From positions 1 through 64,000 of the forward strand of contig JALHQN010000023.1 of assembly GCA_022841915.1 (NCBI GenBank): 64,000 bases of DNA, read 5' to 3'. Source of the stretch: Burkholderiales bacterium. Lineage in GTDB: Bacteria; Pseudomonadota; Gammaproteobacteria; Burkholderiales; WYBJ01. A program made the position numbers and the translations under genes. Below the pieces are notes generated by a model. It saw only the letters and a list, made by a program, of their open reading frames with translations, did not search any database and was not told the DNA's origin. Below, piece by piece: positions 1 through 64,000 of this stretch. The stretch's first letter is position 1; every line of letters starts with the position of its first letter.

Positions 1-92
1 ACCACCCCTTCCCATCCCGAACAGGGCCGTGAAACGCTTCAGCGCCGATGATAGTGCAGATACCTGTGCGAAAGTAGGACATTGTCAGGCAC
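1..92 (+). rRNA. rrf: 5S ribosomal RNA, 3' part
   Basis: The window opens inside a 5S rRNA gene. The CCCATCCCGAACAGGG stretch near the start and the GCGAAAGTAGGACATTG stretch near 69-85 are typical 5S loop and helix sequences, and an intrinsic terminator follows at once. The 5' part lies outside the window. The exact 3' end is estimated to within a few bases. Confidence 0.9.
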
Positions 93-107
93 CCCCTATA
101 CAGATAA

Positions 108-139
108 GCCCCGGCTCCATAGCGAGCCGGGGCTTTTTT
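108..139 (+). terminator. Intrinsic terminator of the rRNA operon
   Basis: A perfect 9-bp stem (GCCCCGGCT at 108-116 pairing with AGCCGGGGC at 125-133) is followed by a run of six T at 134-139. It sits about 15 bases after the 5S gene, as expected for the end of an rRNA operon. Confidence 0.93.
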
Positions 140-356
140 GTTGGCGAATCCCCGCCGAGGCGAACAGTTTCGTAACGAGTGGTTCGCGATGTCTTCAATT
201 GGACTGGGGGATGAGTCTTGAGCGGAATGATGCGCGCTGACGAGGTCGCAGTGGGCGTGCCGACGTTTAAGTGACGAGTGAGCTTATGGTGTTGCCTCGC
301 GGTATTATGGGCACTTAAGACAGCTACTTGAGGAACTCGACATTAAGTTCACCAAA

Positions 357-1166
357 ATGCACGGTCTTGGGAACGACTTTGTCGTGGTCGATTCGACGCA
401 TGCTCGATTCGATCTCGATAAGGACGCCCTGCGCAAAATTGCCGATCGCCGTTTCGGCGTCGGTTGTGATCAGATCCTGGTCGTCGAGCAGCCGCGGAGC
501 AAGGACGCCGATTTCCTTTATCGAATCTTCAACGCCGACGGTGGGGAAGTGCAGAACTGCGGAAACGGGGCGCGCTGCTTTGCGCGGTTCGTGCACGACA
601 AGGGATTGACCCAAAAGCTTGAAATTCGCGTGGAAACCGCATCCGGGATCATCGTTCCGCGTATCCGCGCCGATGGTACAGTCACCGTGGATATGGGGAT
701 TCCGGAATTCGAACCTGCAAGAATTCCGTTCAAGGCTCCGCGTCGTGCCCTCACATACGAGTTGCAGGTCGCAGACCAACAGCGAACAATATTCGCGCTC
801 TCCATGGGCAATCCGCACGCGGTACAGATCGTTGCGAGCGTAGATTCTGCCCCCGTTGCTGTCGAGGGGCCGCTGATCGAATCGAGCGATCGATTTCCGG
901 AGCGAGTTAATGCCGGGTTCATGCAGGTCGTCGATCGTCATGCGATCCGATTGCGTGTTTATGAGCGTGGGTCGGGAGAGACGTTGGCGTGCGGTACCGG
1001 CGCGTGCGCCGCTGTCGTGGCGGGTATTGCAGGGGGGCGCCTCGAGAGTCCGGTGCGTGTGTTCACCCGAGGCGGAGAACTCGAGATCGAGTGGCTAGGC
1101 GAGGCGACGCCAGTAATCATGACGGGTCCCGCGTGCACCGTGTTCGAGGGTGAGATTCAAGTCTGA
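357..1166 (+). CDS. dapF: Diaminopimelate epimerase DapF
   Basis: Converts LL-diaminopimelate to meso-diaminopimelate in the cytoplasm, the last shared step of lysine and peptidoglycan precursor synthesis. The protein carries both family hallmarks: the first catalytic Cys in QNCGNGARC and the second in ACGTGACAA, which act as the acid/base thiol pair. Length (about 270 aa) is normal. The first ATG (357) is the internal Met of the usual [13 protein letters not shown] start. Reading upstream in frame gives [13 protein letters not shown] from an ATT at 342, with GAGGAA at 330-335 at good ribosome-binding distance, and there is no nearby in-frame ATG, GTG or TTG. The true start is therefore probably ATT 342, giving 274 aa. 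It heads the conserved dapF-DUF484-xerC order. Confidence 0.95.
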
Positions 1167-1205
1167 CGGCGGGGCGCACGCGCCGCAAAGCGATAAGGGA
1201 GATCC

Positions 1206-1856
1206 ATGAAAGCAGAAGAAGTCGCGCAGTTTCTCAACCAACATCCGGAGTTCTTCGAGGACTACGCCGAGATGCTGGCGGAAGTCGTGATTCCGCACCC
1301 GCATGGCGGTCGTGCCATCCCGATTTCGGAACGCCAGATCCTTTCGTTGCGCGAGAAGGCACGACGTCTCGAGTCAAAGCTGGGCGAGTTGATCCGTTTC
1401 GGCGAACAGAATGACGCCATCACGGACAAACTGCACCGGATGACGCTTGCTCTGATCTCCGCTCGCGATATCCCCGGCGTACTGCACGTGCTTGGATTCA
1501 ATCTTCGCGAAGACTTCGCCGTGCCCCATGTGGCTGTTCGCGTGTGGGGAAGCTTCGCTCAAAAGAACGTAGCCCAATCGGACGAGTTTAGCGATGAGGC
1601 GCGCAGTTTCGGGCAAGGATTGAACGGCCCGTACTGCAGTGCGCACGCCATGGCCGATACGGCTGGCTGGTTCGGTGATTCGGCGGCTCATCTGCGGTCT
1701 TTCGCCTACGTGCCCTTGCGCGCTGGCGAGGTGTTCGGTTTGTTGGCGCTTGCGAGCGAAGATCCTCAGCGGTTCTATCCGGAAATGGGCACGCTTTATC
1801 TTAGGCGCTTGGGCGAGATCGCTGCCGCTTCTTTGTTGCGCAATCGAGTCGAGTGA
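1206..1856 (+). CDS. DUF484 family protein
   Basis: A 216-aa cytoplasmic protein matching the DUF484 family (GAF-like fold), which usually sits between dapF and xerC in proteobacteria. Recognisable are the N-terminal segment VAQFLNQHPEFFEDYAEML, the basic stretch SERQILSLREKARRLESKL with coiled-coil character, and a C-terminal GAF-like region with VPLRAGEVFGLLALAS. A ribosome-binding site (AAGGGAGAT) precedes the ATG. It begins 39 bases after dapF and ends 31 bases before xerC, so all three are probably co-transcribed. The molecular function is unknown. The neighbourhood alone hints at a link to chromosome or cell-wall upkeep. Confidence 0.88.
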   Translation: MKAEEVAQFLNQHPEFFEDYAEMLAEVVIPHPHGGRAIPISERQILSLREKARRLESKLGELIRFGEQNDAITDKLHRMTLALISARDIPGVLHVLGFNLREDFAVPHVAVRVWGSFAQKNVAQSDEFSDEARSFGQGLNGPYCSAHAMADTAGWFGDSAAHLRSFAYVPLRAGEVFGLLALASEDPQRFYPEMGTLYLRRLGEIAAASLLRNRVE

Positions 1857-1887
1857 CTTCGAGCAGGATTCGGCCCAAGGGGAAGTC

Positions 1888-2802
1888 ATGACGCACCCGG
1901 TGTCGAATGGTCTGCCTTCCGCGAGTCAGGGTCTACAGGCGTTTCTGGAGCATCTTCGCAATGAACGGCGACTTGCCGCCCATTCGTTGAGCGCATACCG
2001 GCGAGACCTGGAGGCGCTGATGCTCAAGCTGGAAGCGTCACCCCTGGATCAAGTTTCCGACCACGACATCCGCCGAGCAGTGTCAGCACTTAGGGCGCGC
2101 GGGTTATCCGGTCGTACCTTGGCTCGAATGTTGTCCGCCTGGCGAGGATTCTTCGCTTTCCTCGCACGGGATTACGGACTTGCGCTCAATCCATGTCAGG
2201 GAGTTCGGGCCCCGCGCAGCGAGAAGCGCTTGCCCAACGCACTGACTGCCGATGATGCGCAGAGGTTGGTGGAAGTCGAGGGCAGCGATTTTCTTTCGAT
2301 ACGTGATCGTGCCTTGCTTGAACTGCTTTATTCGTCCGGGCTGCGCCTGGCCGAGTTGGTTGGGCTCGACTGGAGCATGTTGGATTGGGGAGACTGCACC
2401 GTCCGGGTCACAGGAAAGGGCGCCAAAACTCGCATCGTCCCGGTTGGCCGCAAAGCGATGGAAGCGCTGCGGGCGTGGCGTCGCTGCACTGAATCGATAT
2501 CGGGGATAGGCGGAGAGGCCGTGTTCGTCAATCAGAAAGGTCGCCGGTTGTCGGCTCGCACGGTTCAGATGCGAGTCCGACGTACTGGAGTGATGCGCGG
2601 TATTGCCGCACGAGTGCATCCACACGCATTGCGTCACTCGTTCGCATCGCACGTGCTTCAGTCCAGCGGTGACTTGCGCGCGGTGCAGGAGATGCTCGGG
2701 CATGCCAGCATTTCGACTACTCAAGTCTACACACATCTGGACTTTCAGCATCTGGCGAAAGTGTACGATGCAGCGCACCCGCGTGCGCGCAAGAAGGCTT
2801 AG
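1888..2802 (+). CDS. xerC: Site-specific tyrosine recombinase XerC
   Basis: Tyrosine recombinase that with XerD resolves chromosome dimers at dif. The 304-aa length from ATG 1888 is normal (an upstream in-frame ATG at 1639 lies inside the DUF484 gene and is rejected). The N-terminal SAM-like core-binding domain is residues 15-100 (FLEHLRNERRLAAHSLSAYRRDL). The catalytic domain shows the first Arg in SSGLRLAELVGLDW, Lys in GKGAKTRIVPVG, the HxxR box in HPHALRHSFASH, and the H...Y end in LGHASISTTQVYTH. GGGGAAG at 1879-1885 serves as a ribosome-binding site. Position after dapF and DUF484 matches XerC rather than XerD. Confidence 0.95.
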   Translation: MTHPVSNGLPSASQGLQAFLEHLRNERRLAAHSLSAYRRDLEALMLKLEASPLDQVSDHDIRRAVSALRARGLSGRTLARMLSAWRGFFAFLARDYGLALNPCQGVRAPRSEKRLPNALTADDAQRLVEVEGSDFLSIRDRALLELLYSSGLRLAELVGLDWSMLDWGDCTVRVTGKGAKTRIVPVGRKAMEALRAWRRCTESISGIGGEAVFVNQKGRRLSARTVQMRVRRTGVMRGIAARVHPHALRHSFASHVLQSSGDLRAVQEMLGHASISTTQVYTHLDFQHLAKVYDAAHPRARKKA

Positions 2803-2835
2803 GCTCGCCGGCCAGTAGTCGAGGAAAAGACCAAC

Positions 2836-4020
2836 GTGAAGCAGATTGTTCTCAAGGCGGGACGAGAGAAGTCCATGTTGCGCCGGCACCCGTGGGTGTT
2901 CTCGGGCGCTATCGAGCGTACACACGGCGATCCAGGGCCCGGTGAAACCGTGTTGGTGCGTTCTTCGCAGGGACGGTTCCTCGCTTATGCAGCTTACAGC
3001 CCGCATTCCCAAATTCGGGCGCGAGCTTGGAGCTTTCAGGAGAGCGACACGATCGATGCTCGATTCATGGCCGAGCGCATACGGCGCGCGGTCGTGTTTC
3101 GCGCGGCATCGTCGCTTGGCCCGGTCGATGGATGCCGGCTGGTGCACGGAGAATCCGACGGCTTGCCCGGGCTCGTCGCCGACCGCTACGGTGATACGGT
3201 GGTGATGCAGTGCTCGAGCGCTGGCGCGGAACTTTGGCGTGCCGAGTTCGCTGCGGCATTGATTGAGTTTGGCAAGTGCCATCGGGTGTATGAGCGCTCG
3301 GATGCCGAGGTGCGCCGCCTGGAAGGATTGGAGAGCCGGGTCGGGGTATTGCTCGGCGACGATCCGCACGATTCGATCCGAATCTGCGAAGAAAACATTA
3401 CCTTCATGGTCGATGTGCGAGCGGGCCAAAAGACAGGGTTCTTCCTCGATCAGCGCGATAACCGGCGGTTGGTGGGGCAGGCGGCAAGGGATCGCACCGT
3501 GCTCGACGTCTTTAGCTATACGGGAGGTTTCACCCTTGCAGCCTTGGCCGGCGGTGCGGCGCGTGTCACGACGATCGATAGCTCTGCCGAGGCCCTCGCT
3601 TGCGCGCGCGTGAACCTGCAAGCAAGCGGGTTGGTGAATACCGCTGTCGAGTGGCTCGAGGGGGATGCGTTCGGATTGTTGCGACGTTTGTTCGACCAAG
3701 GCCGACGCTTCGATCTCGTCGTGCTCGATCCACCGAAGTTCGCGCCCACCGAGAAGCATGTGGCGCGGGCCGCCAGGGCATACAAAGACGTCAATCTCTG
3801 GGCATTGCGGTTGCTGCGCCCTGGGGGCACGCTTTTCACGTTTTCATGCTCGGGCGGCATCGACGCACCGTTGTTCCAAAGCATCGTGGCCGGAGCAGCC
3901 CTCGATGCAGGCGTCGACGCACGAATCGTGGCGCGCCTATCTGCGTCCTCCGATCATCCGGTGGCGTTGAATTTTCCGGAAGGGGACTATCTCAAGGGGC
4001 TTGCCCTTCGGTTGTCATGA
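2836..4020 (+). CDS. rlmI: 23S rRNA (cytosine1962-C5)-methyltransferase RlmI family
   Basis: A 394-aa class I SAM-dependent RNA methyltransferase, close to the length of Escherichia coli RlmI. It begins with a PUA-like RNA-binding domain (residues 1-75, with RRHPWVFSGAIE). The Rossmann part has motif I VLDVFSYTGGFTLAAL, a VLDPPKF motif IV and a FTFSCSGG segment carrying the presumed catalytic Cys. The start is GTG 2836 preceded by GAGGAAAAG; no upstream alternative fits. It follows xerC by 33 bases and may be read from the same transcript. Substrate assignment rests on family resemblance; related RlmI/RlmK-type enzymes share the fold. Confidence 0.88.
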   Translation: MKQIVLKAGREKSMLRRHPWVFSGAIERTHGDPGPGETVLVRSSQGRFLAYAAYSPHSQIRARAWSFQESDTIDARFMAERIRRAVVFRAASSLGPVDGCRLVHGESDGLPGLVADRYGDTVVMQCSSAGAELWRAEFAAALIEFGKCHRVYERSDAEVRRLEGLESRVGVLLGDDPHDSIRICEENITFMVDVRAGQKTGFFLDQRDNRRLVGQAARDRTVLDVFSYTGGFTLAALAGGAARVTTIDSSAEALACARVNLQASGLVNTAVEWLEGDAFGLLRRLFDQGRRFDLVVLDPPKFAPTEKHVARAARAYKDVNLWALRLLRPGGTLFTFSCSGGIDAPLFQSIVAGAALDAGVDARIVARLSASSDHPVALNFPEGDYLKGLALRLS

Positions 4021-4081
4021 GGGCGCGTTCGTCCGAGAGCGAGCGACAATGCCCTCGAACGACGCGTCTGCATGATCGCAA

Positions 4082-4942
4082 TCAGGCCAACTTGATCGCC
4101 TTCGCGCTTGCCTTACGGGCTCGCCGCCGCAGGGCCAAACCGAGCATGCCCAGACCGCACAACATCATCGCATAGGCGCCTGGTTCGGGCACGGGTGCTG
4201 TTGCAACCGAGAAATCGAAGTAGAAGCGGCCCGAGTCCTCGTAGGGTGAGAGCGGATTGAGATTGACAAGCTGAAACTCGGCCGAATACGTGCCGCTCGC
4301 GGCGCTTCCGTCGACCCAGTAAACAGGCTTGAACTCGAACGCATCACCATGGCCGAGCAGAATGGTGTCGCTGTTTGCGAAGAGGTTGGAGACCGACTCC
4401 GTGCCTACGGACAGGCCCGCGGTTGCCGACAGGAGTTTCAGGCCCACGGTGACACCATCCAGCGAGGATGACCAGCGTCCGCTGCTGCTATTGAGCAGTA
4501 TGTTTTCCGGGCTCCCTGGGCCGTATCCAGCGAGGGTCTGGATCGAAGCCATGCCGAGATAACTGTATTCCGACGAGCCGACACTAGAGCGGAGCTTGCC
4601 GTCATACAGGCTGCTGCCCGCAGTGAGCGGCAGAGGGGGTTCATTGGAAAAGATCTCCGGGATCCGGTTGTTGCTGTTGGTGTCCCGCACGCCCGGATGC
4701 GGGGCTGGCCCGGTATAGCTGTATACGCCGATCGAGTGAAAGTGGTTGCCGTGGTCCAGCAGCAGTGTCAATCGTCCCGCATTGGCCTCGGCAAGACCGG
4801 CATAGGTACCGGTTGGTACCGTAACCCGGCCATCGATACCTACGTAGAATCCGATCCCTTCGGCGTGTCGTACTTGGGCAACGGCAAAGCTGGTCGGCAG
4901 CAGTGCAAAGGAAATGCTCACAGCGAGTGTCTTGAGTCTCAT
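4082..4942 (-). CDS. PEP-CTERM protein, all3515-like, in the zinc island
   Basis: Exported 286-aa protein. The start at 4942 is chosen because it places a clean signal peptide (MRLKTLAVSISFALLPTSF, cleavage near AVAQ) at the N terminus. The C terminus has the sorting signal: VPEPG, a hydrophobic helix (MMLCGLGMLGLAL) and an Arg-rich tail, read by exosortase. The body has an HGNHFHSIG segment that could bind metal and resembles the all3515 family, whose cyanobacterial founder is reported to be Zur-repressed. It is divergent from the tonB-exbBD-receptor operon, with a Zur-box candidate over its own promoter. No exosortase gene lies in the window. Function is unknown; an envelope or extracellular role in zinc starvation is inferred. 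Confidence 0.78.
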   Translation of the reverse strand: MRLKTLAVSISFALLPTSFAVAQVRHAEGIGFYVGIDGRVTVPTGTYAGLAEANAGRLTLLLDHGNHFHSIGVYSYTGPAPHPGVRDTNSNNRIPEIFSNEPPLPLTAGSSLYDGKLRSSVGSSEYSYLGMASIQTLAGYGPGSPENILLNSSSGRWSSSLDGVTVGLKLLSATAGLSVGTESVSNLFANSDTILLGHGDAFEFKPVYWVDGSAASGTYSAEFQLVNLNPLSPYEDSGRFYFDFSVATAPVPEPGAYAMMLCGLGMLGLALRRRARKASAKAIKLA

Positions 4943-5020
4943 GAGGCGGGTCCTAGTCACGGTTCGTTGGAGCTGAGGGTGGCTTCGGTCGATGGTTTGG
5001 AAGGGTCTGCCTTCCGAGAT

Positions 5021-5033
5021 GCATCTTAGTTGC
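5021..5033 (-). promoter_or_regulatory. Candidate Zur box A
   Basis: GCAT-CTTAG-TTGC is a 7/8 match to the dyad GCAA-N5-TTGC found elsewhere in the island. Read on the minus strand it overlaps the proposed -10 (TAAGAT) of the PEP-CTERM gene at 4082-4942. The core CTTAGTTGCA (5025-5034) recurs at 11234-11243 in front of a second PEP-CTERM gene at a similar distance from its start. Confidence 0.5.
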
Positions 5034-5051
5034 AACAATGACGAGCGTCAA
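5023..5051 (-). promoter_or_regulatory. Promoter of the all3515-like PEP-CTERM gene
   Basis: On the minus strand TTGACG (5051-5046) and TAAGAT (5028-5023) are separated by exactly 17 bp, a good sigma-70 arrangement. The candidate Zur box A covers the -10, as expected for repression. Confidence 0.5.
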
Positions 5052-5135
5052 TCCGCTTTCGGCTTGAGCTTCATCTCTGATTGCACTATTAAGTTGAGCG
5101 GGCCGCCGCAAGGGCATCCATGGCATCGCTTTGGT

Positions 5136-5148
5136 GCAATGAAGTTGC
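5136..5148 (+). promoter_or_regulatory. Candidate Zur box B, upstream of tonB-exbB-exbD-znuD
   Basis: GCAA-TGAAG-TTGC is an exact match to the dyad proposed as the local Zur operator. It lies 65-77 bases upstream of the tonB start and overlaps the -35 hexamer of the best promoter candidate. Confidence 0.55.
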
Positions 5149-5174
5149 CTTAGCAAGTAGCGTTGTGCTGTAAT
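5145..5174 (+). promoter_or_regulatory. Candidate promoter of the zinc TonB operon
   Basis: TTGCCT (5145-5150) and TGTAAT (5169-5174) are 18 bp apart, and the -10 carries an extended TG motif (TGC before the hexamer). The TTGC half of Zur box B is the first part of the -35. Confidence 0.4.
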
Positions 5175-5212
5175 CGAATTCGCAGATCAGCTCGTATCGC
5201 ACAATTCGGCCC

Positions 5213-6007
5213 ATGCGCGTGGCCGCACATGCTGCAACTCCGATGTCCACCAATCCCACCAAGCTCTTCCGATATCGCTTTTCGGCTGCTTCCATTCGCG
5301 GTGTCGGCCTGCGGCTGAGCGCGGTCGTGGGCGCCCATGCTGCCTTGTTGTTCGGCCTGACGCACATCGACTCGGAAGTACGAAAGCAACTCGAGCCGCT
5401 CATGGTGAGCATCATCAACTCCCCGACACCGCCGGCGGAACCGATCCCTTCTCTTCCACCGCCGCCACCGCCTCCATCCCCCGTGGTACGCGAGACCAAG
5501 GGTCCAGCGCCTGCACCGGTCGTTCGCAAGGCAGCCCCGCCCCCTACGCCGGTAATCACCCAAGCGCCTGCAACGACGACCTCACCGACTGCTATCGAAG
5601 CTCCACTGGCCGAAGCTGCGCCGCCACCTGTTCTCTCTGGTGCGCCATCGAGCGACGCTGCGCCTTCGCCGGCTCCGTCACCCGCGACGATTGTTGCCGC
5701 GTCCAAGCCGCCATCGCCTGCTGTCGTGCCGCCACGTTTCGATGCCGCCTATCTGAACAATCCGCGACCTGAATATCCACGCGTCTCGCGCCGCATGGGT
5801 GAGCATGGCAAGGTAATGCTACGCGTGTATGTGACCGCGCAAGGTACGGCTGAACGAGTGGAAGTTCGAACGTCGAGTGGATCGCAGCGTCTGGATCAGG
5901 CGGCCCGCTCGGCGGTCGAACAGTGGAAGTTCGTGCCTGCGCGCCAAGGAGATGATCCCGTGGCTGCCTGGGTGATCGTCCCGATTACTTTCGTGCTGGA
6001 AGGATGA
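5213..6007 (+). CDS. tonB: TonB energy transducer, zinc-island copy
   Basis: A 264-aa TonB: it spans the periplasm and passes proton-motive energy from ExbB-ExbD to outer-membrane receptors. It has one N-terminal membrane segment (LSAVVGAHAALLFGL), a long Pro/Ala-rich linker (about residues 70-170) and a C-terminal TonB domain (RFDAAYLNNPRPEYP through WKFVPARQGDDPVAAWVIVPI). Start may be ATG 5213 or 5243; neither has a clear ribosome-binding site. It is first in a tight operon with exbB (4-base gap), exbD and a receptor with a His-rich loop, behind Zur box B. The C-terminal domain is closely similar to that of the second TonB at 59.7 kb, pointing to paralogy with separate regulation. Confidence 0.92.
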   Translation: MRVAAHAATPMSTNPTKLFRYRFSAASIRGVGLRLSAVVGAHAALLFGLTHIDSEVRKQLEPLMVSIINSPTPPAEPIPSLPPPPPPPSPVVRETKGPAPAPVVRKAAPPPTPVITQAPATTTSPTAIEAPLAEAAPPPVLSGAPSSDAAPSPAPSPATIVAASKPPSPAVVPPRFDAAYLNNPRPEYPRVSRRMGEHGKVMLRVYVTAQGTAERVEVRTSSGSQRLDQAARSAVEQWKFVPARQGDDPVAAWVIVPITFVLEG

Positions 6008-6011
6008 AACG

Positions 6012-6761
6012 ATGAACGAGACCGGAACCGTCGGCCTAATGACATTTTGGGCGCAGGCCGATGTGGTTGGAAAGTCCACCGCACTGCTGCTGCTCGTCAT
6101 GTCGCTCGCCACCTGGTATCTCATACTCTCCAAAGCGCTGCAGATGTGGCGCATGCGTCATGAGGCGGACTCGGCTCAAAATGCGTTTCGCGATTGCGCC
6201 GATATCGGGACGGCGCTTACGTGCATGAAGAACGACGCGCCGCAGAGCCCGTTCACGTCGGTTACCGCCGAGGGCATTGCTGCAAGAGCGCAGTACGACC
6301 GGCTTGCCCGAAGCGGCACGGTGCCGCCCCTCGATCTTTCGGAGTTCATGACCCGAGCACTCCGGCGGGCCATGCAGCGGGCAGCAGCGGGCATGGACTC
6401 CGGCCTGTCCGTACTTGCATCGGTGGGTGCTACCGCGCCATTCATCGGACTGTTTGGTACCGTCTGGGGCATCTATCACGCATTGATCGGCATAGGCTTC
6501 ACCGGCCAGGCTTCGCTCGACAAGGTGGCGGGTCCAGTGGGAGAAGCGCTCATCATGACTGCCTTCGGCATCGCGGTGGCCATCCCTGCCGTCTTGGCCT
6601 ACAACTTTTGCCTGCGCTCGAACCGCATTTTGCGCGAAGAACTGGACGGATTCGCCCAGGATTTGCATGCGTACTTCATGACCGGAAGCGCATGGCCGAC
6701 GCAAGAAATGGGTGCGATGACTGCCAGCCCGCAAGACTTGGCGACCGGTAAAGGATACTGA
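6012..6761 (+). CDS. exbB: ExbB (MotA/TolQ/ExbB proton channel), zinc-island copy
   Basis: A 249-aa inner-membrane proton-channel subunit partnering ExbD and TonB. It shows an N-terminal membrane helix (STALLLLVMSLATWYLI), a cytoplasmic loop, and the paired helices of the MotA/TolQ/ExbB domain with SVGATAPFIGLFGTVWGIYHAL and GPVGEALIMTAFGIAVAIPAV. Length fits ExbB better than TolQ, and tonB and exbD neighbours settle the assignment. It begins 4 bases after tonB and ends 1 base before exbD, so translation is probably coupled. Regulation follows the upstream Zur box B. Confidence 0.93.
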   Translation: MNETGTVGLMTFWAQADVVGKSTALLLLVMSLATWYLILSKALQMWRMRHEADSAQNAFRDCADIGTALTCMKNDAPQSPFTSVTAEGIAARAQYDRLARSGTVPPLDLSEFMTRALRRAMQRAAAGMDSGLSVLASVGATAPFIGLFGTVWGIYHALIGIGFTGQASLDKVAGPVGEALIMTAFGIAVAIPAVLAYNFCLRSNRILREELDGFAQDLHAYFMTGSAWPTQEMGAMTASPQDLATGKGY

Positions 6762-6762
6762 C

Positions 6763-7185
6763 ATGGCATTCGGTAACCTAGGCCAGGCCGAAGATCAGCC
6801 GATGGCGGAGATCAACACGACGCCGCTAGTGGATGTGATGCTCGTACTGCTCATTATCTTCATGGTGACAGCGCCGCTCTTCACGCATGCCGTGAAGATA
6901 GACCTTCCGCATGCGCAAAGCCAACTGAATCCAGAGAAGCCGGATTCGATTGCGTTGGCGATCGATGCACAAGGTCGGCTGCATTGGAACAACGAGGCCG
7001 CAGAAGAATCGACTCTGCCTGAACGTTTTTCGCAGGCGGCGTCGCTCGACCCGCAGCCAGAGCTACATTTGCGGGCAGATCGAGACACTCGGTACGAAGT
7101 CATCGCGCGCGTAATGTCACAAGCGCAGACGGCAGGTTTGAAGAAGATCGGTTTCGTCACCGATCCTGCCGCTGAGCGCAAATAG
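6763..7185 (+). CDS. exbD: ExbD biopolymer transport protein, zinc-island copy
   Basis: A 140-aa ExbD with a short cytoplasmic N terminus, one membrane helix (VDVMLVLLIIFMVTAPLF) bearing the conserved Asp of the proton path in LVDVMLVLL, and a periplasmic domain ending in GLKKIGFVTDP. The MAEINTTPLVDVMLVLL start of the family is evident. It is the third gene of the tonB-exbB-exbD-receptor operon, 1 base after exbB and 9 bases before the receptor. The ExbD at 61.2 kb is a clear paralogue with the same HAVKxDLP segment after the helix. Confidence 0.93.
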   Translation: MAFGNLGQAEDQPMAEINTTPLVDVMLVLLIIFMVTAPLFTHAVKIDLPHAQSQLNPEKPDSIALAIDAQGRLHWNNEAAEESTLPERFSQAASLDPQPELHLRADRDTRYEVIARVMSQAQTAGLKKIGFVTDPAAERK

Positions 7186-7194
7186 GGAACTGGG

Positions 7195-9363
7195 ATGCTG
7201 ATCTGGTGCTCGGAGATCGCGTGCAGGGCGCACGACCGAGTTCCTGCAAGCGGTGCAACTCAGCGGCGGACGCGGCTTGTACTGCTCGTTGGCTGTCTTT
7301 TTCAAACCATGCCTTTGGCGTATTCCCAGTCCGTCGAGCCGACCGAATTGGCACCCGTCAAGGTGGAAGGCCAGCGCGAGCGGGATGTGCCGTCCGATGC
7401 GCGTCCCGACACGCGCTTACGGGGCGACGAACTCAGACAGAGGCAAGGATCGACTCTCGGTGCGACACTGCAGGATGAGTTGGGGGTCGCGAATTCCTCC
7501 TTCGGGCCGGGTGTAGGCTTGCCCGTCATCCGCGGCATGACAGGCCCTCGTGTGCGCATACTGCTCGATGGTCTCGGCAGTCACGACGCTTCGAGCGTGA
7601 GTCCGGATCATGCTATTGCGCTCGAGCCGATGTTGGCCGAGGAGGTGCGCGTCATGCGAGGGCCAGCTGCCATACGATATGGAGGTGCTGCCATCGGCGG
7701 GGCAGTCGAGGTCATCGACGAGCGCATTCCACAAAGCGTGCCCAAGGCGGGCGTGGCGGGCCTCGCGCAAGCACGCATCAACAGCAACGGTAACGAACGA
7801 GCCGCGGCTTTCAAGCTCGGCATCGGCCAAGGCATGCTGGCCCTGCACTTGGACGGCTTCCGACGCGAGCGGGGCAATCTCCAGATCCCTAGCCGCGCGA
7901 TCGATGAGGCTGCAATCGTTCGACAGTTCGGACTGCTCAGCGCGACCAATACCACGGGGTACGTCGGCAATACCGATGGTTCAAGCGCCGGGGCGAGCAT
8001 AGGCGCAGCGATCATCGGGCAGCGAGGCTCGTTGGGAATGTCGTTCGGCGGGCTGGACAACGAATACGGCATTCCCGCTGGTGCGCATTCGCATAGCCAT
8101 GGGCCCGGTGCCGCGCCAGCCAACGATGTCGCGCGGATCGACCTCAAACAGCGCCGCCACGATCTGAAGGGCCGGCTTCTGCTAGGCGATGTGCTGGAGT
8201 CGGTTGAGGTGCGCGTCGGTCGCGTCGACTATCGGCACACAGAACTCGACAATGGCATCGCCCAGACGACCTTCACCAACGACGTGCTGGAAGGGCGGAT
8301 CGAGTTGAATCATCGGTTTTCGAAGCAACTCAGCGGCACGGTCGGCGGACAGTTTCTGGATCGCACATTTGCAGCGCTCGGCGCGGAGGCCTTCGTGCCG
8401 CGCTCGCAAATCCGCGGCAGCGCTGGGTACCTCACACAGCGTCTGGATCTCGGTCCGTACTCGTTCGAGTTCGGTGCTCGTCGTGAGCGGCAACGCATCG
8501 ATCCGGACCCGCAGCTGACCGTGTTCGGCACCCGAGTCACCCAGCGGGAAGTCACGCACACCGCCGAGAGCTTTTCGTTCGCTTCGAGTCTGAAGTTCGC
8601 GCGTGAGGACAGCCTGACGCTCACTATGACGAGAGCCAAGCGCACACCCGACGTTCAGGAGCTGTTCGCGCTGGGGCCGCATTTGGCCACGCGCACGTTC
8701 AATATCGGAAACAGTCGCTTGAGTCGTGAATCGATCGACGGTGCCGATCTAGGGTTGTCCGTCGACCGAGGCGTGGTCGCCGGCAAGGTCAATGTGTTTC
8801 GATACCGGGCCAGGGACTACATCTACCAGCGCAACGCAGGACTGTTCTACGATCCCGACGTGCGCCAATTCCGAGTGATCTGCGTGCGCCTGGACGAATG
8901 TCTTCCAGTGCAGCGCTATGAGCAAAGCGATGCGCGCTTCAAGGGCTTCGAGCTGCAATTGGCCTTCCGTCTCGCCGAGGTGCCCTTCGGACTGCTGGAG
9001 CTCAAGCCGTTCACGGATTATTTGCGGGCTTCGCTCGATGACGGCACCGACGTGCCGCGCTTGCCGCCTATGCGGTACGGTATGGAGGTGTCGCTGCTCG
9101 CCGAAGCGTGGTCGGCGTCCGTGCGCCATACGCGCGCTCGCCCGCAGCTGCGGCCAGGTCTCAACGAGACCGAAACAGCGGGCTTCGAGCAGCTCAATGC
9201 TCAGGTCGAGTACCGTGTGCGCCACGGGCGGTTCGAGACGACCTTCTTCTTGCAGGGGCGCAATCTGCTCGATCGCGAGATCCGAAACTCGGTCTCGTTC
9301 CTGCGAAACTATGCGCCCGAGGCGGGGCGTGCGATCGAACTGGGGCTGCGCTCGAGCTTCTGA
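7195..9363 (+). CDS. znuD: TonB-dependent outer-membrane receptor, ZnuD-like (probable zinc)
   Basis: A 722-aa receptor with an N-terminal signal region (TRLVLLVGCLFQTMPLAYSQ), a plug domain (VIRGMTGPRVRILLDGLGSHD, then MRGPAAIRYGGAAIGGAVEVID) and a beta-barrel ending in Phe. A loop holds His298, His300 and His302 (GAHSHSHGPG), and another holds two nearby Cys (563 and 569). Such His-rich and Cys-pair loops are known in the ZnuD zinc receptors of Neisseria. The gene follows exbD by 9 bases and lies behind Zur box B with zur and two COG0523 GTPases nearby, supporting zinc as substrate. Other metals or a zincophore complex cannot be excluded from sequence alone. Confidence 0.82.
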   Translation: MLIWCSEIACRAHDRVPASGATQRRTRLVLLVGCLFQTMPLAYSQSVEPTELAPVKVEGQRERDVPSDARPDTRLRGDELRQRQGSTLGATLQDELGVANSSFGPGVGLPVIRGMTGPRVRILLDGLGSHDASSVSPDHAIALEPMLAEEVRVMRGPAAIRYGGAAIGGAVEVIDERIPQSVPKAGVAGLAQARINSNGNERAAAFKLGIGQGMLALHLDGFRRERGNLQIPSRAIDEAAIVRQFGLLSATNTTGYVGNTDGSSAGASIGAAIIGQRGSLGMSFGGLDNEYGIPAGAHSHSHGPGAAPANDVARIDLKQRRHDLKGRLLLGDVLESVEVRVGRVDYRHTELDNGIAQTTFTNDVLEGRIELNHRFSKQLSGTVGGQFLDRTFAALGAEAFVPRSQIRGSAGYLTQRLDLGPYSFEFGARRERQRIDPDPQLTVFGTRVTQREVTHTAESFSFASSLKFAREDSLTLTMTRAKRTPDVQELFALGPHLATRTFNIGNSRLSRESIDGADLGLSVDRGVVAGKVNVFRYRARDYIYQRNAGLFYDPDVRQFRVICVRLDECLPVQRYEQSDARFKGFELQLAFRLAEVPFGLLELKPFTDYLRASLDDGTDVPRLPPMRYGMEVSLLAEAWSASVRHTRARPQLRPGLNETETAGFEQLNAQVEYRVRHGRFETTFFLQGRNLLDREIRNSVSFLRNYAPEAGRAIELGLRSSF

Positions 9364-9473
9364 GTCGCCGGCTGAGCTTGCGAGCGATTATGGGTGCACA
9401 CAATATGCGAGGCTATGTCGTCGTTACTTGAGCATAGTACTGCGGAGTGTGCGCGATATGCAAAGCGCATTCG

Positions 9474-10379
9474 CTATGCTGCGCGGCGTCCTCGAAACCA
9501 TCGACGCACTAGGACAATAGGAAGGGCTGCGATCATCAGCCACAGCGCTTGTGGTTCAGGGACTGCCGGCAGCGGTGCCTGTATCCGTGACAGAAATGCG
9601 CTTTCGTAATCGCCGCTGCTCAGTCCGTTGTTGAATAGGATGAAGAAAGGTGTGGAGTCGCGATACTTGCCGCTGGGGTCGAACAATTGGAGTTGTGCCA
9701 GATATGCGCCCGATGGCCGGTTGCCTTCAAGAAACCAGTTCAAATGCGTATGGAACGAGCCGTTCGCCGCAGCTTCGTCGACCATCTTGGTGAGTGGGCC
9801 TACGATTCCCGATCCCGTGATCGATGTTGGATTAGTGTAGTAGGCGAATTGTGCGAGCGCGGCGGGATCGTTGAAGACGAGTGCGTTGATCGCGATCTCA
9901 GACGGTACTGTGCCTTCAATTCGAAGGCTCGTGCCTGCTGGAGCAGCCTGCCAGGTGCGCGATCCGGATTCCCAGTGTAAGGCCGTGCCCAGAGGACGAT
10001 AGAAGATGCGTTCGCCCGCGAGGAAGGTTCCAGAGAAAGACTGGAAGCCTGGGTCGTCGGTAGAGTAGATGCCCCCTGGAGCATCGCCGAAGTCAGCTGG
10101 CCAGATGCCATACCCGGTGCTATGGTCGAGAGCGGCTCGTCCGTTGATCAATAAAGCATTGTCGCCGAAGAACGATACCTGAAGTGCACTGCCAGCCACC
10201 GGGCCATTGCTCGTTCTAATCTCGACGTCGAAGTGCAGTGATTGCGCTCGCGCAGGGGGCGCGGAGAACGGCACCGTGAACACGCCAAGCACGACGGCCA
10301 CGATAGCCACTGTGCGCGCTGCGCCGACTCGTCGCAGGTTCCAGGCAAATCTTGATCTGATAGCCGTTCCAGAGGACAT
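9474..10379 (-). CDS. PEP-CTERM protein, second of a zinc-island pair
   Basis: A 301-aa exported protein: a basic N terminus and hydrophobic core (VAIVAVVLGVFTVPF) with cleavage near ARAQ, and a C-terminal VPEP motif, hydrophobic helix and RGRRAA tail for exosortase sorting. Its body shares an ordered motif set with the upstream neighbour: DDPGF, an HxH (FHTHLNWF), GAYLAQLQLF, then DSTPFFILFNNGLS. The two are therefore paralogues of one fold. It begins 8 bases after the end of that gene, so they form one transcript. It converges on the receptor gene. Function is unknown; the HxH suggests metal binding, and the setting suggests expression under zinc limitation. Confidence 0.75.
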   Translation of the reverse strand: MSSGTAIRSRFAWNLRRVGAARTVAIVAVVLGVFTVPFSAPPARAQSLHFDVEIRTSNGPVAGSALQVSFFGDNALLINGRAALDHSTGYGIWPADFGDAPGGIYSTDDPGFQSFSGTFLAGERIFYRPLGTALHWESGSRTWQAAPAGTSLRIEGTVPSEIAINALVFNDPAALAQFAYYTNPTSITGSGIVGPLTKMVDEAAANGSFHTHLNWFLEGNRPSGAYLAQLQLFDPSGKYRDSTPFFILFNNGLSSGDYESAFLSRIQAPLPAVPEPQALWLMIAALPIVLVRRWFRGRRAA

Positions 10380-10387
10380 TGAGCTTA

Positions 10388-11161
10388 CTACCTGTTAGAT
10401 TCTTTGCGTCGAACCCGCCAGGCAATCAGCCCCAGCGCCGGCAACAGCATGAGAGCAGCACTCGGCTCAGGCACTGCGAGCGCGTGCACGGATGCCTCGA
10501 ACGCCTCCTCGCTCAGGCCACGATTGAATGCGATCAGGAACGGATCGGAGTCCAGGTACTTGGGTATCCCGCCATCCAGTGTCATCGTCGTGAGTTGCAG
10601 TTCGATCAGGTAAGCACCGGTGGCGACCGGAGCGCCGAAGTCCGCAGCAGCGTTAGCATTGTTGATGAGAAAGAAATCGATATGTTGGTGGATGGCCCCT
10701 TCGGGGTCGGCGACATCGATCTGGCCTGTTCCGCCCATGACGCCGCTTGTCAGGATGTTGATCTGATTGGCGGGAAACGACGTATCCACCACACGAACGA
10801 ATTCGTTCTGCGGCGAGGTAGCGATCCAGTTCGACCCGTTCCAGTACTTCAACCCTCCCAGCCCGCGAAACGAAAGATTGTCACCCGGCTGCATCGGTCC
10901 GGGTTCGCCCGTGTCGAAACCAGGATCGTCGGTCGTCCAGCGAATCTGCCCCGATAATGCCTGAGGCATGCTGAAGCTGCCCTCGAAGATCGGATATCCC
11001 GTGCCGAACTGTGTTTCTGCGCCACCGCCGATCGTGATTTTCCCGGCCGCGATTCCAGGTTGAACGTCGCCGGAATGCGTGTGCTGAGCGTGCGCAAATG
11101 GCGTGAGTGCGATGGCCGCCGCGGCCGCGATGGCTCCGAGCAAAGTCTTCGTGCTGAGCAT
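10388..11161 (-). CDS. PEP-CTERM protein, first of a zinc-island pair
   Basis: A 257-aa exported protein. Start 11161 is preferred over in-frame starts further upstream because it gives a typical signal peptide (MLSTKTLLGAIAAAAAIAL, cleavage at AHAQ) and has GGAGACG upstream. The mature N terminus starts HTHSGDVQPG and an HxH recurs mid-protein (IHQHIDFFL); both are possible metal ligands. GAYLIELQL and DSDPFLIAFNRGLS match the downstream paralogue. The C terminus has VPEPSAALMLLPALGLIAW and an Arg/Lys tail. Upstream lie an exact GCAA-N5-TTGC dyad (11304-11316) and the CTTAGTTGCA element (11234-11243) shared with the promoter of the first PEP-CTERM gene. Function unknown. Confidence 0.76.
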   Translation of the reverse strand: MLSTKTLLGAIAAAAAIALTPFAHAQHTHSGDVQPGIAAGKITIGGGAETQFGTGYPIFEGSFSMPQALSGQIRWTTDDPGFDTGEPGPMQPGDNLSFRGLGGLKYWNGSNWIATSPQNEFVRVVDTSFPANQINILTSGVMGGTGQIDVADPEGAIHQHIDFFLINNANAAADFGAPVATGAYLIELQLTTMTLDGGIPKYLDSDPFLIAFNRGLSEEAFEASVHALAVPEPSAALMLLPALGLIAWRVRRKESNR

Positions 11162-11233
11162 GGAACGTCTCCGTGGGTTCGGTGCGCGCCTATAGCCTTC
11201 CCTGCCAGGACGGCGCACCAGTAATGACGAGAA

Positions 11234-11243
11234 CTTAGTTGCA
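11234..11243 (-). promoter_or_regulatory. Element shared with the 5.0-kb PEP-CTERM promoter
   Basis: CTTAGTTGCA is identical to 5025-5034. Both copies lie about 80-90 bases upstream of a PEP-CTERM start codon, in the same orientation. As an operator it is only a partial dyad (AGAA-CTTAG-TTGC). Confidence 0.35.
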
Positions 11244-11303
11244 TGTACATGGGCAGACCGGAAGCAATATATGCTATGACGCGCTTGCCGCATCCCATTA
11301 AAT

Positions 11304-11316
11304 GCAAGTGAGTTGC
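11304..11316 (-). promoter_or_regulatory. Candidate Zur box C, upstream of the PEP-CTERM pair
   Basis: GCAA-GTGAG-TTGC is an exact dyad with further symmetry (ATGCAA...TTGCAG). It lies 143 bases upstream of the PEP-CTERM start at 11161 and after the stop of the WD40 gene, so it would control the PEP-CTERM pair independently of the zigA-WD40 unit. Confidence 0.5.
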
Positions 11317-11372
11317 AGAATAAGCGCGGCACTGGCTTAAGTCAAGATCCGTGCGTCACTGGGGGCTCGGCC

Positions 11373-12395
11373 TCATGCTGGTGCTCGAAACACCGCGACG
11401 TTCCCCGCGGAATCGGCGACCAGCAAGCGCGTTCCACGTCGATCCCATGCCAGCCTGGTGATGGCACATCCGGCTTCGAGCTGACCGCAACCTATCGCCC
11501 GTGTGCCGTTGCGCCAGAGTGTTACCCGGCCGGCCTGGCATGCGCTTGCCAGAAGCTTTCCATTCGGTGCCCAGGCCAGTTGCGTGATGGGCTGCTCGTG
11601 CATTCGCAGCATCGTGGGTTTGGTGTTGGCCGGACCCTTGCCGCTGCACTTCCATAAGACGACATCGATACCGCCGCCTGTCGCCAGATGCCGCGAGTCC
11701 GGGCTCCACGCCAGTTCACGGACCTTGAGCGCGTAGCCCGACATGTGCAGATCTGCGCCGCTGTCGGTGTGCCAGAGATGGACGCTCGAATCTTGATTGC
11801 CGCTTGCCAGCATGCGGCCGTCCGGACTCCATGCAATCGCGAGGATGGAGCCCTTCCACTCGTATTGACGAACGGACGCTGCGGCGTCCCGCGCGAACAG
11901 CGAGATTCCGCCGTAAGTCGAAGCTGCCACGACCTTGCCATCGGGCCGCCAAGCCAAGTCTGAAATCGTGCTGGTTGCAGGTGGGAACGCCTGCATCAGG
12001 CTTGCATCGCGGTGCCACAGCTTGAGTATTCGCCCTGAAGCGGTGGCAAGTGCGTCGCCTGCGGGCGACCAAGCGACCCGCTCTACCCAGGTGCCACCTC
12101 CCTCGACGGCAGCAGACTCGTCACTGTCGGCGGACCATATACGCGCGAAGCCGTCCTGGCCTCCGCTCGCGAGCCGATTTTCCGTGGGATGCCAGGCGAT
12201 CGTCATGGCGCCCTGGGCGTGTCCCGCAAGCGTGCGCATGACTTGCCCATTCGGCGAGTCGAGCAGAACGATCGGCCCGTCGCCTCCTGCGACTGCGATT
12301 CGATCCGAAGTAGGCGACCACGCGAGATCGATCGCATAGTCTTCCAGGCAGAACCGCCATGCCGGCTCCAGCGTCTTGGGGGGCGCTGCGTTCAT
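11373..12395 (-). CDS. WD40-repeat protein coupled to the COG0523 GTPase
   Basis: A 340-aa cytoplasmic protein (no signal peptide) made almost wholly of eight WD40-like blades, each with an LAWSPDG-type turn (for example [54 protein letters not shown]), predicting a beta-propeller for protein contacts. The start at 12395 overlaps the stop of the GTPase gene as ATGA, so translation is coupled and 1:1 partnership is likely. An in-frame extension to 12626 lies inside the GTPase gene and is rejected. WD40 genes beside zinc COG0523 GTPases occur in other betaproteobacteria as far as I recall. A scaffold or client-presentation role for the zinc chaperone is inference. Confidence 0.85.
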
Positions 12396-13732
12396 GACGC
12401 CAGGCAGGCTCGAAAGCCGGTGTCGAGAATCTCCCGGTCGAGATTGCGGCCGATGAACACGAAGCGGCTTTCGCGTGCTTCGCTGCCCCAAGGCCGACTC
12501 GGCATCACATCGAGCAGCATGTGAACGCCCTGAAACACGTAGCGAGCCGGTTCGCCCCGTAAACTCAAAATGCCCTTCATGCGAAAGATGTCCGTGCCGT
12601 GCTCGCGAAGGAGAAGCCCGAACCACGCGTCCAGCTTGGCGCGATCGAAATCGCCGGAGATATGAAAGCCCACCGAACCGATATCGGAGTCATGCTCGTG
12701 GCTCGGCTTGAAGTCCATCTGCGCTTGCGCAACCTGGGGGACGCCTGCGCGCTCCACCCTTAGGTTGAACTCGTTGGGATGGTGCTCGGTGAATAGCGCA
12801 TAGCAGCCGGGATTCGAAATTTCGAAGCGATGTCGTGAACCGCCGGGGCCCACCTCGATGCGCACGCAAATCGGCCCTGGTTGGGAAGGCGTGTCGTCGA
12901 TGCTCGGCTGCGCCTCGTTGGAGAAGGCTGCGGCGGCGCGCACACATGCGTCCCGAATGGCGTCCGGAGCCGCCGTGGCGATGGGCAATAGCAGGAACGA
13001 CATGGCGGGATCGGGGCCGCTGTCGAGTGCAAGCTCATAACGGCCGCGCTCGAGCGTATACGCCCCGGCCCATTCGAAGGGCTGCTCGGCCTCTAGAAAG
13101 CGCGGGTCGATCACGAGCGCCCGTTCGATATCGAATCCACCGACGTTCAGCACAACTTCGATGGGCAAGTTGGCCTGCTCGCAACGGCGTATGCGAGCGG
13201 CCGCGTTGATGCTGCGTATGCGTGCTTCGAGCCGGTCAAGGTCGGCCGCCGCCACGAGATCGCACTTGTTGAGCGCGATGACGTCGGCGAACGCGATCTG
13301 TTCTTGCGCTTCCTTCGAGTCGTCGATGTGTTCCCAGATGTGCCTGGCGTCGACCACGGTGACGATGCCATCGAGCGTCAACTGCGAGCGAATCTCTTCG
13401 TCGACGAGAAACGTTTGCGCGACCGGCCCCGGGTCGGCGAGGCCGGTCGTTTCGACCAGGATGTGATCGAACTTGTCGCGGCGTTTCATGAGACTGCCCA
13501 GGATTCGGATGAGGTCGCCGCGCACGGTGCAGCAGATGCAACCATTGTTCATCTCGAAGATCTCTTCTTCGGCGCCGATCACCAGGGCCTGATCGACGCC
13601 CACCTCGCCGAACTCGTTCTCGATAACGGCGATGCGCTTGCCGTGCTGCTCGCTGAGAATGCGGTTCAGAAGCGTTGTTTTCCCTGCGCCGAGGAAGCCG
13701 GTCAACACGGTGACGGGCACGGTTGTTTTCAT
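12392..13732 (-). CDS. zigA: COG0523 zinc-chaperone-type GTPase (ZigA/YciC-like)
   Basis: A 446-aa G3E-family GTPase: Walker [10 protein letters not shown] (residues 12-20), the metal-binding CICC at 65-68 within [23 protein letters not shown] switch [16 protein letters not shown] specificity motif, and a CobW C-terminal domain that runs to the end with [10 protein letters not shown]. Family members use GTP hydrolysis to deliver Zn(II) to client proteins, and Zur-regulated ones act in zinc starvation. It diverges from zur across a 130-bp intergenic region with candidate Zur box D and is followed by the coupled WD40 gene. Cobalamin or other metal subfamilies are less likely in this setting. 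Confidence 0.88.
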
Positions 13733-13797
13733 CTGCGTCTCCTGCTATCCGGAATGGGGGCGAGTGCCCGGCATCATGCCAAGATAGGGCTCCAGTT

Positions 13798-13810
13798 GCA
13801 ACACAAATGC
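13798..13810. promoter_or_regulatory. Candidate Zur box D, between zigA and zur
   Basis: GCAA-CACAA-ATGC matches the proposed dyad at 7 of 8 positions and runs into a perfect 12-bp palindrome CAAATGCATTTG (13804-13815). It lies in the shared regulatory region of divergent zigA and zur and could control both. Confidence 0.5.
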
Positions 13811-13848
13811 ATTTGCGTGAAGAAGTGTTTTCCTGCAATGAGCGGCGG

Positions 13849-13854
13849 TATACT
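13849..13854 (+). promoter_or_regulatory. Candidate -10 of zur
   Basis: TATACT lies so close to the zur ATG (13863) that transcription would start at or next to the start codon. No Shine-Dalgarno sequence precedes the ATG, consistent with a leaderless mRNA. The -35 match (TGTTTT, 13826-13831) is weak. Confidence 0.35.
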
Positions 13855-13862
13855 CGTAAACA

Positions 13863-14318
13863 ATGAAAGACTTTGAATCTACGGCTGAAACTCTGATCCG
13901 GAGCACTGGCGATCGGGTTACCGGCGCTCGCGTACACGTGCTGGCGGTGTTGCTCGGCGCCGGGCGTGCTCTGACCCACAACGAGGTCGAGGCGCGCCTC
14001 GAGCCCGAGCTCGGTATCAATCGAGTAACCGTATATCGTGTTTTGGAGTGGCTGACGCAACGGAACATCGCCCACAAGTTGTCGGGCGAGGACCGGGTCT
14101 GGCGGTTCTCTGTGCAGGAGCAGGGGCACGGCGGCCAACATCCTCACTTCGTATGCAACGCGTGTGGTCGAGTGCTCTGTTTGGCAGACAGCGACGAAAG
14201 CCCTAAACCGCGCTTGCCGGTCGGCTTTCAGTCCACCGAGATGGAACTCACGGTGAAGGGCTTGTGCGATGCGTGTAATGAACACTCTCGCCGCACCGCT
14301 GCCCGGGGCAAGAAGTAG
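13863..14318 (+). CDS. zur: Fur-family zinc regulator Zur
   Basis: A 151-aa Fur-family repressor. The N-terminal winged helix covers residues 1-85 with recognition helix INRVTVYRVLEWL. The C-terminal dimerisation domain has two CxxC pairs, Cys98/Cys101 (CNAC) and Cys135/Cys138 (CDAC), the usual structural Zn site, plus HPH at 93-95 as candidate sensory ligands. The very long His-rich N-terminal site typical of Fur is absent. Two divergent or adjacent COG0523 GTPases and a zinc-type receptor nearby make Zur the best subfamily; Fur and PerR are unlikely. It appears to lack a ribosome-binding site. With Zn bound it should repress the surrounding units at GCAA-N5-TTGC dyads (inference). Confidence 0.88.
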   Translation: MKDFESTAETLIRSTGDRVTGARVHVLAVLLGAGRALTHNEVEARLEPELGINRVTVYRVLEWLTQRNIAHKLSGEDRVWRFSVQEQGHGGQHPHFVCNACGRVLCLADSDESPKPRLPVGFQSTEMELTVKGLCDACNEHSRRTAARGKK

Positions 14319-14357
14319 CGTCTCTTCGTTCTGAACGGACGTCTTGTCCGCATAATA

Positions 14358-14376
14358 TTCGCAACATCGTTGCGAA
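14358..14376 (+). promoter_or_regulatory. Candidate Zur box E, upstream of the second COG0523 gene
   Basis: The best operator in the island: a perfect 8-bp inverted repeat TTCGCAAC and GTTGCGAA separated by ATC (14358-14376), containing GCAA-CATCG-TTGC. It lies between zur and the second COG0523 gene. A CATAAT hexamer just upstream (14351-14356) would place the box at the transcription start. Confidence 0.6.
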
Positions 14377-14448
14377 CCTGCGTTAAAGTTCGACCTCTAA
14401 GCAGGGCCGGCACGCCGTGCCACTGGCGAACCCGCGCTCCGAGAGACG

Positions 14449-15498
14449 ATGATGGCTGCGATTCCAATCACGCTACTGACCGGTTACCTGGGCAGCGGCA
14501 AGACGACATTGTTGTCGCGTTTGTTGAAGCATCCAGCTCTGGTCGATACCGCGGTCTTGGTCAACGAGTTCGGCGAGATCGCGCTCGATCATCAGCTGCT
14601 TTATTCGGCCAGTGAGACCGTTGTGCTCCTTGACCGTGGCTGCCTGTGCTGCGCGCTGCGCAGCGATCTTGCGGAGCAACTGGATGACTTGTACACCCGG
14701 CGCATGCGTAAAGAGGTGCCGCCGTTCAAGCGCGTCGTGATCGAAACCACCGGCTTGGCCGACCCCGCACCCATCCTTCAGACCTTGGTTGCCGAGCCGA
14801 TGCTTGCGGCCTTGTATCGATTGGATGCTGTCGTGACCACGGTCGACGGCGAACTCGGCGGACGTACGCTCGACGCGCACTTCGAATCGATCAAGCAGGC
14901 GGCCATCGCCGACAGGTTGGTGGTGACCAAGTCCGATCGGGTGCAAGACGCCGCGCTGAGCGCGCTGGAGCAAAGGCTCCGGCAGATCAATCCGGCCGCG
15001 CCTGTTTTGCGTGCGATCAACGGCGAGGTGCCGCCCGAGGCGTTACTCGGTGCTGCCCTGCACGATCGTGGCGAGAAGCGTGCGCACATCGAACAATGGC
15101 TGATGAGCCAGCGCTATCCCTCGGTCGGCGTCCAGAGCTTGTTCGCGGCAGGTGCTGCCGAGTCCGTTCACGACCGACGTATCCGGTCGTTCGCGTTGAC
15201 CTACGACGCGCCTGTTTCCGGCGCCGCCCTGTGGCAGGGTCTGGAACGCTTGATCGATCGGCATGGCGAGAAGTTGCTGCGCATCAAGGGCATCGTCAAT
15301 GCGCAGGGGCAAACGCAGCCGAAGGTCATCCATATCGTTCAGCATGTTCTCTACCCCGTGCAGACTTTACCGCAATGGCCAGATGACGATCGCCGCACAC
15401 GGCTGGTCTTCATTCTGCGGGATCTCGATCTCCAGGATGTCCGTGCTGTGCTCGACGATTGCTTGATCCCGACTGCAACCGCGAATAGCGCGGGATAG
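14449..15498 (+). CDS. Second COG0523/CobW-family GTPase
   Basis: A 349-aa G3E GTPase: Walker A GYLGSGKTT (residues 12-20), CLCC at 65-68 in [36 protein letters not shown], a TKSD specificity motif in place of NKxD, and a CobW_C domain (RSFALTYDAPVSGAALWQGL). ATG 14449 or 14452 could start; GAGAGACG lies upstream. It is shorter than the zigA-like paralogue at 12.4-13.7 kb and belongs to a different subgroup. With Zur box E in front and an ABC transporter, a small exported protein and DUF3299 following, it heads a likely zinc-starvation operon. The metal and client are unknown, but zinc is the simplest reading. Confidence 0.86.
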   Translation: MMAAIPITLLTGYLGSGKTTLLSRLLKHPALVDTAVLVNEFGEIALDHQLLYSASETVVLLDRGCLCCALRSDLAEQLDDLYTRRMRKEVPPFKRVVIETTGLADPAPILQTLVAEPMLAALYRLDAVVTTVDGELGGRTLDAHFESIKQAAIADRLVVTKSDRVQDAALSALEQRLRQINPAAPVLRAINGEVPPEALLGAALHDRGEKRAHIEQWLMSQRYPSVGVQSLFAAGAAESVHDRRIRSFALTYDAPVSGAALWQGLERLIDRHGEKLLRIKGIVNAQGQTQPKVIHIVQHVLYPVQTLPQWPDDDRRTRLVFILRDLDLQDVRAVLDDCLIPTATANSAG

Positions 15499-15536
15499 TT
15501 GCCTGTTCGTGTTCGTTCAACGAGGTTGCCGCAGAC

Positions 15537-16175
15537 ATGTTTTCGCTTGCCAATGTGCAGCATCGCTATGACGAGGTCGTCGCGCTCGCGATCGACGACT
15601 GGAGTGCCGCTCAAGGCGAGCACAGGCTGGTGCTCGGCCCCTCTGGCAGCGGCAAGACGACGCTTCTGCACTTGCTCGCCGGGGTGTTGCGCCCGCAGAG
15701 TGGTGTCGTCAAGGTGGCCGATTGCGACCTCGCCACACTCTCTTCTGCGGCACTCGATCGGTTTCGCGGGCAGAACATAGGCCTTGTCCTGCAGCGGCTG
15801 CATCTGATGTCCAGTCTGTCCGTGGAAAAAAATCTCCTGCTGGCGCAATACTGCGCAGGTCTGCCCCAGGATGCGAGCCATATCGAGCAATTGCTGTCCG
15901 ATCTCGGCATTGCTGATCGTGCTCGCGCTTATCCGCACCAGCTCAGTCACGGGCAGGCCCAGCGGGTCGCTGTCGCGCGCGCAGTCCTGAACCGCCCCAA
16001 ATTGATTCTTGCCGACGAACCGACGTCGAATCTGGACGATGAGAACTGCCAGCAGGCGCTGCGGCTGCTGTTGGATCAGGCGGACCGATGCGGCGCCACA
16101 TTGCTGATCGCCACTCATGACAGCCGCCTCAAGCCCCACTTCGAACATCATTTCACGCTGCCGGTGAACGAATGA
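15537..16175 (+). CDS. ABC transporter ATP-binding protein (LolD/MacB-like) of the zinc island
   Basis: A 212-aa ATPase: Walker A GPSGSGKTT (about residues 39-47), Q-loop VLQRLHLM, signature LSHGQAQRVAVARA, Walker B LILADEPTSNLDD and switch His in ATHDSR. Similarity is to the LolD/MacB/FtsE class, which powers mechanotransmission rather than classic import. Its stop overlaps the permease start (ATGA at 16172-16175). It follows the second COG0523 gene by 38 bases. The set ATPase, FtsX-like permease, small exported protein, DUF3299 recalls, from memory, the zinc-responsive PA4063-PA4066 operon of Pseudomonas aeruginosa. Substrate unknown. Confidence 0.88.
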   Translation: MFSLANVQHRYDEVVALAIDDWSAAQGEHRLVLGPSGSGKTTLLHLLAGVLRPQSGVVKVADCDLATLSSAALDRFRGQNIGLVLQRLHLMSSLSVEKNLLLAQYCAGLPQDASHIEQLLSDLGIADRARAYPHQLSHGQAQRVAVARAVLNRPKLILADEPTSNLDDENCQQALRLLLDQADRCGATLLIATHDSRLKPHFEHHFTLPVNE

Positions 16176-17380
16176 ACTTGGCCACCCTCAGCTTTTCGTA
16201 TGTTCGGGCGCGTCCCTGGAACACCGCGCTGATACTGCTTCTGCTCGCCCTCGGCACAGCCACGATCACGATGCTGCTGCTGGCGTCCGCGCAGTTGCAC
16301 GAACGCATGCATCGGGATGCACGCGGCATCGATCTGGTGGTGGGCGCAAAGGGCAGTCCGCTCCAACTCGTGCTGTCGGCCGTTTATCACCTCGATGTCC
16401 CCACGGGGAACATTCCGTTGTCCGAGGCCAAGGCGCTGCAGCAGCGCAAACCCCTGGTAAGGCACGCGATACCTCTGTCGCTGGGCGATTCCTATCAGGG
16501 CTTTCGAATCGTGGGCACCGAGCACAGCTATGTCACGCACTATGGTGGCAAGCCGGCACAGGGCCGGCTGTGGGAGAAATCGATGGAGGCGGTGCTTGGG
16601 GCCGAGGTGGCGCAACGCACAGGCCTTCGCCTCGGCGGGAGTTTCACCGGATCGCATGGCCTCGAGGAGGGCGGCATGCATCACGGCGATCATCCCTACG
16701 CGATCGTAGGCGTGCTCGAGCGCACAGGGACCGTTCTCGACCGGGTCATTTTGACGAGTCTGGAGAGCGTTTGGGACGTGCATGCCAAGGCGCATGTCGA
16801 TCCCGGCGAGAAGCCGATGCCTCTCGAGGAGGAGGAGAAGGAGATCACTGCGCTGTTGATCCAGTACGGATCGCCGTTGGCGGTGTTGCAGTTGCCCCGA
16901 TTCGTCAATATCCAGACCGAAATGCAGGCGGCCTCACCTGCCTTCGAGAGCGCACGCTTGTTCAGGTTGCTCGGTGTCGGCTTCGATGTCGTGCGCGCGT
17001 TCGCTGCGATTCTGATCGTCAGCGCGGCGATCAGCGTTTTCGTCGCGCTGTACAACGCACTGCGCGAGCGGCGCTACGACCTGGCCATTCTCCGAACGCT
17101 GGGCGCGTCGCGCCGCAAGCTCATGGGCTTGATCGTCGTCGAGGGAATCATGCTCTCGATGCTTGGATCCTTGATCGGCATCGCCCTGGGGCATGTCATG
17201 ACCGAACTGCTCGGCATGCTGTTGAGTGCGCGCCAGCAGGTGGAGATCACCGGGTGGTATTGGGTTCAGCACGAATGGTGGCTGCTGGTGATGGGTGCAG
17301 CGGTGGGCTTGGCGGCGGCGATCGTCCCGGCGATATTCGCCTACCGGACCGATCTTGCTCGCACGCTCGCGGAGGGCTGA
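16172..17380 (+). CDS. FtsX/MacB-like ABC permease of the zinc island
   Basis: A 402-aa inner-membrane protein of the MacB/FtsX type: an N-terminal helix (ALILLLLALGTATITMLLL), a large periplasmic MacB_PCD-like domain (about residues 35-255, including the His-rich GLEEGGMHHGDHPYAIVG), then three C-terminal helices within the FtsX domain (FAAILIVSAAISVFVALYNA, then LMGLIVVEGIMLSMLGSL). Its start overlaps the ATPase stop, so the two are coupled. The HHGDH stretch faces the periplasm and may bind metal. In this class the pump works on periplasmic or outer-membrane partners, so the exported small protein and DUF3299 next door are plausible partners. Direction of action is unknown. Confidence 0.87.
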   Translation: MNLATLSFSYVRARPWNTALILLLLALGTATITMLLLASAQLHERMHRDARGIDLVVGAKGSPLQLVLSAVYHLDVPTGNIPLSEAKALQQRKPLVRHAIPLSLGDSYQGFRIVGTEHSYVTHYGGKPAQGRLWEKSMEAVLGAEVAQRTGLRLGGSFTGSHGLEEGGMHHGDHPYAIVGVLERTGTVLDRVILTSLESVWDVHAKAHVDPGEKPMPLEEEEKEITALLIQYGSPLAVLQLPRFVNIQTEMQAASPAFESARLFRLLGVGFDVVRAFAAILIVSAAISVFVALYNALRERRYDLAILRTLGASRRKLMGLIVVEGIMLSMLGSLIGIALGHVMTELLGMLLSARQQVEITGWYWVQHEWWLLVMGAAVGLAAAIVPAIFAYRTDLARTLAEG

Positions 17381-17400
17381 GGAACGCTTTGGAAATCGAT

Positions 17401-17691
17401 ATGAGGGGGCAAGAGATGATCGCAAGGAGCTTGAGGAGCGTGCTGGCGCTGGTGCTTGCAGCCGGCTCGATCGCCTTTTCTGGCGCGGCCGAGGCTGCCC
17501 ATGCGCACAGCAAGCAGCAGCTGGACGAAGACATCATGGATCACCGCACGATGGCCGAAGCGCACCGCAAGGTGGCGGATTGCCTGGAGGCAGGCAAGCC
17601 GGAGAAGGAGTGCCGGGCACAGCTTGCCAAGGACTGCAAAGGAGTGGGCATCGGGCGTAGCTGCGGCATGAAGGACAGACACAAGCATTGA
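17401..17691 (+). CDS. Small exported Cys/His-containing protein of the zinc island
   Basis: A 96-aa protein (91 aa from the alternative ATG 17416) with a signal peptide (SLRSVLALVLAAGSIAFSG, cleavage near AEA) and a mature part of about 65 residues rich in possible metal ligands: HAHS at the new N terminus, DHRTMAEAHRKVADCLEAG, four Cys in all, and a KDRHKH tail. The regular Cys spacing suggests disulfides or a metal site. It lies 20 bases after the ABC permease and upstream of DUF3299. I do not recognise a named family. A periplasmic zinc-binding partner of the transporter is inferred from context only. Confidence 0.7.
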   Translation: MRGQEMIARSLRSVLALVLAAGSIAFSGAAEAAHAHSKQQLDEDIMDHRTMAEAHRKVADCLEAGKPEKECRAQLAKDCKGVGIGRSCGMKDRHKH

Positions 17692-17882
17692 CGGTGCACG
17701 GGTGTTGCGGATGCGATCGATCCGCCGCTTCGCGACGGACGGGCCTTCGGTTGCCGTACAATATCCGGCCGCCTAGGGTGTCAGGCGGGTGATCGGGTTC
17801 GACCAAGTTTCCTGATGCCCGGCTTCCCGCCGATGGTGTCGATAGCCAGCGTGTTCCTCCCAACCTGCTCGAGGAGGGTTTC

Positions 17883-18383
17883 ATGAGATTCCTGCTTTAC
17901 GTCGCGCTGTCGCTGGTGCTGGGGCAATCGATCGTATGGGCATTCACCGGTGCGCCCAAAGAGGATCCCGGTCCGCGCTCGCCGCCGCCCGAATTCTTCG
18001 CGAAGCCGCTGCCGGAACTGAAGGGCGTGGTGTCTTGGAAGACGCTCGCCGAGGTGACGCCGGTCAAGCAGAAGGACAAGTTCATTCCCAGTTTTTCCCG
18101 CGGCATTGTCAGCCTGGACAAGAAGGAAGTGCGCCTGCAGGGCTTCATGCTGCCTCTGGAGACCGGCGAGCGCCAGAAGACCTTCATTCTCACAGCAATG
18201 CCGCCAAGTTGCGCGTTCTGCCTGCCGGGCGGGCCGGATGCGATCGTGGAGGTCAAGGCCAGGACGCCGATCAAGTACGCCTACGAGCCGATCGTCGTGA
18301 GTGGCCGCTTCACCCTACTGCGAGACGATCCCACGGGGTTGTTCTACCGGCTGACCGATGCGGTGCTGATCAGCGGGAAGTAG
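17883..18383 (+). CDS. DUF3299 domain exported protein
   Basis: A 166-aa protein with an N-terminal signal or anchor segment (MRFLLYVALSLVLGQSIVWAF) and a DUF3299 domain: VRLQGFMLPLETGERQKTFILT, then the Cys pair in PPSCAFCLPGGPDAIVEV. The CxxC resembles a metal or redox site in the periplasm. GAGGAGGGT precedes the ATG. It follows the small exported protein by 191 bases and closes the zinc island. DUF3299 genes commonly sit with LolD/MacB-like ABC genes under zinc control in other proteobacteria as I recall. The function is unknown. Confidence 0.82.
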   Translation: MRFLLYVALSLVLGQSIVWAFTGAPKEDPGPRSPPPEFFAKPLPELKGVVSWKTLAEVTPVKQKDKFIPSFSRGIVSLDKKEVRLQGFMLPLETGERQKTFILTAMPPSCAFCLPGGPDAIVEVKARTPIKYAYEPIVVSGRFTLLRDDPTGLFYRLTDAVLISGK

Positions 18384-18524
18384 CCGCAGAGCGCGGTACG
18401 GGCTCGACAGTGACGGGTGTCCGGTGGTCGCGGGCAATCCGTCTGCTTGCGCGTATATAATCCTTCTTGCTCTGCCGTGCACAAGCGGCGGCCTCCTGCA
18501 TCCATCGAGTTCCTCCGCTGACCT

Positions 18525-19070
18525 ATGGCCGAAACACAAACCTACCACGGCACCACCATTCTCAGCGTGCGACGCGGCAGCCGTGTGGCCATGGGCGGGG
18601 ATGGGCAAGTCACGCTGGGCAATATCGTCGTCAAGGCAAGTGCCCGCAAGGTGCGCCGGATGTATCAGGACAAGATTCTCAGCGGATTTGCAGGCGGTAC
18701 CGCCGATGCATTCACCCTGTTCGAGCGCTTCGAGGCGAAACTCGAGAAGCATCAAGGCAATCTGATCCGGTCCGCTGTCGAACTGGCGAAAGACTGGCGC
18801 ACCGACCGCATACTGCGGCGTCTGGAGGCGATGCTGGCCGTGGCCGATCGTGAGGCCTCGTTGATCATCACCGGCAACGGCGACGTGCTCGAGCCGGAAC
18901 AAGGTATCGTGGCCATCGGCAGCGGCGGCGCCTATGCGCAGTCGGCGGCGCGCGCCTTGCTGGAGAACACGGATTTGCCACCCGCGGATATCGTCAAGCG
19001 TGCACTGGTGATCGCCGGCGATCTGTGCATCTACACCAACCAGCAGCACGTGATCGAAACGCTGGAGTAG
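18525..19070 (+). CDS. hslV: ATP-dependent protease peptidase subunit HslV
   Basis: A 181-aa threonine protease forming the double-hexamer core of HslUV, degrading misfolded cytoplasmic proteins. The catalytic Thr is Thr10, exposed by removal of a short propeptide (MAETQTYHG before TTILSVRR), as in other betaproteobacteria. GDGQVTLGN and the [14 protein letters not shown] segment are conserved. It lies 8 bases before hslU. A consensus TATAAT (18456-18461) lies upstream, without a convincing -35 or sigma-32 pattern. Confidence 0.96.
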
Positions 19071-19078
19071 TCCGAGAT

Positions 19079-20407
19079 ATGTCTGGAATGACGCCGCAAG
19101 AGATCGTTCACGAACTCGACAAGCACATCATCGGTCAGGGCGCAGCCAAACGGGCCGTCGCGATCGCCCTGCGCAATCGCTGGCGTCGACAGCGGGTCGA
19201 TGAGCCACTGCGCCAGGAGATCACGCCGAAGAACATCCTGATGATCGGCCCCACGGGGGTGGGCAAGACCGAGATCGCACGCCGGTTGGCGAAGCTTGCG
19301 GAGGCCCCTTTCATCAAGATCGAGGCGACCAAGTTCACCGAAGTCGGCTATGTCGGGCGCGACGTCGATACCATCGTTCGCGACCTGGTCGAGATCGCCA
19401 TCAAGCAGACGCGGGAAGCCGAGACGCGCAAGGTCCGGCACAAGGCCGAGGATGCGGCCGAGGAGCGCATCCTCGATGCGCTACTTCCGCCACCGCGGGA
19501 AACCGGTTTCAGCGAGCCCGAAGAGCGTGACTCGGTGGCCAGGCAAAAATTTCGCAAGAAGCTGCGCGAGGGCGAACTCGATGATCGAGAAATCGAACTG
19601 GAAGTCTCGGTCGGGCAGCCGCAGATGGAAATACTCGCGCCTCCGGGCATGGAAGATCTGACGTCGCAAATCCAGGGCATGTTCCAGAACCTCGGCGGCT
19701 CGCGCAAGAAGCTGCGCAAGCTGCGCATCAACGAGGCCATGAAGTTGCTGACCGAAGAAGAGGCTGCCAAGCTCGTCAACGATGACGACTTGAAAGCCCG
19801 CGCACTGGCCAATGTGGAGCAGAACGGCATCGTTTTTCTCGACGAGATCGACAAGATCACGGCGCGCAGCGATGCCCATGGCGCCGATGTCTCTCGCCAA
19901 GGCGTGCAGCGCGATCTGCTGCCCTTGGTCGAGGGAACCACCATCACCACGAAGTATGGCATGGTGCGCACAGACCATATTCTCTTCATCGCGAGCGGCG
20001 CCTTCCATCTGTCCAAGCCTTCGGACCTCATCCCCGAGCTTCAGGGGCGCTTCCCGATACGCGTCGAGCTCGAGTCGCTCAGCGTGAGCGATTTCGAGCA
20101 AATTCTCACCAACACCGATGCGTGCCTGACCAAGCAGTACCAAGCGCTGCTGAACACCGAGTCCGTCGTGCTCGACTTCCACGCCGAGGGGATCCGGCGG
20201 CTTGCCGAGATTGCCTTTCAGGTCAACGAGAAGACCGAAAACATCGGCGCACGGCGGCTGTATACCGTGATGGAGAAGTTGCTCGAGGAACTCTCATTCG
20301 ACGCCTCCAAGCACGAGGGGCGAACGATTGCCATCGATGCGCAGTATGTCGATGGCCGACTGAAGGATCTCGCCCAGAGCGAGGATCTTGCGCGGTACGT
20401 TCTGTAG
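19079..20407 (+). CDS. hslU: HslU ATPase/unfoldase subunit
   Basis: A 442-aa AAA+ unfoldase that feeds substrates into HslV. Walker A is [17 protein letters not shown] (about residue 60), Walker [11 protein letters not shown], and between them lies the I-domain (about residues 110-240), rich in charged residues. The C terminus ends LARYVL, the tail that inserts into HslV. The start at 19079 ([20 protein letters not shown]) matches family length; an in-frame start at 19025 lies within hslV and is rejected. Confidence 0.96.
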
Positions 20408-20540
20408 CAGGACGGTTTTTCCGAGCGATCCGAGGGTCGATTCGTAGGCCGGATCCCGCGTCTGACGTGGATTCGAGCGATGCCCGATTCGCGCATGGAC
20501 GTCATCGGTTCGTGCAAGGTTCGATTCGAGGATCGCTGCC

Positions 20541-21926
20541 GTGTTGCGTTTCTTCTGCCGTTTGCTCGCTGTATTGGGGTGTACGCTCCACGCTGGCGTC
20601 GGTCTTGCCGCCACGCTCGACGGGACTGCGTTTTATCGTGAGCGCATTGCGCTGCCGCCCGGTGCGGTGTTCGACGTCGTGCTCTTGGAGGTCGGCGCAG
20701 CCCATGCCCGTTCCCAGCCGATTGCGCGAGCGCGGCATTCTCCTCCAGGCCCACCCCCCTTTGTCTTTCGGTTGAGCTACGACGACGCGGCGATTCGCTC
20801 AGGGGTGCGTTATGTTGTGCGCGCGCGTATCGAGCACGAGGGTCGAGCCTTGTTTACGACGGCGCGCGATATCGACTTGCGGTTCGATGGCACCGATGCG
20901 CCCGTGCGACTGTTGCTCGTGTCCGGCCGAGGTGAGCAGTCGGCCAGACCAGCGATGCCGGGTTCACTGCCGGCAACTTTCCGCGGTGAACTGCCCGGGG
21001 CCGACGCAACCGTGGCCTGGCATGTCGATCTGCTTGCAGCAGGCCGCTATCAGTGGCGCCAGACCTTTCTCGGCAAACCCGAGCCCAATCAGTTCGATGA
21101 CATTGGTCGTTGGCGTTGGGATAGCAAGCGCCGCCGCATCGAGTTCAGGGGCACCCAAGAGCAGCCGGTCTACTTCGAACTCGCCGAGAACGGGGCGTTG
21201 CGCACATTGGATCGGGCGGGTCGGCGTATCGATTCCGCGCACAACGATCTTCTGCAGCGCCAGGCAGATCACGAGCCCATCGAGCCTCGTTTGCATCTCA
21301 CAGGGATGTTCAGCTACCTCGCCGATGCGGCGACGATCGTGCTTTGTGCCAACAGTGAACGTCTGCCCGTCGCCATGGAAGGCGACTATCGGGCTCTCGA
21401 GGCGGCATATACTGCGGCGCGGGAGTCTCCTGGTCAGCCGGTGCTGGCGCGGTTGGAGGGGCGGATAGCGCTGCGGCCGTCGGCTGAGGCAGGGAAGTCC
21501 CCGCTGCGGACGGTTGTCGTGGAACGATTCATCGGTCTTGCGCCTCGGGAAACCTGTGGCCAGCCGATCGCGGCGAGTGCGTTGCGCAATACCTACTGGA
21601 GGCTGGTCCGCCTGGAGGGCGAGTCCGTGCATGCGGAGGGCCAACAGCGCGAGCCGCATCTTGTCTTCGCCGCCGAAGGGGAGCGCGTCAGCGGCAGCGG
21701 CGGGTGCAATCGCTTGCTCGGCACGTTCGCCGTCGATGGTGAGCGCATCAAGCTCTCGCCCATGGCGGCGACGAGAATGGCCTGCCCGGCAGGCATGGAA
21801 CAAGAGCAGCGCTTCGTGCGCTCGCTCGAGCAGGTTGTGCGCTATCGCATCCGTGGCAGCCAGCTCGAATTGTTTGCCAATGGACCGCAAGCCGTTGCCC
21901 GTTTCGAGGCAGTCGCCCTGCCGTGA
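20541..21926 (+). CDS. Composite envelope protein: YbaY-like, NlpE-like and META domains
   Basis: A 461-aa exported protein (signal FFCRLLAVLGCTLHAGVGLAA; possibly a lipoprotein with Cys in VLGC, though the lipobox is imperfect). Three modules follow: a YbaY-type domain (about 25-135, LDGTAFYRERIALPPGAVFDVVL), an NlpE-like region (about 145-330, ATFRGELPGADATVAWHVDL and YFELAENGALRTLDRAGR), and a C-terminal META domain (about 350-461, NTYWRLVRLEG through GSGGCNRLLGTF and MAATRMACP). All three are envelope-stress or small-molecule-response modules. It stands alone between hslU and a convergent gene. Exact role unknown. Confidence 0.78.
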   Translation: MLRFFCRLLAVLGCTLHAGVGLAATLDGTAFYRERIALPPGAVFDVVLLEVGAAHARSQPIARARHSPPGPPPFVFRLSYDDAAIRSGVRYVVRARIEHEGRALFTTARDIDLRFDGTDAPVRLLLVSGRGEQSARPAMPGSLPATFRGELPGADATVAWHVDLLAAGRYQWRQTFLGKPEPNQFDDIGRWRWDSKRRRIEFRGTQEQPVYFELAENGALRTLDRAGRRIDSAHNDLLQRQADHEPIEPRLHLTGMFSYLADAATIVLCANSERLPVAMEGDYRALEAAYTAARESPGQPVLARLEGRIALRPSAEAGKSPLRTVVVERFIGLAPRETCGQPIAASALRNTYWRLVRLEGESVHAEGQQREPHLVFAAEGERVSGSGGCNRLLGTFAVDGERIKLSPMAATRMACPAGMEQEQRFVRSLEQVVRYRIRGSQLELFANGPQAVARFEAVALP

Positions 21927-21936
21927 CGGTGCGTGA

Positions 21937-22260
21937 TCAGCGCGATGCTTCGCCTGATCCAGCCAGGTGAATCGACTGCACGAGATCACACAAAAGCACG
22001 CGCTTCGACTTGATCATGGGCACTTGCCACGCGTGCGAGTGACCCGGCTTGGTTCGGTGCGCTTCGATTGCAGCTTCATCGCGCCACAGTTCCGAGAGCA
22101 CGATCCGACCGCTGCCATCGCGGGTGCGCAAGACTTCCATGCGCAGGCAGCCGTCGTCTTCGAGGGTCTCCGCTGCGTCCTGCTCGAGCTTGCGCAGGAA
22201 GTCGCTGGCTTGCTCGGCGTGCGGTTCGAACTCAACGATGATCGCGATTTGACCCATCAT
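21937..22260 (-). CDS. Antibiotic biosynthesis monooxygenase (ABM) domain protein
   Basis: A 107-aa single-domain dimeric alpha-beta barrel protein: QIAIIVEFEPHAEQASDFLRKL, then CLRMEVLRTRDGSGRIVLSELWRDEAAIEAH, the usual ABM layout. Such proteins act as heme-degrading, quinol or other small monooxygenases; the substrate cannot be told. The ATG overlaps the rlpA stop (ATGA at 22257-22260), so it is translated with the elongasome cluster, an unexpected companion. A second Met follows directly. Confidence 0.8.
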   Translation of the reverse strand: MMGQIAIIVEFEPHAEQASDFLRKLEQDAAETLEDDGCLRMEVLRTRDGSGRIVLSELWRDEAAIEAHRTKPGHSHAWQVPMIKSKRVLLCDLVQSIHLAGSGEASR

Positions 22261-23261
22261 CGAGGCGTTGCGAGCATTGGAGTGGTGCCGAGAAGTTGTC
22301 CGATTCGTTGCGCGGCGGCCAAGGCCTCTGCTTGGCTCGCATACGGGCCGGAGCGAATGCGAAACAGGTTGTTCGCGTTCGTCATGCTCAGGGCCGTGCC
22401 CAAGTCGCCCAACTCGACTTGCATCCGTTCCATGAACCGAAGTGCGTTGTCCTGGACCGAAAAAGCCGCCAACTGCAGATAGTGGCTTCCTGGGGTGGCA
22501 GCCACGGGCGGAACAACCGACGCGGATTCGGCTAGGGCCAAGGTTGAAGAAGGCGACTGCGCGAGGGCGGGCGAGGGCGGCGCGATCGTGATCGGTTCGG
22601 CTCTCCGGGTGGCGATCGGGACGGCCGGGGCGCTGTCGAACGACAGTATGCTCTCGACCTCCACCAAACCGCTGCCGTTGCGCACGAGATCGAGCCTGTG
22701 AGCAGCAACGTAGGACAGATCGATCAATCTCTCGTCCAGAAACGGTCCGCGGTCGTTGACTCGTACCACAACGGATCGCCCGTTGTTGACGTTCGTCACG
22801 CGCACATAGCTCGGTATGGGCAGGGTCGTGTGAGCGGCGGTCATGGCGTACATGTCGTAGACTTCGCCGGAGGCAGTGCGCCGACCGTGGTAGCGCCGCC
22901 CATACCAGGTGGCGATGCCACGCGCGCGGTAGGGCGCGAGCTGGGTCATCGGCGTGTAGCTGCGCCCCATGACCGTATACGGCCGGCCGGTGCCCCGGTG
23001 CAGAGGTTCGGCCTTTGGCACAGCATCTGGAATGGCATCGAGGTTGGCCGGCGCTTTGTCGCCAGGGCCATCGTCCAGATAATAGCCTCCACGCTTGCGC
23101 GACATGTCGCTGCCCGAGCGTGATGAAGCTTGCGTATCCGACGTTCGGGTGTCGGGCGCAGTGCGTCCCGAAAACGTGCCGCAGGCCGTGAGTGTCAGCA
23201 CGGCACAGCCGAGTGCTGCACGCCGAGCCAGCATCAATAGGGGGGTGGCGCGTTTGACCAT
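22257..23261 (-). CDS. rlpA: RlpA septal-ring lytic transglycosylase lipoprotein
   Basis: A 334-aa lipoprotein with lipobox LTAC at about residue 27. The double-psi beta-barrel domain (about 110-205) starts GIATWYGRRYHGRRTASGE and ends with NDRGPFLDERLIDLS, holding the catalytic Asp. A C-terminal SPOR domain (about 255-330, HYLQLAAFSVQDNALRFME) binds denuded glycan at the septum. It follows rodA by 17 bases in the mreBCD-mrdAB cluster. Confidence 0.93.
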   Translation of the reverse strand: MVKRATPLLMLARRAALGCAVLTLTACGTFSGRTAPDTRTSDTQASSRSGSDMSRKRGGYYLDDGPGDKAPANLDAIPDAVPKAEPLHRGTGRPYTVMGRSYTPMTQLAPYRARGIATWYGRRYHGRRTASGEVYDMYAMTAAHTTLPIPSYVRVTNVNNGRSVVVRVNDRGPFLDERLIDLSYVAAHRLDLVRNGSGLVEVESILSFDSAPAVPIATRRAEPITIAPPSPALAQSPSSTLALAESASVVPPVAATPGSHYLQLAAFSVQDNALRFMERMQVELGDLGTALSMTNANNLFRIRSGPYASQAEALAAAQRIGQLLGTTPMLATPR

Positions 23262-23278
23262 GCGTGCCTTGTCGAAAG

Positions 23279-24373
23279 TCAGGTCTGGACCAGCTTGCGA
23301 TGCGTTTGAATGCTCATCAGGATGCCAAATCCCAGGCAGATCGTCACCAGGGATGTCCCGCCGTAGCTGATGAGCGGCAAAGGCACGCCGACGACTGGCA
23401 GGATTCCGCTCACCATGCCCATGTTGACGAAGGCATAGGTGAAGAAGCCAAGCGTGATGGCGCCGGCGAGCAGGCGTGCGAACGTGGTGGGTGCGTTGGC
23501 CGTGATGACCATGCCCCGGCCGATGACTGCGAGAAAGAGGACAAGCAGCAGAATGTTGCCAATCAGTCCGAATTCTTCCGAGAACACCGCGAAGATGAAG
23601 TCGGTCGTGCGCTCGGGCAGAAAATCCAGATGCGTCTGCGTTCCGTTCAGCCAGCCTTTGCCCGCGAGCCCACCGCTGCCGACCGCGATGGTGGATTGGA
23701 TCGTATGGTAGCCGGCGCCCAGAGGGTCTTGCGTGGGATCGAGCAGAGTGAGGACTCGCCGGCGCTGGTAGTCATGCATGAGGTTCCAGATCACCGGCGC
23801 TGCCGCGATGCCGGCGAGGGCCAGCCCGCCAATAATGCGCCATGACAATCCTGCCAGGAACAGCACGTAGAAGCCGCTGGCAGCGATGAGCAGGGCAGTG
23901 CCCAGATCGGGCTGGCGCAAGATCAATACGACCGGGACCAGCAGGACTGCTGTGGCGATCGCATAGTGGCGTATTTGCAGCCCGCCTTCGTAGCGATGAA
24001 AGTACCAGGCCAGCATCATGGGCACGGCGATCTTCATCAGCTCCGAAGGCTGGATGCGCACGACCCCGAGATCGAGCCAACGACGCGCGCCATTGGTGAT
24101 GTCGCCAAAGAGCGCGACACCGATCAGCAGCAGCGACCCGAACAGATAGGCAGGCAGGGCGATGCGCATCAGGTTATTTGGCGGGATCTTCGCAGCCAGC
24201 CACATGACGGCGAAAGCCACCGCGAGGTTGACCAACTGGCCGCTCAGGCGCGGAAAGCTTTCGCCAGAGGCGCTGTAGAGCACCGCAACGCCAATGCCGA
24301 CCAGCATGCCGATGAATGCGAGCAGTATGCCGTCGATATGGGCGGTAAGTACCAGTGCGAGTCGCCGGACCAT
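23279..24373 (-). CDS. rodA: RodA peptidoglycan glycosyltransferase (rod shape)
   Basis: A 364-aa SEDS protein with about ten membrane helices that polymerises glycan for side-wall elongation with PBP2. The family signature GVPLPLISYGGTSLVTICLG near the C terminus, LQPSELMKIAVP-type segment (here VRIQPSELMKIAVPMMLAW) and WLDLGVVRIQPSELMK loop are clear. It follows mrdA by 55 bases and precedes rlpA, in the standard elongasome order mreB-mreC-mreD-mrdA-rodA-rlpA. Confidence 0.95.
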   Translation of the reverse strand: MVRRLALVLTAHIDGILLAFIGMLVGIGVAVLYSASGESFPRLSGQLVNLAVAFAVMWLAAKIPPNNLMRIALPAYLFGSLLLIGVALFGDITNGARRWLDLGVVRIQPSELMKIAVPMMLAWYFHRYEGGLQIRHYAIATAVLLVPVVLILRQPDLGTALLIAASGFYVLFLAGLSWRIIGGLALAGIAAAPVIWNLMHDYQRRRVLTLLDPTQDPLGAGYHTIQSTIAVGSGGLAGKGWLNGTQTHLDFLPERTTDFIFAVFSEEFGLIGNILLLVLFLAVIGRGMVITANAPTTFARLLAGAITLGFFTYAFVNMGMVSGILPVVGVPLPLISYGGTSLVTICLGFGILMSIQTHRKLVQT

Positions 24374-24428
24374 GCGCTATTCCGAAGCCTCGACGCAGGG
24401 CGATGGCGGAAAATGGTCGGATTGCACG

Positions 24429-26330
24429 TCAGTTGCTTTCCTGATCGTTGGCTGCATTGAGTTTCGGCTGCGTGCCGTCGGGGTGCTTGCCGAGCAGCCA
24501 GTAGTCGAGCACCTGCCTGGCGATGGGGGCGGCGGCCGAGCTGCCGTGACCGCCGTTCTCGACCAGTACCACCAGCGCGATGGTGGGGTTCTCCGCCGGC
24601 GCGAATGCCATGAACCAGGCGTGGTCGCGGTGGCGTTCTTGGACTCGGCGCTCGTCGTAGGTCTCGCCTTGCTTGATGGCGATCACCTGTGACGTGCCGG
24701 TTTTGCCTGCGATGGCGTACAGAGCACCCGCCCCGGCCTGAACTGCAGTGCCGCCAGGTCGCATGACATCGACCATTGCAGCGCGCACCCGCCGCAGGTG
24801 GTCGGGGTCAATGGCGACGGTTCTTACCAATTCGTTCGGGGCCGCTTTCAGCGTGCCTTGCTGGGTATCCCGGATATGGCTCACCATCTGCGGCCGAAAG
24901 ACTTTGCCGTCGGCCGCCAGCACCGCCGTTGCATGGGCTACCTGCAACGGCGTCGAAATGTTGTAGCCCTGGCCGATCCCCACCGCAATCGTGTCGCCAA
25001 CGAACCACTTCTGCTTGTGGCGCCGCATCTTCCATGCTTGTGTCGGGAGGATGCCGCTCATCTCTCCCGGCAAATCGATGCCGGTCTTGGCACCGAAGCC
25101 GAACTGTTTGCTGTAGTCGTGGATGGCATCCACCCCCAGATCGACCGCCAGGCCGTAATAGTACGTATCGCAAGAAACCACGATCGAGCGATGCATGTCG
25201 ACGATGCCGTGTCCGCTGCGCTTCCAGTCGCGGTACTGATGGCTGAGGCCCGGAAGCGTGAAGAACCCAACGTCGTTGATCGCGAACTGCGGGGTGCGTT
25301 TTCCCAGGGCCAGACCTGCGAGCGCCATGAATGGCTTGAAAGTGGAGCCCGGCGGGTACTGGCCTTGCAGCGCCCGGTTGGTCATGGGGCGATCTGGCGA
25401 CTTGTTGAGCGCGTCCCAACTTTGGGAATCGATGCCGTCGACGAACAGATTGGGATCGAACCCTGGCTTGCTGACGAATGCCAGGACGGCGCCGTTGCTC
25501 GGGTCGAGCGCGACCAGCGCCCCGCGCCGATCGCCGAAGGCCTGCCACGCCACCTCCTGCAGCTTGAGGTCGAGCGACAGCACCAGATTGTCGCCGGAGA
25601 TCGGTGGCGTGCGCGAAAGCGTGCGTACGGCTCGGCCGCCGGCATCGACTTCGACCCGCTCGAACCCGGTCGTGCCGTGGAGTCGGCGCTCGTAGCTTTG
25701 CTCCAGCCCCATCTTGCCGATGTGATCGGTGCCCCGGTAGTTCGCCAATTGATCGGAAGCCTCGAGCGCATCCAGATCCTTGTTGTTGATGCGCCCGATG
25801 TAGCCGACGATATGCGCCGTCAGATCCCGGTGCGGGTAGTGGCGGAACAGGCGGGCCTTGATCTCCACGCCGGGAAAGCGATACCGGTTCACGGAAAAGC
25901 GCGCGACCTCCTCGTCGGTCAGGCGACTGCGTATCGGCAGACTTTCGAAGTTCCTGCTCTCGTCCAGAAGCTTGCGGAAGCGCTTGCGGTCTCTGGGGGC
26001 GATATCGACCACGGTGGCGAGTTCATCGATCAAGGCTTCCAGATTGCCTGTCTTGGCGGGAGTGATCTCAAGGGTGTAGGCGGAAAAACTGTGCGCCAGC
26101 TCGACGCCGTTGCGGTCGAGAATGAGACCTCGGTTCGGCACGATGGGTGCGATGGCAATGCGATTGGACTGAGCCAATGTGTCGTAGTGAGCGTGTTCGA
26201 CGACTTGCAGATGCACGAAACGCCCAAGCAGAACGAGGAAAAGCAGGGTAACGAAGATGGAGGCGACCAGCAGGCGACCCCGGAATACATGGATCTCGTG
26301 CGGCAGGTTGCGGATTTCTGCGCCGGACAT
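24429..26330 (-). CDS. mrdA: Penicillin-binding protein 2 (MrdA), elongation transpeptidase
   Basis: A 633-aa inner-membrane transpeptidase: one N-terminal helix (LLVASIFVTLLFLVLLGRFVHL), a PBP dimerisation domain (about 65-235) and a transpeptidase domain with SxxK in PPGSTFKPFMAL, SxD in VVSCDTYYYG, and KTGTSQV. The length is typical. It begins 6 bases after mreD. It partners RodA and is the target of mecillinam-type beta-lactams in relatives. Confidence 0.95.
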   Translation of the reverse strand: MSGAEIRNLPHEIHVFRGRLLVASIFVTLLFLVLLGRFVHLQVVEHAHYDTLAQSNRIAIAPIVPNRGLILDRNGVELAHSFSAYTLEITPAKTGNLEALIDELATVVDIAPRDRKRFRKLLDESRNFESLPIRSRLTDEEVARFSVNRYRFPGVEIKARLFRHYPHRDLTAHIVGYIGRINNKDLDALEASDQLANYRGTDHIGKMGLEQSYERRLHGTTGFERVEVDAGGRAVRTLSRTPPISGDNLVLSLDLKLQEVAWQAFGDRRGALVALDPSNGAVLAFVSKPGFDPNLFVDGIDSQSWDALNKSPDRPMTNRALQGQYPPGSTFKPFMALAGLALGKRTPQFAINDVGFFTLPGLSHQYRDWKRSGHGIVDMHRSIVVSCDTYYYGLAVDLGVDAIHDYSKQFGFGAKTGIDLPGEMSGILPTQAWKMRRHKQKWFVGDTIAVGIGQGYNISTPLQVAHATAVLAADGKVFRPQMVSHIRDTQQGTLKAAPNELVRTVAIDPDHLRRVRAAMVDVMRPGGTAVQAGAGALYAIAGKTGTSQVIAIKQGETYDERRVQERHRDHAWFMAFAPAENPTIALVVLVENGGHGSSAAAPIARQVLDYWLLGKHPDGTQPKLNAANDQESN

Positions 26331-26336
26331 GAGGGT

Positions 26337-26855
26337 TCACACCCGATCGATGCCGGCCTTGGGGAGCCGGGGTAAGCGGAACAGAACGCAGAGCGGGATC
26401 CAAAGCAGCGCGCCAACGAGCGAGCCGACCATGTGCGTCGGGGTAGGGAGTTCATAGCCTGCAAGCAATCGTACCGCCACTGCAATCAGGTCGCCTGCAA
26501 AGAGCAACGGCAGAATGTGCAGGCTTTGTCCCACGAGGCTGAAGTTGAGGACGCGCCGATGCAAGACGATGGCGGCGAACAGCATGGCCACATAGGTGAG
26601 CGCGTGCTGGCCGAACAGGCCTGCGTCGACCAGATCCATCGCGAGGCCGAGGAGAAAAGCCATCGTGAAGCCGACCCTGCGAGGCTGATGGATGCCCCAA
26701 TAGACGAGGACGAGCGCGCAGAAATCGGGACGCATCTCGATGGCGGGGGCGGGCAGCGGGATGAGATTGACCAGTAGGGCGCCCAGGACAGTGACGGCGA
26801 TCAGGCCTGTCGGCACCGGCAGCAGGATTTCCTGAGGACGACCGAGCGGGATCAT
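26337..26855 (-). CDS. mreD: Rod shape-determining protein MreD
   Basis: A 172-aa inner-membrane protein with about five helices, containing the conserved VYWGIHQPRRVGFTMAFLLGL segment and LMDLVDAGLFGQHAL-like stretch (here LAMDLVDAGLFGQHALTYV). It joins MreC to the elongasome. Its ATG overlaps the mreC stop by 4 bases (26852-26855), showing coupling, and mrdA follows 6 bases after its stop. Confidence 0.92.
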   Translation of the reverse strand: MIPLGRPQEILLPVPTGLIAVTVLGALLVNLIPLPAPAIEMRPDFCALVLVYWGIHQPRRVGFTMAFLLGLAMDLVDAGLFGQHALTYVAMLFAAIVLHRRVLNFSLVGQSLHILPLLFAGDLIAVAVRLLAGYELPTPTHMVGSLVGALLWIPLCVLFRLPRLPKAGIDRV

Positions 26856-27757
26856 GATCCGCCTCGCGTCGATTTTTTGTCCTTCGCCGCAGATGACTCC
26901 TTAGCTGCGGGACGCTCGGGCAGATCTCGCTTCGAGGTCAGCACGAGGACATGGCCGCGTCGATCGACGCCGCCCAAGGGCGCGCAACTCACGCGGGCGA
27001 AGGGTTGGGCGCCGTCGCGGTCGATACTGGTGACGCGGGCAACGGGCAGTCCTGGCGGGTAGACGCCATCGATGCCGGAGGTGACCAGGATGTCGCCAAC
27101 CTGGACATCCGCGTTCACGGTCATGAAGCGCAGATCCAGGGTGCCCTCCTTGCCGTTGCCGAAAACGATCGCGCGCAGGCCGCTGCGCGCATTTTGCACC
27201 GGCACCGCTTGATCCTTGTCGGTAATTTGCGTGACCTCGGCGACGAAGGGATAGACACGAGTCACTTGTCCGATCACGCCCTCGCTGTCGACCACGGCCA
27301 CGCCCGCTTGTATGTCGTCATTGAGACCCTTGTCGACGATGAATTTCCGGCTGAAGGGGTCGCGGGCAGCGTACAGGACCTCGGCCAGGACGGAATCGGG
27401 TGCTACCTGCGGTTTGGCGTCGAGCAAGCTGCGAAGTTCGGTGTTTTCCCGCTTCAAGGCTTCCAGTCCGTGGAGCGCAGCGGCCTGTTTCAGCGTATGG
27501 GTGCGCAGTTCTGCGTTCTCATGCTGCAAGGTGGTGAGGCTGGTGAAATACCCGGAGATGCGACCCAGCACGGCGCCCGGAGCGGCAGCGACCTGCTGCA
27601 GGGGATACAGGATGACCGAGACTGCCTGACGCACCGGCTCGAGATAGCCAAAGCGCGCATCGAGGACCATCAGAACGATGGCCAGCAGGGCGAATACGCC
27701 CAGGCGGAATGCCGGCGACGGACCGCGCTTGAAAAAGGGCGGCGGAGAGGCTTCCAT
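26852..27757 (-). CDS. mreC: Rod shape-determining protein MreC
   Basis: A 301-aa protein with one membrane helix (FRLGVFALLAIVLMVLDARF), a coiled coil (about 70-115, TLQHENAELRTHTLKQAAAL) and a periplasmic beta domain including GVVGQV-like EGVIGQVTRVYPFVAEVTQI and ILVTSGIDGVYPPGLPVARV. It scaffolds PBP2-RodA in the periplasm. A Lys/Ser-rich tail (KESSAAKDKKST) is a variable extension. It follows mreB by 129 bases. Confidence 0.94.
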   Translation of the reverse strand: MEASPPPFFKRGPSPAFRLGVFALLAIVLMVLDARFGYLEPVRQAVSVILYPLQQVAAAPGAVLGRISGYFTSLTTLQHENAELRTHTLKQAAALHGLEALKRENTELRSLLDAKPQVAPDSVLAEVLYAARDPFSRKFIVDKGLNDDIQAGVAVVDSEGVIGQVTRVYPFVAEVTQITDKDQAVPVQNARSGLRAIVFGNGKEGTLDLRFMTVNADVQVGDILVTSGIDGVYPPGLPVARVTSIDRDGAQPFARVSCAPLGGVDRRGHVLVLTSKRDLPERPAAKESSAAKDKKSTRGGS

Positions 27758-27886
27758 GAGCTAGGTGTGGGCAGTCAGCGTGAGCCAACGCTGCCGCTGA
27801 ATGCAGGGCAGCCTGGAGGAGCGGGGTGGTCCGCTCCCTGGTTTGATCGACTGCCGTGGATGCTAGCACGCAATGCGCCGGCCGCC

Positions 27887-28933
<1,047 letters not shown>

Positions 28934-29101
28934 CTATGGCCACTCCGGGTTGGGAGGGCGCGAGAAAACAGCCAGAGAGGCGAATAAAAGATCATACCGT
29001 ATTGCCCCGCATGAAGCGATATCACTCGCATCTGCGGCGATTATTCGAGCGCATATGTTAGGCTTGTGTTCTCGATCGCTAGGTTGTTTGAAATCACTGC
29101 C

Positions 29102-29389
29102 ATGGCTCTTACACACGACGACGTATGCCGCGTCGCGCGACTTGCCCGCCTGCGCCAGGACGAGGCGCAAGCGCAGTCGATGCTTACCGAATTGAACCGG
29201 ATCTTCGCTCTGATGGAGCAGATGCAGGGCGTGGATACGACGCTGGTCGAGCCGATGTCCCATCCGAGGGATGTCGCTCAGCGCCTGCGAGCCGACCGCG
29301 TCACCGAGTCCGACAGGCGCGAGCAGCTTCTGCCGCTGGCACCCAAGAGCGAGAACGGCTTGTACCTCGTCCCCAAAGTGATCGAGTAG
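29102..29389 (+). CDS. gatC: Aspartyl/glutamyl-tRNA amidotransferase subunit C
   Basis: A 95-aa subunit that wraps GatA and GatB to stabilise the amidotransferase forming Gln-tRNA(Gln) and/or Asn-tRNA(Asn). Typical start [17 protein letters not shown] and C-terminal [22 protein letters not shown] 29102 is chosen by family start; an in-frame start at 29066 would add 12 residues unlike the family. gatA follows after 71 bases. Confidence 0.94.
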
Positions 29390-29460
29390 ATCGCGTCCAC
29401 AGATCCTCGATATCGTCGCATCGCGTCGACTGTCCCGACGCCCGCAGAGCCTTGATCCCA

Positions 29461-30921
29461 ATGTTCCAGCTATCCATCGCCGATCTTTCGCAGTGTCTGG
29501 CCCGACGCGAGTGTTCCAGCGTGGAACTCGCGCGCTTGTTTCTCGAGCGCATCCGGACGCTCAATCCGGGCCTGAACGCCGTCATCACGCTCGATGAGGA
29601 GCGCACCCTTGCAGCCGCAGCCGCCGCGGATCGGCGTATCGCGGCCGGCGAATCCGGTCCGCTTACCGGTATTCCCATCCTGCACAAGGATATCTTCCTG
29701 GCGAAGGGCTGGCGTACGACCTGCGGTTCGCGCATGCTGGAGAACTTCATTGCGCCCTACGATGCGCATGTCGTGGAGAAGTTGGACGCGGCTGGGATGG
29801 TGAATCTCGGCAAGACCAACATGGACGAATTCGCGATGGGTTCGTCGAACGAAACCTCCTGGTTCGGTCCGGTACGCAACCCATGGCGGCTGTCGGCCGT
29901 TCCCGGGGGGAGTTCCGGCGGCTCGGCATCTGCCGTAGCGGCGCGCCTCGCGCCCTGTGCTACGGGGACGGATACCGGCGGTTCGATTCGACAGCCAGCA
30001 GCGCTCACCGGGATTTGCGGTCTCAAGCCGACCTACGGCGTGGCATCCCGATACGGGATGATCGCCTTTGCCTCCAGTCTGGATCAGGCCGGCCCGATGG
30101 CCAAAACCGCTCAGGACCTCGCCCTGATGCTCAACGCGATGGCCGGGTTCGACGCGCGCGATTCGACCAGCCTGGAGCGTGAGCCCGAGGATTACACGCG
30201 AGAACTTACCCGGCCGATCAAGGGCCTGCGCATCGGATTGCCCAAGGAGTTCTTCGCCGAGGGGGTGCAGCCCGCAGTGACGAAGGCGGTCGAAGCGGCC
30301 ATTGCGCAATACCGGGCCTTGGGTGCCGAAATCGTCGAGGTCAGCCTGCCCAACATGGGCCTCTCGATCCCCGTTTACTACGTGCTTGCGCCGGCCGAAG
30401 CGTCCAGCAATCTGGCTCGGTTCGATGGCGTGCGCTACGGTCATCGCGCCGCCGAGTACACCGATCTGACCGACATGTACGAGCGCACGCGTGCGGAGGG
30501 TTTCGGCGCCGAGGTGCGTCGGCGCATCATGATCGGCACTTACGTGCTGTCCCATGGCTACTACGATGCTTACTACATCAAGGCACAGAGGGTGCGGCGC
30601 CTGATCGCCGCGGATTTCGCGGCTGCCTTCGAGCGCTGCGACGTCATCATGGGGCCAACCAGTCCGACGACGGCATTCGAGCTTGGCAGCCGCACCGACG
30701 ATCCTGTCCAGATGTACCTGTGCGACATCTACACGATCGCGGTGAACCTGGCCGGACTGCCCGGGCTTTCCATTCCCGCCGGATTCGACGCCGCCGGGCT
30801 TCCGGTGGGCTTGCAGCTCATCGGCGATTATTTCAGCGAAGCCCGTCTGCTGAACGTGGCTCACCAGTTCCAACTGGCAAGCGACTGGCATGTGACTATG
30901 CCCTCGTCGTTCGCCGCCTGA
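29461..30921 (+). CDS. gatA: Aspartyl/glutamyl-tRNA amidotransferase subunit A
   Basis: A 486-aa amidase-signature enzyme that frees ammonia from glutamine for tRNA amidation. The Ser-cisSer-Lys triad is visible: Lys in [11 protein letters not shown], Ser in [14 protein letters not shown], and the nucleophile in [14 protein letters not shown]. Start ATG 29461 ([17 protein letters not shown]) fits the usual length; an upstream in-frame start would run across gatC. gatB begins 25 bases on. Confidence 0.95.
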
Positions 30922-30946
30922 TCGGTCTCCGAGCGAGTTTGTCATC

Positions 30947-32389
30947 ATGAATTGGGAAACGGTGATCGGCCTCGAAGTGCACGTGCAGTTGTCGACGCAC
31001 TCGAAGATTTTTTCTGGCGCTTCCACGGCATTCGGCGCCGAACCCAACGCGCAGGCATGCGACATCGACGTCGCTTTGCCGGGCGTGCTTCCCGTGCTCA
31101 ACGCTGCGGCCGTGGATAAAGCAGTACGCTTGGGGCTGGCGGTCGGTGCGACGATCAATCCCCGGTCGATATTCGCTCGCAAGAATTACTTCTATCCCGA
31201 TCTGCCCAAGGGCTATCAGATCAGCCAGTACGAAATTCCTGTGGTGCAGGGCGGATCGATCGACATTCTGGTCGGGGAGCAGCCCAAGACCGTTCAGCTC
31301 ACGCGTGCGCACCTGGAAGAAGACGCAGGCAAATCGCTGCACGAGGATTTTCACGGCATGACCGGCATCGACTTGAACCGCGCCGGGACGCCGCTGCTCG
31401 AAATCGTCTCCGAGCCCGACATGCGCGGCGCCGCCGAAGCGGTTGCCTATGGCAAGGCGTTGCACGCACTGGTTCGCTGGCTCGACATCTGTGACGGCAA
31501 CATGCAGGAGGGGTCGTTTCGCATGGACGCCAACGTCTCGGTGCGCCCTGCAGGCGTCGCGACCCTGGGCACGCGTTGCGAGATCAAGAATCTGAACTCC
31601 TTCCGCTTCCTCGAGCGGGCGATCGACTACGAAGTCAGGCGCCAGATCGAGGTGCTGACCGACGGGGGAACCATCCGCCAGGAAACGCGCCTCTACGATC
31701 CGGACCGTGATGAAACTCGTGCGATGCGCAGCAAGGAAGACGCGCACGACTACCGGTACTTCCCAGACCCGGATTTGTTGCCGCTGGAAATCGACGAGGC
31801 ATATCTCGCACAAGTGCGTTCGTCGATGCCCGAACTGCCTGCCCAGAAGCGCGAGCGCTTTACGAGCGAGTTCGGGCTATCGGTTTACGACGCCAATCTG
31901 CTGACGGGGTCGCGGGAGATGGCGGATTACTTCGAGCAGGCGGCGGCGGGCCTCGGCGGCCAGGCGTTCAAGTTGGTAGCGAACTGGATCGGCGGCGCAC
32001 TGTCGGCGAGGCTCAATGACGAGGGCATCGAAATCACCGCGAGCAAAGTCTCGCCCGTGGCTCTGCGAGCGCTGGTCGAGCGTATCGTCGACGGCACCAT
32101 CTCGGGCAAGATCGCTCGGGATGTGTTCGATGCCATGTGGTCCGGAGAAGGGCAGGTCGACGAAATCATCGAGCGGCGCGGCTTGCGACAGATCTCGGAT
32201 TCGGGGGCGCTGGACAAACTCGTGGACGAGGTCATCGCCTCGAACGGCTCGCAGGTGGCCGATTACCGGTCGGGCAAAGCTAAGGCGTTCAATGCGCTGG
32301 TCGGGCAGGTGATGAAGGCGAGCAAGGGCAAGGCGAATCCGCAGCAGGTCAACGACATTTTGCGCCGCAAGCTCGACACCGGCGTTTAG
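30947..32389 (+). CDS. gatB: Aspartyl/glutamyl-tRNA amidotransferase subunit B
   Basis: A 480-aa subunit that phosphorylates and amidates the mischarged tRNA. Start [19 protein letters not shown] is diagnostic; [18 protein letters not shown] and a C-terminal YqeY-like domain (about 330-480, ending NDILRRKLD) complete it. It closes gatCAB; its presence implies the indirect route to Gln-tRNA or Asn-tRNA. Confidence 0.96.
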
Positions 32390-32492
32390 CGCGCAGCCCG
32401 TCTGAGCGCGGGCGCGTTTGTCGAGCTTTTGACTGCGAGGGCAGCCAAGGGCATTCCCAGCGGGCGGCTTCGCCCGGCAAGACGCAAGGAAT

Positions 32493-33158
32493 TCACTTCT
32501 TCGATGGCGCCGAGGCTGGCAGGGCTCCGGCACTCGCAGGTTCCTGGGCGGCCATCGACTGGCGCAACTCCGTGTAGCGCTTCCTCAGGGCTTGGTATTT
32601 GACGCGTGTGTCCTGGGCTTCCTGATTCCGACGCTGGATCTCGTCGCGGATGACTTTGGCCTCGCCTTCGCTGCGGGCAAGATCCTCCTTGATGCCGTCG
32701 GGGAGAGGTTTTCCGCGCTTGGCATGGATGTCGGCGCGTTTGCGGTCGTCGTTCCAGCGCTCGACTACCGACCGCTCCTGGCTGCGCAGATTGGCGATGA
32801 TGGCATCGATCGCCTGCAGCTCGCGGTCGCGCTTCATGTCGATCTCCTCCACGCTCGAGAACGACAACAAGAGCGCGTTGTCCGCGCGGCGCTGTGCGGC
32901 GGCTTCTTGAAGTTCTGTCTTGCGTCGAGCCGCGTCCTCTGCCTTGGCTTTCTTTTCCTCGGGCGTAAGCTCCGCCTCGAGCTTCTTCTTCACGATGCCC
33001 CGGTTCGACATCTCAACGCCGCCCTTGCTGGTTTGGGCAGGAGGCTTGTCGCTGTATTGGGTGCGTCCCTTTTCGTCGATCCACTTGTACAACGCGGCGG
33101 AGGCACCCGCCGAACTCAAAAAAAGACCCAGTCCGATCACGAAGGGTTCAATTCGCAT
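32493..33158 (-). CDS. DUF4124 exported protein with coiled coil
   Basis: A 221-aa protein with a signal peptide (PFVIGLGLFLSSAGASA), a DUF4124 domain at about 22-65 (ALYKWIDEKGRTQYSDKPP) and a long charged helical region (about 70-205) with a strong coiled-coil look (RRKTELQEAAAQRRADNALL, SQERSVVERWNDDRKRADIH). DUF4124 proteins are common exported proteins of unknown role in proteobacteria. It overlaps the pyrE stop by 11 bases, so the pair is probably one transcript. Confidence 0.83.
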   Translation of the reverse strand: MRIEPFVIGLGLFLSSAGASAALYKWIDEKGRTQYSDKPPAQTSKGGVEMSNRGIVKKKLEAELTPEEKKAKAEDAARRKTELQEAAAQRRADNALLLSFSSVEEIDMKRDRELQAIDAIIANLRSQERSVVERWNDDRKRADIHAKRGKPLPDGIKEDLARSEGEAKVIRDEIQRRNQEAQDTRVKYQALRKRYTELRQSMAAQEPASAGALPASAPSKK

Positions 33159-33801
33159 GGCTGCTCGTGCCGTAGCGATCGCGGTAGGCGATCACCGCAT
33201 CGAGGTGAGAGGCATAGCGAGGCTCGGACTTTACGAAGCCAATCAGATCGTCGAGCGTTGCGATCGCGATGACCGGGATTCCGTAGGTCTGCTCGACTTC
33301 CTGCACGGCAGAACTCGCGCCGTTGCCGCGCTCCATGCGATCGAGCGCGATCGCGACTGCGCAGGGTTCCGCCTGGGCATGACGGATGATCGACACCGAT
33401 TCACGCACCGAAATGCCTGCGGAAATCACATCGTCGATGATCATCACGCGCCCCCGCAGCGGAGCACCGACGATGATGCCGCCCTCGCCGTGGTCCTTGG
33501 CTTCCTTGCGATTGAAGCAGAAAGGCACGTCGCGTCCGTCGCGTGCAAGTGTCATAGCGACGGCGGCCGCCAGCGGAATGCCTTTGTAGGCAGAACCGAA
33601 GAGCACGTCGAATTCGATGCCGGCTGCCCGAATTGCTTTCGCGTAGAATTCGCTCAGCTCAGCGAGCGCCGCGCCGGTGCTGAACATGCCGGCATTGAAG
33701 AAATACGGCGACGTGCGCCCGGCCTTGGTCAAAAATTCACCGAACAGCAGCGCCCGTTGCGAAGCTGCGAAGCGAAAAAAATCTTGTCTGAAATCAGTCA
33801 T
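33148..33801 (-). CDS. pyrE: Orotate phosphoribosyltransferase PyrE
   Basis: A 217-aa enzyme that joins orotate and PRPP to give OMP in pyrimidine synthesis. The PRPP motif VMIIDDVISAGIS and KEAKDHGEGG loop are clear; the start MTDFRQDFFRFAASQRALLF is standard. Its ATG is 17 bases from the ATG of divergent xth, so its promoter must lie largely within the xth coding region or the shared gap. The 3' end overlaps DUF4124. Confidence 0.95.
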   Translation of the reverse strand: MTDFRQDFFRFAASQRALLFGEFLTKAGRTSPYFFNAGMFSTGAALAELSEFYAKAIRAAGIEFDVLFGSAYKGIPLAAAVAMTLARDGRDVPFCFNRKEAKDHGEGGIIVGAPLRGRVMIIDDVISAGISVRESVSIIRHAQAEPCAVAIALDRMERGNGASSAVQEVEQTYGIPVIAIATLDDLIGFVKSEPRYASHLDAVIAYRDRYGTSSHAN

Positions 33802-33818
33802 CTGGCTATCCCGCAGCT

Positions 33819-34595
33819 ATGTTACGCGTAATTACTTTGAATCTCAACGGCGTCCGTTCCGCGGCGACCAAAGGCATGTTCGAGTGGCTCGACCGGCAGC
33901 ATGCCGACGTCGTGTGCGTGCAGGAATTGAAGGCCCATGAATGCGATCTCACCCCGGCCTTGCTGGCACCCTGTGATCTTGTGGGTCATTTTCACTGCGC
34001 GCAAAAAAAAGGCTACAGCGGCGTCGGAATCTACACCAGGACGCCGCCTGACTCGGTGCAATGCGGACTGGGCATCGATGACATCGACTCGGAAGGGCGC
34101 TATCTGCAAGCCGATTACGGCAAGCTCAGCGTCGTTTCGGTGTATCTGCCGTCCGGCTCGAGTTCCCCGGAGCGACAGGCAGTCAAGTTTCGCTTTCTGG
34201 ATCGGTTCTTCCCGCATCTCGAGCGCCTACGCCGCTGCGGCAGAGAAGTGCTCTTGTGCGGTGATTGGAATATCGCGCATAAAGAGATCGATCTCAAGAA
34301 CTGGCGCTCGAATCAGAAGAATTCGGGCTTCTTGCCCGAGGAACGTGCGTGGCTGTCCCGCGTGTTCGACGAGCTTGGCTTCGTCGATGTGTTCAGGCGA
34401 CTCGACAGCCGGCCGGAGCAGTACACCTGGTGGTCCAATCGTGGCCAGGCCTGGGCAAAGAACGTCGGATGGCGTATCGACTATCAGATCGCAACCCCCG
34501 AACTGGCCGCGTGTGCCCGCGCTGCGAGCATCTACACCGAGCAGCGGTTCTCCGATCACGCCCCTCTGACGATCGATTTCGACCATGTTCGCTGA
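33819..34595 (+). CDS. xth: Exodeoxyribonuclease III / AP endonuclease
   Basis: A 258-aa DNA-repair nuclease of the ExoIII/APE1 family. Catalytic motifs: N in TLNLNGVRSAA, E in VQELKAHE, GDWNIAHKEIDL, DYQIATPEL and SDHAPLTIDFD. It cuts at abasic sites and trims 3' ends. No Shine-Dalgarno precedes ATG 33819. TTGTCT (33784-33789) and TATCCC (33807-33812) are 17 bp apart and would give an almost leaderless mRNA, a weak suggestion. Confidence 0.94.
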   Translation: MLRVITLNLNGVRSAATKGMFEWLDRQHADVVCVQELKAHECDLTPALLAPCDLVGHFHCAQKKGYSGVGIYTRTPPDSVQCGLGIDDIDSEGRYLQADYGKLSVVSVYLPSGSSSPERQAVKFRFLDRFFPHLERLRRCGREVLLCGDWNIAHKEIDLKNWRSNQKNSGFLPEERAWLSRVFDELGFVDVFRRLDSRPEQYTWWSNRGQAWAKNVGWRIDYQIATPELAACARAASIYTEQRFSDHAPLTIDFDHVR

Positions 34596-34634
34596 GTACG
34601 GCGCAACTCCCCCCCGCCGGGGCGAGGATCCGTC

Positions 34635-35915
34635 TTGACCGACCCTGCCAAAGGCGCTGGCGGATCCGACGTCCCGCGGCGGTCGTGGGCGCAAACTTTG
34701 CGCGCGGTGTTCAGTGTCCGCATGCTGGTGGCTGCACTGATGGGTTTCTCTTCGGGCATGCCCTTGCTGCTGACGGGGTCGGTGCTGCAGGCCTGGCTGA
34801 AGGATGGGGGCGTCGATCTGACCAGCATCGGCTTGTTCGCGCTGGTCGGCTTGCCCTATACGCTGAAGTTCCTCTGGTCGCCGCTATTCGACAGGTATTC
34901 GTTGCCTTTTCTGGGGCGACGGCGCGGCTGGCTGGCCCTGATGCAGATGTGCCTTGCCCTCGCATTGTTCGGTCTGGGCATGTCGAGCCCGAGCCCACAG
35001 AATCTGCTGGGCGTATCGCTCGCCGCATTGCTGGTCGCCTTCTTTTCTGCTTCTCAGGATATCGTGGTCGATGCCTACAGGCGCGAGAGTCTGGCCGATA
35101 TCGAACTGGGGCTCGGTTCGGCAATGTACGTCAACGGCTACCGAATCGGCATGCTGCTCGCTGGTGGGGGCGGGCTGATCCTGGCGGACTGGCTTTCATT
35201 CGGGCAGATGTATCGGCTGCTCGCGCTGGTGATGGGTCTGGGCATCCTGGTGACTTTGCTTGCTCCCGAGCCGTCCTTGCCCGAAGGGCGGCCGCGCTCC
35301 CTCGTGGAGGCCGTGGTGTTGCCGTTTCGAGACTATTTCACGCGCGATGGCGCCTGGCTCGCGCTCGGATTCATCCTGCTCTACAAGCTCGGAGACACGC
35401 TTGCATCGGCAATGACCACGCCCTTCTACCTCGATATCGGGTACAGCAAGTCCGAGATTGGTGCGGTGGTGAAGCTGTTCGGGTTCTGGGCGACCGTTGC
35501 TGGCGCTACGGTGGGGGGGCTTTGGATTCTGCGCATTGGGTTGGGCAGCGCGCTTTGGTGGTTTGGTCTGGGTCAGATGGTGTCGACTTTCGGCTTCGTC
35601 GTGCTGGCGGGTGCCCAGCCCACCCTCGCGGCACTGGCGACCGTGGTCGCGCTGGAGAACTTCACCGGCGGGTTGGGCACGGCGGCGTTCGTCGGCTTCA
35701 TGGGGGCGCTGACCGATCGACGTTTCACGGCCACGCAGTACGCGCTGTTGTCGAGTCTCATGGGGGTGCCGCGCGTGCTGGCGTCCGCGCCGACCGGGTG
35801 GCTGGCTCAGGAACTGGGCTGGGCCGGCTTTTTCTTCGCTTGCGGGATCATCGCGATTCCGGGCCTCATGCTGCTGCGATGGATGCGTCGGTTGATGCCC
35901 GCGCAAACGCCCTGA
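34635..35915 (+). CDS. ampG: AmpG-family muropeptide permease (MFS)
   Basis: A 426-aa inner-membrane permease with about 12 to 14 helices, importing anhydro-muropeptides for cell-wall recycling. Family motifs: MGFSSGMPLLLTGSVLQAWL and the loop LPYTLKFLWSPLFDRYSLPFLGRRRGWL-type stretch (first part LPYTLKFLWSPLFDRY). Start is TTG 34635 with GAGGAT 10 bases upstream; no better ATG leaves the first helix whole. It converges with metW 15 bases on. In relatives AmpG links recycling to beta-lactamase induction; no ampC/ampR is in the window. Confidence 0.88.
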   Translation: MTDPAKGAGGSDVPRRSWAQTLRAVFSVRMLVAALMGFSSGMPLLLTGSVLQAWLKDGGVDLTSIGLFALVGLPYTLKFLWSPLFDRYSLPFLGRRRGWLALMQMCLALALFGLGMSSPSPQNLLGVSLAALLVAFFSASQDIVVDAYRRESLADIELGLGSAMYVNGYRIGMLLAGGGGLILADWLSFGQMYRLLALVMGLGILVTLLAPEPSLPEGRPRSLVEAVVLPFRDYFTRDGAWLALGFILLYKLGDTLASAMTTPFYLDIGYSKSEIGAVVKLFGFWATVAGATVGGLWILRIGLGSALWWFGLGQMVSTFGFVVLAGAQPTLAALATVVALENFTGGLGTAAFVGFMGALTDRRFTATQYALLSSLMGVPRVLASAPTGWLAQELGWAGFFFACGIIAIPGLMLLRWMRRLMPAQTP

Positions 35916-35930
35916 GCCTCGCCGGGCCGG

Positions 35931-36530
35931 CTAGGCGCGCTCGACTCGATAGACGGCCAGTTCTCCGAACAGGTTCGGCAACACGCTGATCTCGGCGCCA
36001 TTGGTCAGAACGACGCGCGCGCTGATCTTCACGTTTCGTTTGACACAGAAGCGCTCGAAGTCATCCAGGGTGCACAGATGCACGTTGGGCGTGTCGTACC
36101 ATTCGTAGGGAAGATTGGCCGAGACCGGCATGTTGCCGCGAGCAACGGCGAGACGATTGCGCCAATGGCCGAAGTTCGGAAAAGTGACGATCGCCTGGCG
36201 CCCGACGCGCAGCATCTCGTCGACGATGTCCTCGGTATGCCGCATCGCTTGCAGCGTCTGCGACAAGATCACGAAATCGAACGAGGCGTCCTCGATTTCG
36301 GACAATCCGGTTTCCAGGTCATCCTGGATCACGTTCACCCCGTTGCGAACACATGCCACGATGTTCGTCGGACTGATCTCCACGCCGTAGCCGTGCACAC
36401 GACGGGTCTCGCGCAGGTACTGAAGCAGCGAGCCGTCGCCGCAACCCAGATCGAGCACGCGTGAACGCTCGGTGATCCAACGCGCGATGACCTTGAAATC
36501 GGACCGTGCATGCAGCGAGGTTGCGTTCAT
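35931..36530 (-). CDS. metW: Methionine biosynthesis protein MetW
   Basis: A 199-aa class I methyltransferase-fold protein with motif [17 protein letters not shown] and the family stretch [21 protein letters not shown]. MetW always pairs with MetX in many proteobacteria and activates or supports homoserine acylation. Its ATG overlaps the metX stop (ATGA at 36527-36530), showing coupled translation. Regulation follows the SAM-II riboswitch upstream of metX. Confidence 0.93.
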
Positions 36531-37693
36531 CGCTTGCTTCCGTGTTCGATTTCCCGCGCCAGACGCAGGAAGTATGCACCGACCAGTTCGTGGTAATGCG
36601 GGTCGTCGAGCAGGAAGGCGTCGTGCCCGTGCGGCGCGTCGATTTCCGCATACGTGACATCGCGGCGGTTGTCGAGCAGCGCCTTGACGATCTCCCGCGA
36701 GCGGGCAGGCGAGAATCGCCAGTCGGAGGTGAAGGACACGACCAGGAAACCCGCCTCCGCGTCCTTGAACGCGCGGCTCAGATCGCCGCCATGTTTCATC
36801 GCTGGGTCGAAGTAATCCAGCGCGCGGGTGATGCGCAGATACGTATTGGCATCGAAATATTCGGCGAACTTCTCGCCCTGATAGCGCAGATACGATTCGA
36901 CCTCGAAATCGACTTCGAAGTGGAAGCTGAAGTCGTCGGCGCGCAGCACTCGGCCGAATCGCTCCATCATCGCGTCGTCCGAAAGATAGGTGATGTGGCC
37001 GATCATGCGCGCAATGCGCAGCCCCCGCCGCGGCAGCGTGCCATGCTCGTGGTAGTTGCCGCCGTGGAAATCGGGGTCGGTCATGATGGCTTGCCGCGCC
37101 ACTTCGTTGAAGGCGATGTTCTGGGTCGAAAGCTTAGGGGCGCCCGCAATCACGATCGCATGGGCAACCCGCTTGGGCTGATCGATGGTCCACTGCACGG
37201 CCTGCATTGCGCCGAGGCTGCCGCCCATCACGGCGCAGAATCGCTCGATGCCCAGAAGATCTGCCAACCTCGCTTGTGCCGCAACCCAGTCTTCCACCGT
37301 CACGATCGGAAAGCTGGCGCCATAGGGCTTGCCGGTCGCGGGATCGGTCGACGTGGGGCCGGTCGTGCCATGGCATCCGCCGATGTTGTTCACGCCGATG
37401 ACGTAGAAGCGATTGGTGTCGACCGATTTCCCCGGGCCCACCATGTTGTCCCACCAGCCGATGTTCTTCGGATCGTCGGCGTACCAGCCGGCGACGTGAT
37501 GCGAGGCGTTCAGCGCATGGCAGATGAGTACGGCGTTGCTCTTGTCTGCGTTCAGTTCGCCATAGGTTTCGTACATCAACTGATAGTCGCGCAGGACCGC
37601 ACCGCTGCGCAGCTGCAGCGGTGTCGTGAATTGCGCGACTTTCGGCGCGACCGGACCCACGGAGTCCGCTTGAATCGGCAGCTCGATCTTCAC
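36527..37693 (-). CDS. metX: Homoserine O-acyltransferase MetX
   Basis: A 388-aa alpha/beta-hydrolase that acylates homoserine, first committed step of methionine synthesis. Nucleophile Ser in [12 protein letters not shown], acid Asp later, and His in [28 protein letters not shown] and [12 protein letters not shown] are family segments. Acetyl versus succinyl specificity cannot be set from sequence alone; many MetX from proteobacteria with MetW use succinyl-CoA. ATG 37693 follows a leader with a SAM-II riboswitch and a terminator. Confidence 0.94.
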
Positions 37694-37714
37694 AAGCTTG
37701 TCGTCTCTCCATAA

Positions 37715-37747
37715 GAAAAAACCCAGCCGACTATCGCGGGCTGGGTT
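37715..37747 (-). terminator. Attenuator-type intrinsic terminator in the metX leader
   Basis: On the minus strand AACCCAGCC (37747-37739) pairs perfectly with GGCTGGGTT (37728-37720) across a 10-base loop, followed by a T run. It lies between the riboswitch and the metX ATG, 22 bases before the start, so reading through it is required for expression. Confidence 0.8.
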
Positions 37748-37748
37748 G

Positions 37749-37803
37749 CCTTCGGTTTAGCCGGATTTATAAGGCGCCCGCAAGCTGAATCAAAATCGGC
37801 GCC
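37749..37803 (-). promoter_or_regulatory. SAM-II riboswitch upstream of metX
   Basis: Minus-strand leader with the SAM-II layout: GGCGCC then GATTTTG, a loop, TTGCGGGCGCC closing the stem, then TTATAAAT and GGCTAAACCGAAGG for the pseudoknot. It keeps the family's conserved GAUUU, UUGC, AUAAAU and GCUAAA blocks in order. It is placed before metX, the classic SAM-II target. It lies a few bases upstream of the terminator, so SAM binding probably promotes termination. Confidence 0.82.
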
Positions 37804-37948
37804 GTACTACGCTTGGCAGCGGAAGGTACTCCGCACCCGTGAGGCTGTCAATGATGCCGGCACGCAGGCGCCTCGGTGGTGCCCGGCGCCGCGGTTGCAA
37901 GCCGATCAGGCAGTGGCAGCAATGGCACAGGCGCATGCTCGCGAGGCG

Positions 37949-39679
37949 TCAGTCCGCATTGAGGCGCTCGAGCATCGACTGCATTCTCTCCGGATCGGCA
38001 ATGCGCAGCATGCGACGCGCCAGCAACCGCACGCTCGAGAGATTGGTACGCAGCACTTCCTGCTTCACCGCCAGCAATTGGCCTGGGTGCATGGAGAACT
38101 GCCGCAAGCCCAAGCCCAGCAGCAGCCGTGTGAGATGGACGTCGCCTGCCATTTCGCCGCAAAGCGCGACAGGCGTATTGGTGCGGTTTGCGCTGGAGAT
38201 GACCAAGGCGATGAGGTGCAGAATGGCCGGGTGCAAGGGATCGTACAGATGCGCCACGGAGTCGTCGGTACGATCGATCGCAAGCGTGTACTGGATGAGG
38301 TCGTTCGTGCCGATCGAGAGGAAGTCGAGCTTGCGCCTGAACATGCGCAATGCGAGCGCAGCGGCCGGCACCTCGATCATGCCGCCGATGGGGATCTGCG
38401 GGTCGAAAGGAATGCCCTTGGCCCGCAGCGATTGTTTCGCGAGCTCAATCTGATGCAGGGTCTGATCCACCTCGTTGACACCGGAGATCATCGGGATCAG
38501 CAGGCGCGTATTGCCGTAGTGCGACGCGCGCAGTATCGCGCGCAGCTGGATCTGGAAACGCCGGGGCTCGGTCAGGCACAGGCGGATCGCCCGCAATCCG
38601 AGAGCGGGATTCTGCAATGCGGATCGGTCGGCACCATCGATGTTCTTGTCGCTCCCGAGGTCGTAGGTTCGAATCGTCACGGGCAGCCCGTGCATGGATT
38701 CCACCACCTGGCGATAGGCTTCGAACTGTTCTTCCTCGTTGGGCAGGGTGTCGCGGTTCATGAACAGGAACTCGGTGCGAAACAGCCCTATCCCCGAGGC
38801 GCCGTTCTCTTCGGCCTCCGCAACGTCGTCCGGCAGCTCGATGTTTGCATGCAGTTCTACGCCGGTGCCATCGAGCGTCATGGCGCGCGTCGTACGCAGG
38901 CGACGCAGCTTCTTGCGATCGATCTCGTTCTGATGCTGGCGCAGCCGATAATCCGCCAGGACCTGGGGGTCGGGGTCGACGATGACCACACCTTGCGTGC
39001 CGTCGACGATCAAGGTGTCGTTCTCGTAGATCAGGCTGCGCGCGTAATGCAGCGAGGCCACTGAAGGCAGGTTCAGGCTGCGCGCCACTACCGCCGTGTG
39101 CGAAGTCGTGCCGCCGAGTTCGGTGAGAAAGCTCGCGAACTGATGCTGCTTGAACTGCAGAACGTCGGCCGGGGAGAGATCGTGCGCCACGAGAATCTTG
39201 CTCTGGCCCGTGTCCACGATGTCGGGGACATAGCGGGGCTGGCCGCCGAGCGCATGCATCAGCCGCTCGACCACCTGGAAGACGTCCGCCCGGCGTTCAC
39301 GCAGGTACGCGTCCTCGATGGCGTCGAACTGGGCGAGCAGTTCATCGGATTGAAGCTTCAGCGCCCACTCCGCGTTGCATTGCTCGCGCTCGATGATCTC
39401 GCGGGGCACTTTCGACAAGGTCGAGTCGTTGAGGATCATCATGTGTACATCGATGAAGGCCTCGAACTCCGGCGGCGAATTGCTCGGGATGTTGTCGCGC
39501 AGCGTCTTGAATTCGGAGCGGGTCTTGTCGACGGCTGCATCGAAGCGGCCAAGCTCCTCTGCGATCTGGGCGCGAGGCAGCAGGTAGTGCCCGGCCTCCA
39601 GACGCGTGTGCGAATGCAGCAGCGCTTGGCCGATGGCAATGCCCCCGCAAATGCCGGTGCCGTGTATGGTGAAACTCAT
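37949..39679 (-). CDS. ptsI: Phosphoenolpyruvate-protein phosphotransferase (EI)
   Basis: A 576-aa Enzyme I that takes phosphate from PEP and passes it to HPr. Phospho-His lies in GGTTSHTAVVARSLNLPSV; the PEP-binding barrel has GIGLFRTEFLFM and SIGTNDLIQYTLAIDR. Start 39679 (MSFTIHGTGICGGIAIGQA, with GGGAGGCGC before it) fits; an in-frame start at 39769 adds 30 unrelated residues. A 302-base gap separates it from ptsH. Confidence 0.95.
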   Translation of the reverse strand: MSFTIHGTGICGGIAIGQALLHSHTRLEAGHYLLPRAQIAEELGRFDAAVDKTRSEFKTLRDNIPSNSPPEFEAFIDVHMMILNDSTLSKVPREIIEREQCNAEWALKLQSDELLAQFDAIEDAYLRERRADVFQVVERLMHALGGQPRYVPDIVDTGQSKILVAHDLSPADVLQFKQHQFASFLTELGGTTSHTAVVARSLNLPSVASLHYARSLIYENDTLIVDGTQGVVIVDPDPQVLADYRLRQHQNEIDRKKLRRLRTTRAMTLDGTGVELHANIELPDDVAEAEENGASGIGLFRTEFLFMNRDTLPNEEEQFEAYRQVVESMHGLPVTIRTYDLGSDKNIDGADRSALQNPALGLRAIRLCLTEPRRFQIQLRAILRASHYGNTRLLIPMISGVNEVDQTLHQIELAKQSLRAKGIPFDPQIPIGGMIEVPAAALALRMFRRKLDFLSIGTNDLIQYTLAIDRTDDSVAHLYDPLHPAILHLIALVISSANRTNTPVALCGEMAGDVHLTRLLLGLGLRQFSMHPGQLLAVKQEVLRTNLSSVRLLARRMLRIADPERMQSMLERLNAD

Positions 39680-39981
39680 GCTGCGCCTCCCGGCCGCTTC
39701 GCGGCGGGTGCCGGGGACTGCGCCGTGGATGCGTGTCGTGCCATGATTGAAACTCGGAACTGTCGACAATGGCCGATCATGTCACAGTCGGTGACGGTTC
39801 GGGCACGGTGCGTGAGGCCGATTCCCGCCAAGTTTACTCCGGGCCGCTGCGATCACGCCTGTTGCGCGGGAGGCTTCGATGCGCGAAATGGGGTGCCCGG
39901 ATCTTATGGGCGCTGCGGGCGACTGTCGGACCTCAAATTACCGCGCGAGGCACGTCGCTCGGGGGGCGCCGGAGGTTGTGA
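39680..39981. other. Gap between ptsH and ptsI
   Basis: No gene, RNA or clear repeat is seen in these 302 bases. A separate ptsI promoter is possible. The gap is unusual, since ptsH and ptsI are often nearly contiguous. Confidence 0.5.
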
Positions 39982-40251
39982 TCAGTCAGGCTCGCCGAAG
40001 CGCTCGGCGACGAGTTTGCACAAGGCGGCCATGGCTTCGGCTTCGTCTTTCCCTTCGATCTCCAGCACCACCGTGCTTCCCCGCGCGGCGGCGAGCATCA
40101 TCACACCCATGATGCTCTTCGCGTTGACGCGCTTGCCGTTGCGAGAGATCCAGATCTCGGCGGCGAACTGACTGGCGGTTTGCGTCAACTTCACCGAAGC
40201 CCGGGCATGCAGGCCGAGCCGGTTGACGATTTCAAGTTCCTGTTGCAGCAC
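39982..40251 (-). CDS. ptsH: HPr phosphocarrier protein
   Basis: An 89-aa HPr with phospho-His15 in NRLGLHARASVKL and the Ser46 region KSIMGVMMLAA. It relays phosphate from EI to the EIIA next door. Its start overlaps the EIIA gene by 20 bases, so translation is coupled. Confidence 0.96.
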   Translation of the reverse strand: MLQQELEIVNRLGLHARASVKLTQTASQFAAEIWISRNGKRVNAKSIMGVMMLAAARGSTVVLEIEGKDEAEAMAALCKLVAERFGEPD

Positions 40252-40648
40252 TCGTATGCTCCGGCGCCGGCATGTGGACCACGCCTTCCTTGCCGCCGGA
40301 GAGCGCTTTCTGCACTACGGTGGCCAAGGCTTCACTGCGGTAAGTCAGTGCTCGTATCAACATAGGTAGATTGACTCCGGACGCGCCCTCGACCTTGCCG
40401 GGGATCAGCAGTCGCGAGGCGATGTTGCTGGGAGTGCCGCCGAAGATGTCGGTGAGAACCAGCACGCCTTGGCCGGAATCCAGATTGCGCATGAGGCGTA
40501 TGGCCTGCGGGAGGATGAGCTGAGGGTCGTCCTGCGGCGTAATGCCGATCTGGGCGAGTTGCCGCGGGCGACTGCCAAGAATGTGGCTGGCGCAGTGCAG
40601 GAGGCTTTCGCCGAGCGTGCCATGAGCGATGATGAGAATGCCGATCAT
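40232..40648 (-). CDS. PTS EIIA, mannose/fructose family
   Basis: A 138-aa EIIA-Man-type protein (142 aa from ATG 40660). Phospho-His is in IGILIIAHGTLGESLL; VLTDIFGGTPSNIA follows. No EIIB or EIIC gene is nearby, so it is probably a regulatory PTS branch rather than a sugar importer, as in other Burkholderiales. Neither ATG has a clear ribosome-binding site; the MIGILIIAHG start is preferred as the family start. Confidence 0.9.
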   Translation of the reverse strand: MIGILIIAHGTLGESLLHCASHILGSRPRQLAQIGITPQDDPQLILPQAIRLMRNLDSGQGVLVLTDIFGGTPSNIASRLLIPGKVEGASGVNLPMLIRALTYRSEALATVVQKALSGGKEGVVHMPAPEHTSAATGT

Positions 40649-40761
40649 AGGGGGTCGCATCGATGCGGCCGTATTATGCTATTGCAACGCACAAAACCGC
40701 AAACGGCGTGCAGGGGGCCGGGGGCGCAGGTGACGGCCCGGCTCGAAAGTCGAGACTTCGG

Positions 40762-41703
40762 TCACGTCACTTGGCGCTCCAGCGCATCGATCATCATCCC
40801 GGCGACGTTGAAGCCCGTCTGCTCGGTGATCTCCTGAAAGCATGTCGGGCTCGTGACGTTCACTTCGGTGAGATAGTCGCCGATGACGTCGAGGCCGACG
40901 AGCAGGAGCCCCTCGGCCGCCAGGATCGGCCCGAGCGTGGTCGCGATTTCCTCGTCGCGCGCCGACAGCGGACGTGCGACACCCCGTCCGCCTGCGGCCA
41001 GGTTACCCCGTGTTTCTCCCTGTTTCGGGATTCGGGCCAGACTGTAGGGCACCGGTTTGCCGTCGATGATGAGCACGCGCTTGTCGCCGTGGACGATTTC
41101 GGGGATGTACCGCTGCGCCATGATCGTGCGCCTGCCATAGTGCGTCAGGGTCTCGATGACAACGCCGATGTTGTGATCGTTGGTGTGCAGCCGGAAGATG
41201 GAGGTTCCTCCCATGCCGTCGAGGGGCTTGAGGATGATGTCGCCGTGCTCGGCGAGAAACTCCCGGATCAGCGATTCATGGCGCGTGACGATGGTCGGCG
41301 CGGTGAACTGCGGGAAGCGCGCAATGGCCATCTTCTCGTTGTTGTCGCGGATGGCTCGCGGATGGTTGAAAACGCGCGCGCCCTTGCGCTGCCCCAGTTC
41401 GAGCAGGTACGTGCTATAGACGTACTCCATGTCGAAGGGCGGATCTTTGCGCATGACGACCGCATCAAATTCGGCGAGCTTCGACTCGACAGGTTTGCCC
41501 GCTCGATACCAGTCATCGGGATTGCCCGTCAGTTCGAGCTCGTTGCCGATTGCGATCACATCGCCGCCGCGCCAAAGCAGATCCTCCTGCATGATGGAGA
41601 AGATGCGATGCCCGCGCGCAACAGCCTCGCGCATCATGGCAAACGACGAATCCTTGTATGTCTTGATCGAATCGAGCGGATCGAGAACGAATGCGATTTT
41701 CAT
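40762..41703 (-). CDS. gshB: Glutathione synthetase
   Basis: A 313-aa ATP-grasp ligase joining gamma-glutamylcysteine and glycine. Start MKIAFVLDPLDSIKTYKDSS is diagnostic; RDNNEKMAIARFPQ and ILKPLDGMGGTSIF are the ATP-binding parts and NVTSPTCFQEITEQTG ends it. Start 41703 rather than an in-frame 41733 by family start. It follows gshA by 64 bases, completing the pathway. Confidence 0.95.
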   Translation of the reverse strand: MKIAFVLDPLDSIKTYKDSSFAMMREAVARGHRIFSIMQEDLLWRGGDVIAIGNELELTGNPDDWYRAGKPVESKLAEFDAVVMRKDPPFDMEYVYSTYLLELGQRKGARVFNHPRAIRDNNEKMAIARFPQFTAPTIVTRHESLIREFLAEHGDIILKPLDGMGGTSIFRLHTNDHNIGVVIETLTHYGRRTIMAQRYIPEIVHGDKRVLIIDGKPVPYSLARIPKQGETRGNLAAGGRGVARPLSARDEEIATTLGPILAAEGLLLVGLDVIGDYLTEVNVTSPTCFQEITEQTGFNVAGMMIDALERQVT

Positions 41704-41767
41704 GAGGGCGAATCCGCGCAACGAGCAGGTCAATGGGATGTGGGCGAAGACGGGCCTTGTGTCGGCA

Positions 41768-43087
41768 TCAGGCCGTGCCGGTTGCCTGGGGCGTGTCGGT
41801 CAACGCGTCGTCGACGCCGGCTCGTGTTTCTTCGAGCTCCAGTGCGGCTGCCACCAAGGCGAGCCGAGCGACCACGCCATAAGCATAGAAGCGGTTCGGA
41901 GGGCAGTCCGGTGCGCCTTTGAGATCCGGCAGACAGGGGCTTTCGAAGGCCAGCGGCACGAACTGCATCCCGGGCGCATTGAGGTTCTCGTCCTTGCCGC
42001 GCTCGGTGTGCACGCGATAGAACCCGCCCACGACGAATCGGTCGATCATGTACACGACCGGCTCGGCGACGGCGTCGTTGACCGTTTCGAACGTGTGCAC
42101 ACCTTCTTGCACCAGCACCTCGTGGACTTCCAATCCTTCCTTGACGACCGCCATCTTGTTGCGCTGCTTGCGGTTGAGGTCCCGGACTTCAGAGGCGTCC
42201 TTGACACTCATGATGCCCATGCCGTACGTGCCCGCATCGGCTTTCACGATGACGAAGGGCTGTTCCTCGATGCCGTACTCCTTGTACTTCTCCCTTACGT
42301 CGCGCAGTATTTCGTCGACGTAGCCTTCGAGGCATTCTTCCCCCTGGCGACCCCGGAAGTCGATCTTGCCGCAGGTTTCGAAGTACGGATTGAAGAGCCA
42401 GGGGTCGATGCCGAGCAGATCGGCAAACTCGCGCGCGACGCGGTCGTACGCGGCGAAATGATTCGATTTGCGCCGGGCATACCAGCCCGCATGCAGGGGC
42501 GGCAGGATCGTCTGCTCGACATTCTGCAGCACGGCGGGCACGCCGGCGGACAAGTCGTTGTTCAACAGCACGACGCAAGGATCGAATCCCTCCACCGATA
42601 CTCGATTGCCTGAGCGGCGCAGGGGCTCGAGCATGAGCGACGAGCCGTTCGGCAGTTCGATATTCATGGGTGCGGTGAGGTCCGGCAGCAGGCTGCCGAT
42701 GCGCACGTTCATTCCCGCCTGGCGCAGTATGCTGCTCAGGGCAGCGACGTTCTGCAGGTAGAAGGTATTGCGCGTATGGTTCTCTGGGATGAGCAGGATG
42801 CCGCGCGCATCCGGACACACCTTGTCGACCGCAGACATGGCGGCCTGCACCGCGAGCGGCGTGAAATCCGCGCTCAAGTTGTTGAAGCCGCCGGGAAACA
42901 GATTGGTATCTACCGGTGCGAGCTTGAATCCGGCGTTGCGCAGATCCACGGAACAATAGAAGGGCACGCTGTGCTCTTGCCATTTGGATCGCAGCCAGTG
43001 TTCGATCGCTGGCTGAGCTGCAAGCACCCGGCGCTCGAGATCCAGCAAAGGACCTTTGAGCGCCGTGACGAGGTGAGGGACTTTCAT
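41768..43087 (-). CDS. gshA: Glutamate-cysteine ligase, betaproteobacterial type
   Basis: A 439-aa ligase of the GshA family (Pfam GshA) found mainly in beta- and some other proteobacteria, distinct from the enterobacterial enzyme. Features include VDLRNAGFKLAPVDTNLFPG, GGFNNLSADF and VKADAGTYGMGIMSVKDAS. Start 43087 (MKVPHLVTALKGPLLDLERR) is chosen by family start; the frame runs open to 43180. It makes gamma-glutamylcysteine in the cytoplasm. Confidence 0.93.
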   Translation of the reverse strand: MKVPHLVTALKGPLLDLERRVLAAQPAIEHWLRSKWQEHSVPFYCSVDLRNAGFKLAPVDTNLFPGGFNNLSADFTPLAVQAAMSAVDKVCPDARGILLIPENHTRNTFYLQNVAALSSILRQAGMNVRIGSLLPDLTAPMNIELPNGSSLMLEPLRRSGNRVSVEGFDPCVVLLNNDLSAGVPAVLQNVEQTILPPLHAGWYARRKSNHFAAYDRVAREFADLLGIDPWLFNPYFETCGKIDFRGRQGEECLEGYVDEILRDVREKYKEYGIEEQPFVIVKADAGTYGMGIMSVKDASEVRDLNRKQRNKMAVVKEGLEVHEVLVQEGVHTFETVNDAVAEPVVYMIDRFVVGGFYRVHTERGKDENLNAPGMQFVPLAFESPCLPDLKGAPDCPPNRFYAYGVVARLALVAAALELEETRAGVDDALTDTPQATGTA

Positions 43088-43215
43088 CACTGCGGCTCCG
43101 ATGTCTGCGACGCAGTGCAAGGGGACTTCGCGCGTCGCCGATGTGTGGCGTGACCCGGCAGTTACGCCGGAGCGGGGCATTGTAGCCCATGCTGCGCAGG
43201 CTGGTCGGCCGAAAA

Positions 43216-43243
43216 GAAAACGGGCGCCGAAGCGCCCGTTTTC
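43216..43243. terminator. Bidirectional intrinsic terminator after amtB
   Basis: AAAACGGGCG (43217-43226) pairs with CGCCCGTTTT (43233-43242) around a 6-base loop; flanking A and T runs suit both strands. It lies just after the amtB stop and upstream of gshA. Confidence 0.8.
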
Positions 43244-43262
43244 CTGGCTGCGTATTCGCCGA

Positions 43263-44768
43263 TTAGGCGTGATAAGCGCGCTCGCCGTGCTCGGTGGTAT
43301 CGAGGCCTTCGCGTTCCTGTTCTTCCGGTACGCGCAGCCCGACGATGGCGTCCACGATCTTGAAGGCGATGAAAGAGACCACCGCCGACCAGACGACCGC
43401 AGTGGCTACCGCCCAGAGCTGAGATGCCACTTGAGTGCCGATTGCCACATCCACGAACTCATTGGCGACGTAGTCGGGGATGCCGGTGCCGCCGAGGCCC
43501 TTGCTGACAAAGATGCCCGTAAGGATGGCGCCGATAATCCCGCCCACGCAGTGCACGCCGAAGACGTCGAGTGCGTCGTCTGCCCCGAGCATCCGCTTGA
43601 GGCCGTTGACCGCCCAGAGACAGATCGCGCCGGAGAGCAGGCCGATGATGATGGCGCCCATCGGGCCTACCCAGCCGCACGCCGGCGTGATGGCCACCAA
43701 GCCGGCGATGGCACCCGAAGCTGCACCCAGCATGGAAGGCTTGCCCTTGAACAGCCACTCGAACAGTATCCAGCTCAGGGTCGAGGCGGCAGTGGCCACG
43801 AATGTGTTGGCGAAGGCCAGGGCAGCGGTTCCGGATGCTTCCAGGTTGGAGCCGACGTTGAAGCCGAACCAGCCTACCCACAGCAGGGATGCGCCGACCA
43901 TGGTAAGGGTCAGGCTATGCGGTGTCATTGCTTCCTTGCCGTATCCGAGACGCTTGCCAACCATGTAGGCGCCCACCAATCCGGCCACCCCAGCGTTGAT
44001 GTGCACCACGGTGCCGCCAGCGAAATCGAGCGCGCCCTTGGCCCAAAGGAAGCCGGCGTTCTCCGTCACCACAGCGAGCGACGCTGCGTCGGTGATGGCG
44101 TCGGGGCCATCCCAGTACCAGACCATATGAGCAAGCGGCAGGTAGGAGAAGGTGAACCAGATCACCATGAAGAGGAGCACGGCGCTGAATTTCATGCGTT
44201 CAGCGAAAGCGCCGACGATCAGGCAGGGGGTAATCGCAGCAAACGTGCACTGGAAGGCGATGAACGCCAACTCGGGGATGACTACGCCCTTGCTGAAGGT
44301 CGCTGCCAAAGAAGCATCCGTGACACCGCTCAAAAACAGCTTGTCGAAGCCGCCGAAGAACGCGTTGCCTGCCGTGAATGCCACGCTGTAGCCGTAGATG
44401 AACCACAGGACGGTCATCAGCGAGAAACAGGTGAACACCTGCATAAGGACGGAGAGCATGTTCTTGGAGCGGACCATGCCGCCGTAGAACAGCGCCAGCC
44501 CGGGAATGGCCATCATGATGACCAGAGCCGTGGCGGTCATCTGCCAGGCCGTATCGCCCTTGTTGGGGGTCGGTGCGGGCGCCGTCGCGGCAGGTGCCGC
44601 CGCCGTGGAGGCGGCCGCACTCGCAGCGGGTGCTTCGGCAGGCGCGGCGACCGGAGCCGGAGCCTCGCTTGCCGGTTTGGCCTCGGGTGCCGCCGTGTCC
44701 TGAGCGAACGTGGGTGCGGCCAGCCCGAAGGCGGTACAGAGTGTCAGCAGTGCAAGCAGACGTTTCAT
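43263..44768 (-). CDS. amtB: Ammonium transporter AmtB
   Basis: A 501-aa Amt/Rh channel with a signal peptide (MKRLLALLTLCTAFGLAAP), a long Ala/Pro-rich linker (about 25-75) common in betaproteobacterial AmtB, and eleven membrane helices (FWLWAKGALDFAGGTVVHINAG-type segment with the first part GALDFAGGTVVHINAGVAGL). Start 44768 has GAGGGAG six bases upstream; in-frame starts at 44774 and 44783 are less well placed. It begins 11 bases after glnK, whose product blocks it at high nitrogen. Confidence 0.94.
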   Translation of the reverse strand: MKRLLALLTLCTAFGLAAPTFAQDTAAPEAKPASEAPAPVAAPAEAPAASAAASTAAAPAATAPAPTPNKGDTAWQMTATALVIMMAIPGLALFYGGMVRSKNMLSVLMQVFTCFSLMTVLWFIYGYSVAFTAGNAFFGGFDKLFLSGVTDASLAATFSKGVVIPELAFIAFQCTFAAITPCLIVGAFAERMKFSAVLLFMVIWFTFSYLPLAHMVWYWDGPDAITDAASLAVVTENAGFLWAKGALDFAGGTVVHINAGVAGLVGAYMVGKRLGYGKEAMTPHSLTLTMVGASLLWVGWFGFNVGSNLEASGTAALAFANTFVATAASTLSWILFEWLFKGKPSMLGAASGAIAGLVAITPACGWVGPMGAIIIGLLSGAICLWAVNGLKRMLGADDALDVFGVHCVGGIIGAILTGIFVSKGLGGTGIPDYVANEFVDVAIGTQVASQLWAVATAVVWSAVVSFIAFKIVDAIVGLRVPEEQEREGLDTTEHGERAYHA

Positions 44769-44779
44769 TCTCATCTCCC

Positions 44780-45983
<1,204 letters not shown>

Positions 45984-46028
45984 TCCAAGGCCCTTTCGTG
46001 GTCGTGTATGAGGAACGCGAACGGTTGA

Positions 46029-46043
46029 GCATTTAATATGCCA
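46029..46043 (-). promoter_or_regulatory. Sigma-54 promoter of the porin-glnK-amtB operon
   Basis: On the minus strand TGGCATATTAAATGC has GG at -24 and GC at -12 with exact spacing and matches 8 of the 10 conserved positions. The start would lie near 46018, giving a leader of about 35 bases before ATG 45983. Confidence 0.65.
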
Positions 46044-46108
46044 GACGAGATAACCTATAAAAGACAATGGACTAACTCGATGCATCGGTCGCTGCTCTGT
46101 CATGGTGC

Positions 46109-46123
46109 GCACCAAAACGGTGC
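46109..46123 (-). promoter_or_regulatory. NtrC-like binding site 1
   Basis: GCACC-AAAAC-GGTGC, a perfect dyad matching the NtrC consensus, lies about 90-105 bases upstream of the predicted sigma-54 start, the usual enhancer distance. Confidence 0.6.
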
Positions 46124-46127
46124 TGTT

Positions 46128-46142
46128 GAGCCGATTTGGTGC
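46128..46142 (-). promoter_or_regulatory. NtrC-like binding site 2
   Basis: GAGCC-GATTT-GGTGC is an imperfect dyad 19 bases from site 1, about two helical turns, placing both on the same DNA face. Confidence 0.4.
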
Positions 46143-46268
46143 GTGATTGGGGCGTGGCTTTGCACCGGGATGGGGAGGAAAGCGACCTTCGGCCTAGGGC
46201 CGTTGGGCTATGCCAGGCGTGCGAAGGGCTTGCTACACTGCTCCTGAACTTTTCCGGAGGTGAGGCTG

Positions 46269-46511
46269 ATGGACAGAACCAGAATGGTGGACGAAATTGG
46301 GGATCGCTTGCGCCAAGTCTTCGAGGCGAGTCCCGCGAAGGATGTGGAGAAAAATGTCCGAGCCGTGCTGGCCAATGTGTTCAGCCGGCTCGACCTCGTG
46401 ACGCGTGAGGAATTCGACGTCCAGCGCGAAGTGTTGTTGCGCACGCGCGAGCGCCTGGCCGAACTCGAGCAAAAAATCGCGGTGATGGAGCGTCGAGACG
46501 CTAACGGCTGA
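46269..46511 (+). CDS. ubiK: Ubiquinone biosynthesis accessory factor UbiK (BMFP family)
   Basis: An 80-aa protein: an amphipathic N-terminal helix, [26 protein letters not shown]-type core (first part [18 protein letters not shown]) and a coiled-coil C terminus ([17 protein letters not shown]). UbiK assists the Ubi complex. ATG 46269 follows GGAGG by 8 bases; the in-frame GTG 46260 lies within that site. Confidence 0.9.
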
Positions 46512-46535
46512 TCGATCGCAGTCGAGAGTTCTGCG

Positions 46536-48032
46536 ATGTCGCTCGCGGTTGTTTACAGTCGTGCGCTCTGCGCGATGGATGCGCCGCAAGTCAGTGTGGA
46601 AGCTCATCTCGGCGGAGGATTGCCGTCGTTCACGATCGTTGGCCTCCCCGAGGCGGAGGTCAGAGAAGCGCGCGATCGGGTGCGGGCAGCCTTGCAAAAT
46701 GCCCGCTTCGAATTTCCTGCGCGGCGCATCACGGTCAACCTCGCGCCCGCCGATCTGCCCAAGGATTCCGGCCGCTTCGATCTGCCGATCGCGCTTGGCA
46801 TCCTCGCCGCATCCGGGCAGATTCCGCGCGAGCGCCTCGACGCGTGCGAGTTCGTCGGAGAACTGGCGCTTACCGGCGAATTGAGACCGATCCGCGGGGC
46901 ATTGCCGATGACCCTCTCGGTGCGGGCTTCGGAGCGTACTATCGTATTGCCCAGCGCGAATGCTGCAGAGGGGGCGCTGGTCCGCGGGGCGCGCATATTG
47001 AGCGCCGACTCCTTGCTCCAGATCTGCGCTCATCTCGCGGGCGAGAAGCCGCTCGAGTTCTTCGACGATGCCCCGGCAGCACAGCCAAGCGCGTTCCCGG
47101 ATCTTGCCGATGTCCGAGGGCAGATGCATGCAAGGCGTGCGCTGGAAGTGGCCGCTGCCGGGGCGCACTCGTTGTTGATGGTCGGCCCGCCAGGTTCCGG
47201 CAAATCCATGCTCGCGGCCCGCTTGCCTGGGATCCTGCCGCTCATGACCGAGCAGGAGGCCCTCGAGTCAGCCGCCGTTCAATCGTTGGGCAGCCGTGGA
47301 TTTCGTCCTGAAGCCTGGCGCATGCGCCCGTTCCGCGCGCCTCACCACACGACCTCGGCGATTGCGCTGGTCGGCGGCGGGAGTTCGCCGCGCCCGGGAG
47401 AGATCTCCATGGCTTTACATGGCGTGCTCTTTCTCGACGAGTTGCCGGAGTTCGATCGACGAGTGCTCGAGGCGCTCAGGGAGCCGCTGGACTCGGGACA
47501 CATCACCGTATCGCGCGCTGCCCGCCAGGCGGATTTCCCGGCGCGGTTTCAGCTCGTCGGTGCGATGAATCCCTGTCCCTGCGGTTATCTCGGGCAGGCG
47601 CGCTGCCGCTGCACACCGGATCAGGTCGCTCGATACCGGGCGAAGATTTCCGGGCCGCTGCTCGACCGGATCGATCTGCAACTCGAGGTGCCGACCGTCC
47701 CGATCGACGACCTGCAGCGACCCGGCGAGGGTGAGGCGTCCGATGTCGTCCGCGTGCGCGTGGAGGCCGCGCGAGCCCTCATGCTGGAGCGACAAGGCAA
47801 GCCCAACGCGATGCTGGAGTCTCGAGAGATCGAGCGGTATTGCGTGCTCGATTCGCACGGTCTCGAGACGCTGCAGAGGGCAATTACCAAGTTCGGGCTG
47901 TCTGCCCGCAGCTATCACCGCACCATCAAGGTTGCGCGCTCGATTGCGGACCTGTGCGGGTCCGGGCGCATCGAACGGGCACATATCGCCGAAGCGCTCG
48001 GTTATCGGCGCCGCCTCGATGACCGGCCCTGA
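46536..48032 (+). CDS. comM: YifB/ComM-family AAA+ ATPase
   Basis: A 498-aa ATPase: an N-terminal Lon-like ChlI domain (SLAVVYSRALCAMDAPQV), Walker A GPPGSGKSMLAARLPG, Walker B GVLFLDELPEFDR, and a Cys cluster (NPCPCGYLGQARCRCT) for zinc. ComM helicase drives branch migration in natural transformation; YifB homologues occur in non-competent bacteria too. It follows ubiK by 24 bases. Confidence 0.93.
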   Translation: MSLAVVYSRALCAMDAPQVSVEAHLGGGLPSFTIVGLPEAEVREARDRVRAALQNARFEFPARRITVNLAPADLPKDSGRFDLPIALGILAASGQIPRERLDACEFVGELALTGELRPIRGALPMTLSVRASERTIVLPSANAAEGALVRGARILSADSLLQICAHLAGEKPLEFFDDAPAAQPSAFPDLADVRGQMHARRALEVAAAGAHSLLMVGPPGSGKSMLAARLPGILPLMTEQEALESAAVQSLGSRGFRPEAWRMRPFRAPHHTTSAIALVGGGSSPRPGEISMALHGVLFLDELPEFDRRVLEALREPLDSGHITVSRAARQADFPARFQLVGAMNPCPCGYLGQARCRCTPDQVARYRAKISGPLLDRIDLQLEVPTVPIDDLQRPGEGEASDVVRVRVEAARALMLERQGKPNAMLESREIERYCVLDSHGLETLQRAITKFGLSARSYHRTIKVARSIADLCGSGRIERAHIAEALGYRRRLDDRP

Positions 48033-48369
48033 GCCCGCACGGAGCTTGGATGATCGCCGGGTGTGCCGCTGCATGTGGATGCCGTTTCACGGATTCAGTC
48101 GTCGGCTGCCTTGCGCTGGTGAATCGAGAGATCGCGCCGTGGGGCGTTGCCTCGGAGCGCCCATCACCGGGGAAAAGTACGACCTCGGCACCGAACCTGT
48201 AGCTGTGTAGGATGCCTGACGGGAATGTCTCGAGAGGCCTGACGCCGAGCGCGGCGCCCTTGCATGAAGCGAGGCCCCGCCTCGGGACGCTCGCTTCGGC
48301 CGCACTCATCGACGCACATCCAGGCCGCCGCTTCGCGCGCCTGCACGATGCTCCTGGAGGAGGCGGCGA
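48033..48369. other. Intergenic gap between convergent comM and amidase genes
   Basis: No gene with a credible start, no RNA and no clear terminator hairpin was seen in these 337 bases. Confidence 0.4.
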
Positions 48370-49812
48370 TCAAGTCGGCGCCGAGCCAGGCCGCGGATCG
48401 ATGGGCAGCAGTTTGTCCAGCCCGCATGCTTGTTCGTACAGGGCCCCTGCGAAAAGCGCCGTCGCTTCCTGGCGAGCGGGTGCGACGATCTGCAGCCCGA
48501 TCGGGCGGCCATGACGATCGAAACCGCAAGGCACCGAGACGGCCGGGCAGGATGTCAGCGTGATCGCGGAGGTGATCACGCTGCCGGACATGTAGTTCGT
48601 CAGCTTGACGCCGTCGATCTCGTTGCGGGTGCGCTGCATGACATCCCAGGCCGGCGTCGAAGCGCCGGGCGTGACGAGGACGTCCCAATCGCAGAAGAAG
48701 TCGGCGAAGCGACGATACAGCGCGGCGCGCTCGCGGTCGGCCCAGGCGAGCTTGCTCGGCGTCGCGGTCAGGCCCTGCTCGGTATTCCAGACGATGTCGG
48801 GCTTGATGCGATCTCGCTGCGTCTGCAGTTGCAGTTCGCGTTCGACCACGAAGTGCTGCGAGCGCAGCGCGAGAAACACATCTTCGACTGGGCCCAGTTC
48901 GGGGAATGCCTCCTCGACGATGCAACCTGCGTCCTCGAACTTGCGGACCATGCGAGCGCAGATCTCCTTGGTCTCGCGCTCTACCGGAACTCGGCCGCCG
49001 TAATCGGCGGTAAAGGCGACGCGCAGAGGCCGTGGCGGTGCGGCGACCGCAGCGGCGAAGGAGGTTGCCGGGGCATCGAACGTAAGAGGATCGAGCGGAC
49101 AGTATCCCGCCATCGTGTCGAGGAACATCGCCAGGTCGGGAACATTGCGAGCCATCGGGCCTTGCACCGAGAGCGGCGAGAACAGGTTGTTCGAGGTGCC
49201 GCGCGTGACCCGTCCCGGAGAGGGCCTCAGACCGACCACGGAGCACAGTGTCGCCGGGCCGCGTAGCGAGCCGCCATGATCGGAGCCGTGGGCGAGCCAT
49301 GCCATCCCGGTTGCGACCGCGACGGCGCCGCCTCCGGTGGAGCCGCCGCAGGTCAGGGCCGTGTTCCAGGGATTGCGGGTACGGCCGAACACCTCGTTGA
49401 AGGTGTTGCTGCCGGCGCCGAACTCGGGGGTGTTCGACTTGGCGAACACGATGCCGCCCTTGCGTTCGATGCGCTGGACCAGCGGATGCGAGGCCGACGG
49501 GACATGATCGCTGAAGATGGGCGAACCATAGGTCGTGCGCACGCCGGCCACGTCGATGAGATCCTTGATGGCCACCGGCAGGCCGGCTAGCCAGCCGGCT
49601 TCGCCCTCGGCCTCGCGGCGTCGATTCGCCATCAGTTCACGGGCATGTGCTCGCGCCCGATCGAGGCACAGGGTCGGTAGCGCATTCACCGCAGTATCGA
49701 CTGCGGCGATGCGCGCCTCCAGCGCGTCGATGAGGTCCAGGGGGGTGATTTCGCCTCGCCGCAGCCGCCTCACGGCCTCGGTCGCCGTGAGCTTGAACAA
49801 CTCGTCACTCAT
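48370..49812 (-). CDS. Amidase-signature family hydrolase
   Basis: A 480-aa amidase (AS family). Catalytic Lys in GLPVAIKDLIDVAGV, cis-Ser in CGGSTGGGAVAVA, nucleophile Ser in GSDHGGSLRGPA. Start 49812 (MSDELFKLTATEAVRRLRRG) has AGGAGATGC upstream. Substrate is unknown; it lies next to a cupin and an ABC peptide-type receptor in the same direction, which may hint at catabolism of an amide. It is not GatA, which is at 29.5 kb. Confidence 0.86.
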   Translation of the reverse strand: MSDELFKLTATEAVRRLRRGEITPLDLIDALEARIAAVDTAVNALPTLCLDRARAHARELMANRRREAEGEAGWLAGLPVAIKDLIDVAGVRTTYGSPIFSDHVPSASHPLVQRIERKGGIVFAKSNTPEFGAGSNTFNEVFGRTRNPWNTALTCGGSTGGGAVAVATGMAWLAHGSDHGGSLRGPATLCSVVGLRPSPGRVTRGTSNNLFSPLSVQGPMARNVPDLAMFLDTMAGYCPLDPLTFDAPATSFAAAVAAPPRPLRVAFTADYGGRVPVERETKEICARMVRKFEDAGCIVEEAFPELGPVEDVFLALRSQHFVVERELQLQTQRDRIKPDIVWNTEQGLTATPSKLAWADRERAALYRRFADFFCDWDVLVTPGASTPAWDVMQRTRNEIDGVKLTNYMSGSVITSAITLTSCPAVSVPCGFDRHGRPIGLQIVAPARQEATALFAGALYEQACGLDKLLPIDPRPGSAPT

Positions 49813-50027
49813 CTTGCATCTCCTGAAGCGCACGGGTGGAGCATAGGAGCAAACGGACGCGCGCACAATTTGCACCTCGATGAGGGTCTGCCGCGACATG
49901 GCACGACGAGCCACCCTGCTTCAGTGTCCCGTGACGCGAGGGTCAGGTTGAACGTCCAGAGCGCTTCTCCCGGGCGCCCCAGACACCGAACCGCCGACGC
50001 ACCGGGAAAACGCGGTGTCCGAGGGTG

Positions 50028-50582
50028 CTAGCGGATGAACTGATCGACGAAGCCTGCGCCCAAGCCGACGGTTTCGTAGTGCTTGCGCGCCTTCTCGATA
50101 CGGGTGAATACGTCGTCGTAGCCGGTCGACTTGCCGAACGGATCGACGTACATCAGGCTTCCGGTCACCTGGAACAGGGTGACCATTTCAGTGCATCCAT
50201 CGGGCACCACCAGCGTGTGCGTTTCGCCCGGCGGCTCGAAGATGTAGCTGCCTTCCTCGGCGACCCAGTCGTGCTCGAGGTAATGCCAGCGGCCCTTGAT
50301 GACGAACGCGTGCACGCCGCCCGAATGCCGGTGCCGTGCGATTACGCCTGCTTTGGTGACCCGCAGGATGTGCGTGTACTGGCCCATCGAGACGTTGTAC
50401 TGCAGCGGGCGCGACCACGAATGGTCGGTGATCTTCACCCAGGTCGGATCATCTGCGGGCGGAAGCGCCGGGATGATGACCTGCTCGGGGCGCATGTCGC
50501 GCGGCTGAGGATATTGATACGGTACACGTTCGGTTTGAGCGCTGGCAGGAAGATCGCGGGCCTGATTCACGGGGATGTCCAT
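50028..50582 (-). CDS. Cupin-domain protein (2,4'-dihydroxyacetophenone dioxygenase-like)
   Basis: A 184-aa single cupin with metal-binding motif 1 in RHRHSGGVHAFVIKGRWHY and motif 2 in GETHTLVV. It resembles the ring- or chain-cleaving dioxygenase-type cupins of the 2,4'-dihydroxyacetophenone group, but a binding-only role is possible. ATG 50582 (MDIPVNQARDLPASAQTE) follows a stop-free frame. It lies 215 bases from the amidase gene. Confidence 0.78.
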   Translation of the reverse strand: MDIPVNQARDLPASAQTERVPYQYPQPRDMRPEQVIIPALPPADDPTWVKITDHSWSRPLQYNVSMGQYTHILRVTKAGVIARHRHSGGVHAFVIKGRWHYLEHDWVAEEGSYIFEPPGETHTLVVPDGCTEMVTLFQVTGSLMYVDPFGKSTGYDDVFTRIEKARKHYETVGLGAGFVDQFIR

Positions 50583-50810
50583 GGTCGATTGAGTGCTAGG
50601 GCACGAGCTGATGTGAAGGGCAGTATCGCTCCCTCTCGAGCGAGGCGTCAATGCGCTGAGGCAGGGTGGAGGCGTGGCCGGGCGCTGCACGCACCTTGGC
50701 TCGCCGAGGGCGCAGGAGGCTGGGCAGCACGTCCGCAGCGTGCTCCTGGCGAGGCGGCGACTCGCCTCGCCAGGAGCATCGCTGCGCAGATCAGCACGAT
50801 CGCATGCTCG

Positions 50811-52397
50811 CTATCGATCCAGCCAAACGTTCTCCATGCGCAGATTGCTGTACTGACTGTTCATGCTCGGCACGTAGCCCTTGACGTGAGGGCGCCGGCA
50901 ATACGGCAGGGCGGCGAAGGTGATCGTCGGGCGCACCACATCCATCTGGAGTCGCTTGTCGATCTCCTTGACCAGCTTCTTGCGCTCGGCCGGATCGATC
51001 ATGGCAGACTGCTTCTCGATCAATGCCTCCACTTCCTTGTTGCAGTAGCCGTCGACATTGTTGCGCGACGTGCAAGTGAAGCTTTCGTAGAACGCGACAT
51101 CGGGGTCGTCCATCGATTGCCCCCTCGAGCGCACAGCGACGGTGTAGTTGCGCTTTGCCAAGGTCCTCGACCAAAGCGCAGTGTCGATCGTCTTCATTTC
51201 GCCCGTGACGTGAATCTTCGAGAGCTGGTCCAACACCAGGATCGAGACGTCCCGATACCGCGCGACATCGCGGGTACTCAGGACGATGCTGAGCGGCTTG
51301 TCGGGACCGTAGCCCGCCTCGCGCATGAGCTTGCGGGCTTCCTCTCGCCGCTTCTCCAGATCGGGGCCGTATCCGGGGATAGCGGCCAAGTCGTTCGTGG
51401 TCAGCCCCCAATTGCCCTCGGGGGGCGGCATCAGTTCTCCGCCGAGTTTGTCGAGGCCCGCTCCCTTGACTTTGGCGACGGCCTCGCGGTCGATCGCGAG
51501 CGCCATCGCGCGCCGCACCCGCGGATCGTTGAAGGGCGCGACTGCACGGTTGATCAAGAGTTGAGTGTAGGCATAGCTCAGGCCCACGTCGCATATCGCA
51601 TCGGGAACCTTCTGCTTGACCTCGGCGAGCAGGGTGGCACTGGGTGTGTAGAGATCGGTGTCGCCGGCCACGAAGGCGAGCAGTCGGGTGCTGGGCGACG
51701 AGATGATCGGCATGTCGATGCCGTCCAGATAGGGCCGCCCCGGCTTGAAATAATTGGGATTCTTGACCAGGCGGATCATCTTGCCGGGTTCGATCGACTT
51801 CACCATGAACGGTCCGGTGCCGATCGGGCGCTGTCGCATCGTCTTCGCATCGACGTGACAAGGATAGACTGGGGACCATCCGCCGGCGAAGAACATGAGG
51901 AAGGAGGGCTGCGGCCGCTTGAGCCGGAAGCTGACTCGGTGGTCGTTCTCGACCACGATCTCCTCGAGATTGGCGAACCATGCCTGGCGGGGAATTCGTC
52001 GCCAGCCCGCATCACGCTTGCCCGAAACGGCATCCCATGTGCATTTCACGTCCGCAGCGGTGAACGGTTTGCCGTCGTGCCATTGCACGCCGCGGCGCAG
52101 ATCGAACGTCAGCGTCTTGTTGTCCGCGCTCCATGTCCAGGCCGTGGCGAGGTCGGGCACGATCGTCTCCGGGCGGTTGAGCGGCTTGGTGGCATCGAAG
52201 TCCACGAGGTTGTTGAACACGGGAACGAAAGGCGTGGTGACGATGTTCGAGCCCTCCTCGTGCAGCGAGGCGCTCGGTGGGTTCTCGTCGTTGGCGCGCT
52301 TGAGAATGCCGCCGCTCTTCTGGGCGAAGCCGGACGACGCGAAAGTCATCATGACGACGACTGCGATCGACGTGCGAAGTGCGTGCTTTGAGTTCAC
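50811..52397 (-). CDS. ABC transporter solute receptor, peptide/nickel family (SBP_bac_5)
   Basis: A 528-aa periplasmic receptor with a signal peptide (LRTSIAVVVMMTFASSGFAQ). DLATAWTWSADNKTLTFDLR and GVQWHDGKPFTAADVKCTWD are the family signature; ALAIDREAVAK follows. No permease or ATPase is beside it, so it may serve distant genes. The ligand is unknown; the companion amidase and cupin make peptides or amides possible. Confidence 0.88.
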   Translation of the reverse strand: MNSKHALRTSIAVVVMMTFASSGFAQKSGGILKRANDENPPSASLHEEGSNIVTTPFVPVFNNLVDFDATKPLNRPETIVPDLATAWTWSADNKTLTFDLRRGVQWHDGKPFTAADVKCTWDAVSGKRDAGWRRIPRQAWFANLEEIVVENDHRVSFRLKRPQPSFLMFFAGGWSPVYPCHVDAKTMRQRPIGTGPFMVKSIEPGKMIRLVKNPNYFKPGRPYLDGIDMPIISSPSTRLLAFVAGDTDLYTPSATLLAEVKQKVPDAICDVGLSYAYTQLLINRAVAPFNDPRVRRAMALAIDREAVAKVKGAGLDKLGGELMPPPEGNWGLTTNDLAAIPGYGPDLEKRREEARKLMREAGYGPDKPLSIVLSTRDVARYRDVSILVLDQLSKIHVTGEMKTIDTALWSRTLAKRNYTVAVRSRGQSMDDPDVAFYESFTCTSRNNVDGYCNKEVEALIEKQSAMIDPAERKKLVKEIDKRLQMDVVRPTITFAALPYCRRPHVKGYVPSMNSQYSNLRMENVWLDR

Positions 52398-52872
52398 CTT
52401 GCTCCTCCATGCGATGGATTGTGGTCACCCGTCGGGACGATGGGCGCGATGCGGAAGGTGGTCGGACCGAACGGAGTCAGCCGGCGCAAGGTCGGTCACG
52501 GCAGCGATAGCGGCGTGCAGACACACGGCGATTCGAGTCATGTCGACTCCGCGTTCAGCGAAACGACCGACGACGCCGACAGCCCTCCTCGCTGACCGGC
52601 GTGCGGTTCACTGGCGTGAGTTCCGCTGCTGTGTCGAGCATAGGCCATCTGCAGCCCCGTGGGAAGGATTCGAACGCAGATGGATCATGGAGGCGCTGCG
52701 CGCTGCCTGCTCGCTTTCCGCGACAGTGTTTCATGTCGGGCTATCGGGTGCATCGAGCGGTATGCCGAAAGGATCAGACGAGCGACATCACCTCGTCATG
52801 ACACGCATCGAGCATCGGGTCGTACCGAATCGCTTCGATTGGCGGAACTCATGACTCAAGGGAGGCGTGATG
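52398..52872. other. Upstream intergenic part of a 963-base spacer
   Basis: The stretch from the receptor start to a possible small gene shows no family-like coding sequence, RNA gene or repeat. Some of it could be decayed DNA. Confidence 0.35.
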
Positions 52873-53082
52873 ATGAGTGGCTGGGGGCTCCTGGCGGCAG
52901 CGGCACTGGCCGCCGCGCTTCGCGCTCGGAAGCGCCAGGAAACCAGTCGCGGTCCCCATGCCGTGGCCAGCGGCGTCAATCCTTGCCAGTTCCCGCACGG
53001 CTGGGTGTTCGACGTGCCCGCCGTTGGGCTGGCAAAGCCGGTCCCGCGGAAGGACATAGATACCTTCAGTCATGAAGCCTGA
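52873..53082 (+). CDS. Possible small membrane-anchored protein
   Basis: A 69-aa open frame with a good ribosome-binding site (GGAGG 7 bases before ATG 52873; ATG 52870 also possible). The N terminus has a hydrophobic stretch (WGLLAAAALAAAL) then ARKRQ, followed by a Pro-rich segment with PCQFPHGWVFDVPAV. I do not recognise a family. The coding evidence is the site and layout alone. Confidence 0.3.
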   Translation: MSGWGLLAAAALAAALRARKRQETSRGPHAVASGVNPCQFPHGWVFDVPAVGLAKPVPRKDIDTFSHEA

Positions 53083-53360
53083 ATCGCCGATTCGGCGCTG
53101 CGCCCGACGCTCACGGTCGAGGTCGTGCCTGTGCTTGAACCCGGGACGTATGTCGATGATGGCAGGCCTTGGTGTGGTGGCCTCGGCGGCGCGACGTTCG
53201 CGTCGGCAAACCGACCGAGGCTGACGTCGACTCTCTCGCCTGGACTGCAGCGCGCCGATGGGCTGCGCTGCCGCGCGCGTGCTCGCACCGGATCGACCTC
53301 AGGATAAGGCCGGTGGTTCGTTCGTTATAATCGGCCGCACTTCAATCAGGAGCGAGGCCG
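53083..53360. other. Leader region of the gamma-glutamyltransferase gene
   Basis: The only clear signal is a perfect TATAAT (53326-53331) 30 bases before the ATG and an AGGAGCGAGG ribosome-binding stretch at 53348-53357. No good -35 accompanies it. Confidence 0.35.
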
Positions 53361-54932
53361 ATGGCGCACATCACGCAAAACTGGACGGTCAGCAAACCTG
53401 TCGTTCGGTCCCGGCGCGGGGTCGTCGCGACACAAAACAGGGTAGCCGGCGAGGCCGGCGCGCAGATTCTGGCCTCGGGCGGCAATGCCGTCGATGCCGC
53501 CGTGGCCACCGGATTCGCCCTGGCGGCCTGTGAGCCGTGGAACAGCGGCATGGGGGGCATAGGCTACATGCTGATCGCCATGGCGGGCTCGGATCGCGTG
53601 CAGGTCGTCGATTTCTCGCCCGTTTCACCGCGATCCCTCGATCCGGCCGACTTTCCCCTGATCGGTGGCGAGACCCGAGAATTGTTCACCTGGCCTGCGG
53701 TTCTCGAAGACCGCAACGTGCACGGTCCCATGTCGATCGCGGTTCCGGGTCACGTCGATGGCATGGGTCTCGCTCTGGAGACTTTCGGCACGAAGAGCTG
53801 GCGTGAAGTGCTGTCGCCGGCCATCCAGCTCGCCGAGCGAGGGATGGCCGTCGATTGGTATCTCACATTGAAGGTGGCCACCTCGGCTCGAGAGTTGTCG
53901 CGTTATCCGAGTACGAGCACGGTGTGGCTGCCGGACGGCTTTCCTCCTGTGACGCCGGCCGGCGCAGCGATGGAACGGCTCATGCTGACCGGGCTTGCCG
54001 ATACGATGAAGCACCTCGCCAAGGCGGGTCGGCGGGATTTCTACGAAGGTCGCATTGCGCGCGACATCGTGGCCGATTTGAAGGCCCTCGGCGGCATCAT
54101 CGATGCGGAGGATCTTGCGCGGTATCGTGCGCGCGTCGTCGATCCGACCGCGATAGCCTACCGTGATCATGCGCTCGCGCTGGCGCCGCGTTTGACTGCC
54201 GGGCCCAGCATGGCAAGAACGCTCGGCGGTCTCGCTGCGCACCGCTTCAGCGGCAAAGCGCCCGATGCGGCTGCATTCGTCGCTTATGCGCGAGAACTCC
54301 AGGCCGCTTTCGATGAACGTCTGCGCACGATGGGCGACGACCCCGATCCGAGCGAACCCACGTGCACGACGCATTTCAATGTGGTCGACCGCGACGGCAA
54401 CATGGTGGCTGTCACGCAGACTCTGCTGTCCGTGTTCGGTTCGCGCGTGGTGCTTCCATCGACCGGCATGCTGATGAACAATGGCATATTCTGGTTCGAT
54501 CCCCGGCCGGGCCTGCCCAATTCACTCGGTCCGAACAAGCGACCGTTGACCAACATGTGTCCGGTCATCGCGCGTCAGGACGGCAAGACCCGCTTCGCCG
54601 TGGGCGGCTCGGGCGGGCGCAAGATCTTTCCCGCCGTGCTGCAATTGACGTCGATGCTGATCGACCACGGGATGTCGCTGGAGGAGGCCTGGCACACGGC
54701 GCGCATCGATGCGAGCGGGGGCGAGACCGTAGGGATCGACCCCAGGCTCTCCGCGGCTGTGCGCGCCGCGCTTGCGCGTGAGTTCACGCTGAACGAGACC
54801 GAGCTCGTGGTGTACCCGACCAACTTCGCTTGCCCCAGCGCCGTAATGCGCGACTGGGCGACCGGCGAGAACTGCGGCATTGCCGATGTGATGTCCCCGT
54901 GGTCGGGCGCCGTGTCGGAGGACATGGTGTAG
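53361..54932 (+). CDS. Gamma-glutamyltransferase-family protein
   Basis: A 523-aa Ntn-hydrolase of the GGT family. The N-terminal half has VVATQNRVAGEAGAQILA and GGNAVDAAVATGFAL; the self-cleavage Thr lies in EPTCTTHFNVVDRDGN, with GSRVVLPSTGMLMNN and NKRPLTNMCPV downstream. No signal peptide, so it is likely cytoplasmic, unlike classical exported GGT. Such proteins can act as cephalosporin acylase-like or other amidases; substrate unknown. Confidence 0.87.
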   Translation: MAHITQNWTVSKPVVRSRRGVVATQNRVAGEAGAQILASGGNAVDAAVATGFALAACEPWNSGMGGIGYMLIAMAGSDRVQVVDFSPVSPRSLDPADFPLIGGETRELFTWPAVLEDRNVHGPMSIAVPGHVDGMGLALETFGTKSWREVLSPAIQLAERGMAVDWYLTLKVATSARELSRYPSTSTVWLPDGFPPVTPAGAAMERLMLTGLADTMKHLAKAGRRDFYEGRIARDIVADLKALGGIIDAEDLARYRARVVDPTAIAYRDHALALAPRLTAGPSMARTLGGLAAHRFSGKAPDAAAFVAYARELQAAFDERLRTMGDDPDPSEPTCTTHFNVVDRDGNMVAVTQTLLSVFGSRVVLPSTGMLMNNGIFWFDPRPGLPNSLGPNKRPLTNMCPVIARQDGKTRFAVGGSGGRKIFPAVLQLTSMLIDHGMSLEEAWHTARIDASGGETVGIDPRLSAAVRAALAREFTLNETELVVYPTNFACPSAVMRDWATGENCGIADVMSPWSGAVSEDMV

Positions 54933-54970
54933 GCAGCGGCCGAAGCCGCTGCGATACATGCCGATTGAAT

Positions 54971-55005
54971 GACGAAGGGCGGTTCTCTTCAGGCCGCCCC
55001 TCGTC
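54971..55005. terminator. Hairpin between convergent GGT and Bug genes
   Basis: GACGA-A-GGGCGG pairs with CCGCCC-C-TCGTC (one mismatch) around an 11-base loop. It lies between two convergent genes and could stop transcription from both sides, though the T run is short. Confidence 0.5.
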
Positions 55006-55014
55006 GGTTTCTAC

Positions 55015-55995
55015 CTAGGGTGTCACGCCAGCCCGCTTCGCGACACTGGTCCATTTCTCCACTTCGCGCTGCATGAAGTCACCGAACTCTTCGGGCGTGC
55101 TCGAGCGCGGCTCGAGGCCCTGCTCCATGAAGCGCTTCTGCACATCGGGCATGGCGACGACGCGCACGATCTCCTGATTGAGCTTTTGCACGATCGCGCG
55201 CGGCGTCTTCGCCGGGGCCGCGATGCCATACCAGGTCACGACCTCGAAGCCCGGGATCGTTTCGGCCACGGCCGGTACGTCGGGGATCACAGGAGAGCGT
55301 TTCATGCCGCCCGTGGCGAGGATCTTGAGCTTGCCGGCCTTCACCAGCCCCAACACACTGGGCATGCTGCTGAACATGAACTGCGTTTGGCCCGCGATCA
55401 GATCGGTCATGGCCGGACTCGTGCCTTTGTACGGCACGTGCACGACATCGACATTGGCCATGACCTTGATGAGTTCGCCGCCCAGGTGATTGGGGCTGCC
55501 GACGCCCACCGAGGCGAAATTGTAGGCGCCGGGTTTCGCCTTGGCCGCGGCGATCAACTCTTTCACGGTGTTGGGCGCGAATCCAGGGTGAGCGACGATG
55601 ATCTGCGGGCTGATCACCAGCAGGCTCACCGGGGCGAAATCCTTGGTGGTGTTGTATAGGGGCTTGGGAGCGACCAAGGGCGCGATCACCATTCCGCCGC
55701 CTGTGCCGAAGGTCAAGGTATAGCCGTCGGGGGCTGCCTTGGCCCCGAGGTCGGTGCCGATCATGGCCGCAGCGCCCGGACGATTGTCGACGACGACATG
55801 CTGACCGAGGGGTTCGGTAAGCCTCTGGGCGATGGTTCGGCCCACGAAGTCGGTCGGCCCGCCCGGCGGATAAGGTACGATCAATCGTACAGGTCGGTTG
55901 GGATAGCTCTGTGCCTGGGCAGCCGCTGCGCCGAGGCAAAGACCGACGACGGTCAATACCGCAAGCACGCCCTTACGGGTCGATTCGTTTCGCAT
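55015..55995 (-). CDS. Bug-family tripartite tricarboxylate receptor 1
   Basis: A 326-aa exported receptor: signal LAVLTVVGLCLGAAAAQA, then SYPNRPVRLIVPYPPGGPTD, the Bug start, and GTDLGAKAAPDGYTL. Bug proteins bind carboxylates or amides; no TctA/TctB membrane genes are in the window. GAGGAGAGTC is upstream. An 8-base unit repeated three times lies at 56019-56042 in its leader. Confidence 0.9.
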   Translation of the reverse strand: MRNESTRKGVLAVLTVVGLCLGAAAAQAQSYPNRPVRLIVPYPPGGPTDFVGRTIAQRLTEPLGQHVVVDNRPGAAAMIGTDLGAKAAPDGYTLTFGTGGGMVIAPLVAPKPLYNTTKDFAPVSLLVISPQIIVAHPGFAPNTVKELIAAAKAKPGAYNFASVGVGSPNHLGGELIKVMANVDVVHVPYKGTSPAMTDLIAGQTQFMFSSMPSVLGLVKAGKLKILATGGMKRSPVIPDVPAVAETIPGFEVVTWYGIAAPAKTPRAIVQKLNQEIVRVVAMPDVQKRFMEQGLEPRSSTPEEFGDFMQREVEKWTSVAKRAGVTP

Positions 55996-56018
55996 AAAAG
56001 ACTCTCCTCGTTATTGTC

Positions 56019-56042
56019 GCCATGCCGCCATGCCGCCATGCC
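56019..56042. repeat. Short tandem repeat, three copies of GCCATGCC
   Basis: Three perfect 8-base copies in the leader of Bug receptor 1. It may alter between strains; no known function. Confidence 0.8.
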
Positions 56043-56202
56043 GCAGTGTCGTCGATGATGGCGACGGGGCTGGGTCAGGAGGCGGTATTGTCTGCGCAAA
56101 GAGCGAACGGCGCTACTTCGACTGTCCGGCAGACGGGCGGGGGGCGCGGACGCATCGGCCCGTGCGATCGCTCGTGCGAGTGCCGAGCGATCGCAATCAT
56201 GG

Positions 56203-57174
56203 CTAGTTCAGCTTGATGCCGGCTTCCTTGATGACCTTGGCCCAACGATCGACTTCGAAATTGAGATACTTGCCCAGATCGGCCGGCGTGCCGGTCATCG
56301 CGGCCACTCCCTGGGAGCTGAGTTTCTCGCGCACGTCGGGCAATTGCAGGATGCGGTTGATCTCGGTGTTGAGCTTGTTCACGATCGCATTGGGCGTGCG
56401 CGCGGGTGCGAAGGTGTTGTACCAGGCAATCATCTCGAAGCCGGGCAGGCCGGACTCGGCCACCGTCGGGATGTCGGGTGCGGCCTCGGCGCGTTTTGCG
56501 CCCGTCACCGCAATGGCGCGCAGTTTGTTGGATCGCACCATCGGCAAGGGGCCTGTGATGACGTTGAAGGTCAGTTGCACCTCGCCGCCGACCGCAGCGA
56601 GCACGGCCGGGCCGCCGCCCTTGTAAGGCACATGCAGCATGTTGATCTTCGCCGCCGACTTGAACATCTCGCCAGCGAGATGGGAAGAGGTGCCCGCACC
56701 CGAGGAAGAAAAGGCGAGCTTTCCGGGTTGCGCTTTGGCCAGTGCGATGAGTTCCTGGGCGGTCTTTGCAGGCAGCGAAGGATGGGCCGCGATCAGATAG
56801 GGCATCTGTGCCAGCAAGGCGACAGGCGAGAGATCCTTGCGCGGGTCGTAGGCCAACTTGTACAGAGAAACATTGGTCGCGATGCCACCGGACGTCGTCA
56901 ACAGGGTATGGCCATCGGGCGCTGCGTTCACCACCACCTGCACGCCGATGGTCGATCCGCCGCCCGGGCGATTGTCGATGATGACCGGTTGTCCCCATGC
57001 ATCGCTGAGTTTCTGGCCGATGATGCGACCGATCAGATCGTTCGAGCCGCCGGGCGTGAAAGGCACGACGATACGGATCGGGCGAGAGGGATAGTTGTCT
57101 GGTTGCGCCGCGATCGCGGTCACCGCAAACGCCGTGCTGCATGCGGCGACTGCCGCCTTGGTGAACAATTGCAT
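56203..57174 (-). CDS. Bug-family tripartite tricarboxylate receptor 2
   Basis: A 323-aa exported receptor with a signal (TKAAVAACSTAFAVTAIAAQ) and the Bug core NYPSRPIRIVVPFTPGGSND, IIDNRPGGGSTIG. It is a clear paralogue of receptor 1 in the same direction. Start 57174 (MQLFTKAAVAACSTAFA) has AGCTACGAGGAG upstream. Ligand unknown. Neighbouring crotonase and GGT-family genes suggest a catabolic context. Confidence 0.9.
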   Translation of the reverse strand: MQLFTKAAVAACSTAFAVTAIAAQPDNYPSRPIRIVVPFTPGGSNDLIGRIIGQKLSDAWGQPVIIDNRPGGGSTIGVQVVVNAAPDGHTLLTTSGGIATNVSLYKLAYDPRKDLSPVALLAQMPYLIAAHPSLPAKTAQELIALAKAQPGKLAFSSSGAGTSSHLAGEMFKSAAKINMLHVPYKGGGPAVLAAVGGEVQLTFNVITGPLPMVRSNKLRAIAVTGAKRAEAAPDIPTVAESGLPGFEMIAWYNTFAPARTPNAIVNKLNTEINRILQLPDVREKLSSQGVAAMTGTPADLGKYLNFEVDRWAKVIKEAGIKLN

Positions 57175-57507
57175 ATTCGCTCCTCGTAGCTCTTGGTAGT
57201 CATCGGCTTGCCGACCTTCGGTCCGACGCAAGCCTGTTGAAAGATGCCGGGGGGCAGGCGAGCGACCTCGTGCGCGTCTGGCGCTACGATAGCTCGGCGC
57301 AGGGCCTCCATGCGTGTCGAGGGCGGATTTTCACGTGCGACCGTGAGCTTGTACAGCATTGCAGGCGGTGCGACGTCCGCGCGGGGGGATAATCGCAAGA
57401 TGCCGATCTGCCCGAGAGGCACCGTGGTGCGCGGGCGGCTGCACGAGCGCGAAGCGGCATCGGGTATCTCGTGCGCGTTGATTAGGATTCGATCGAGGAG
57501 AGATTCG

Positions 57508-57837
57508 ATGGCGTGGTTGCTCTTGCTTGTCGCGGGATTGTTCGAAATCGCATGGGCCATTGGCTTGAAGTACACGGTCGGGTTCAGTCGACTGTGGCCG
57601 AGCGTGTTTACAGTCCTCGCGATGGTCGTGAGCGTCGTTTGCCTTGCGCTCGCATTGAAGACCATCCCGGTGGGAACGGGGTACGCGATATGGACCGGTA
57701 TCGGCGCGGCCGGCACGGCGATTCTGGGCATCGTGCTCTTCGGGGAAGCGGCTACCGTAGCGAGGCTGCTTTGCATCGGTTTGATTCTGGCAGGCATCAT
57801 CGGGCTGAAGATCTTCTCCGGAGAGGCCGGCGCGTAG
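57508..57837 (+). CDS. sugE: Small multidrug-resistance family guanidinium exporter (SugE/Gdx-like)
   Basis: A 109-aa SMR protein with four helices and Glu13 in [20 protein letters not shown], the Gdx rather than EmrE signature. Start ATG 57508 follows GAGGAGAG. Gdx members export guanidinium as dimers. I looked for guanidine riboswitches upstream and found no convincing one. It stands alone between a Bug gene and the crotonase gene. Confidence 0.88.
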
Positions 57838-58021
57838 CGAGCGCATTGTCTGATCGGTCGAAGGGTGGTCGAATGCGATGCGCTTGCACACGCGACGGCG
57901 CTTTGCGTCGGACGAGCAAGCCGGTGTCGGGACTCGGTCCCTCGAAAAGTCCGGCAAGAGTCGGTCTGCTAGAATTTGCGGCCGCCCCCGCTCGAACGAT
58001 CTTCACAACGCGAGATTCGCC

Positions 58022-58915
58022 ATGGCAACCAGGGCTCGCCCCCGCAGCATCGCCGACAACAAGAACTACAAAGACATTCTGTTCGAGGTGACAGAGGATG
58101 TCGCTTGGATCACGATCAATCGTTCGCGGGTGCTCAATGCCTTTCGCGAACAGACGCTCGACGAGATGGTCGATGCGGTGAAGTCGACCCGCGACGATCC
58201 GACGATCGTGTGCATCGTCTTCACCGGCATCGGTGACAAGTCTTTCTCTGCCGGCGGCGACTTTCATGCCACACGGCGGCTGAACCCGCAAACGGCATAC
58301 ATGTGGAACGAGCGCATGCTCGCGCTTGCGATGGCGATCCGAGGTGCGCCGATTCCCGTCGTTGCGATGATCAACGGCTGGTGCATGGGTGCGGGTCACG
58401 AGATGACGCTATGGTGCGATCTGGCCATTGCTTCCGAGAACGCGGTCTTCGGGCTCACCGGGGCCAGGCTGGGAACGATTCCGACGTTAGGGGCCACCCA
58501 ATACTTGCCGCGCATCATCGGCGAGCGTCTTGCGCGCGAAATGATCTTCCTGGCGCGCCGCTTCAACGGCAGGGAGGCGGTCGAGATCGGCTTGATCAAT
58601 CGCTGCGTGCCGCAAAAGGAACTGCTCGCCGAAACCAAGAAGTGGTGCAACACACTCAAGGGCCATAGTCCTCTGGCCCTGCGGCTCGCCAAGAGGTCGA
58701 TGAATTTCGAGTCGGATCAACTCTACGCTTCCTGGCAGCACGGCATGGAACTGCTCGCCCAAACGCGTGGATCGGCAGAAGCCGTGGAAGGGCTGAACGC
58801 CTTCATCGAAGACCGCAAGCCCGATTTCCAGGCGTTTCGCCTGCGCGAGAAACAGGCCGTCGATGACTACATCAAGGGTGTTTCCACCGGCCGCCGGCGC
58901 AGCGCAAAGCGCTGA
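58022..58915 (+). CDS. Enoyl-CoA hydratase/isomerase (crotonase) family protein
   Basis: A 297-aa crotonase-fold enzyme: oxyanion-hole segments KSFSAGGDFHATRRL and INGWCMGAGHEM, then ARLGTIPTLGATQYLPRIIG. The exact reaction on CoA thioesters (hydration, isomerisation, hydrolysis or ring fission) is not clear; the GGDF loop resembles MenB/BadI-like members. Start ATG 58022 is the first after a frame without homology. Confidence 0.85.
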   Translation: MATRARPRSIADNKNYKDILFEVTEDVAWITINRSRVLNAFREQTLDEMVDAVKSTRDDPTIVCIVFTGIGDKSFSAGGDFHATRRLNPQTAYMWNERMLALAMAIRGAPIPVVAMINGWCMGAGHEMTLWCDLAIASENAVFGLTGARLGTIPTLGATQYLPRIIGERLAREMIFLARRFNGREAVEIGLINRCVPQKELLAETKKWCNTLKGHSPLALRLAKRSMNFESDQLYASWQHGMELLAQTRGSAEAVEGLNAFIEDRKPDFQAFRLREKQAVDDYIKGVSTGRRRSAKR

Positions 58916-59356
58916 GCCCCACGGGTCGAGGCTCGCCCAACTCGACGGCGGATCGTCGCGTGTCTGGCGATCGGCGAAGCTGCGCGTTTTAGCCGGGTGA
59001 GCTGAATCGCCGCGGTGCGGGCGATGCAAAGCGGCAGACTCGAGTCGTCGTTGCTGTTTTTTGCTGGTCGACGTTGCGACGCCGCACTTCTGTGCGTAGC
59101 CGGGGGTCCCTGGTTCGCAGCAGTGAGACGCAGGTCCTGGGCTGCGAATGTCGTCGATAGGGACGAGTCGCTGCTGAACCATCGAGCAGGAGCCCGACCC
59201 TGTGAGGCCGGGCATCGGCGCCGAACGTCACCGCCAGGCATCTATCAACTTCCCGCTTGCTTCCACTCGCTGCGCCGATCGGGATGGCGAGTTGCGGTCG
59301 CGGCTTGGCTCATCCTGCGCCGATCAAGTGTGCGCCCGGTCCTTGTGCTATCAAAT
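58916..59356. other. Spacer before the Fur-regulated TonB cluster
   Basis: No gene with a credible ribosome-binding site or family-like sequence, RNA or repeat was found in these 441 bases. The Fur box follows at once. Confidence 0.4.
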
Positions 59357-59375
59357 GAGAATGATTATCATTTTT
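59357..59375 (+). promoter_or_regulatory. Fur box upstream of hemP-tonB-exbB-exbD
   Basis: GAGAATGATTATCATTTTT matches the classic 19-base Fur consensus at most positions, with the perfect ATGATTATCAT core. It lies 83 bases before hemP. Confidence 0.88.
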
Positions 59376-59457
59376 AAGACTTTTGCCGATGCGAGCCGCG
59401 CTCGGCACCCGATTCGGTCCGAACCAACCTGCCACCAGACGATCCGGATTCTGCGCG

Positions 59458-59649
59458 ATGAACAAACGTCCTGAACCACCGCCGCAAGCGGAAACCCATC
59501 CTGACGCACTGGCTAGTCCTCAGGCCGGGCTACGCAGGGTCCCAGCGAGCGATCTGTTGGGCGGCCAGCGTGAACTGTTGATCGTGCATGGAGGCCGCGA
59601 GTATCGACTGCGCCTTACGAGCAAGGGCAGGCTGATTCTCACCGCCTGA
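59458..59649 (+). CDS. hemP: Hemin uptake protein HemP
   Basis: A 63-aa protein; the C terminal half GQRELLIVHGGREYRLRL and TSKGRLILTA is the HemP core. Start ATG 59458 matches family layout. HemP proteins lie at the head of Fur-regulated heme or iron uptake clusters and act as small regulators or helpers. Next in line is tonB. Confidence 0.86.
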   Translation: MNKRPEPPPQAETHPDALASPQAGLRRVPASDLLGGQRELLIVHGGREYRLRLTSKGRLILTA

Positions 59650-59695
59650 TCATCTGACTTCGCCGAGCAGCGATTCACAGGCCCATCACGCTCCG

Positions 59696-60490
59696 ATGCA
59701 AGCAGCGAACGTTCTCCGTACGATGGCAGGCTCACGGCCCCGGTCTTGGAACTTCGCGAGTCAGGGAGCGGCGCATCCCGGCAAACTGCTAGCCAGGATC
59801 TGGGGCACGGTTTTCTCGCTCCTGCTGCACGGGGCAGTCGTCGCGGTGCTGCTCCGGATGGAGCCGGCGCGGCCGCCGCTGGAGCGTGCGCCTCCCATCG
59901 TGGTGGATCTGGTGCAAGCGCCTGAGCCCAAGCCGCCCGCTCCGGTCATGCAGCCGCCCAAACCCGAACCGGTCGTCAGGCAGTCTCGGCCGCGGCCCCA
60001 GCCTCAGCCTCAGCCCAAGCAACCGGTAGCGGCGCCCGTGCCGGTGGTGCCGCCGGCCCCCGTCGAGCCCGTCATTGCGGCCAGTACGCCGATTCCGAGC
60101 GCCACGGGGGGTGCCGAAGCGCCCGTGGATCCTGCGCCCCTCGCCAACCCCGCGCCGCCTGCGCCGGTTGCCGAAGCACCCGCGCCCGCGACGCCGCTTC
60201 CGCCCGTGAGCGAGCCTCGTTTCGATGCCGCGTATCTGAACAACCCGGCGCCCGCGTACCCCGCCTTGTCGCGGCGGCTCGGCGAGCAAGGTCGGGTGCT
60301 CGTGCGCGTCCATGTCGACGCCAATGGCATGCCGACGAGCGTCATGCTCAGAGCATCGAGCGGGCACGAGCGTCTGGACACCGTGGCGCTCGAAACGGTG
60401 CGGCGCTGGAAGTTCTCGCCAGCTCGGCGCGGCGACGAGGCCGTCAGCGCCTGGGTCATCGTCCCCATCCTATTCAATCTGAGGAGTTGA
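59696..60490 (+). CDS. tonB: TonB energy transducer, iron-type copy
   Basis: A 264-aa TonB: helix LLARIWGTVFSLLLHGAVVA, a Pro-rich linker (about 60-175) and a C-terminal domain starting RFDAAYLNNPAPAYPALSRR and ending VSAWVIVPILFNL. It mirrors the zinc-island TonB. Start 59696 or ATG 59723. It follows hemP by 46 bases and leads exbB by 3 bases. No receptor gene is attached in the window. Confidence 0.92.
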   Translation: MQAANVLRTMAGSRPRSWNFASQGAAHPGKLLARIWGTVFSLLLHGAVVAVLLRMEPARPPLERAPPIVVDLVQAPEPKPPAPVMQPPKPEPVVRQSRPRPQPQPQPKQPVAAPVPVVPPAPVEPVIAASTPIPSATGGAEAPVDPAPLANPAPPAPVAEAPAPATPLPPVSEPRFDAAYLNNPAPAYPALSRRLGEQGRVLVRVHVDANGMPTSVMLRASSGHERLDTVALETVRRWKFSPARRGDEAVSAWVIVPILFNLRS

Positions 60491-60493
60491 GCA

Positions 60494-61240
60494 TTGGAAC
60501 CGCAATCCACCATCGATATCGCCCACTTCATCGGCCAGGCGGACGCCGTAGGCAAGGGGCTTTTCGTCGTCCTGCTCGTGATGAGCGCGGTGACGTGGTA
60601 TCTCGTCGTGGTCAAGGCCGTGCAGGCTTCGCGCACGCGCCTGCAGGCGCAGCGGTTCCTGCACGCGTTCTGGGAGTCGTCCTCGGTGCAGGCCGTCGCC
60701 TCCAGCCTGGACGTCGAGCCGCCCCGCGAGGCGTTTTCCCGGTTGGCCGCGCACGCGATCACGGCCGCCGGCCATCATGAGCGTCGTGACGCCGAAACGC
60801 TGGCCGAGGGCGGCACCGCCGCCGATTTTCTCACCCGGGCGATCCGTCGCGTGATCGAGGAGGAGACGGCTCGCTGCGAGTCCGGCCTGACGACACTTGC
60901 CTCGATCGCCAGCACCGCGCCTTTTGTGGGTTTGTTCGGCACCGTATGGGGCGTGTACCACGCGCTCGTCGCCATCGGCATGAGCGGACAGGGATCGCTC
61001 GACCAGATCGCCGGGCCGGTCGGCGAGGCGCTGATCATGACAGCCCTGGGCCTGGCGGTCGCCGTGCCCGCGGTGCTCGCTTACAACTACAGCGTCCGAG
61101 CCAACCGGCTTTACCTGTCGCGGCTCGATGCCTTCGCGCACGATCTGTATGCACTGCTCACGACCGGGTCGGCGATAGGCGATCCCGGGCAACCATCCGC
61201 ACCCGCGCCGCGATCAGCCCTTGCGAGTGTCGGAGCCTGA
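60494..61240 (+). CDS. exbB: ExbB, iron-type copy
   Basis: A 248-aa ExbB: helix GLFVVLLVMSAVTWYLVVVK, then SIASTAPFVGLFGTVWGVYH and GPVGEALIMTALGLAVAVPA. The start is TTG 60494 with GAGGAG at 60481-60486; no nearer ATG fits. It is a paralogue of the 6.0-kb ExbB. Confidence 0.93.
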   Translation: MEPQSTIDIAHFIGQADAVGKGLFVVLLVMSAVTWYLVVVKAVQASRTRLQAQRFLHAFWESSSVQAVASSLDVEPPREAFSRLAAHAITAAGHHERRDAETLAEGGTAADFLTRAIRRVIEEETARCESGLTTLASIASTAPFVGLFGTVWGVYHALVAIGMSGQGSLDQIAGPVGEALIMTALGLAVAVPAVLAYNYSVRANRLYLSRLDAFAHDLYALLTTGSAIGDPGQPSAPAPRSALASVGA

Positions 61241-61244
61241 CGCG

Positions 61245-61670
61245 ATGGCTTTCGGCAGCTTCACCCAAGGCGGCCCGAAATCGCCGAACGCGGAGATCAA
61301 CATGGTCCCGCTGATCGACGTGATGCTGGTGCTGCTCGTGATCTTCATCGTCGCCGCGCCGCTGCTCACGCATGCCGTGAAGGTCGATCTTCCGCGTGTA
61401 AGCAGCGAACCCAATCAGACCCGGCCGGACAACATACAACTCGCCCTGCGGGCCACGGGAGAACTGTATTGGAACGGCGAGCCGGTCGAGCGTGCCGCGC
61501 TCGCCGAGCGGATGCGGACTGCGGCCGGTGCGAACCCGCAGCCCGAACTGCATATCCGTGCCGACCGAACGACCGAGTACCGCCACGTCGCCGAGATTCT
61601 CGGTCATGCGGCGCGGGCAGGACTCGACAAGGTCGGCTTCGTGTCCGATCCGCACGAACAGGCACCCTGA
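61245..61670 (+). CDS. exbD: ExbD, iron-type copy
   Basis: A 141-aa ExbD: NAEINMVPLIDVMLVLLVIF with conserved Asp, HAVKVDLPRV after the helix and a periplasmic domain ending GLDKVGFVSDPHEQAP. ATG 61245 is preferred to an in-frame TTG 61221 that overlaps exbB. It closes the hemP-tonB-exbB-exbD unit. Confidence 0.93.
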   Translation: MAFGSFTQGGPKSPNAEINMVPLIDVMLVLLVIFIVAAPLLTHAVKVDLPRVSSEPNQTRPDNIQLALRATGELYWNGEPVERAALAERMRTAAGANPQPELHIRADRTTEYRHVAEILGHAARAGLDKVGFVSDPHEQAP

Positions 61671-61749
61671 GGTCGGCGCCGCCCACGCCTATTTCCGCCA
61701 GCCCGCCATCGGCCCTTGTCCCGCGGGCGGCTTCGATCGGCCTCGAGGC

Positions 61750-62256
61750 TCAGCTCGATCCCATGAAATCGCCCTTGCCGATGTCTACGCCGTTGTGGCG
61801 CATGATGTTGTAGGCGGTCGTGACATGGAAGTAGAAGTTGGGCAGCGAGCGCTTGAACAGCAGATCGGTGCCGGTGAACGTGACTTCGCGCGATCCGAGC
61901 TTGACGGTGACCGATTTCTCTTCCGTGCCGTCGATCTGCTCGGCCTTGATGGCACCGAGGTAATCCATCGTCTTCTGCACGCGCGCGATCAAGTCGTCGA
62001 GGCTCTTCTCGTTGTCTTCGAACTTCGGTCCTTCGACGCCCGACAGCAGCTCGGTGCACTGGCGCGCATGGATGGTCGTCATGCGCACTTGGCGAGCAAA
62101 GTCGAACATGTCGGGGAAGAGCCGGTAGTTGATCAGCGAGGACTCGTCGTACTTCTTCTCCTGGTACAGGGCTTTCGTCTTGGTCATGCAGGCGGCGAGA
62201 CCGCGCAGGTGACGCTGGAACAAGCGTACCGAACACTGATGCATCGTGAGAGCCAT
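61750..62256 (-). CDS. DUF1993 domain protein
   Basis: A 168-aa protein matching DUF1993, a four-helix DinB-like fold: LFPDMFDFARQVRMTTIHA, FEDNEKSLDDLIARVQKTMDY, and PNFYFHVTTAYNIMRHNGVDI. Metal-dependent or structural role unknown. Start 62256 fits the family (MALTMHQCSVRLFQRHLRG). Confidence 0.83.
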   Translation of the reverse strand: MALTMHQCSVRLFQRHLRGLAACMTKTKALYQEKKYDESSLINYRLFPDMFDFARQVRMTTIHARQCTELLSGVEGPKFEDNEKSLDDLIARVQKTMDYLGAIKAEQIDGTEEKSVTVKLGSREVTFTGTDLLFKRSLPNFYFHVTTAYNIMRHNGVDIGKGDFMGSS

Positions 62257-62381
62257 GGTGGTGTCCTTTATGTGGGTGGTGGGCGTTGGCAAGAGCGATG
62301 TTACTCGAATACATTAGGGGGTCAGGCCTTAATCAATTCCGCGTTCCGCACGAGCGCGCGTACCCAGGGGAGACTCAACCG

Positions 62382-63842
62382 ATGACGAACAAAGGAACGA
62401 CTGCGATCCTGGCCGAATGGGCGGCCGGATTTCGCCTCGAGGATGCGCCCGATGCCGTGGTCGAGCGCATGAAGGCGCTGGTGCTCGATCTCTTCCGCGT
62501 CGTTGCCGTCGGTGCGCGATTGCCTTGGAGCCGTTCCGCACGACGTCTCGCGCTCGATCTGGGCGGACGCGGCAACAGCAGCATTCTGCTCAGCGGCGAG
62601 CGTCTGGATCCCGCGCGTGCCGCGTTCGTCAACGGCGCTTACGCGCATGCGTGCGATCTGGACGATACGCACGTCGGCTCCATGCATCACGCGGGCGCAT
62701 CGATCCTGCCGGCGGTGCTGGCCATCGCAGAGCGCGAGGATTCGACCGGGCGTGCGCTGCTCGAAGCCGCGATCATCGGCTACGAAGCGTCGTTGCGCAT
62801 CGGTCTTGCCACACAACCCTCGTTGTTCCAGCGCGGGTTCATGGCGACGTCGACGGTCGGTGCCTTGGGTGCCGCGTTGGCCGTCGGCAAGCTCCTGCGC
62901 TTCAACGCCGAGGATATGGCGGGGGCGCTCGGCGCGGCGGGGGCGTATGCCGGTGGCCTCGCCCAGTTCTACCACTCGGGCGGGTACACGAAGCGGCTCA
63001 ACGGTGCTCGCGCCGCGGAGTCTGGCGTCATGGCGGCGTTGCTGACGCAAGCGGGCATCTGGGGGCCGCGCGACATTCTCGAAGGAGAGGCCGGCTTCTT
63101 CCGCGGATTCTCCGAGAAGAGCGATCCGTCCAAGGTCACGGACGATCTCGGTCGAGCATTCCGCCTGATGGAGGTCAGCACCAAGATCCATGCCGGCGCC
63201 GGCCGCCTGCAGGCTTCCGTCGATGCGGGGCTGGCGCTCGGCAATGCGCATGGCCTCACGCCGGCGCAGATCGTCGACGTCGAAGTCGGTATCCCGAAAG
63301 TGATCCAAGGCAGGCTCACGCAGTTGCAGCCGCCCGACCTGCAAAGCGCGCAATTGAGCGTGCCGTTCAGCCTCGCGATGGCGCTGGCGATGGGACGCAC
63401 GCGCGGCCCGCAGGCGGCGATTCGCCGCGAGGACTACGAAGTTGCGCTGCAATCGGAGGCGATCCGGACGCTGTCCGGACGAGTGCGGTGCGTGCTCGAT
63501 TCGCAGGTGGAGGCGGGCACGAACACCGAAGAGGTGCCCTCGCGCGTCAGCATCCGCCTGGCCGATGGCCGGGAGTTCACCGAGCATGTCGCTCATCCCC
63601 GGGGCAGTCCGCATCGGCGCATGACCTGGGAGGAACTCTCGGCGCTCTTCCGCGATACCGTCGCCGATGCGCTGCCGGCCGAGCGGCTGGATGCCGTCCT
63701 CGACGGCGTGGCCGGGCTCGATGGCGACACGCGTCCGAAGGCGCTGATCGCACGCTTCGTCACCGCGCCGGGCTGGGTCGATAGCGCAAGCGCGACGGGC
63801 GCCGATTGGCTGGGCGACTGCTGCGCGATACCGAGGTCATAG
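62382..63842 (+). CDS. MmgE/PrpD-family protein
   Basis: A 486-aa enzyme of the 2-methylcitrate dehydratase-like family: FVNGAYAHACDLDDTHVGSM and MEVSTKIHAGAGRLQ are typical. Members dehydrate 2-methylcitrate, cis-aconitate-like acids or act as isomerases. No prpB or prpC is nearby, so propionate use is not shown. ATG 62382 is the likely start; in-frame 62286 overlaps the DUF1993 start region. Confidence 0.86.
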   Translation: MTNKGTTAILAEWAAGFRLEDAPDAVVERMKALVLDLFRVVAVGARLPWSRSARRLALDLGGRGNSSILLSGERLDPARAAFVNGAYAHACDLDDTHVGSMHHAGASILPAVLAIAEREDSTGRALLEAAIIGYEASLRIGLATQPSLFQRGFMATSTVGALGAALAVGKLLRFNAEDMAGALGAAGAYAGGLAQFYHSGGYTKRLNGARAAESGVMAALLTQAGIWGPRDILEGEAGFFRGFSEKSDPSKVTDDLGRAFRLMEVSTKIHAGAGRLQASVDAGLALGNAHGLTPAQIVDVEVGIPKVIQGRLTQLQPPDLQSAQLSVPFSLAMALAMGRTRGPQAAIRREDYEVALQSEAIRTLSGRVRCVLDSQVEAGTNTEEVPSRVSIRLADGREFTEHVAHPRGSPHRRMTWEELSALFRDTVADALPAERLDAVLDGVAGLDGDTRPKALIARFVTAPGWVDSASATGADWLGDCCAIPRS

Positions 63843-63897
63843 CGTGAGCGGCAGAATCGAGCGGGCGCTCCACTCGTTCGAGCCGAACGACTGAGGC

Positions 63898-64000
63898 ATG
63901 AGCTACTACGACCTCTACTGCGAGCGTCTCGCACCGGGTTTGCTGGCCGAACCGGTCAATGCGCTCACCAACGCGGCTTTCTTCGTTGCCGCCTGGTTTG
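63898..64000 (+). CDS. Ceramidase-family membrane protein, 5' end only
   Basis: The first 34 residues are visible: MSYYDLYCERLAPGLLAEP followed by VNALTNAAFFVAAWF, the DxYCERxxxGxxAEPxNAxTN start of the alkaline ceramidase-like (CREST) family. The gene is cut by the window end. Role in bacteria is mostly unclear. Confidence 0.72.
   Translation, partial: MSYYDLYCERLAPGLLAEPVNALTNAAFFVAAWF

Follow-up and report, generated by a model that had tools for sequence, protein, structure and literature searches.

The compact zinc locus that extends from the gene of ZepA to that of a second COG0523 GTPase (positions 4082–15498) on contig C23 of a 6.21-Mb genome raises the question of what role is played by two adjacent genes, here called A and B, whose secreted products carry a His-x-His (HxH) motif (Table 1). 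Positions without a locus prefix refer to the window, i.e., the entire 64,000-nt stretch of DNA that was analyzed. The original prediction regarded the two products as tandem PEP-CTERM paralogs that capture zinc or form a scaffold outside the cell. The evidence presented below suggests that A and B are probably paralogous secreted zinc-binding proteins (zincophores or co-receptors) that serve one dedicated ZnuD-type receptor. It is this receptor link, absent from the original prediction, that carries most of the meaning of the pair. The locus also encodes a WD40 protein between B and the COG0523 GTPase at 12392–13732. The Fur-family regulator (13863–14318) is likely Zur by context, an identity that sequence alone cannot settle; PMC10957091 (section 13) makes the same point about the cases treated there.

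Table 1. Genes and candidate operators of the zinc locus, with the matches on which each assignment is based.
Feature	Position	Strand	Evidence
ZepA (all3515 family, Zur-repressed PEP-CTERM protein)	4082–4945	-	NF040463 272.9 bits (cut-off 75); Pfam PEP-CTERM 32.5 bits; HGNHFH
Candidate Zur box, ZepA/TonB intergenic	5016–5038	.	18.3 bits, rank 2
Candidate Zur box upstream of TonB	5131–5153	.	16.2 bits, rank 3
TonB	5213–6007	+	PF03544 82.6 bits
ExbB/TolQ-type	6012–6761	+	PF01618 108.1 bits
ExbD/TolR-type	6763–7185	+	PF02472 110 bits
ZnuD-type TonB-dependent receptor	7195–9363	+	NF038289 307.7 bits (cut-off 950); PDB 4rdr 197.7 bits; HSHSH loop
A, secreted paralog with HxH (FHTH)	9474–10379	-	tail with VPEP, seen only by eye
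B, secreted His-x-His protein with PEP-CTERM tail	10388–11161	-	HxH = residues 158/160
Candidate Zur box upstream of B-A (TGCAA-N5-TTGCA)	11299–11321	.	19.8 bits, rank 1 in window
COG0523/CobW-type GTPase, putative zinc metallochaperone	12392–13732	-	PF02492 210.2 bits
Candidate Zur box, COG0523/Fur intergenic	13793–13815	.	15.4 bits, rank 4
Fur-family regulator	13863–14318	+	PF01475 45.6 bits; context
Weaker box upstream of second COG0523 gene	14356–14378	.	8.1 bits, rank 6, not beyond shuffles
Second COG0523/CobW-type GTPase	14449–15498	+	PF02492 151.8 bits

The prediction of a tandem paralogous pair held, including its coordinates. The local alignment score of the mature parts of A and B (178) was reached by 0 of 1000 shuffles (mean 35.5, sd 6.1), and a profile–profile comparison with signal and tail included yielded a probability of 100 (E 4.5e-46). 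Reading of the translations also bore out the shared motifs DDPGF, HxH (FHTH in A, IHQH in B), GAYL..LQL, and DSxPF...NxGLS, which occur in the same order in both proteins, and the HTHSGD at the start of the mature first protein: B begins with an ATG at 11161, and its probable mature part with QHTHSGD. PEP-CTERM tails had been postulated for both. B passes the gathering score of PF07589 (24.1 bits vs. 20.7, with 32.5 for ZepA), whereas the tail of A, by eye a VPEP followed by a hydrophobic stretch and Arg, has no Pfam match at E≤0.1 and a weak NCBIfam match (17.5 bits; cut-off 65). Beyond these tail matches, neither protein matched a family in Pfam (E≤0.1), NCBIfam (E≤0.01), or PHROGs (E≤0.01), and a PDB profile search gave no sequence match at E≤1. 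The exosortase implied by the prediction is encoded in the source genome (PF09721 234.8 bits; G000:C8:223846–224613). In two B-type proteins of other loci (L058:162–1040 and L059:11375–12151), the tails are of the VPLPAG/VPVPAA type instead of VPEP and fall below the Pfam PEP-CTERM cut-off.

Relatives of A and B are rare and scattered. They were found in six of 200 genomes of the order (with B as query), in 5/369 of the class (profile search), in 3/398 of the phylum (profile, E≤1e-12), in one of the 53 genomes of the order of G317, and at three loci of a named collection (Methylobacillus gramineus, Methylobacillus glycogenes, and a Pirellulaceae assembly), in sets that overlap in genomes and were searched with different queries and thresholds. 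In the class, nine genomes had passed; G051, G220, G367, and G474 were dropped as matching only the tail. At E≤1e-5, neither A nor B had a match in the three other genomes of the genus, which include one that is 87% complete. Invariant in all 30 aligned A/B domains are D32, P80, G81, H158, H160, G182, and S205 (B numbering), in an alignment that includes near duplicates (L057, L058) and leaves out the broken A gene of L026. The HxH was kept also throughout an earlier alignment of 17 domains, and many members have a His near the mature N terminus. At L060, a B-type protein (4948–6399) has extra His-rich stretches and an HD-repeat end, and an A-type protein (11877–13829) is fused to a Kelch propeller. 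In Methylobacillus glycogenes JCM 2850 (L026:7319–11579), the receptor and A genes lie in several frames and are either broken or affected by draft errors.

AlphaFold2 models of the mature proteins, built from six sequences, are confident and rich in beta strands (pLDDT 84.1 and pTM 0.85 for B; 88.3 and 0.84 for A), with the HxH located at the beginning of a strand or immediately ahead of it. Foldseek found no match at E≤0.001 for either model. The best VIA match of B was FimA (Z 7.1, rmsd 4.0, 142 aligned), which was also matched by A (Z 6.1, rmsd 3.6, 128 aligned); weak matches to multicopper oxidases had Z-scores of 5.5 and below. Kinship to pilin- or adhesin-like sandwiches was rejected as too weak for a claim at Z≤7.1; a Z-score below 8 may reflect nothing more than a shared arrangement of strands or helices.

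The gene at 4.1 kb, originally considered a third relative of the pair, is all3515/ZepA by its NF040463 score, which lies above the cut-off, and contains the expected HGNHFH; its kinship to the pair is marginal. A and B have no NF040463 match at E≤0.01, and the motif H-X2-9-H-F/Y-H, present in ZepA, is absent from both by reading. In local alignments, 2 of 1000 shuffles scored as high as A with ZepA and 306 of 1000 as high as B with ZepA. An initial profile match between A/B and ZepA (probability 97.5) was discarded because the alignment took in the PEP-CTERM tail, and was replaced by an hhalign comparison without signal and tail, which gave a probability of 24 over 34 columns, with a score (29.95) above those of all 60 column shuffles (maximum 21.6). 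ZepA may be a distant relative of A and B, but the case is marginal.

The two families are nevertheless alike in several respects. Both ZepA (All3515) of Anabaena and the A/B proteins have a signal peptide, a PEP-CTERM tail (in A recognizable by eye), a His cluster, and a beta sandwich in the model, and would be secreted; they have similar neighborhoods (Fur-family regulator, COG0523 proteins, TonB-dependent receptor) and the same candidate operator. They differ in the NF040463 match and the His motif, and A/B are tied to a class of ZnuD-type receptors. The ZepA model, unlike those of A and B, comprises two domains (PMC10957091, section 10). The same source describes ZepA of Anabaena as experimentally Zur-controlled and zinc-related. 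In the order-level set, ZepA is present in five and A/B in six of the 200 genomes, and four have both (P 1.2e-6, a value that ignores kinship, with G054 and G174 belonging to one genus).

The most informative feature of the A/B loci is the receptor. Fourteen of the 16 loci with an A or B gene encode a ZnuD-type receptor within a few kilobases (the window, L013, L025, L026, L028–L032, L057–L060, and L092, with L032 cut by a contig end), in differing gene orders. A B-type gene without a nearby receptor occurs at L012 of the source genome and at L027 (Pirellulaceae), which counts against a dedicated receptor. By eye, a nickel/cobalt-transporter-like gene lies about 2 kb from the Pirellulaceae gene (L027:6919–7827).

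The window receptor misses the NF038289 cut-off and is therefore filed as ZnuD-type rather than as ZnuD; its best PDB match is ZnuD itself (4rdr). The high-affinity zinc ligands of neisserial ZnuD are printed as D90/H100/E340/H499 in PMC4557270; in the alignment with 4rdr, the ligand Asp is the neighbor of H100. The corresponding columns of the window receptor hold D138, H139, E350, and H496, and the His-containing loop of this receptor resembles loop 3 of ZnuD (4rdr; PMC4557270). All four ligands are kept in each of the 12 A/B-linked receptors compared (all but the broken one of L026 and that of L032, which a contig end truncates) and also in the receptor of L091, which lacks the pair; the ligands therefore argue for zinc and not for pairing.

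Receptors similar to ZnuD are common in the order (47/200 genomes, of which five are among the six with A/B). The seven top-scoring ones form a separate class (526–1608 bits), with the next at 358, and this class sets the A/B-linked receptors apart from the other ZnuD-like proteins. Six of the seven adjoin A/B or are fused to them; the seventh (G182, L091; 526.5 bits) had no A/B within the 20 kb read, and its membership in the same class counts against dedicated pairing. In the literature searched, a single paper (PMC10957091) deals with all3515 in connection with Zur and zinc and with ZepA in connection with zinc and PEP-CTERM, and no paper connects PEP-CTERM with ZnuD. ZnuD is not known to have a secreted partner made by the same organism.

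The closest association of A domain and receptor is found at a second locus of the same genome. On contig C1, a single open frame of 2134 amino acids (L013:6223–12627, minus strand) encodes, in this order, an A domain, passenger repeats, an autotransporter barrel (residues 1068–1318), and the plug and barrel of a receptor (autotransporter 194.9, Plug 51.6, barrel 99.8, and ZnuD 331.2 bits). Its A domain is 67% and its receptor 69% identical to the respective window proteins, and a divergent B-type gene adjoins it. The N-terminal segment of the receptor occurs in three tandem copies ahead of the plug (46, 42, and 60% identity to the segment of the window receptor), the last of which is the receptor's own. 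This topology would be consistent: the chain of an autotransporter barrel has its end in the periplasm, the compartment in which the TonB-contact segment and plug of the receptor must lie. Misassembly is unlikely: exact DNA matches shared by the window and the fusion locus reach 18 nt at most, and the frame contains no exact repeat of at least 20 nt and no N. By eye, integrase-like, HNH-like, and type I restriction-like genes flank the locus (L013:1438–4358 and 14036–19201), which suggests an acquired island.

Two other genomes, which belong to a single genus, encode the A domain as passenger of an autotransporter (933 or 934 amino acids) that lacks a receptor domain; the receptor is encoded by a separate neighboring gene. 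As in classical autotransporters (type Va), the A domain of these proteins and of the fusion takes the place of the passenger, and both PATR repeats and the barrel of an autotransporter are present. By contrast, the barrel of the fusion is not C-terminal but is followed in the same chain by a complete TonB-dependent receptor. Both kinds of fusion should place the A domain outside the cell; the export tail of A is thus exchanged among loci, and its destination, the cell surface, would stay constant. A single assembly is the source of the full receptor fusion, which counts against the reading as zincophores or co-receptors. We know of no outer-membrane protein elsewhere with this possible two-barrel architecture, and none was apparent among the matches listed in a full-text literature search for such a fusion.

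The association with zinc is also indicated by a palindromic operator that is common to the promoters of the locus and whose binder would be Zur. A blind count of palindromes in four training regions, covering all half-sites of 5 and gaps of 0–10, ranked GCAAC-N3-GTTGC first and TGCAA-N5-TTGCA second, which represent the same box in two registers. A weight matrix of 12 sites from four loci (L025 and L026 of Methylobacillus and the similar L030 and L031) was scored at all positions of the 64-kb window. The four best scores (19.8, 18.3, 16.2, and 15.4) compare with maxima of 19.4, 13.0, 11.5, and 9.7 in 50 shuffles. This test was not blind, because promoters of the window were among those in which the training-site pattern had originally been spotted. 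The best box barely beats the shuffle maximum, and only the four taken together are conspicuous. The weaker box at 14356–14378 has an exact inner palindrome, CGCAA-N5-TTGCG. The strict pattern YGCAANNNNNTTGCR matched 32 sites in the genome vs. 20 for a reversed control, which is weak alone, so that the argument is borne by the matrix. A loose pattern with two mismatches matched 37 window sites vs. 24.7 expected (2 of 100 shuffles had as many), and the pattern TGWTATNNNATAWCA had no window site with up to two mismatches.

At other loci, the top matrix hits lie in the gap between fusion and B (L013), at A/ZepA and TonB (L028, where one of the two TonB sites, at 7559, may overlap the start of the frame), at A (L029, with a weaker hit in the gap between receptor and B), and at TonB (L032). 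The promoters of ZepA on two other contigs carry the box (L078, 25.2 bits; L079, 15.4 bits). A site of 13.8 bits just precedes the Pirellulaceae B gene (L027:9953), and one of 10.2 bits lies at L015:3308. No convincing box was present at L012, at L093 (ZnuA), at L001 (exosortase), or in front of ZepA at L080, which by eye has a GTTATAAC-type palindrome instead; at the AT-rich loci L091, L059, L060, and L092, matrix scores are uninformative. In the gap between receptor and B, three tandem operator copies follow each other in exact steps of 18 bp at L025:9870–9920, L026:9791–9841, and L030:8866–8916, and the same tandem operators occur at L031 (8697, 8715, and 8733).

The published Zur motif of E. 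coli (PMC6103462) is matched in 20/20 bases in the gap between receptor and B at L059, a locus that comes from a different order within the class. Further matches to this motif have one to two mismatches at L060, three at L058, and two at L092, where an equal number of loose sites arose in 11 of 200 shuffles. Together with the matrix boxes and the Zur-regulated ZepA, the motif at L059 ties A and B to zinc via two types of operator. In the order to which the window belongs, the matrix box is a likely Zur operator.

These observations can be arranged into a mechanism that remains conditional at each step. Zinc shortage would lift the repression by Zur at the TGCAA-N5-TTGCA boxes. A and B would exit by Sec, and exosortase would process their PEP-CTERM tails and leave the proteins at or beyond the cell surface, a step that in the window is based on a PEP-CTERM HMM match for B and ZepA but not for A. 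Both would bind Zn2+ on an Ig-like beta sandwich by the invariant HxH, probably together with the invariant N-terminal Asp. They may dock on the receptor or stay beside it and pass zinc to its D-H/E/H site, as linkage and fusion suggest. Judging from gene content, uptake would be powered by the adjacent TonB-ExbB-ExbD system, and ZnuA and the COG0523 proteins would take the zinc on. At the second locus, the handover would occur within one chain, with the A domain as autotransporter passenger and, after the autotransporter barrel, the tandem N-terminal segments, presumably in the periplasm, followed by plug and receptor barrel. Of the original interpretation, which is supported in part, surface export and zinc capture gain strong but indirect backing from the exosortase, the HxH of all 30 domains, the receptor linkage, the candidate Zur boxes, and the fusions. 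The tail of A that Pfam does not recognize, the receptor score below the NF038289 cut-off, and the loci that lack the box count against the mechanism.

Other explanations for the pair have to be weighed against this evidence. A and B might be surface components that gate or cap the receptor and bind a zinc-loaded protein or ligand instead of carrying zinc; precedents are the SusD-like lid and the TbpB-like co-receptor. The recurrent linkage and the tether of the fusion are no less compatible with a fixed co-receptor than with a carrier that diffuses, but the HxH and Asp in 30/30 domains and the His- and Asp-rich end of the B-type protein of L060 speak for direct contact with the metal, which makes a pure gating role rather unlikely. 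That the pair serves another metal, such as copper, in a CopC-like manner via an N-terminal His and the HxH of a beta sandwich, is very improbable. The strand-rich models, the invariant Asp, the His near the mature N terminus of many members, and the weak fold similarity to multicopper oxidases would agree with copper; the zinc ligands kept in the receptors compared, the Zur-type boxes, and the ZepA and COG0523 neighbors do not, and CopC is absent from the Pfam matches.

PEP-CTERM proteins are often matrix proteins, and A and B might be matrix or adhesin-like proteins that merely share a zinc regulon, in line with their weak fold similarity to pilins and fimbrial adhesins. The Z-scores concerned may reflect only a common arrangement, and a structural role would account neither for the linkage to a receptor nor for the fusion or the metal-type residues that never vary. 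The extracellular scaffold considered in the original prediction gained no support, and there is little to recommend it.

The reading as secreted zinc-binding partners of a ZnuD-type receptor resembles known systems such as HasA-HasR (hemophore and receptor) and azurin-OprC, in which a TonB-dependent receptor obtains its cargo from a secreted metal or heme protein. These pairs differ from A/B in fold, metal, and export route, and we know of no physical fusion of carrier and receptor in pairs of this type. Azurin-OprC is also cited as a parallel for ZepA (PMC10957091, section 17). Extracellular scavenging of zinc by a protein, as ascribed to ZepA, and carrier–receptor pairs for heme and copper are already known. 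As far as the literature searched shows, the A/B family, its pairing with a receptor, and the fusion of carrier, autotransporter, and receptor are new. It is tentatively proposed that A and B represent a new family of zinc carriers, made and secreted by the cell itself, with a receptor class of their own and interchangeable anchoring by an exosortase tail, an autotransporter, or a carrier–barrel–receptor chain. If this is true, the one-chain form would be a two-barrel outer-membrane protein in which a tether running through the periplasm joins the extracellular carrier to its receptor; the A/B loci would thus offer a possible example of such a protein. The candidate receptor is encoded next door and is fused to the putative carrier in one genome, and the handover model is therefore directly testable.

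Downstream of the zinc locus, the region 15537–18383 encodes an ABC ATPase, an FtsX/MacB-type permease, a small His-containing secreted protein (17389–17691; no Pfam match), and a DUF3299 protein. In the order of its parts, this set resembles PA4063–PA4066 of Pseudomonas. The latter system is zinc-responsive (PMC8531726). Matches to the ABC, FtsX, and DUF3299 components also lie near zinc genes at L032 and L060.
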